From a virus: a DNA stretch of 22,945 nt. Positions 1 to 22,945 of the stretch are shown in pieces; positions within the stretch are counted from its first letter, which is position 1; each line of letters opens with the position of its first letter. Made by a program: the position numbers and the translations under genes. The stretch is taken from IMG/VR virus record IMGVR_UViG_3300033183_000070, positions 1 through 22,945 of that record. One strand, 5' to 3'. Below the pieces are notes generated by a model. The model was not told the origin of the DNA, made no database searches, and was given only the letters and a program-made list of their open reading frames with translations.

Positions 1-47
1 CGCAACCATCAGGCATGGAAGCCAACCAAACAAAACGAGGAACCACC

Positions 48-440
48 ATGGTAGCAGTTACCGCCGCGCTCTGTCTCAGTTTAACAATTTATCACGAGGC
101 TAGAGGCGAAGATATTTTTGGGCAACTGGCAGTCGCACAAGTCGTCATGAATAGGGTCGAAAGCCCAAGATTTCCTGACACTGTGTGCGGTGTCGTGACC
201 CAGCCGAAACAGTTCAGCTATCTAAACTTCTGCAACGTCAAGTGCGCGGTGCAAAATGTAAGAGAACAACAGGCTTGGCAGGTGGCTCAATCTGTGTCTA
301 ATGCTTTCCTACAGGGGCATCGTATAAGCCTCAAAGCTACTCACTATCACACAACATGGGCGCAACCATACTGGTCTAAGGATGACAGTATGCAACCCCT
401 AACGACAATAGGAAATCACACGTTCTATCTGGAGGGGTAG
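48..440 (+). CDS. SleB-type cell-wall hydrolase (Hydrolase_2)
   Basis: This 130-aa protein probably cleaves peptidoglycan, as an endolysin or a virion or exit-associated hydrolase. It carries the SleB/Hydrolase_2 signature near its N terminus: IYHEARGE, with the Glu after His as the likely catalytic acid, then GQLAVAQVVMNRV, FPDTVCGVV and QFSY. An in-frame ATG lies at 15, but the ATG at 48 is preferred because GAGGA at 37-41 sits 6 nt upstream and the family domain begins almost at once after it. The short hydrophobic stretch (residues 5-15) runs straight into the conserved motif, so it is more likely the first helix of the domain than a cleaved signal. A second lytic enzyme, the amidase at 6017-6454, is present in the window. 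The role in lysis is inference. Confidence 0.82.
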   Translation: MVAVTAALCLSLTIYHEARGEDIFGQLAVAQVVMNRVESPRFPDTVCGVVTQPKQFSYLNFCNVKCAVQNVREQQAWQVAQSVSNAFLQGHRISLKATHYHTTWAQPYWSKDDSMQPLTTIGNHTFYLEG

Positions 441-463
441 AAGTTCCACATCGAAATACGGTT

Positions 464-482
464 TAGGTTGCCGAATAAGAAC
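464..482 (+). promoter_or_regulatory. Candidate degenerate copy of the phage promoter repeat
   Basis: In the 78-nt gap after the SleB gene, TAGGTTGC at 464-471 is identical to the first 8 bases of the four-copy promoter repeat. Overall 13 of 19 positions match, including ATA at 475-477, but the CACC core and the +1 G are missing. It lies upstream of the small gene, the regulator and the integrase, where a promoter would be expected. The match could be chance or a decayed copy. I see no clear sigma70 promoter in the same gap. Confidence 0.3.
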
Positions 483-518
483 CTTTTATATCAACACGTC
501 ATATAAGGATAACGGCGT

Positions 519-722
519 ATGAAATTCGATGTATATTTAGACCATTGGGTCCAATACAAAACAAAAACTGAGGTAACACACACAGCCACAAAAAATTCTA
601 CCATGTGGACTGTACGAGTAGGGAAAATTGTACTACACTTAGAACGCTACAAACCCGAAAGGAAAACTAACCATGTCGTACAAACTCGACCAACTAGAAA
701 AGGCGATATCACATCTGACTGA
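519..722 (+). CDS. Small hypothetical protein
   Basis: A 67-aa basic protein of unrecognised family, with no membrane segment or known motif. Support comes from its position as the first open frame after the intergenic gap and from AAGGA at 505-509, 9 nt before the ATG. Its last 50 nt overlap the start of the MarR-like gene in another frame, which is longer than the 4-26 nt overlaps typical of this genome, so the 3' end may have been extended or the frame may not be used. If real, it is cotranscribed with the regulator and integrase. Confidence 0.45.
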   Translation: MKFDVYLDHWVQYKTKTEVTHTATKNSTMWTVRVGKIVLHLERYKPERKTNHVVQTRPTRKGDITSD

Positions 723-1008
723 CATCTATTACAAGGCGACAGTCAACCACCTACGTGTGTTCTTGTATATCGCTGCACGTCCAACTGACGTGGTAAACAC
801 CCGTGACCTACCCGATGCATTGGGTATGCCGCAAACAACAGTATCCCGTACCGTCAGATCGATGGCACAACGTAGCTACATCCATGAACAAGGCTTTGGT
901 TTGCTACGCCTATCGATTGACCCCGAGGATGAACGTCAACGCATCGTCGAACTGACACCTGAAGGTAAGACGTTTGCTAACAAAATCAGAAAGGCAATAG
1001 ATGACTGA
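673..1008 (+). CDS. MarR-family winged-helix transcriptional regulator
   Basis: A 111-aa DNA-binding protein. The recognition helix region reads LPDALGMPQTTVSRTVRSM (about residues 46-64), followed by a wing region ending DPEDERQRIVELTPEGK, which is the hallmark MarR wing and post-wing sequence. MarR proteins act as dimers on inverted repeats. A good ribosome site (AAAGGA, 658-663) precedes the ATG, and the stop overlaps the integrase start by 8 nt (ATGACTGA), so the two are translationally linked. Pairing with an integrase suggests a part in the lysogeny or lysis decision, either as a phage repressor or by acting on host promoters. That role is inference. Most T7-like phages with an integrase lack an obvious repressor, so this one deserves attention. 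Confidence 0.8.
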   Translation: MSYKLDQLEKAISHLTDIYYKATVNHLRVFLYIAARPTDVVNTRDLPDALGMPQTTVSRTVRSMAQRSYIHEQGFGLLRLSIDPEDERQRIVELTPEGKTFANKIRKAIDD

Positions 1009-2068
1009 TAAACTACCTACTGGAATCCTAAAGCGCGGCGATAAGTATCGCGTGTCTGTTATGGTACAGGGTAAGCGTACCACTCAGACCCACAACACAC
1101 TGGAAGCTGCCCTCAAGGCACGTGACGACCTCAAAGCTGGGCGCATGGGACCACTATCCACTTATGAGATATGGAACCTGCGCCAAGCGATTGATGCATT
1201 CACTACCCAGCGCATGAAGTCTCACCGTACCAAGTCGGACCACCTGCGGTGGCTATCGACCCACATCTTGGCACACTTCGGACCAGCCCTGAACATCAAC
1301 CGTATCTCACAGCCTGAGATGCACAAGTTTGTGGATGCTACCCGTGACGCTGGATACTCTGCCAGCACCATGCATGTGATGAACGCCACCCTGCGTAGCA
1401 TCCTGAACTTTGCATGGGAACGGGGGCATCGATCTGAACGGGCACCATCAGTCAAGACTGACACCATCCGCAACTCGCGGGTCCGCTTCATGACACGTGA
1501 AGAGGAAAGCAAGGTGCTTAACTTTTTCCGCGCAGCTGGCTGGGAAAAGTATGCCGAGGTCGTCGAGTTCTTGGTGGATACTGGTGCTCGTAAGGGTGAG
1601 ATGCTGGCCCTCGAATGGAAAGACATCGACTTCAAGACTGGACGCATCACGTTTTGGGAAACCAAGACGAACCAACCACGTTCAGTCAAGATGACCCGCC
1701 GTGTGAAAGACATGCTGCGTGTACGTCACAAGCGAGAGCATGTGTGTGCATCGTTTGTCTTCTCAGACATCAGTGAAACCCTACTCTACAAGGCATGGCG
1801 TGAGATGCGCGAGTGCTTAGGGTACATCGATGACAACCAGTTCGTATTACACATGTTGCGGCACACTTGTTGCACCCGACTACTGGCAAACAACGTGGAC
1901 ATACGAACAGTTCAACAGTGGATGGGCCACTCGTCCCTATCCATGACACAACGCTACGCTCACTTCATCCCGCAACGTTTGGATGATGCAGCCGATGCAC
2001 TCGATGGTGCAAATGAGGTAGCAATGGGTGGTGCAGGTGTTGCACCAGTCAAACTACGGGCTGTGTAA
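1001..2068 (+). CDS. int: Tyrosine recombinase / phage integrase
   Basis: A 355-aa site-specific recombinase expected to integrate the phage into the host chromosome. The N terminus (residues 5-45, GILKRGDKYRVSV onward) resembles arm-type DNA-binding domains. A SAM-like core-binding domain follows (about 60-150). The catalytic domain carries the full set: R197 in GARKGEM, K222 in ETKTNQP, H284-x-x-R287 in HMLRHT, H310 in WMGHSS and nucleophile Y319 in QRYAHF. All are present, so the enzyme looks intact. It is the usual length for the family. It sits directly upstream of the RNA polymerase gene, as in P-SSP7 and HTVC019P-like marine phages. A terminator at 2148-2189 separates it from the RNA polymerase gene. 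Confidence 0.95.
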   Translation: MTDKLPTGILKRGDKYRVSVMVQGKRTTQTHNTLEAALKARDDLKAGRMGPLSTYEIWNLRQAIDAFTTQRMKSHRTKSDHLRWLSTHILAHFGPALNINRISQPEMHKFVDATRDAGYSASTMHVMNATLRSILNFAWERGHRSERAPSVKTDTIRNSRVRFMTREEESKVLNFFRAAGWEKYAEVVEFLVDTGARKGEMLALEWKDIDFKTGRITFWETKTNQPRSVKMTRRVKDMLRVRHKREHVCASFVFSDISETLLYKAWREMRECLGYIDDNQFVLHMLRHTCCTRLLANNVDIRTVQQWMGHSSLSMTQRYAHFIPQRLDDAADALDGANEVAMGGAGVAPVKLRAV

Positions 2069-2082
2069 CTGATTGATATTCC

Positions 2083-2105
2083 TATAGGTTTTCTCCAAGC
2101 CTATA
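2083..2105 (+). other. Inverted repeat just downstream of int, possible attP element
   Basis: TATAGGTTT (2083-2091) pairs with AAGCCTATA (2097-2105), a 9-bp stem with one T-G pair and a 5-nt loop. Phage attachment sites usually lie beside the integrase gene, and core sites are flanked by inverted recombinase half-sites, so this 15-nt-offset repeat is a candidate. I could not recognise a tRNA 3'-end segment anywhere in 2069-2250, so the attP assignment is weak. It could simply be an mRNA 3' hairpin. Confidence 0.25.
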
Positions 2106-2147
2106 ACGAATTGTTACACTGACCCATCTAACCTTTTCGGGTTTAAG

Positions 2148-2189
2148 CCCACGGGACATAGTGTTTGTAGCCACTTTCCGTGGGTTTTT
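2148..2189 (+). terminator. Rho-independent terminator after int
   Basis: CCCACGG (2148-2154) pairs perfectly with CCGTGGG (2178-2184), followed directly by five T residues. The 23-nt loop is long. A smaller competing hairpin, GGGTTTAAGCCC at 2139-2150, shares the bases CCC. It separates the MarR/integrase unit from the RNA polymerase promoter. Confidence 0.65.
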
Positions 2190-2252
2190 CTTCCCAGATT
2201 TACAACCTCAAACGGGTACTAACACAACAGTCAACACTCAACAAATTACACC

Positions 2253-2286
2253 ATGGTGCAAAGGCCTGACGAATAGGTTGCACCAT
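2253..2286. repeat. Inverted repeat spanning promoter P1 core
   Basis: ATGGTGCAA at 2253-2261 is the exact reverse complement of TTGCACCAT at 2278-2286, which forms the core of promoter P1. The spacer is 16 nt. The arrangement could be an operator for a dimeric regulator, a cruciform or hairpin, or a weak divergent promoter half. A similar inverted half-copy lies upstream of P2 (4811-4820). Confidence 0.6.
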
Positions 2287-2292
2287 AGCATC
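2274..2292 (+). promoter_or_regulatory. Phage RNA polymerase promoter P1 (upstream of RNAP gene)
   Basis: TAGGTTGCACCATAGCATC is identical here, at 4828 and at 6452, and shares its first 15 bases with 15802. Aligned on the ATAG end, 10 of the last 15 bases up to +1 match the T7 promoter, and CACCATAG differs from T7 CACTATAG at one base. The predicted start is G2288, leaving a 39-nt leader before the polymerase ATG. As no host promoter is evident here, the first round of polymerase synthesis must come from elsewhere. P1 would then add positive feedback. Confidence 0.72.
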
Positions 2293-2326
2293 CGCAACTA
2301 AAAGTAACTTGAAGGAATCACACAGA

Positions 2327-4798
2327 ATGACCAACGATCTGTACCTCACACAAGAAGCCCTCGAAAAAGAAAGCCGTGCCCTGACCATCCAAAGATTTGA
2401 GGCACAGCTAACTGAAAGAAAACAGAAAGAGGAAGAGACAGCCACCTACTATGGGGCACCCCTCATGAAGAGAGCAATCGAACCTCTGGCAGAGGCCATC
2501 GATGCGAAGATTGTAGAAGCTAACAGTGGACGATCAGGTCCACGGATGACAGCTATCCCTACCCTTGAACAGTTCGACAGTAAGGTGGTGGCATTCTTCA
2601 CTGCTAAGACCATCATCGATAAGCTGACTAGCAGAACCAACAAGCTACAATCAGTAGCCGTGATGATTGGTAAGAACCTTGAAGATGAACTGCGGTACAC
2701 CTCATTCCAAGAACAGCACCCATGGTTGTTTCAGAAACTGATGACTGAGATTGATACGACCCGTGCCCGTAAGAGACAGAACCTTGTGTCTGCATACAAT
2801 CGCTACTGTGATGTGTGGACTAGCTGGTCTGAGATTACCTACCTGCATGTCGGTATGTTGTTGATCGATCTGTTCCAACAGGTGACAGGTTTCATCGAGA
2901 TAATTGAGAAAAGAGAAGACAAGAACAAGACCATGAAGATCGTGGTGCCCAGCGCAGAGGTGGTTAATTTCATCGAGAAAAATTTTGACGCAGCGCAGAT
3001 GTTGAACCCAGTATATCTACCCATGGTCGTGCCACCTGCGGACTGGGAAGGACCACGTGGTGGGGGATACCTGACCGTGCATTCCAAGCAGCTGACCTTG
3101 GTGAAGACACGCAACCGTAACTACCTTGAGGAACTGGAAGGTATGCCTGAGCAAATGGCACCAGTCTATGAGGCTATCAACCACATCCAGCGTACACCTT
3201 GGAAGGTGAATGACTTTGTGTTGGCTGCGTTCCAGATCATCCACGATAAGGGACTGGCTACAGCTGGCCTACCATCAGGTGAAGACCTACCGCTACCACC
3301 ATCACCCTTGTCCAAGGACCAAGATAGTAAGACCCTAACTGATGTGCAGAAAGAACAGTTCAAGGCATGGAAGAAAGCAGCGACAGCTGTGTACGATGAG
3401 AACATCCGCATCAAATCCAAGCGACTGATGACATCCAAGATCAGAATGATTGCTGAGAAGTTCAGTGTGTACGAGAGCATCTACTTCCCTCACACAATGG
3501 ACTTCCGTGGTCGCATCTACCCTGCCCCGATGTACCTCAACCCTCAAGGCAACTCACTAGCCAAGGGGTTGTTGATGTTTGCCGATGGGAAACCATTGGG
3601 AACTAACGAGGCTGCATGTGAACTCGCTATCCATGGTGCTAACTGCTACGGCTACGACAAGGCATCGATGCAAGAGCGTGTTGACTGGGTGGTCGAACAC
3701 CAAGAGCAAATTTTACAAGCAGGGACAGACCCTATGGCTGACCTGTGGTGGGCTAAGGAAGCTGATGACCCATGGTCTTTCCTTGCGTTCTGTCGTGAGT
3801 GGGTAGGCTACTGTGAGCATGGCTATGACCACGTGTCTTACATCCCGATTGCTAAGGATGGTTCATGCTCTGGCTTGCAGCATTTCTCAGCTGCCCTGCG
3901 TGACCCTGAAGGTGGTAGTGCAGTCAACTTGCTGCCAACTGACAGACCTGCGGACATCTACCAGACTGTCATTGACAAGACGGAGCAAAAGGTTTGCGCA
4001 GACCTAACCCAAAACGAGTACAAAGAAATCGCACAGCTGTGGTTGGACTACGGTATGTCACGCAAGACAGCCAAGCGTACCACCATGACACGGGTGTATG
4101 GTTCTACTTTGTATTCAGCACGTGCATTCGTACAGGAATACATCATGGATACTGATGCCAAGCGTAGACAGGAGGACCCTGATTATGTCAGCCCTCTGAA
4201 TGGACGTGAGTTTGAAGCAGCGGTGTACCTAGCCAAGCATGTCTGGGCATCTATCAACGAGACAGTGATTGCTGCCAAAGATGGCATGGACTGGCTACAA
4301 GAATGTGCCCGTGAACTAGCAGCTGAGAATCTACCAATCGTATGGACCACCATCGATGGGTTCCCTGTCATGCAGAACTACCCTGACATGGCGAAGCGTA
4401 GAGTGAAGACCAAGTTCGGTGACCAGCTGGTGTACCTGACAGTCCAAGAGGCAATCAAGGACAAGCTAGATCGTCGTCGTCAAGGCAATGGCATTAGCCC
4501 TAACTGGGTACACGCCAATGATGGGTGTCACTTGCGTATGACTGTGAACCTAGCAGCATTTAATGGGGTGACCCACTTCGCAATGATACACGATAGCTTC
4601 GGGTGTCATGCAGCTGACGTTGAGATGCTTGGTGCATGTCTTCGTGAAACCTTTGTCGAACTGTACGTGGATAACGACCCGCTACTACGGTTCAAGGCCG
4701 AGGGTGAAGCCCTAGTCGGTAGAGAACTACCAGCCCTGCCCGAGAAGGGGGAACTGGACGTAACTCAAGTACGTGATAGCGAATTCTTTTTCGCATAA
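2327..4798 (+). CDS. T7-type single-subunit DNA-directed RNA polymerase
   Basis: An 823-aa relative of T7 gp1 (883 aa) that transcribes the phage genome from its own promoters. The key catalytic residues are present: D511 in KDGSCSGLQHFSA, K583 and Y591 in the KTAKRTTMTRVYG helix, and D756 in MIHDSFG. The protein ends in EFFFA, like the FAFA foot of T7 polymerase that closes the active site. The start at 2327 is chosen because AAGGA (2312-2316) lies 10 nt upstream. A TTG 18 nt earlier lies on the ribosome site itself. The promoter-specificity region (about 4430-4540) keeps the flanking NGISPNWVHANDG block but differs in the loop residues that read DNA in T7, consistent with a different promoter sequence. 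The gene lies between promoters P1 and P2. Confidence 0.97.
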   Translation: MTNDLYLTQEALEKESRALTIQRFEAQLTERKQKEEETATYYGAPLMKRAIEPLAEAIDAKIVEANSGRSGPRMTAIPTLEQFDSKVVAFFTAKTIIDKLTSRTNKLQSVAVMIGKNLEDELRYTSFQEQHPWLFQKLMTEIDTTRARKRQNLVSAYNRYCDVWTSWSEITYLHVGMLLIDLFQQVTGFIEIIEKREDKNKTMKIVVPSAEVVNFIEKNFDAAQMLNPVYLPMVVPPADWEGPRGGGYLTVHSKQLTLVKTRNRNYLEELEGMPEQMAPVYEAINHIQRTPWKVNDFVLAAFQIIHDKGLATAGLPSGEDLPLPPSPLSKDQDSKTLTDVQKEQFKAWKKAATAVYDENIRIKSKRLMTSKIRMIAEKFSVYESIYFPHTMDFRGRIYPAPMYLNPQGNSLAKGLLMFADGKPLGTNEAACELAIHGANCYGYDKASMQERVDWVVEHQEQILQAGTDPMADLWWAKEADDPWSFLAFCREWVGYCEHGYDHVSYIPIAKDGSCSGLQHFSAALRDPEGGSAVNLLPTDRPADIYQTVIDKTEQKVCADLTQNEYKEIAQLWLDYGMSRKTAKRTTMTRVYGSTLYSARAFVQEYIMDTDAKRRQEDPDYVSPLNGREFEAAVYLAKHVWASINETVIAAKDGMDWLQECARELAAENLPIVWTTIDGFPVMQNYPDMAKRRVKTKFGDQLVYLTVQEAIKDKLDRRRQGNGISPNWVHANDGCHLRMTVNLAAFNGVTHFAMIHDSFGCHAADVEMLGACLRETFVELYVDNDPLLRFKAEGEALVGRELPALPEKGELDVTQVRDSEFFFA

Positions 4799-4810
4799 CT
4801 AACCCAAAAC

Positions 4811-4839
4811 TGGTACAACCCATACAATAGGTTGCACCA
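4811..4839. repeat. Inverted repeat spanning promoter P2 core
   Basis: TGGTACAACC at 4811-4820 is the reverse complement of GGTTGCACCA at 4830-4839 except for one base. The spacer is 9 nt. It repeats the design at P1, though with a shorter spacer, so it is unlikely to be chance. P3 and P4 lack it. Confidence 0.55.
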
Positions 4840-4846
4840 TAGCATC
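4828..4846 (+). promoter_or_regulatory. Phage RNA polymerase promoter P2
   Basis: This is a perfect 19-bp copy of the promoter repeat in the short gap after the polymerase gene, with the predicted start at G4842. It would drive the 40-aa protein, SSB, endonuclease I and amidase. The 28-nt leader contains AAGGA (4858-4862) for the first gene. Confidence 0.75.
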
Positions 4847-4869
4847 TAGCAGAAACGAAAGGATACCAG

Positions 4870-4992
4870 ATGCGTTGTAAACAAACCCTAATCAACATCG
4901 CTGAGTATCAGTACAGGAACGATATGCCTGTACCCGCAGACATACTCGCCCAACTACTGGAAGCGGGTGTTGACATCCGTAAATATATGTAA
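4870..4992 (+). CDS. Small hypothetical protein, 40 aa
   Basis: A 40-aa open frame starting MRCKQTLINIAEY and ending GVDIRKYM. It has a strong ribosome site (AAGGA, 4858-4862, 7 nt before the ATG), sits directly behind promoter P2, and fills the gap between polymerase and SSB with its stop 8 nt before the SSB ATG. That stop region (TAAGGA) also provides the SSB ribosome site. No family is recognised. The predicted fold is one or two short helices (PADILAQLLEAGVDI). Small early proteins of this kind in T7-like phages often act on host enzymes, but nothing in the sequence shows a target. Confidence 0.65.
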   Translation: MRCKQTLINIAEYQYRNDMPVPADILAQLLEAGVDIRKYM

Positions 4993-5000
4993 GGACAGAC

Positions 5001-5606
5001 ATGACTAAGTTTGTAACTCCCAAAGGTGTCGCCGTATGGCCTCACCTAAACACACCCGATACTAAATTCGTAAGCGAAGGTGAGTATCACACAAAGCTTC
5101 GCATCCCAGCGGACGAAGCCCAGCCTCTTATCGAACAACTCGAAGATATTCGTAAGGCATATCTAGCAGAGGCAATTCGCAAGGACCCAAAGGTCAAGCA
5201 GTTCAAGATGGCTGACCTCTATGAAGAGGAAGTCGATGACCAAGGGGACCTGACAGGTAACTACCTGTTTAAGTTCAAACAGAAAGCAGTCATCAACACA
5301 CGTGCTGGCACCACCCTGAACATGAAGGTGGCCCTGTTCGACAGTCAAAAGAAACCGACTGATGTTTCAATCGGTGGTGGCTCAGTCATTCGTGTGGCTG
5401 CAACTGCAATCGGGTACGCCATGCCATCAACCAAGATGGTCGGCCTATCACTACGACCCAGCGCAATCCAGATCATCGAGTTATCTGGTGGTACAGGTGT
5501 AGAGGCTGATGTCTTTGCAGTAGAGGATGGCTTCGTGGGTGACGGTGTGACTGAAACCAAAGACGAGGTGCCTGTATTCTATGGCGAAGACGACACGGAC
5601 TTTTAA
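5001..5606 (+). CDS. Single-stranded DNA-binding protein, T7 gp2.5-like
   Basis: A 201-aa protein in the gp2.5 slot (T7: 232 aa). It coats single-stranded DNA during replication and recombination and contacts the polymerase and helicase through its tail. The N-terminal part (TPKGVAVWPHLNTPDTKF) matches the start of phage gp2.5-type OB-fold proteins. The last residues, GEDDTDF, form the acidic C-terminal tail ending in Phe that is functionally essential in T7 gp2.5. AAGGA at 4991-4995 gives a 5-nt spacing to the ATG. The 3' end overlaps endonuclease I by 26 nt. The assignment rests on position, length and the acidic aromatic-ended tail. Confidence 0.88.
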   Translation: MTKFVTPKGVAVWPHLNTPDTKFVSEGEYHTKLRIPADEAQPLIEQLEDIRKAYLAEAIRKDPKVKQFKMADLYEEEVDDQGDLTGNYLFKFKQKAVINTRAGTTLNMKVALFDSQKKPTDVSIGGGSVIRVAATAIGYAMPSTKMVGLSLRPSAIQIIELSGGTGVEADVFAVEDGFVGDGVTETKDEVPVFYGEDDTDF

Positions 5607-6024
5607 TAACTTAGGGTCCAAGTCGAAGACACGTAAACAAGCATTGGCAAACGGTTGGCGGTCAGGACTTGAAGAGAGTCTTGCCGCCTTTTTGCGTTCT
5701 GAGGGTATCTCGTATGAGTATGAACAGAACAAGATACATTACGTGGTCCCAGCTAGGGACGCTAAGTACACACCCGACTTCTACATTAAGACCCGAACAG
5801 GCAAGACCATCATCGTCGAAACCAAGGGCCGCTTCCTAACAGCGGACAGGCAGAAGATGATACTGGTCAAGCAGCAATTCCCTGACCTCGACATCCGCAT
5901 AGTGTTCAGTAGGTCTGAAACCAAAATCAGTAAACAATCAAAGACTACCTACGCCATGTGGTGTGAGAAGCATGGCTTCCCCCATGCGGACAAGGTAGTT
6001 CCACAGGAGTGGCTCGATGAGTAG
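5581..6024 (+). CDS. Endonuclease I (Holliday-junction resolvase), T7 gp3-like
   Basis: This 147-aa protein (T7 gp3: 149 aa) cleaves branched DNA and, in T7, also degrades host DNA to supply nucleotides. The catalytic set of the T7 enzyme is visible: E31 in SGLEESL, D66 in YTPDFYI, and E80 with K82 in IIVETKGR. The later blocks LDIRIVFSRS and CEKHG...ADK also match T7 gp3. It begins inside the SSB coding end and its stop overlaps the amidase ATG by 8 nt, so these three genes are translationally coupled. Confidence 0.95.
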   Translation: MAKTTRTFNNLGSKSKTRKQALANGWRSGLEESLAAFLRSEGISYEYEQNKIHYVVPARDAKYTPDFYIKTRTGKTIIVETKGRFLTADRQKMILVKQQFPDLDIRIVFSRSETKISKQSKTTYAMWCEKHGFPHADKVVPQEWLDE

Positions 6025-6454
6025 CATCAAACACATCATCGTACACTGCGCCTACACCCCCGAGAGCATGGACATTGGCGTCAAAGAAATTGACGCATGG
6101 CATCGCAAGCGCGGATGGATGGGGTGTGGCTACCATGCAGTGATTACCCGACAGGGTGTCGTCGAACTGGGCCGACCCCTTAACAAGACAGGCGCACACG
6201 TACGGGGGATGAATAGTACATCTAAGGGTATCTGCCTTATCGGTGGTATGAACCGATCAAAGACAGGACCTGAAATCAACTTCACCGATGAGCAATACGA
6301 ATCCCTGCGTATGCTTATCGATCAGTGGAAAGACTGGCACTTCCCTATGGCGAAGGTGTCTGGTCACACTGACTGGGACAGCAATAAAACCTGCCCCAAC
6401 TTTGACGCTGGTCACTGGTATGAGACTGGCGAAATCAAATCCACAATCAGTTAG
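6017..6454 (+). CDS. N-acetylmuramoyl-L-alanine amidase, T7 lysozyme (gp3.5)-like
   Basis: A 145-aa Amidase_2 protein (T7 gp3.5: 151 aa) that cleaves the amide bond between MurNAc and L-Ala. In T7 it also binds and inhibits the phage RNA polymerase. Zinc ligands and catalytic residues are all present: H10 (IIVHCAYT), Y39 (GCGYH), H117 (VSGHTDW), K124 and C126 (SNKTCPNF). The N terminus is short, and in T7 this tail contributes to polymerase binding, so inhibition of the polymerase is plausible but cannot be read from the sequence. The TAG stop is also the first three bases of promoter P3. Confidence 0.95.
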   Translation: MSSIKHIIVHCAYTPESMDIGVKEIDAWHRKRGWMGCGYHAVITRQGVVELGRPLNKTGAHVRGMNSTSKGICLIGGMNRSKTGPEINFTDEQYESLRMLIDQWKDWHFPMAKVSGHTDWDSNKTCPNFDAGHWYETGEIKSTIS

Positions 6455-6470
6455 GTTGCACCATAGCATC
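6452..6470 (+). promoter_or_regulatory. Phage RNA polymerase promoter P3
   Basis: This is a perfect 19-bp copy of the promoter repeat whose first three bases are the amidase stop codon. The predicted start is G6466. Unlike P1, P2 and P4, a terminator hairpin begins only 28 nt downstream, so expression of the replication module from P3 needs read-through. Confidence 0.72.
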
Positions 6471-6493
6471 TTAATGTTTCTTTCCTTCCAACT

Positions 6494-6524
6494 GGCTCAC
6501 CTTCGGGTGGGCCTTTTCTTTTTT
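6494..6524 (+). terminator. Rho-independent terminator right after P3
   Basis: GGCTCACC (6494-6501) and GGTGGGCC (6506-6513) form an 8-bp stem with one T-G pair around a very stable TTCG loop, followed by TTTTCTTTTTT. T7-type polymerase also stops, partially, at hairpins of this kind. It ends the P2 unit and would attenuate P3. Confidence 0.85.
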
Positions 6525-6535
6525 GGAGAAAAATT

Positions 6536-6721
6536 TTGCTGACACTTTTCGTCTACTTGTTGGCCTCATGTTTGTTCATGGGTGTCATCATAGACAGCCT
6601 CGAAGAAGACGAGCGGCTGACTGGTATTGGTCTGCTTATCGCTTCCTTACTCTGGCCTCTGGATGCGGTCCTAATGATTTGGACCATGGTAACCACGCCT
6701 TTCACTGACCCTGACAACTAG
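6536..6721 (+). CDS. Small two-TM membrane protein, possible holin
   Basis: A 61-aa protein with two hydrophobic segments (about residues 1-19 and 31-52) joined by a charged turn, SLEEDERL. The start is a TTG at 6536 with GGAG (6525-6528) 7 nt upstream. No ATG is available in frame before residue 15. A frame offset by one (6523-6708) is also open but has no ribosome site and no coherent composition. The size, two-helix hairpin design and position next to the amidase fit a small holin or other inner-membrane protein. T7 places its holin late, so this is a suggestion only. It follows the terminator directly. Confidence 0.6.
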   Translation: MLTLFVYLLASCLFMGVIIDSLEEDERLTGIGLLIASLLWPLDAVLMIWTMVTTPFTDPDN

Positions 6722-6730
6722 GAGAAACCC

Positions 6731-6925
6731 ATGACACAAATGGATACAGTACGTAAGCACCTACTAAAGTATGGTTCAATCTCACCACTTGAAGCACAGT
6801 CCAACTATAACATCTGGCGACTGGCTGCGGTGGTTGGTCGTCTAAAAGATAGCGGCCTATCAATCAAAACAACCATGAAGAAAGCACCGAGCGGCGCAAA
6901 GTATGCAGAATACCGCATCGGCTAA
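6731..6925 (+). CDS. Helix-turn-helix protein, HTH_39-like
   Basis: A 64-aa protein with the layout of small phage winged-helix proteins: a starting helix (MDTVRKHLLKYGSISPLEA), a second helix with the conserved IWRLAAVVGRLK, and the end block GAKYAEYRI after a basic wing (TTMKKAPSG). AGGAGA sits at 6720-6725 before the ATG. These proteins are common just ahead of phage replication genes and are thought to bind DNA or help replication. No function has been shown that I know of. Its last 23 nt overlap the primase-helicase start. Confidence 0.75.
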   Translation: MTQMDTVRKHLLKYGSISPLEAQSNYNIWRLAAVVGRLKDSGLSIKTTMKKAPSGAKYAEYRIG

Positions 6926-8519
6926 CTTCATTCATCATACATCATGCAACGACTGCGGTAGTTCAGATGCCCTCGGGGTCTACGACGATGGGTCGTCATG
7001 GTGTTTCTCTTGTGGCACGTTCAAGAAAGGGGTGACTATGGACATCGCACCTAAAACCCCTAGCAACACTGGTCTCATCCCAACGGGTGAGGCTCGTTCT
7101 CTTCCAAAGCGTAAGCTAAACGAAGAGACATGTCGCAAGTTTAGCTACACGATCAGCGAGTATCAGGGGCAACTCGTACATGTAGCCAACTACAAGAACT
7201 CAGAAGGTAAGGTTGTCGCGCAGAAGATACGGTTTGCGGACAAGTCCTTCAAGTTTCTTGGCGCACCCAAAGAGGCTGGCCTGTATGGTGAGCATCTATG
7301 GCGTGAAGGTGGCAAGATGCTTGTCATCACAGAGGGTGAATTGGATGCACTCTCAATGTCCCAAGCACAAGGCAATAAGTTCCCCGTGGTATCTCTACCC
7401 AACGGGGCACAGGCTGCAAAGAAAGCAGTCCAGAAGTCTCTCGATTTCGTTGAGAGTTTTGACAAGGTTGTCTTGATGTTTGACATGGATGATGCGGGTC
7501 GGGCCGCAGCCGTTGAGGTTGCGCAGTTACTCACACCATCCAAGGCGCACATCGCTACGTTACCCCTCAAGGATGCAAGCGATATGCTTGTGGCAGGTAA
7601 GCAATCTGACCTCATCAACGCGATGTGGGACGCAAAGATTTACCGACCAGATGGTATCATCGATGGACGAGACCTACTCGATCAGGTTCTAGCTGTCGAT
7701 GATACACCATCCATCCCGTACCCATTCGATGCCTTGAACAACAAGACACACGGTATGCGGCGGGGTGAACTTGTAACCATTACAGCTGGGTCAGGTGTAG
7801 GCAAGTCACAGATATGTCGTGAGATTGCATACCACCTAATCAAGCAGGGCGAGTCCCTTGGTTACATTGCCCTCGAAGAGAACGTGAAGCGCACGGCTCT
7901 GGGGCTTATGGGTTTGGCAATCGACAAGCCCTTACACTTAGACAGAGAAGGAGTAGACGATGATCTTATCAAGTCTGCTTTCGATGACACCGTTGGTAGT
8001 GGTCGTGTTTACCTCTACGATCATTTCGGCTCTATGGCTACAGACAATCTCCTCAACCGAGTACGCTATCTTGCGAAGAGTTGTGGCGTTGGCTGGGTTA
8101 TCCTCGATCATCTCAGCATTGTTGTTTCAGGTGTTGATGATGGCGATGAGCGGAAGGCTATAGATGTCATCATGACCAAGCTGCGTTCTCTTGTTGAAGA
8201 GACAGGCATCGGTCTTATCCTTGTGTCCCACCTTCGTCGTCCATCAGGTGACAAGGGGTGGGAAGAAGGCCTCCAAACGTCATTGAATTCCCTACGGGGG
8301 TCAGCTGCAATCGCGCAGTTGTCAGACATGTGCATTGGCGTTGAACGAAACCAACAGGGTGACAACCCTAACGTATCCACATTGCGTGTACTCAAGAACC
8401 GTTTCAGCGGTGAGACAGGTGTGGGTGCGTACCTCTATTACAACAAAGACACTGGTCGCATGATTGAAACCGATGACCCTAACACGGCATTCGGTGACGG
8501 CATGGACGAAGACTTCTAG
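6903..8519 (+). CDS. Primase-helicase, T7 gp4-like
   Basis: A 538-aa bifunctional replication protein (T7 gp4A: 566 aa) that unwinds DNA as a hexamer and makes RNA primers. Domains in order: zinc-binding domain with C15, C18, C34 and C37; TOPRIM-type primase with EGELDALS (144-151) and DMDD (194-197); RecA-like helicase with Walker A GSGVGKS (296-302), the ALEEN block, DHLSIV (Walker B region) and the late motif VSHLRRPSGDK, with LKNRFSGETG carrying the arginine-finger region. The start overlaps the HTH gene by 23 nt. An internal ATG with its own ribosome site lies at 7038, after the zinc domain. Confidence 0.96.
   Translation: MQNTASANFIHHTSCNDCGSSDALGVYDDGSSWCFSCGTFKKGVTMDIAPKTPSNTGLIPTGEARSLPKRKLNEETCRKFSYTISEYQGQLVHVANYKNSEGKVVAQKIRFADKSFKFLGAPKEAGLYGEHLWREGGKMLVITEGELDALSMSQAQGNKFPVVSLPNGAQAAKKAVQKSLDFVESFDKVVLMFDMDDAGRAAAVEVAQLLTPSKAHIATLPLKDASDMLVAGKQSDLINAMWDAKIYRPDGIIDGRDLLDQVLAVDDTPSIPYPFDALNNKTHGMRRGELVTITAGSGVGKSQICREIAYHLIKQGESLGYIALEENVKRTALGLMGLAIDKPLHLDREGVDDDLIKSAFDDTVGSGRVYLYDHFGSMATDNLLNRVRYLAKSCGVGWVILDHLSIVVSGVDDGDERKAIDVIMTKLRSLVEETGIGLILVSHLRRPSGDKGWEEGLQTSLNSLRGSAAIAQLSDMCIGVERNQQGDNPNVSTLRVLKNRFSGETGVGAYLYYNKDTGRMIETDDPNTAFGDGMDEDF
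7025..7040 (+). promoter_or_regulatory. Internal ribosome site and start for a zinc-less helicase form
   Basis: Within the primase-helicase gene, GAAAGGGG (about 7024-7031) stands 6-7 nt before an in-frame ATG at 7038 (Met46), just after the last zinc-ligand cysteine (residue 37). T7 makes gp4B from an internal start at the same architectural point. The likely product is a 493-aa helicase lacking the zinc domain. Confidence 0.5.
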
Positions 8520-8537
8520 CTAGTCGAAAGGGACAGC

Positions 8538-10322
8538 ATGGAACGTATATTGTTCGACATCGAAACTAACGGCCTACTGGATGAACTAACTATGGTTCAC
8601 TCACTAGTCCTCATCGATCTGGATACAGGTGACTTGGTATCCTGTGCAGATCAGGAAGGTTACCGCTCAGTCGATGAGGGTATCGATATCCTGTATGGCG
8701 CAAAGCTATTGGTCGGTCACAACATTCAAGGGTTCGACCTACCAGCACTACACAAGACACACCAGTTCGACACTGATGCAGAACTACACGATACGCTTAT
8801 CATGTCTCGATTGATCTGGTCAGACCTCAAGCACAATGACTTCAGGTTCCTTGAGAAGAACCCCGAGTTCCCTAAACAACTCATCGGGTCACACTCACTG
8901 AAGGCATGGGGTTACCGTCTAGGCAACCACAAGGATGAGTATGACGGTGGCTGGGACTCATGGTCCAAGGACATGCAGGACTACTGCGAACAGGACACAC
9001 GTGCCAACCTGACATTCTATGAAAAGATACTGAGCAAGAACCCAAGTGAAGAAAGCGTAAAGCTTGAACACGACTTTGCTCATGTCATCCGTAAGCAAGA
9101 GCGACAAGGTTTCAACTTCGATGAAGCTGGTGCCGAGAAGCTACTTGCTAAACTACAAACCCGACAAGCAGAACTAGAGGGTGAACTGCAAGAAGCTTTC
9201 CCGCCGTGGGAAATCAAGGAACCCTTCGTACCCAAGGTCAACAACAAGACCCGTGGGTATGTGAAAGGTCAGTTAACCTACAAGGTCAAAGAGGTTGTCT
9301 TCAACCCTGCCTCGCGTGACCACATCGCAGACAGATTGCAGAAGCTTCGGGATTGGAAACCTACCGACTTCACTGCCCAAGGGAAACCGAAGGTGGACGA
9401 AGCGGTACTCGCAGAGTTGGATTACCCAGAGGCCAAGGTGCTGAACGAATACTTGTTAATCAACAAGCGTATCGGGCAGCTGGCTACTGGTTCCAACGCA
9501 TGGCTCAAGCTTGTTAAGGACGGTAAGATACATGGACAAGTCAACACCAACGGTGCAGCGACTGGAAGATGCACACACAATAGACCGAACATCGCACAGG
9601 TCCCATCAGTGGGCGCAGCGTATGGCACTGAATGCCGTGGTCTGTTCCGTGCGCCAGAAGGTTATGCCCTTGTGGGTGCTGACCTCTCGGGTCTGGAACT
9701 ACGTTGCCTTGCTCACTACATGGCTCGCTTCGATGGTGGGTCGTATGGTGATGTAGTCGTCAACGGTGACATCCATACACAGAACCAGAATGCGGCAGGG
9801 TTACCTACTAGGAACAATGCCAAGACATTTATTTACGGATTCTTGTATGGCGCAGGTCCAGCCAAGATCGGATCCATCGTTGGTGGTTCCGAGAAGGAAG
9901 GTCGCAAGCTTATCGCCAAGTTCATGAAAGCTACACCAGCTATCAAGTTACTACGCGAGGCGGTGTCCGCTTCAGTCAAGAAGAACGGATACCTCAAGGG
10001 ACTGGATGGTCGAGAGTTACCTATACGCTCAGACCATGCTGCCCTTAACACGCTACTACAGTCAGCGGGTGCAGTCTTATCAAAGAAAGCAACCGTTATC
10101 TTGTATGAAAATCTAACCGCAATGGGTTACATCTGGGGCGTGGACTACGCTCAAGTGGCCCATGTTCATGACGAGGTGCAGCTGATTGCCCGTAAGGAAA
10201 TAGCTGATGTCATCGGACAAGAAGCAGTTAAGTCTTTTCAGCAAGCTGGAGAGTTTTACAACTTCAGATGCCCTATCACAGGGGAGTACAAGGTCGGCCA
10301 TGATTGGGCAGACACGCACTGA
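8538..10322 (+). CDS. Family A DNA polymerase, T7 gp5-like
   Basis: A 594-aa replicative polymerase (T7 gp5: 704 aa). The 3'-5' exonuclease has D7-x-E9 in FDIETNGL, GHNIQGFD and the QDTRANLTFY block. The polymerase domain has motif A with D382 (GADLSGLELR), motif B (RNNAKTFIYGFLYGAG, 425-440) and motif C H544-D545-E546. Tyr433 occupies the position of E. coli Pol I Phe762 and T7 Tyr526. The thumb segment holding the thioredoxin-binding loop in T7 looks partly conserved (NPASRDHI...YLLINKRIGQ). Most of the missing length seems to be in small insertions elsewhere, such as before GYLKGLDGR. Ribosome site GAAAGGGA lies at 8525-8532. Confidence 0.97.
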   Translation: MERILFDIETNGLLDELTMVHSLVLIDLDTGDLVSCADQEGYRSVDEGIDILYGAKLLVGHNIQGFDLPALHKTHQFDTDAELHDTLIMSRLIWSDLKHNDFRFLEKNPEFPKQLIGSHSLKAWGYRLGNHKDEYDGGWDSWSKDMQDYCEQDTRANLTFYEKILSKNPSEESVKLEHDFAHVIRKQERQGFNFDEAGAEKLLAKLQTRQAELEGELQEAFPPWEIKEPFVPKVNNKTRGYVKGQLTYKVKEVVFNPASRDHIADRLQKLRDWKPTDFTAQGKPKVDEAVLAELDYPEAKVLNEYLLINKRIGQLATGSNAWLKLVKDGKIHGQVNTNGAATGRCTHNRPNIAQVPSVGAAYGTECRGLFRAPEGYALVGADLSGLELRCLAHYMARFDGGSYGDVVVNGDIHTQNQNAAGLPTRNNAKTFIYGFLYGAGPAKIGSIVGGSEKEGRKLIAKFMKATPAIKLLREAVSASVKKNGYLKGLDGRELPIRSDHAALNTLLQSAGAVLSKKATVILYENLTAMGYIWGVDYAQVAHVHDEVQLIARKEIADVIGQEAVKSFQQAGEFYNFRCPITGEYKVGHDWADTH

Positions 10323-10605
10323 TAATTCGCACTCAATACGAATGCGAGAACTGGTGCAGCAACGTAAGCGAGACTTGGTTGCCTACAAGGGTGGAAGATG
10401 TGAACGGTGCGGGGGTGTATATCACCCCAACATCTATGACTTCCACCACTACGACCCCGAGATGAAATCATTCACGGTGTGTCAAGCGAACTTCCAACGC
10501 AGTTGGGACAACATCACAGCCGAGGCAGATAAATGCTTCATGCTGTGTGCCAACTGTCATCGTGAAGTTCACACATTCAACGAGCCTGAATTTAACAAAC
10601 TCTAA
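10300..10605 (+). CDS. HNH endonuclease
   Basis: A 101-aa HNH nuclease. CERCG and CANCH form the structural zinc site, DFHHYDP holds the metal-binding His pair, and the second CxxC is followed by HREVH. The frame is open from 10207, but a start there would overlap the polymerase by 116 nt. The ATG at 10300 (23-nt overlap) fits the style of this genome, and ATG 10342 lacks a ribosome site. Free-standing HNH genes often sit beside phage polymerase genes as homing endonucleases, which is the likeliest role here. Nicking or recombination functions are alternatives. Confidence 0.85.
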   Translation: MIGQTRTDNSHSIRMRELVQQRKRDLVAYKGGRCERCGGVYHPNIYDFHHYDPEMKSFTVCQANFQRSWDNITAEADKCFMLCANCHREVHTFNEPEFNKL

Positions 10606-10614
10606 CCCGAAAGT

Positions 10615-11259
10615 ATGAGAATGATTGATGTATCTTACATGACCCACATGGGTGATGACGACCTTGTTGTTGATGCAGCACGTGTGTCGTTTGACAAACA
10701 AGCCGATGCCTATGGTCCTACCCGTAACGCACGGTTGATTAACTTCCTTGCACGTGAACAACACATGCATCCCTTCTCGCATCCACAAGCTACCTTCAGA
10801 TGTGCAGCCCCGATCTTCGTGGCCCGACAACTGGCAAAGCACCAAGTCGGTGGCACGTGGAACGAGGTGTCACGTAGATACGTGAAGTCACAACCTGCCT
10901 ACTGGAAGCCAGAGTTCTTCCGAGCGGCAGCTGATGATGTCAAGCAGGGTTCCTCTCCCGACCCTCATCGGCGTTCCGAAGAGTTCCTCGAAGAATACCA
11001 TGACATCTGTATCGATGCGATTGCTTGCTACAACAAGATGGTCGCACTCGGTATCTGCGCAGAACAGGCACGGGCTATCCTACCACAAGGTGCAATCACT
11101 GAGTGGGTATGGACTGGTTCGCTCCTGTTCTGGTCGCGGGTCTACAACCTACGCATCAAGCCTGACACTCAGAAAGAGACACGTGAGTTTGCTGAACTAC
11201 TCGGTGAACAGATGCAATCCCTTTACCCACTATCATGGAAAGCACTCACCGATGGATGA
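10615..11259 (+). CDS. thyX: Flavin-dependent thymidylate synthase ThyX
   Basis: A 214-aa enzyme converting dUMP to dTMP with FAD, NADPH and methylene-tetrahydrofolate. Family blocks are visible: AARVSFDKQ, HPFSHPQATFRCAAPIFVARQL, and WNEVSRRYV, with S86 and R87-R88 at the dUMP site. The usual RHRx7S signature is altered: the first part reads KHQVGG rather than RHR, as I recall from many phage ThyX proteins. RAILPQGAITEWVWTGS follows as expected. A second ATG at 10621 has better spacing to GAAAG (10609-10613) and may be the true start. It supplies thymidine for phage DNA together with NrdJ and MazG nearby. Confidence 0.94.
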   Translation: MRMIDVSYMTHMGDDDLVVDAARVSFDKQADAYGPTRNARLINFLAREQHMHPFSHPQATFRCAAPIFVARQLAKHQVGGTWNEVSRRYVKSQPAYWKPEFFRAAADDVKQGSSPDPHRRSEEFLEEYHDICIDAIACYNKMVALGICAEQARAILPQGAITEWVWTGSLLFWSRVYNLRIKPDTQKETREFAELLGEQMQSLYPLSWKALTDG

Positions 11260-11416
11260 ACACGAAGAAGCTGTTAAGCAATTAATGAAGACCGACATCG
11301 CTACCATTGTCGAACAGATGGATGACATGGGTGAGGACGTTGTACACTTTCAGGTCGAGTTTACTGATGCAACACTGGACGTACACATCACACTGCGTTC
11401 GAGTACGATGCAATGA
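11252..11416 (+). CDS. Small hypothetical acidic protein, 54 aa
   Basis: An acidic 54-aa protein (MDEHEEAVKQLMKTDIA...LRSSTMQ) fitted exactly between ThyX and the exonuclease: its ATG overlaps the ThyX stop by 8 nt (ATGGATGA) and its TGA overlaps the exonuclease ATG (ATGA). This perfect fit is the main evidence that it is a gene. No family is recognised. The prediction is an N-terminal helix followed by beta strands (VVHFQVEFTD, LDVHITLRS). Confidence 0.7.
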   Translation: MDEHEEAVKQLMKTDIATIVEQMDDMGEDVVHFQVEFTDATLDVHITLRSSTMQ

Positions 11417-12150
11417 GGTATCTAATTGATGCCGACATCGTAGCGTTCAAGGCAGCAAGCGCAGCTGAGAAACCTATCAACTGGGGTGGTGGTCTATGGA
11501 CCCTTTATGCCTACGAGGATGAAGCACAAGCCTACGTGTATGAATACTTCACCCGCATTATTAACAAGCTAGGCGATGGTGAGTTAGCCCTGTTCCTTAC
11601 AGGTCCCGACAACTGGCGTAAGGATGTCTTGCCCACCTACAAAGGTAACCGCAAGGAAACCCGTAAGCCTATGGTCCTACCTGCTATCAAGCAGTGGATG
11701 ATGGAAACCATGGGTGCCGTGATGTTACCCACCATGGAAGCTGATGACCTACTAGGTATCGAGGCTACCAAGGATGGTGGCATCATTGTGTCTGAGGACA
11801 AGGACCTCAAGACCATCCCGTGTATGTTGTTTAACCCAGCCAAGGACAAAGAACCTTACGAGATTACTGAGTTCGAAGCTGACTACAATCACATGTACCA
11901 AACCCTGACAGGCGATAGCACTGATGGGTACTCGGGGTGTCCTACTGTTGGCCCCAAGAAAGCTGGTGAAATCCTAAAAGGTTGCACCAACACTACAGAA
12001 ATGTGGGCAGCTGTCGTGGCTGCATATGAAAAGCAAAACCTCTCAGAAGAAGTAGCCCTTACCATGGCACAGGTATCACGTATCTGCCGTGTCGAGGATT
12101 TCGACTTCGATAACATGAAGGCTATCCCATGGACACCAAAGACATCGTAA
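11413..12150 (+). CDS. 5'-3' exonuclease, T7 gp6-like
   Basis: A 245-aa FEN/PIN-type nuclease (T7 gp6: about 300 aa) that removes primers and degrades host DNA. Acidic metal-binding residues follow the family order: D7 in YLIDADIVAF, EADDLLG, and VSEDKDLK. YKGNRKETRKP is the usual basic DNA-contact segment, and TDGYSGCPTVGPKKA is the helix-hairpin-helix turn. A stretch matching the promoter core (AGGTTGCACCA, 11979-11989) lies within this gene but lacks the ATAG end. It is coupled to its neighbours by overlaps of 4 and 22 nt. Confidence 0.9.
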   Translation: MRYLIDADIVAFKAASAAEKPINWGGGLWTLYAYEDEAQAYVYEYFTRIINKLGDGELALFLTGPDNWRKDVLPTYKGNRKETRKPMVLPAIKQWMMETMGAVMLPTMEADDLLGIEATKDGGIIVSEDKDLKTIPCMLFNPAKDKEPYEITEFEADYNHMYQTLTGDSTDGYSGCPTVGPKKAGEILKGCTNTTEMWAAVVAAYEKQNLSEEVALTMAQVSRICRVEDFDFDNMKAIPWTPKTS

Positions 12151-12374
12151 ACAAACCCGACCACTACACTCGGTATGTCATCGAGCCTATCGAGTTCATC
12201 ATGCATAACGGTCTACCCTTCCACGTAGGTAACATCGTTAAGTACGCAGTCCGCGCTGGGTACAAATCATACCCTGACATGTCCGATGCAGAGGCAGAGA
12301 TTACCGACCTACGGAAAGTAATCCGATATGCTGAGATGCGTATTAATCAGCTGCAAGGAAAGGCGTCACTATGA
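12129..12374 (+). CDS. DUF3310 protein, related to T7 gp1.7 nucleotide kinase domain
   Basis: An 81-aa protein with the DUF3310 pattern: KPDHYTRYVIEPIEFI, then HVGNIVKYAVRAGYK and a closing helix with DLRKVIRYAEMRI. T7 gp1.7, which contains this domain, phosphorylates dGMP and dTMP. The present protein is much shorter, so catalysis is uncertain. GAAGG at 12117-12121 gives a 7-nt spacing. Its location between the exonuclease and glutaredoxin, within a nucleotide-metabolism block, supports a role in dNTP supply. Confidence 0.85.
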   Translation: MDTKDIVNKPDHYTRYVIEPIEFIMHNGLPFHVGNIVKYAVRAGYKSYPDMSDAEAEITDLRKVIRYAEMRINQLQGKASL

Positions 12375-12598
12375 GTTTCATTGTGTTGTCTTCCAATAAC
12401 TGCAAGTGGTGTCAGAAAGCTATCAAGCTTTTAGAAGACGAGGGGTTGGACTTTCAGGTCCGCTCCGTTTCCGACAAGCCGTGGCTTAAAACCTTAATGG
12501 CTCAGGCAAACCTAACCACAGTACCACAGGTGTTCAGACCTGATGGTCAACTGGTCGGTGGCTATGAGGCACTGCAAGTCTACTTAGGTCGGCACTGA
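12371..12598 (+). CDS. Glutaredoxin
   Basis: A 75-aa thioredoxin-fold protein with redox motif C11-K-W-C14, the cis-Pro block TTVPQVF and the final GGYEAL helix, which are standard for glutaredoxins. It overlaps the DUF3310 gene by ATGA and is two genes upstream of the ribonucleotide reductase, so its likely job is to reduce the C-terminal cysteine pair of that enzyme with glutathione or a host reductase. The partner assignment is inferred from context. Confidence 0.92.
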   Translation: MSFIVLSSNNCKWCQKAIKLLEDEGLDFQVRSVSDKPWLKTLMAQANLTTVPQVFRPDGQLVGGYEALQVYLGRH

Positions 12599-12861
12599 TG
12601 TTCACCGTTGAACACGTAGCCGATGGAACCGTTGTCACAATCTTAGATACCGAAGGTCAGATGGAAGATGTCGAGTGCATCTTCGATGACCATGGTGTGT
12701 GGATTAGGCAATTCGATAATCAACAAAACGAACATGACTTAGTGTTCATGCAGCACAACCAATGGACCAGCTTAATGGCTTCGCTCCAATGCTCAGAGGG
12801 TGTGTATAAACTCAAGGATACTTATGCAGAACGATATAGTGGCACCAGCCCTAACCCTTAA
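12598..12861 (+). CDS. Hypothetical protein, 87 aa
   Basis: No family is recognised. The start overlaps the glutaredoxin stop by one base (TGATG) and the end overlaps MazG by 38 nt, so it sits tightly within the nucleotide-metabolism cluster. The sequence is mostly predicted beta strand (MFTVEHVADGTVVTILD, HDLVFMQHNQWTSLM), with a length fitting a small single-domain protein. It has no signal peptide or membrane segment. Confidence 0.7.
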   Translation: MFTVEHVADGTVVTILDTEGQMEDVECIFDDHGVWIRQFDNQQNEHDLVFMQHNQWTSLMASLQCSEGVYKLKDTYAERYSGTSPNP

Positions 12862-13165
12862 CCACTACCAAGAACAAGCAGCGACAACCGCTATCTATCC
12901 ACAAGAAGTGGCAATGGAATATTTAAGCTTGGGTCTTTGCTCAGAAGCTGGCGAGTTCGCTGGTAAGATAGCCAAATGGTATCGCAAAGATAACGACTTC
13001 CCACGTGGGGATGTCATCGATGAACTCGGTGATGTCCTTTGGTTCATCGCTCAGATGGCTAACGAATTGGAAGTCCCACTCTCAGTAATAGCACGAAGAA
13101 ATTTAGACAAACTAACATCCCGACAAGACCGTGGGGTGCTTAAAGGAAGCGGTGATAACAGATGA
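12824..13165 (+). CDS. MazG-like nucleotide pyrophosphohydrolase
   Basis: A 113-aa all-alpha NTP-PPase. The metal-binding pattern E41-x-x-E44 (SEAGEFAGKI) and E67-x-x-D70 (DELGDVLWF) is complete. The start at 12824 is chosen because AAGGA (12814-12818) is 5 nt upstream. An ATG at 12800 would lengthen the overlap and lacks a ribosome site. Phage MazG proteins hydrolyse dNTPs, or possibly (p)ppGpp, and may recycle host nucleotides or dampen starvation signalling. It shares ATGA with the nrdJ start. Confidence 0.92.
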   Translation: MQNDIVAPALTLNHYQEQAATTAIYPQEVAMEYLSLGLCSEAGEFAGKIAKWYRKDNDFPRGDVIDELGDVLWFIAQMANELEVPLSVIARRNLDKLTSRQDRGVLKGSGDNR

Positions 13166-15117
13166 CATTCTCGACACGGGCGCAGGTAGTAACGCGCCGA
13201 ACATATAACCGTCCCCTCGATCTAGCGGGGACACAATTCGAAACTTGGGAACAAACCATTGACCGAGTAATCGACCACCAGCGATGGTTGTGGGTACGGG
13301 CCAAGAAAGGTGTCGCACTTACAGCTAGGGAAAACCAAGAATTGGTAGACCTACGCGACTTGTATCTCAAACGAATTGCTTGCCCATCGGGACGTACCCT
13401 ATGGCTAGGCGGTACTGATGTTGCTCGTCGTCGTGAGGCCTCACAGTTCAACTGTTCATTCGGGCAGATACAGACAGTACACGATGTGGTCGATGCTTTC
13501 TGGCTGCTACTGCAAGGATGTGGTGTTGGCTTCGAGCCTATCGTCGGCACACTGAATGGTTTCTCTCGTCCACTTGAGGTGACAATCAAACGTTCAACAC
13601 GTGTCAACCGTGGCTTCGAACACAACAAAGAGTACACACAAGGTGACGTACATATCATCGAGGTAGGTGATAGTGCAGAGGCATGGGCCAAGTCTATTGG
13701 TAAGCTACTCGCCTACAAGGGCAGCGCATCCCGCCTCATCCTTGACTTCACACAGATCAGACCTGCGGGTGAACGCCTATCAGGTTACGGTTGGATTAGT
13801 TCAGGTGATGATACAATCTCGAAAGCATTTAAAGAGATTGCAGGTATCCTGAACAAACGTGCAGGTGAACTGCTAGATCGTATCGACATCCTCGATGTCC
13901 TGAACTGGTTGGGTACATGCTTGTCATCTCGTCGTTCAGCTGAGATTGCAGTCATGCCTTATGGCGCGCCACAGTGGGAAGAGTTTGCATCAGCAAAGAA
14001 GGACCATTGGATTGACAATCCACAACGGGCACAGTCGAACAACTCATTGCTGTTCTATAAACGTCCAGACCCAGCGGAACTAGACAACATCATGCAGATG
14101 ATGATTGATGCTGGGGGTTCAGAACCTGCATTCATCAACGCCGAGGCTGCACTGAAACGTGCCCCATGGTTTAAGGGAGTTAACCCGTGTGCTGAGATAT
14201 TGCTCGGTTCCAAATCCTTCTGCAACTTAGTCGAATTTGACCTCAACAAAACCAACGGTCAGGACTTCAACGTGGTCCGTTACTGGATCAAGTTACTTGC
14301 CCGTGCCAACTACCGTCAGACATGTGTAAACTTTGAAGATGGTGTGTTGCAACGTGCATGGCATGAACTGAATGAGTTCCTACGTCTGACAGGTGTAGGT
14401 CTTACAGGTATCGTGACATGGGAACACTTGGACAAGCCCGAGCGATTCCAAATGTTACGTGAAGCTGCACAGATGGGTGCCCATGAGATGGCTGATGAAC
14501 TAGGACTACCTCGTTCCAAAGCTGTCACGACAGTGAAACCATCAGGAACCTTGTCGAAGATTATGGATACAACAGAGGGCGTACACAAACCACTAGGTAA
14601 GTACATCTTCAACAACATTCGCTTCAGTAAACATGACCCATTAGTAGAGGTACTACGAAATGCTAACTACAGAATTTTCGACGACCCCTATAGTGATGAT
14701 AGCGTACTTGCTACCTTTCCTGTTAGCTATGAGAATGTCGTATTTAACACTGTTGATGGTAAGGAAGTTAATATTGAAAGTGCGGTCGAACAATTAGACC
14801 GTTACAAGATGATGGTCGATAACTATGTTGACCATAACTGTTCTGTCACCATCAGTTATGACCCTAGTGAGAAGGATGCCATCGTTGAATGGCTACTAAC
14901 AAACTGGGATTCATACGTGGGTGTGTCATTCATCTTCCGTAATGACCCAACCAAAACCGCAGAGGACCTTGGGTATCCTTACCTGCCACAAGAAGTGGTC
15001 GATGAGGAAACATTCAAGTCCTATGAGGCTCAACTTCTACCAATCGATCTCGAAGCTGCTAACAGCCTAGAGGAACTAGATGAGGCATGTTCCACAGGAG
15101 CCTGTCCAATACGGTAA
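13162..15117 (+). CDS. nrdJ: Adenosylcobalamin-dependent (class II) ribonucleotide reductase
   Basis: A 651-aa monomeric class II enzyme of the Lactobacillus leichmannii type, which makes deoxyribonucleotides using a radical from coenzyme B12. The catalytic set is visible: C98 (FNCSFG), C343-x-E345 in NPCAEI and C354 in KSFCNL, with the same C-x-E and +11 Cys spacing as the Lactobacillus enzyme, plus the shuttle pair C643/C648 in CSTGACPIR at the C terminus. Because it needs B12, the host must make or import it. The glutaredoxin two genes upstream is a likely reductant. The gene appears intact. Confidence 0.96.
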   Translation: MTFSTRAQVVTRRTYNRPLDLAGTQFETWEQTIDRVIDHQRWLWVRAKKGVALTARENQELVDLRDLYLKRIACPSGRTLWLGGTDVARRREASQFNCSFGQIQTVHDVVDAFWLLLQGCGVGFEPIVGTLNGFSRPLEVTIKRSTRVNRGFEHNKEYTQGDVHIIEVGDSAEAWAKSIGKLLAYKGSASRLILDFTQIRPAGERLSGYGWISSGDDTISKAFKEIAGILNKRAGELLDRIDILDVLNWLGTCLSSRRSAEIAVMPYGAPQWEEFASAKKDHWIDNPQRAQSNNSLLFYKRPDPAELDNIMQMMIDAGGSEPAFINAEAALKRAPWFKGVNPCAEILLGSKSFCNLVEFDLNKTNGQDFNVVRYWIKLLARANYRQTCVNFEDGVLQRAWHELNEFLRLTGVGLTGIVTWEHLDKPERFQMLREAAQMGAHEMADELGLPRSKAVTTVKPSGTLSKIMDTTEGVHKPLGKYIFNNIRFSKHDPLVEVLRNANYRIFDDPYSDDSVLATFPVSYENVVFNTVDGKEVNIESAVEQLDRYKMMVDNYVDHNCSVTISYDPSEKDAIVEWLLTNWDSYVGVSFIFRNDPTKTAEDLGYPYLPQEVVDEETFKSYEAQLLPIDLEAANSLEELDEACSTGACPIR

Positions 15118-15120
15118 ACT

Positions 15121-15804
15121 ATGCGAAAGAAGTCAACTTACAAACGTAAGCAAGAAGAGCATGAGGTTGTACACGGTCCCCGTGTGCAGCCCCTGCTTCC
15201 AAAGAACCCAGCCCAGCGCAACTACATTGATTGTATACACCAATACCCTCAAGTCTTTGTGACGGGACCAGCTGGTACAGGTAAGACATACATAGCCGCA
15301 GCCATTGCAGCTGACATGTACAACCGACACCAGATACACAAGATTATCTTGACGAGGCCTAACATCCCCGCAGGTAAATCTCTGGGTTTCTTTGCTGGTA
15401 CTATTGAAGAGAAGATTGCCCCGTGGGTGGTCCCCCTTACCGAAGTCCTACAGGAACGCTTAGGCAAAGGACGGTTCGAGGTGGCTCAGAAACGTGGCGA
15501 CATCGAGATTGTACCCTTCGAAGTTATGCGTGGTCGCAGCTTCAACAATGCTTTCGTCATCCTAGACGAAGGACAGAACCTAACACCACATGAGATGAAG
15601 ATGTTCCTGACCCGAATAGGTGAGGACAGTAAGGTTATCGTCAACGGCGATATATCCCAGCATGACCTGCAAGGCTCTAGCGGCCTGAAGGTAGCTATTG
15701 ATCTTCTCTACAAGCATAACATTCCCGCAGCCCACTGCAACTTTACACACGATGACGTAGTTCGATCAGGCATATGTGCCGCATGGACTAAGGCTTTTGG
15801 TTAG
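15121..15804 (+). CDS. phoH: PhoH-like ATPase
   Basis: A 227-aa P-loop protein of the PhoH family, common in marine phages. Walker A GPAGTGKT is at residues 49-56, Walker B VILDEGQN starts at 146, and the family block NGDISQHDL and the RPNIPAGKSLGF segment follow the usual pattern. The cellular role is unsettled: members have been linked to phosphate stress and to RNA helicase or RNase-type activity. It begins 3 nt after nrdJ with only a weak ribosome site, so it probably depends on coupling. The TAG stop is part of promoter P4. Confidence 0.94.
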   Translation: MRKKSTYKRKQEEHEVVHGPRVQPLLPKNPAQRNYIDCIHQYPQVFVTGPAGTGKTYIAAAIAADMYNRHQIHKIILTRPNIPAGKSLGFFAGTIEEKIAPWVVPLTEVLQERLGKGRFEVAQKRGDIEIVPFEVMRGRSFNNAFVILDEGQNLTPHEMKMFLTRIGEDSKVIVNGDISQHDLQGSSGLKVAIDLLYKHNIPAAHCNFTHDDVVRSGICAAWTKAFG

Positions 15805-15820
15805 GTTGCACCATAGAGGA
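15802..15820 (+). promoter_or_regulatory. Phage RNA polymerase promoter P4 (virion genes)
   Basis: The first 15 bases (TAGGTTGCACCATAG) equal P1-P3, and the last four change from CATC to AGGA, which creates the ribosome site of the next gene. The predicted start is G15816, so the mRNA leader is only about 12 nt. The first three bases are the PhoH stop codon. This is the only copy seen ahead of the virion genes. Confidence 0.72.
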
Positions 15821-15827
15821 TTCAATA

Positions 15828-16004
15828 ATGTTCCCATTAGTATCTAATGAACTCATTAAGGAACTAGAAGAACGCTATCCTGAGAAATCACCACGCCCAG
15901 ATGAGCGATATGAAGACCTTATGTTTCGTGGTGGTCAGCGTCAGGTAGTTAACTTCTTAAAAATGATTAACGAGGACCAAGCTTCCTCGCAACTAGGAGA
16001 GTAA
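15828..16004 (+). CDS. Small conserved-looking protein, 58 aa
   Basis: A 58-aa protein, MFPLVSNELIKELEERYP...ASSQLGE, directly behind promoter P4, with GAGGA (15816-15820) 7 nt before the ATG. Similar short proteins beginning MFP and containing a Gly-x-Arg/Gln...HLK-type helix occur at this place, between PhoH and the portal, in marine T7-like phages as far as I recall. Function is unknown. The composition is charged and helical. It ends 2 nt before the next gene. Confidence 0.78.
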   Translation: MFPLVSNELIKELEERYPEKSPRPDERYEDLMFRGGQRQVVNFLKMINEDQASSQLGE

Positions 16005-16006
16005 CT

Positions 16007-16234
16007 ATGTGCTTTGGAAGCCCTAAAGTAGAACCTGCGCCACCCCCCGCAGCCCCGCCCAGCGCGAACCCAGTCATGACGAACATGTATGACCCAAGTT
16101 CACCTGAGAGCGGTATGGCAGCTGAGAAGGGTGCCGTATCAAACAAAGCCAAGGGTACGTCCCAGCTTAAAGTAGACCTTGACCCAACAACACAAGCAAT
16201 GGGTAAGGGTACTGGTCTTCAAATCAATAAGTGA
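16007..16234 (+). CDS. Small proline-rich protein upstream of portal, possibly T7 gp7.3-like
   Basis: A 75-aa protein starting MCFGSPK, followed by a Pro/Ala-rich stretch (residues 8-22), and ending in LKVDLDPTTQAMGKGTGLQINK. T7 gp7.3, a small virion-assembly protein encoded in the same place, also ends in a short hydrophobic-basic strand followed by Gly-rich GGGINI, so a distant relationship is possible. The MCFG start recurs in small proteins near phage portal genes. AGGAG lies at 15995-15999. The family link is a guess from position and tail pattern. Confidence 0.72.
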   Translation: MCFGSPKVEPAPPPAAPPSANPVMTNMYDPSSPESGMAAEKGAVSNKAKGTSQLKVDLDPTTQAMGKGTGLQINK

Positions 16235-16242
16235 GAACGTGA

Positions 16243-17790
16243 ATGAGTATGGGAACCGCTGAAGCGCGGTATCGCCAACTCGAACAGACACGTCAATCTT
16301 TCTTGGACCGTGCCAGAGATTGTTCTGAACTAACTATTCCATCACTAATCCCACCAGATAGCCACAATGAGACAGCTGACTTGTATCAGCCGTTCCAAGG
16401 TATCGGTGCCCGTGGTGTGAATAACCTAGCATCTAAACTTTCACTGGCACTTATGCCCCCTAACTCACCATTCTTCCGTTTCATGGTGGAGCCTTACACT
16501 CTTAAAGAGATGGCACCAGATGAAGCGGCTCGTACAGAAATCGAGCAGCAACTAGGTGAGTATGAACGGGCGGTCATGTCAGAGATTGAAACGTCTGGTG
16601 ACCGAGTTGCGGTGCATGAAGCACTTAAACACTTAATCATTGGCGGTAACGTACTGTTACAAGTCGGTGCCGATAAGACACGTGTAATCCACCTAGACAG
16701 TTATGTCGTTTCCCGTGCCCCTAATGGGGAAGTCCTAGAGATTGTTATGGTTGAGCATGTCTCACCTAACGCATTGGACAAAGCTACAGCTGCAAACATT
16801 GCAGGTAAGCTAGAAGGTGACGAGAAGACCGTTGAGGTTTACACACACGTAGAACGTAAGAACAACAACTTCACTGTATACCAAGAAGTCAAAGGCTCAG
16901 TCATTGCTGGGTCACGTGGTAAGTACAAACTAGAGGCTATGCCTTTCCTACCACTACGCTTCTCACGTATCGATGGTGAAGACTATGGTCGTGGTTTCGT
17001 AGAGGAACTACTAGGCGACCTACGTTCACTAGAAGGACTATCACAAGCTATCGTCGAAGGCGCAGCCGCAGCTGCCAAGGTTCTCTTCATGGTGAACCCT
17101 AATGGCACTACACGTATGCGTACCATCGCCCAAGCTGAGAACACTGCAATCATCGAGGGGAACCGCAATGATGTATCAGTCCTTCAGATGGATAAGTTCA
17201 ACGACTTCCGTGTTGCTTACCAAGCTATGCAGGGAATTGAAGAGCGTCTATCACAGCAGTTCATGCTACAGTCTTCTGTTCAGCGCAATGGAGAGCGAGT
17301 CACAGCGGAAGAAATCCGATACCTCGCGGGAGAACTAGAAGATACTCTATCAGGTATCTACTCGATCTTGTCCCAAGAATTTCAGTTGCCTTACGTTAAC
17401 CGCAAGATTGACGTACTGACCAAAGCCAAGAAGCTACCGAAGCTACCTGAGAGTGTTGTTAAACCAACCATCGTTACAGGTATGGAAGCACTAGGCCGAG
17501 GCCATGATCTACGCAAGCTAGATATGTTTGTCCAAGGTATGGCACAGGCACTGGGTCCAGAAGTTCTACAGCAATACGTGAACCTACAGGATTACATTAA
17601 ACGTCGAGCAACGGCACTCGGTATCGAAACCGAAGGCCTGATTAAGACACAAGAACAAATCGCCCAAGAGATGCAGCAATCACAGATGCAGCAAATGGCT
17701 ATGCAAGCTGGACCATCTGCAATCCAAGAGGGCGTTAAAGCATTAGGAAACTCTTATGTTGAAAGCCAAAGACAGCAAGGCGGCGAATGA
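16243..17790 (+). CDS. Portal (head-tail connector) protein, T7 gp8-like
   Basis: A 515-aa protein (T7 gp8: 536 aa) forming the 12-subunit ring through which DNA enters and leaves the capsid. Typical family blocks are present: RARDCSELTIPSLIPP near the N terminus, QGIGARGVNNLASKLSLALMPP, the central PLRFSRIDGEDYGRGFVEE, and the C-terminal helical region with a Gln/Met-rich end (about 470-515). A second ATG lies two codons downstream. The ribosome site is weak (GAGAA). The 3' end overlaps a small open frame by 35 nt. Confidence 0.96.
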   Translation: MSMGTAEARYRQLEQTRQSFLDRARDCSELTIPSLIPPDSHNETADLYQPFQGIGARGVNNLASKLSLALMPPNSPFFRFMVEPYTLKEMAPDEAARTEIEQQLGEYERAVMSEIETSGDRVAVHEALKHLIIGGNVLLQVGADKTRVIHLDSYVVSRAPNGEVLEIVMVEHVSPNALDKATAANIAGKLEGDEKTVEVYTHVERKNNNFTVYQEVKGSVIAGSRGKYKLEAMPFLPLRFSRIDGEDYGRGFVEELLGDLRSLEGLSQAIVEGAAAAAKVLFMVNPNGTTRMRTIAQAENTAIIEGNRNDVSVLQMDKFNDFRVAYQAMQGIEERLSQQFMLQSSVQRNGERVTAEEIRYLAGELEDTLSGIYSILSQEFQLPYVNRKIDVLTKAKKLPKLPESVVKPTIVTGMEALGRGHDLRKLDMFVQGMAQALGPEVLQQYVNLQDYIKRRATALGIETEGLIKTQEQIAQEMQQSQMQQMAMQAGPSAIQEGVKALGNSYVESQRQQGGE

Positions 17791-17878
17791 TAAGCCAGCC
17801 GAGAAAGCTGAACCAAAGAAACCACTGGCTGCCCCTGCAATCGCAAAGGGTCCAAAGATTAAGCGAGTAGATAACTAA
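17756..17878 (+). CDS. Small Lys/Ala/Pro-rich protein, 40 aa
   Basis: A 40-aa open frame, MLKAKDSKAANDK...GPKIKRVDN, starting inside the portal 3' end with a ribosome site AGGAAA (17744-17749) 7 nt upstream and ending 2 nt before the scaffold gene. It fills an otherwise empty 90-nt gap and lies in a frame different from the portal. It is basic and probably disordered. No family is recognised. Its position suggests a small virion or assembly factor. Alternatively the gap is just untranslated sequence. Confidence 0.55.
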   Translation: MLKAKDSKAANDKPAEKAEPKKPLAAPAIAKGPKIKRVDN

Positions 17879-17880
17879 GC

Positions 17881-18591
17881 ATGGCAGAATCAATCACAAT
17901 CGTAGCTGAAGATACTGGCCCAGAAGCCCCCGTGGCAGAGGATAACCAATCGGAACGCCCAGAGTGGTTGCCTGAGAAGTTCAACTCCCCCGAGGACTTG
18001 GCGAAATCTTACGCAGAACTTGAAAAGAAAATGTCCGCTCCAAAGGATGATGTGACTGAGGAACCACCAACGGGTGAGGTGGAACCTGAGCAATCTACGG
18101 GAGAGCCTCAATTCGACAAGTTCGCAGAAGAGTTCGCCTCGTCTGGTGAGTTATCTAACGAAAGCTTTGAAGAATTATCCAAGATGGGTTACCCCCGCGA
18201 AATGGTGGAAACCTACATCAAGGGTATGCAAGCAGCACAAACGGCAGATGCCGATGCAGTCATGGATGTGGCTGGTGGTGCGAAAGGTTACGAAGAGTTA
18301 ACCGACTGGGCAAGAGACAACATGCCCGAGAATGAATTGCTACTGTATAATCAGATGGTGTCTACAGGCACCGACAACGCCAAGATGGCAGTCGAATGGC
18401 TGATGTCTAAACGTGAGGCAGCTGGTGATGTCGAACCAAACTTATTGTCTGGTAAGTCACAAGCCCCTGCCAAGGATGAATTCCGTTCAACAGCGGAAGT
18501 AGTAGCAGCAATGAAAGATGCCCGATACGGCAAGGACCCAGCGTACACACGTGACGTTGAGGAGAAGCTTGGTCGTTCAAAGGTATTTTAA
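17881..18591 (+). CDS. Scaffolding (capsid assembly) protein, T7 gp9-like
   Basis: A 236-aa acidic protein (T7 gp9: 307 aa) that directs procapsid assembly and then leaves. It has the N-terminal block RPEWLPEKFNSPEDLAKSY found in T7-like scaffolds, a low-complexity acidic linker (residues 52-80), helical segments in the middle, and a short basic-hydrophobic end DVEEKLGRSKVF, where scaffolds contact the coat. No strong ribosome site is seen, so it probably relies on translation from the preceding gene. It sits between portal and capsid. Confidence 0.9.
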   Translation: MAESITIVAEDTGPEAPVAEDNQSERPEWLPEKFNSPEDLAKSYAELEKKMSAPKDDVTEEPPTGEVEPEQSTGEPQFDKFAEEFASSGELSNESFEELSKMGYPREMVETYIKGMQAAQTADADAVMDVAGGAKGYEELTDWARDNMPENELLLYNQMVSTGTDNAKMAVEWLMSKREAAGDVEPNLLSGKSQAPAKDEFRSTAEVVAAMKDARYGKDPAYTRDVEEKLGRSKVF

Positions 18592-18598
18592 CACGATC

Positions 18599-18623
18599 TG
18601 GTGGGGCCTTAGTAGCCCCATCA
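18599..18623 (+). other. Intercistronic hairpin between scaffold and 44-aa gene
   Basis: TGGTGGGGC (18599-18607) pairs with GCCCCATCA (18615-18623) around a 7-nt loop, with one G-T pair. It lacks a T-run, so it is not a classic terminator. The ribosome site of the next gene (AAGGAG, 18627-18632) begins 4 nt after the stem. It may be an RNase processing site, an mRNA stabiliser or a translational control. Confidence 0.6.
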
Positions 18624-18637
18624 ATTAAGGAGTTATT

Positions 18638-18772
18638 ATGGCTAAGAAAGGCCTATACGCCAACATCCATGCTAAACGTGCCCGTGGTGAGAAACCTCGT
18701 AAGGTAGGCTCAAAAGGCGCACCGACAGCGAAAGACTTTAAGAACGCAGCTAAGACTGCGAAGAAAAAATGA
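18638..18772 (+). CDS. Small basic protein, 44 aa
   Basis: A 44-aa, Lys/Arg-rich protein, MAKKGLYANIHAKRARGEKP...GSKGAPTAKDFKNAAKTAKKK. I recognise the KGLYANIHAK and GSKGAPTAKDF pattern from small proteins of marine podoviruses and cyanophages, often encoded next to the capsid gene; their function is unknown. AAGGAG precedes the ATG by about 5 nt. It is flanked on both sides by hairpins (18599-18623 and 18771-18791), and being strongly basic it might bind nucleic acid inside the virion. That is inference. Confidence 0.8.
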   Translation: MAKKGLYANIHAKRARGEKPRKVGSKGAPTAKDFKNAAKTAKKK

Positions 18773-18791
18773 CAGACCTACTTAGGTCGTC
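18771..18791 (+). other. Hairpin at the start of the 128-nt capsid gene leader
   Basis: GACCT (18775-18779) pairs with AGGTC (18784-18788), and GAC/GTC outside extends the stem past a one-base bulge at 18774. It overlaps the stop codon of the 44-aa gene. The rest of the leader, 18792-18894, shows no open frame with a ribosome site and no copy of the promoter repeat. Confidence 0.5.
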
Positions 18792-18900
18792 GGACTATCA
18801 CTTATGAACACTTTGGCCTCATGCGTGAGACAACCCTTGTAAGTAAGAAGCGACAGTCATTTTCACTCTCTTCAATTAAATTTGTCTAAGGATTATGATT

Positions 18901-19869
18901 ATGGCAAACGCAACTCCATCACGCTTGGGTGTCGTCAACAAGGCAACCCCAGCAGATTTCGCGTCAGAGAACGCACTGTTTCTTAAAGTCTTTGCTGGCG
19001 AAGTTCTAACAGCATTCGACGAAACAAACGTAATGAAAGACCTACACACCTCTCGCACAATCGCGTCAGGTAAGTCTGCGTCTTTCCCAGTAACAGGTAA
19101 AGCAAACGCTGCGTACCACACACCTGGCACACCGCTATTGGGTACACAGAAGATTGCTCACAACGAAATCGTTATCAACATCGATGACGTTCTTGTTGCT
19201 GACACATTCATCGCAAACATCGATGAAGCAAAGAACCACTACGATGTACGTGCAGAATACTCACGTCTACTAGGTATGGCTCTTGCAAAAGAATTTGACA
19301 CACGCACAATGCGCGTTGGTCTACTAGCAGCACGTGACTCAGCTAAAGTATCTGGCGGCTTCGGCGGTACAACTTTGACAGCTGGCACAGGCGGCGCAAT
19401 CACAGGTGCTGAACTAGCGGCAGCTATCTTCGACGCAGCTAAAGTAATGGACGAGAAAGACGTTCCAGAAACTGAGCGCGTAGCAATCGTTTCACCAGCT
19501 GAATACTACAGCTTGGTGCAGACAACTGACGTAATCAACCGTGACTTCGGTGGTGCAGGTGTATACGCAGACGGTACAGTCCTTCGCGTTGCTGGCATCC
19601 AGATCGTTAAGTCAAACAACTTGCCAACAGGCAACGTTGCTGCGGTTGCGGGTGAGAACAACACTTACGCAGGTGACTTCTCAAACGTCAAAGCGTTGGT
19701 AATGCAGAAGCAAGCTATCGGTACTGTTAAGCTTATGGACTTGGCAGTTGAGCGCACATCTGGTGACTTCGAAGTTATGTACCAAGGTACACTAATGGCT
19801 GCGAAGTACGCGATGGGCCACGGTGTTCTACGCCCTGAGTGTGCAGTAGAAATCAAAGCAGGTGCTTAA
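18901..19869 (+). CDS. Major capsid protein, T7 gp10-like
   Basis: A 322-aa HK97-fold coat protein (T7 gp10A: 345 aa). It follows scaffold and a small gene and is followed by a strong terminator, as in T7. Recognisable blocks include FLKVFAGEVLTAFDETNVM near the start, the HEIVINIDD-like segment (AHNEIVINIDDVLVADTF), VAIVSPAEYYSLV in the A domain, and the closing MYQGTLMAAKYAMGHGVLRPECAV. An ATG at 18895 is only 2 nt from AAGGA (18888-18892), so the ATG at 18901 (8 nt) is preferred. Codon choice is more uniform than in neighbours (TCA Ser, GCA/GCT Ala, CTA Leu), as expected of the most abundant protein. Confidence 0.95.
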   Translation: MANATPSRLGVVNKATPADFASENALFLKVFAGEVLTAFDETNVMKDLHTSRTIASGKSASFPVTGKANAAYHTPGTPLLGTQKIAHNEIVINIDDVLVADTFIANIDEAKNHYDVRAEYSRLLGMALAKEFDTRTMRVGLLAARDSAKVSGGFGGTTLTAGTGGAITGAELAAAIFDAAKVMDEKDVPETERVAIVSPAEYYSLVQTTDVINRDFGGAGVYADGTVLRVAGIQIVKSNNLPTGNVAAVAGENNTYAGDFSNVKALVMQKQAIGTVKLMDLAVERTSGDFEVMYQGTLMAAKYAMGHGVLRPECAVEIKAGA

Positions 19870-19877
19870 TTCTATTC

Positions 19878-19907
19878 GGGTCAGCCTACGGGCTGGCCCA
19901 TTTTTTT
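19878..19907 (+). terminator. Strong rho-independent terminator after capsid gene
   Basis: GGGTCAGCC (19878-19886) and GGCTGGCCC (19891-19899) form a 9-bp stem with one T-G pair around TACG, followed by A and seven T residues. T7 has its main terminator at the same place, after gene 10, where partial read-through sets the coat-to-tail ratio. Confidence 0.92.
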
Positions 19908-19926
19908 CTAATCGCATGAGGACAAC

Positions 19927-20514
19927 ATGACTAAACCATCGTCCATGACCGAACTAGAAGCGGTCAACGTCCTACTCACGACCATCGGTGAGGCACCTGT
20001 AAACACACTGTCAGGTAACCAAGTGACAGACGTTACGATTGCCAAGCAAGTTCTGAATGAGGTGTCCCGTGAGGTTCAATCACAGGGGTGGCACTTCAAC
20101 ACCGAACCAAAGGTAAAGCTATCCCGTAACCTAGATAACGAAATTGCTGTACCAGCAGATACTGCCCGTATCGATAGTAACGAATACAACGTGGTTATCC
20201 GTGAAGGTAAACTGTTTGACCTAGATGAGCGTAAGTTCACATTCACGAAGAACATCGAAGCAGACATTGTGTTCTACCGTGACTTCGAGGTCCTTCCAGA
20301 TACCGCAAAGAAGTACATCACAACACGTGCAGCACGTATCTATTCAGACCGTATGATTAACTCCGAAACCATGCACCGCATGTTAGCCAAGGATGAGCAA
20401 TCAGCCCTAATCGATCTTAAAGAATTCGAAGGGGACACTGGCGATTACAACATGATGGACAGCTACTCAGTAGCCCGTGTGCTTAACCGTGGACATAAGA
20501 GGATACTAATGTAA
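19927..20514 (+). CDS. Tail tubular protein A, T7 gp11-like
   Basis: A 195-aa protein (T7 gp11: 196 aa) forming the adaptor ring between portal and nozzle. The N-terminal block LEAVNVLLTTIGEAPVNTL and REVQSQGWHFNTE are hallmarks of gp11-type proteins, and KKYITTRAARIYSDRM near the middle also matches. TGAGGA (19917-19922) precedes the ATG. The stop overlaps the next start by one base (TAATG). Confidence 0.95.
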   Translation: MTKPSSMTELEAVNVLLTTIGEAPVNTLSGNQVTDVTIAKQVLNEVSREVQSQGWHFNTEPKVKLSRNLDNEIAVPADTARIDSNEYNVVIREGKLFDLDERKFTFTKNIEADIVFYRDFEVLPDTAKKYITTRAARIYSDRMINSETMHRMLAKDEQSALIDLKEFEGDTGDYNMMDSYSVARVLNRGHKRILM

Positions 20515-22865
20515 TGGGAATGATTAGTTCTGCCATCCCGAACCTAGTGCAAGGCGTATCGCAACAATCCCCTGCCCTGCGTCTGTCTTCTCAGGCAGAA
20601 CTTCAGGAGAATGCTTTCCCATCTCTTGTCGAAGGGCTACAGAAGCGACCACCGCTAGAGTATGTAGCAACAATGAAGGACTCTGAAACTTCAGGTTCCT
20701 TTACGCATCTTATCAATCGAGATGCCAATGAGCGTTACTTTGTATTTATTAACGCTTCTAATCAAATTTCTATCTATGACCTTGATGGTACTGAACGAAC
20801 CGTGACGTATCCTGATGGGACTACTTATCTTAATACTACTAATCCGACTGCCGACTTTAGAGCAGTCACCGTGGCTGACTACACATTTATAATTAACAGT
20901 TCTCAGACTGTTCAGATGTCATCCGCACTTACCCCCTTATACCCTTACACTGGTCTGATTGCTGTTAAGCAAGGTGACTACAATCAGCGTTACACTGTGT
21001 ACCTCGATGGTGCCATTGCAGCTGATATTACAACCTCAGAAACAGATCAGGTTGAAACACGTACTGACGATATTGCATCACGTCTGGCTACAGCCATCGA
21101 TGCGTTAACGGACTTCACGGCCCGTGCAGATGGTAGTACGGTTGTTATAACTAAGACAGGCAATGCACAGTTCGATCTAGCATCTTACGATTCACTAGGT
21201 GACCAAGGTCTTTCAGCAACTGTAGGAACCGTGCAGCGTTTCGACGATCTACCTAACAAGGCTCCTGATGGTTACATTGCCCACGTTCAGGGTGACCAGA
21301 CAAACAACTTCGATGACTACTATGTTAAGTTTGTGTCCGACAACGGGTCTCAGACTAAGCTTGGTGAAGGTACATGGATTGAATGGACGAAGCCTAACAT
21401 CGAGTATGAACTTGATGCAACGACAATGCCCCATCTACTCATCCGTCAACCTGATGGCTCTTTCACATTTGAGACAGCTGAATGGGGTGACCGTGCCGTA
21501 GGTGATGAAACGTCTATCCCCACACCATCATTCGTAGGTAACAAGCTGACCGATGTGTTCTTCTTTCAGAACCGTTTAGGTTTCCTATCAGGCGAGAACG
21601 TCAACATGTCCCGTACATCGGAATACTTTGACTTCTTCTCGACAACTGCGAGAACCATTCTGGACGACGACCCAATCGATGTGGCTGCAAGCCACACCAA
21701 GGTAAGCTTGTTGAAACATGCTATCCCGTTTGACCGTAAGCTACTCCTATTCTCAGATCAGACACAGTTCATCTTCAAGGGTGGGGACTTCCTCACACCT
21801 AAGAACACGTCTATCTCACAGACTACCGAGTATGAGGCAAGCACGACTGCACAACCAGCGGCTGCGGGTAACGTTGTATACTTCCCTGCTAACCGTGGTG
21901 GCTTCACAGCTGTACGTGAATACTATGTCATCGATGATACAGACCGCTCAGATGCTACAGACGTTACAGCACACGTTGCTAAGTATGTACCGACAGGTGT
22001 CTATGCGATGGCTGCGAGTACCTCAGAGAATGCCCTAGTATGTCTCACAGAAGACGCGACAAACACATTGTTCATCTACAAGTGGCACTGGGCTGGACGT
22101 GAAAAGGTACAATCAGCTTGGTTCAAGTATACGTTCAACGGAATTACAATCCTGAACGCAGAGTTTATCGAGAGTGCCTTATACATCGTAGGCAACAAAG
22201 GCGGTAAGACTGTACTGTTCAAGCTTCATTTCGATGCTGGTCGGTTTGACCCTGACCAAGACTATGTAACACGCTTAGACTTCCGTTTAACAGAAGCTGA
22301 CGTAACTATGGTCTATGATGCTACGGAAAATGAAACAACAATCACGACACCTATCACACTCACAAACCCAATCGTCGTAACCCGTGGTACTAATCATGGT
22401 ACAATCATAGGCACTAGCCTTGTTGTAAGCGGCGACAAGACAGGGGAAACATTCTACGTGGGTGAACGCTACACCATGACCTACGAGTTCTCTGAACCTA
22501 CCCTCAAGGAACCTACGGGCACTGGTGGTCGCGTTGCGATTACAGGTGGTAGACTTCAAATCAAACACTGGCTGCTACGTTACCAAGATAGCGGCGACTT
22601 CACTGTAAAAGTTGAGCCACGTCACCGTCCTCTTATGGAATACGGACTTGGTGGGACCTTCGATTATACAGGTAGATCGATTGGTGGTGGTGCTAACTTG
22701 CTTGGCTCTACGACCTTAGCATCTGGGGACTTCCGTTTCCCAATCATGTCTAAATCAGATCGACTACGTGTCATCATTGAAAGTGACAGTCACTTACCAT
22801 GTCAGTTCTTATCAGCTGAGTGGGAAGGTAACATGCACCTCAGATCAAGACGAGTAAATGGATAA
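20514..22865 (+). CDS. Tail tubular protein B (nozzle), T7 gp12-like
   Basis: A 783-aa protein (T7 gp12: 794 aa) that makes the tail nozzle. The start ISSAIPNLVQGVSQQSPALR with EGLQKRPPLEYV is the family signature. Other blocks are FFFQNRLGFLSGENVNMSRTSEYFDFF, the beta-rich middle, and LLRYQDSGDFTVKV plus FRFPIMSKSDRLRV near the end. Its first part, about 20700-20880, is clearly poorer in G+C than the rest (73 of 180 bases counted by hand) and prefers T-ending codons, a possible recombination patch. Confidence 0.96.
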   Translation: MGMISSAIPNLVQGVSQQSPALRLSSQAELQENAFPSLVEGLQKRPPLEYVATMKDSETSGSFTHLINRDANERYFVFINASNQISIYDLDGTERTVTYPDGTTYLNTTNPTADFRAVTVADYTFIINSSQTVQMSSALTPLYPYTGLIAVKQGDYNQRYTVYLDGAIAADITTSETDQVETRTDDIASRLATAIDALTDFTARADGSTVVITKTGNAQFDLASYDSLGDQGLSATVGTVQRFDDLPNKAPDGYIAHVQGDQTNNFDDYYVKFVSDNGSQTKLGEGTWIEWTKPNIEYELDATTMPHLLIRQPDGSFTFETAEWGDRAVGDETSIPTPSFVGNKLTDVFFFQNRLGFLSGENVNMSRTSEYFDFFSTTARTILDDDPIDVAASHTKVSLLKHAIPFDRKLLLFSDQTQFIFKGGDFLTPKNTSISQTTEYEASTTAQPAAAGNVVYFPANRGGFTAVREYYVIDDTDRSDATDVTAHVAKYVPTGVYAMAASTSENALVCLTEDATNTLFIYKWHWAGREKVQSAWFKYTFNGITILNAEFIESALYIVGNKGGKTVLFKLHFDAGRFDPDQDYVTRLDFRLTEADVTMVYDATENETTITTPITLTNPIVVTRGTNHGTIIGTSLVVSGDKTGETFYVGERYTMTYEFSEPTLKEPTGTGGRVAITGGRLQIKHWLLRYQDSGDFTVKVEPRHRPLMEYGLGGTFDYTGRSIGGGANLLGSTTLASGDFRFPIMSKSDRLRVIIESDSHLPCQFLSAEWEGNMHLRSRRVNG

Positions 22866-22945
22866 GATACTTACACCAACCACGGTGGAAGATATTGACT
22901 ACATCGCTCCCAAACTAAGACAAGCAGATTACAACGAGTGTCTAG
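22858..22945 (+). CDS. Partial gene, probably T7 gp13-like
   Basis: The first 29 codons of a gene cut off by the window end. The ATG overlaps the nozzle stop by 8 nt. The peptide contains VEDIDYIAPKLRQADYNECL, which resembles the opening helix of T7 gp13-type and acetyltransferase-like phage proteins. gp13 follows gp12 in T7, so position supports the call. With so little sequence the assignment is tentative. Confidence 0.55.
   Translation, partial: MDKILTPTTVEDIDYIAPKLRQADYNECL

Follow-up and report, generated by a model that had tools for sequence, protein, structure and literature searches.

The 22,945-nucleotide stretch of viral DNA analyzed here (referred to as the window) carries a repeat whose copies, judging from sequence comparisons, are very probably the cognate promoters of a T7-family RNA polymerase encoded by the phage itself. 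Promoters of this type are known, but the specificity of the window motif would be new. In the open-licence literature we found no earlier description of its GGTTGCAC core together with a phage RNA polymerase, and the word "promoter" is absent from the paper on the CRP isolates (PMC11092137). Integrase-bearing marine autographiviruses thereby gain a promoter that can be put to the test, and ~300 environmental polymerase loci serve as a natural experiment on the reading of bases -11 to -7 by the specificity loop.

The repeat and its genomic setting

The window represents part of a Roseobacter autographivirus genome, 93.9% identical to Roseobacter phage CRP-125. Its gene products include a MarR-like regulator and an integrase, an RNA polymerase of the single-subunit T7 family, SSB, endonuclease I, and an amidase, as well as a primase/helicase, DNA polymerase, ThyX, an exonuclease, ribonucleotide reductase, PhoH, and virion proteins. 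The longest RNA polymerase open reading frame begins at TTG 2309, but ATG 2327 is more likely to be the start codon, since both the annotation of relatives and the spacing favor it. According to the alignment, the specificity loop of this polymerase reads R-K-L-Y at T7 positions 746, 748, 756, and 758.

A scan of the whole window for TAGGTTGCACCATAG yielded four exact copies, all on the plus strand, at 2274, 4828, 6452, and 15802, and the best site outside these copies had three mismatches. Identity extends to the 19 bases TAGGTTGCACCATAGCATC in three copies and to 21 bases in two. In dinucleotide shuffles, the longest word that occurred four times had only 9 to 10 nucleotides (word lengths of 9 to 12 nucleotides tried); the fourfold occurrence of TAGGTTGCACCATAG far exceeds chance. 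All four copies sit at gene borders (Table 1), and for those at 6452 and 15802 the TAG of the motif doubles as the stop codon of the gene 5' of the copy. The scan therefore bears out the original prediction of four plus-strand copies, three of them sharing 19 bases, at module boundaries.

Table 1 Features of the window
Feature	Position	Strand	Location	Predicted +1	Basis or remark
Predicted phage promoter	2271..2293	+	Before RNA polymerase gene	G2288, 39 nt 5' of ATG 2327	Weight matrix score 32.5 bits; syntenic in CRP-125/113/171/114/227/361
Predicted phage promoter	4825..4847	+	Between RNA polymerase gene and 40-aa ORF/SSB/endonuclease/lysozyme	G4842	Exact motif, weight matrix, relatives
Predicted phage promoter	6449..6471	+	At lysozyme stop codon, 5' of replication genes	G6466	Exact motif, weight matrix, relatives
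Predicted phage promoter	15799..15821	+	At phoH stop codon, 5' of virion genes	G15816	Exact motif, weight matrix, relatives
Single-subunit RNA polymerase gene	2309..4798	+			Pfam RNA_pol 6.9e-106; PHROG 414; alignment
Intrinsic terminator	6494..6523	+	28 nt after predicted G6466 start		LUZ100 phi4/T6 has the same promoter-then-terminator order
Hairpin + T-run	2145..2191	+	Between integrase gene and polymerase promoter		Fold z = -3.7

Two further sequence features were observed in the window. An inverted repeat of 29 bases at 4811-4839 (TGGTACAACC...GGTTGCACCA) has as one half the predicted promoter that follows the polymerase gene; CRP-125 and CRP-113 differ from the window in this flank. A weak conserved TTAGGTTGCCG..AACCT element lies between the hydrolase gene and the MarR-like gene at 464-490 (CRP-125, 1582; CRP-113, 1177); it may have operator function or represent a degenerate promoter.

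Conservation among relatives and promoter architecture

In CRP-125, CRP-113, and CRP-171, the motif occupies the four borders known from the window, and a fifth copy lies 3' of the large terminase gene, so that the proposed set of four holds within the window but becomes five per genome. The final G of the five CRP-125 copies is at G3405, G5946, G7570, G16920, and G36564. Versions of the type TTAGGTTGCACC(T/A)(A/T)AG are found in CRP-114, CRP-227, and CRP-361; the latter two have lost the post-lysozyme copy, of which a decayed remnant is left 5' of an intact terminator. Environmental relatives have the version TTAGGTTGCAC(C/T), in many of them as TTAGGTTGCACTATAG, which contains the full CACTATAG core common to T7, T3, and SP6 promoters (PMC13029058). 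We also checked for phages with the same polymerase that lack the repeat at module borders, which the original prediction had named as evidence against itself: the repeat is kept at the same borders in the CRP phages and in many relatives from IMG/VR.

A weight-matrix scan, suggested originally for the 15-mer and run here with 23 columns, gave just four matches of at least 9 bits in the window and 4 to 5 matches of more than 20 bits per complete relative, all on the plus strand. On the reverse strand, all matches in the window and the complete CRP genomes stayed below 13 bits. The strong matches lie in or touch intergenic gaps, which make up 6.5% of CRP-125. The motif was also recovered de novo by comparing the DNA before and after the polymerase gene in the window clade. 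For other phages, this comparison gave words shared by both places, each with its own sequence; for T7, T3, and SP6 it gave no shared word. A search for prophages of the window clade in bacterial genomes returned just two distant polymerases, with other loops.

The repeats could also be read as DNA-level sites for a replication origin, recombination, or packaging. The fifth copy is close to the right genome end, and the annotated primary origin of T3 comes after the promoter that follows the polymerase gene, so some copies may have both roles. However, given the single orientation of the copies and their placement just 5' of an operon in every case, we regard sites of this kind in place of promoters as extremely improbable.

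The virion module (window 15816-22945; CRP-125 16906-36550) has one strong phage promoter only. By the weight matrix, there is none in the ~300 bp of noncoding DNA that precede the capsid gene (window 18592-18894).

The motif has the T7-family layout of about 17 to 23 bp, with an AT-rich stretch at -17 to -13, a loop-contact segment at -12 to -5, a melting region at -4 to -1, and a G at +1. In the 23-column alignment, information peaks at -12 to -5 and at -1/+1 and is lower at -4 to -2, a profile that mirrors the division between recognition and initiation in T7-family promoters. This profile also bears on the idea that the repeats are operators or stoperators of a phage repressor, e.g., the MarR-like protein, that silence module borders in the lysogen. 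In its favor, both this regulator and an integrase are encoded by the phage; GGTTGCACC forms a partial palindrome, and the CRP-114 motif reads TTAGGT-TGC-ACCTAA. Conservation is nevertheless asymmetric: position -4 varies between C and T while its dyad partners -12/-11 stay GG, and the G at +1 is kept. We therefore rejected a dyad operator with symmetric half-sites, and repressor binding as the explanation of the repeats is very improbable.

Arrays of the heptamer TRCACCA/TGGTGYA were observed at 2005-2047 and 2246-2261, partly in 11-bp steps; they lie at or just beyond the 3' end of the integrase gene and a second time 5' of the polymerase promoter. Such arrays are also present in L042, L043, L044, L045, L048, L050, L062, L066, and CRP-114/227/361. 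They might serve as repressor operators or as arm sites of the integrase on both sides of attP. The heptamer TGCACCA is contained in every phage promoter of window-type phages, so a protein binding this heptamer (the integrase or the MarR-like regulator) could touch all of them, and there is a slim chance that it silences the whole regulon in the lysogen. The overlap between arrays and promoters may be a coincidence, because relatives with CACT promoters still have CACCA in their arrays. A search of the integrase-polymerase interval against 399 genomes for a host attachment site, run with no positive control, gave no match.

Co-variation of the motif core with the polymerase loop

If the repeat is a promoter set, its core should be read by the specificity loop. 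We used 315 polymerase loci and sought the core within ~350 nt upstream or 150 nt downstream of each gene. GGTTGCAC flanks 75 of the 87 genes whose products have K748 together with Y/F758 and none of the 221 others (the Fisher test on these counts ignores shared ancestry). Three of the 12 loci without an exact core represent one contig cut just 5' of the gene, and others carry GGTTGCAC with one mismatch; L065, L078, and L201 fall into neither class.

The pairing of K748 and Y/F758 with GGTTGCAC is present in separate lineages of the polymerase tree. The polymerase of Bordetella phage BB8, ~39% identical to that of the window and outside the window clade, clusters with YIMV22061 and T7/T3. Yet BB8 has the same R-K-L-Y residues, and its repeats (beginning with GGTTGCACA) have the same -12 to -5 core before the polymerase gene, after it, and after the terminase gene; its initiation region, AATAGGATA, is unlike that of the window motif. 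YIMV22061, the sister of BB8, has D748/K758 and the promoter AACCCCCAC, and among the relatives retrieved with the BB8 polymerase GGTTGCAC is present or absent in step with the loop residues. On another branch, L084 combines an R-K-V-F loop with TTAGGTTGCACC sites, none of which adjoins its polymerase gene. The natural site of L180 is GGTTCCAC.

To resolve single positions, we compared 30 loop/promoter pairs. The table was first aligned by hand and, because this might bias the result, redone with an automatic register rule. The hand-aligned table excludes LUZ100, the HTVC031P type, and CRP-804, whose register could not be assigned clearly; rows related to them are part of the automatic table. 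The motif sequence co-varies with residues 746, 748, 756, and 758, the top pairs, also under the automatic register, being 746 with -7, 748 with -11/-10, 756 with -9, and 758 with -8; since residue/base pairs are not independent, the P values serve as guides only. In the hand-aligned table, at position 758, Y/F goes with G-8, Q with T-8, and K/R with C-8 or A-8; at 748, K/R goes with G-11 (one exception) and D/E with C-11; at 756, R goes with C-9. In the T7 structure, residue 746 pairs with base -7. The other three pairings agree with the T7 contacts of 748 with -10/-11, 756 with -9, and 758 with -8, within an overall loop contact from -11 to -7 (PMC5937735). The promoters found de novo suggest a base-by-base loop code.

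That the motif tracks the polymerase residues reading promoter bases, and does so across lineages, argues further against both repressor operators and DNA-level sites. The promoter function originally proposed for the repeat gains support from this joint change of polymerase and motif and from the conserved borders in relatives.

Transcription scheme and comparison with known phages

Under the promoter reading, the AT-rich -17 to -13 segment would precede bases -12 to -5 (GGTTGCAC), read one by one by the specificity loop; -4 to -1 would melt, and the transcript would begin at the final G of the motif. Host RNA polymerase would supply the first phage polymerase molecules; 5' of the polymerase gene, no sigma-70-type site was conspicuous, with counts below those in shuffles. 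The phage polymerase would then activate its own gene through the 5' copy, a positive feedback implied by a polymerase gene with its own promoter, as in LUZ100. The remaining copies would drive the SSB/lysozyme, replication, and virion blocks, with a fifth at the right genome end. One point against promoters is that a strong terminator follows one copy at a distance of 28 nt, but the mapped LUZ100 has the same arrangement; like T7 TE, this terminator may act on host transcription and end it.

Among classical promoters, the nearest is that of SP6 (TTAGGTGACACTATAG), which matches the window motif at 13 of 16 bases (12 of 15 without the preceding T). The two are identical at -15 to -10, at -7 to -5, and in ATAG, and they differ at -9 and -8 (T,G versus G,A) and at -4. 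Outside the loop, the SP6 polymerase is 33% identical to that of the window, and it has a gap and K in place of L756 and Y758. SP6 hereby replaces T7, to which the motif had originally been likened: the count of 10 of 15 matching bases is correct, but the match is weak and proves little alone, because the window has 21 places that fit T7 equally well, whereas just 4 reach 12 of 15 for SP6. Consistently, the clade weight matrix recovers real SP6 promoters in the SP6 genome and none in T7. T7 promoters share the layout, CAC at -7 to -5, and ATAG at -3 to +1. Unlike that of the window phage, the T7 polymerase gene is not immediately preceded by a phage promoter; T7 also has more promoters, several of them within the virion module.

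A closely similar layout is known from LUZ100, a temperate T7-like Pseudomonas phage whose phage promoters were mapped by ONT-cappable-seq (PMC10134795). They lie before and after the polymerase gene, after the lysozyme gene, where an intrinsic terminator follows at once, and 3' of the large terminase gene. The window shares the first three places, including the terminator, and CRP-125 has the fourth. The LUZ100 terminator T4 occupies the same place as the hairpin at 2145..2191, the probable terminator of the lysogeny operon. The LUZ100 polymerase is 39% identical to that of the window, its promoter sequence (beginning with AATTACCACACAG) and its R-D-R-L loop are unlike those of the window, and it has 8 phage promoters, compared with 5 in window-type phages. 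The LUZ100 authors link the self-promoted polymerase gene to the choice between lysis and lysogeny (PMC10134795); our findings support this self-activation layout beyond Pseudomonas.
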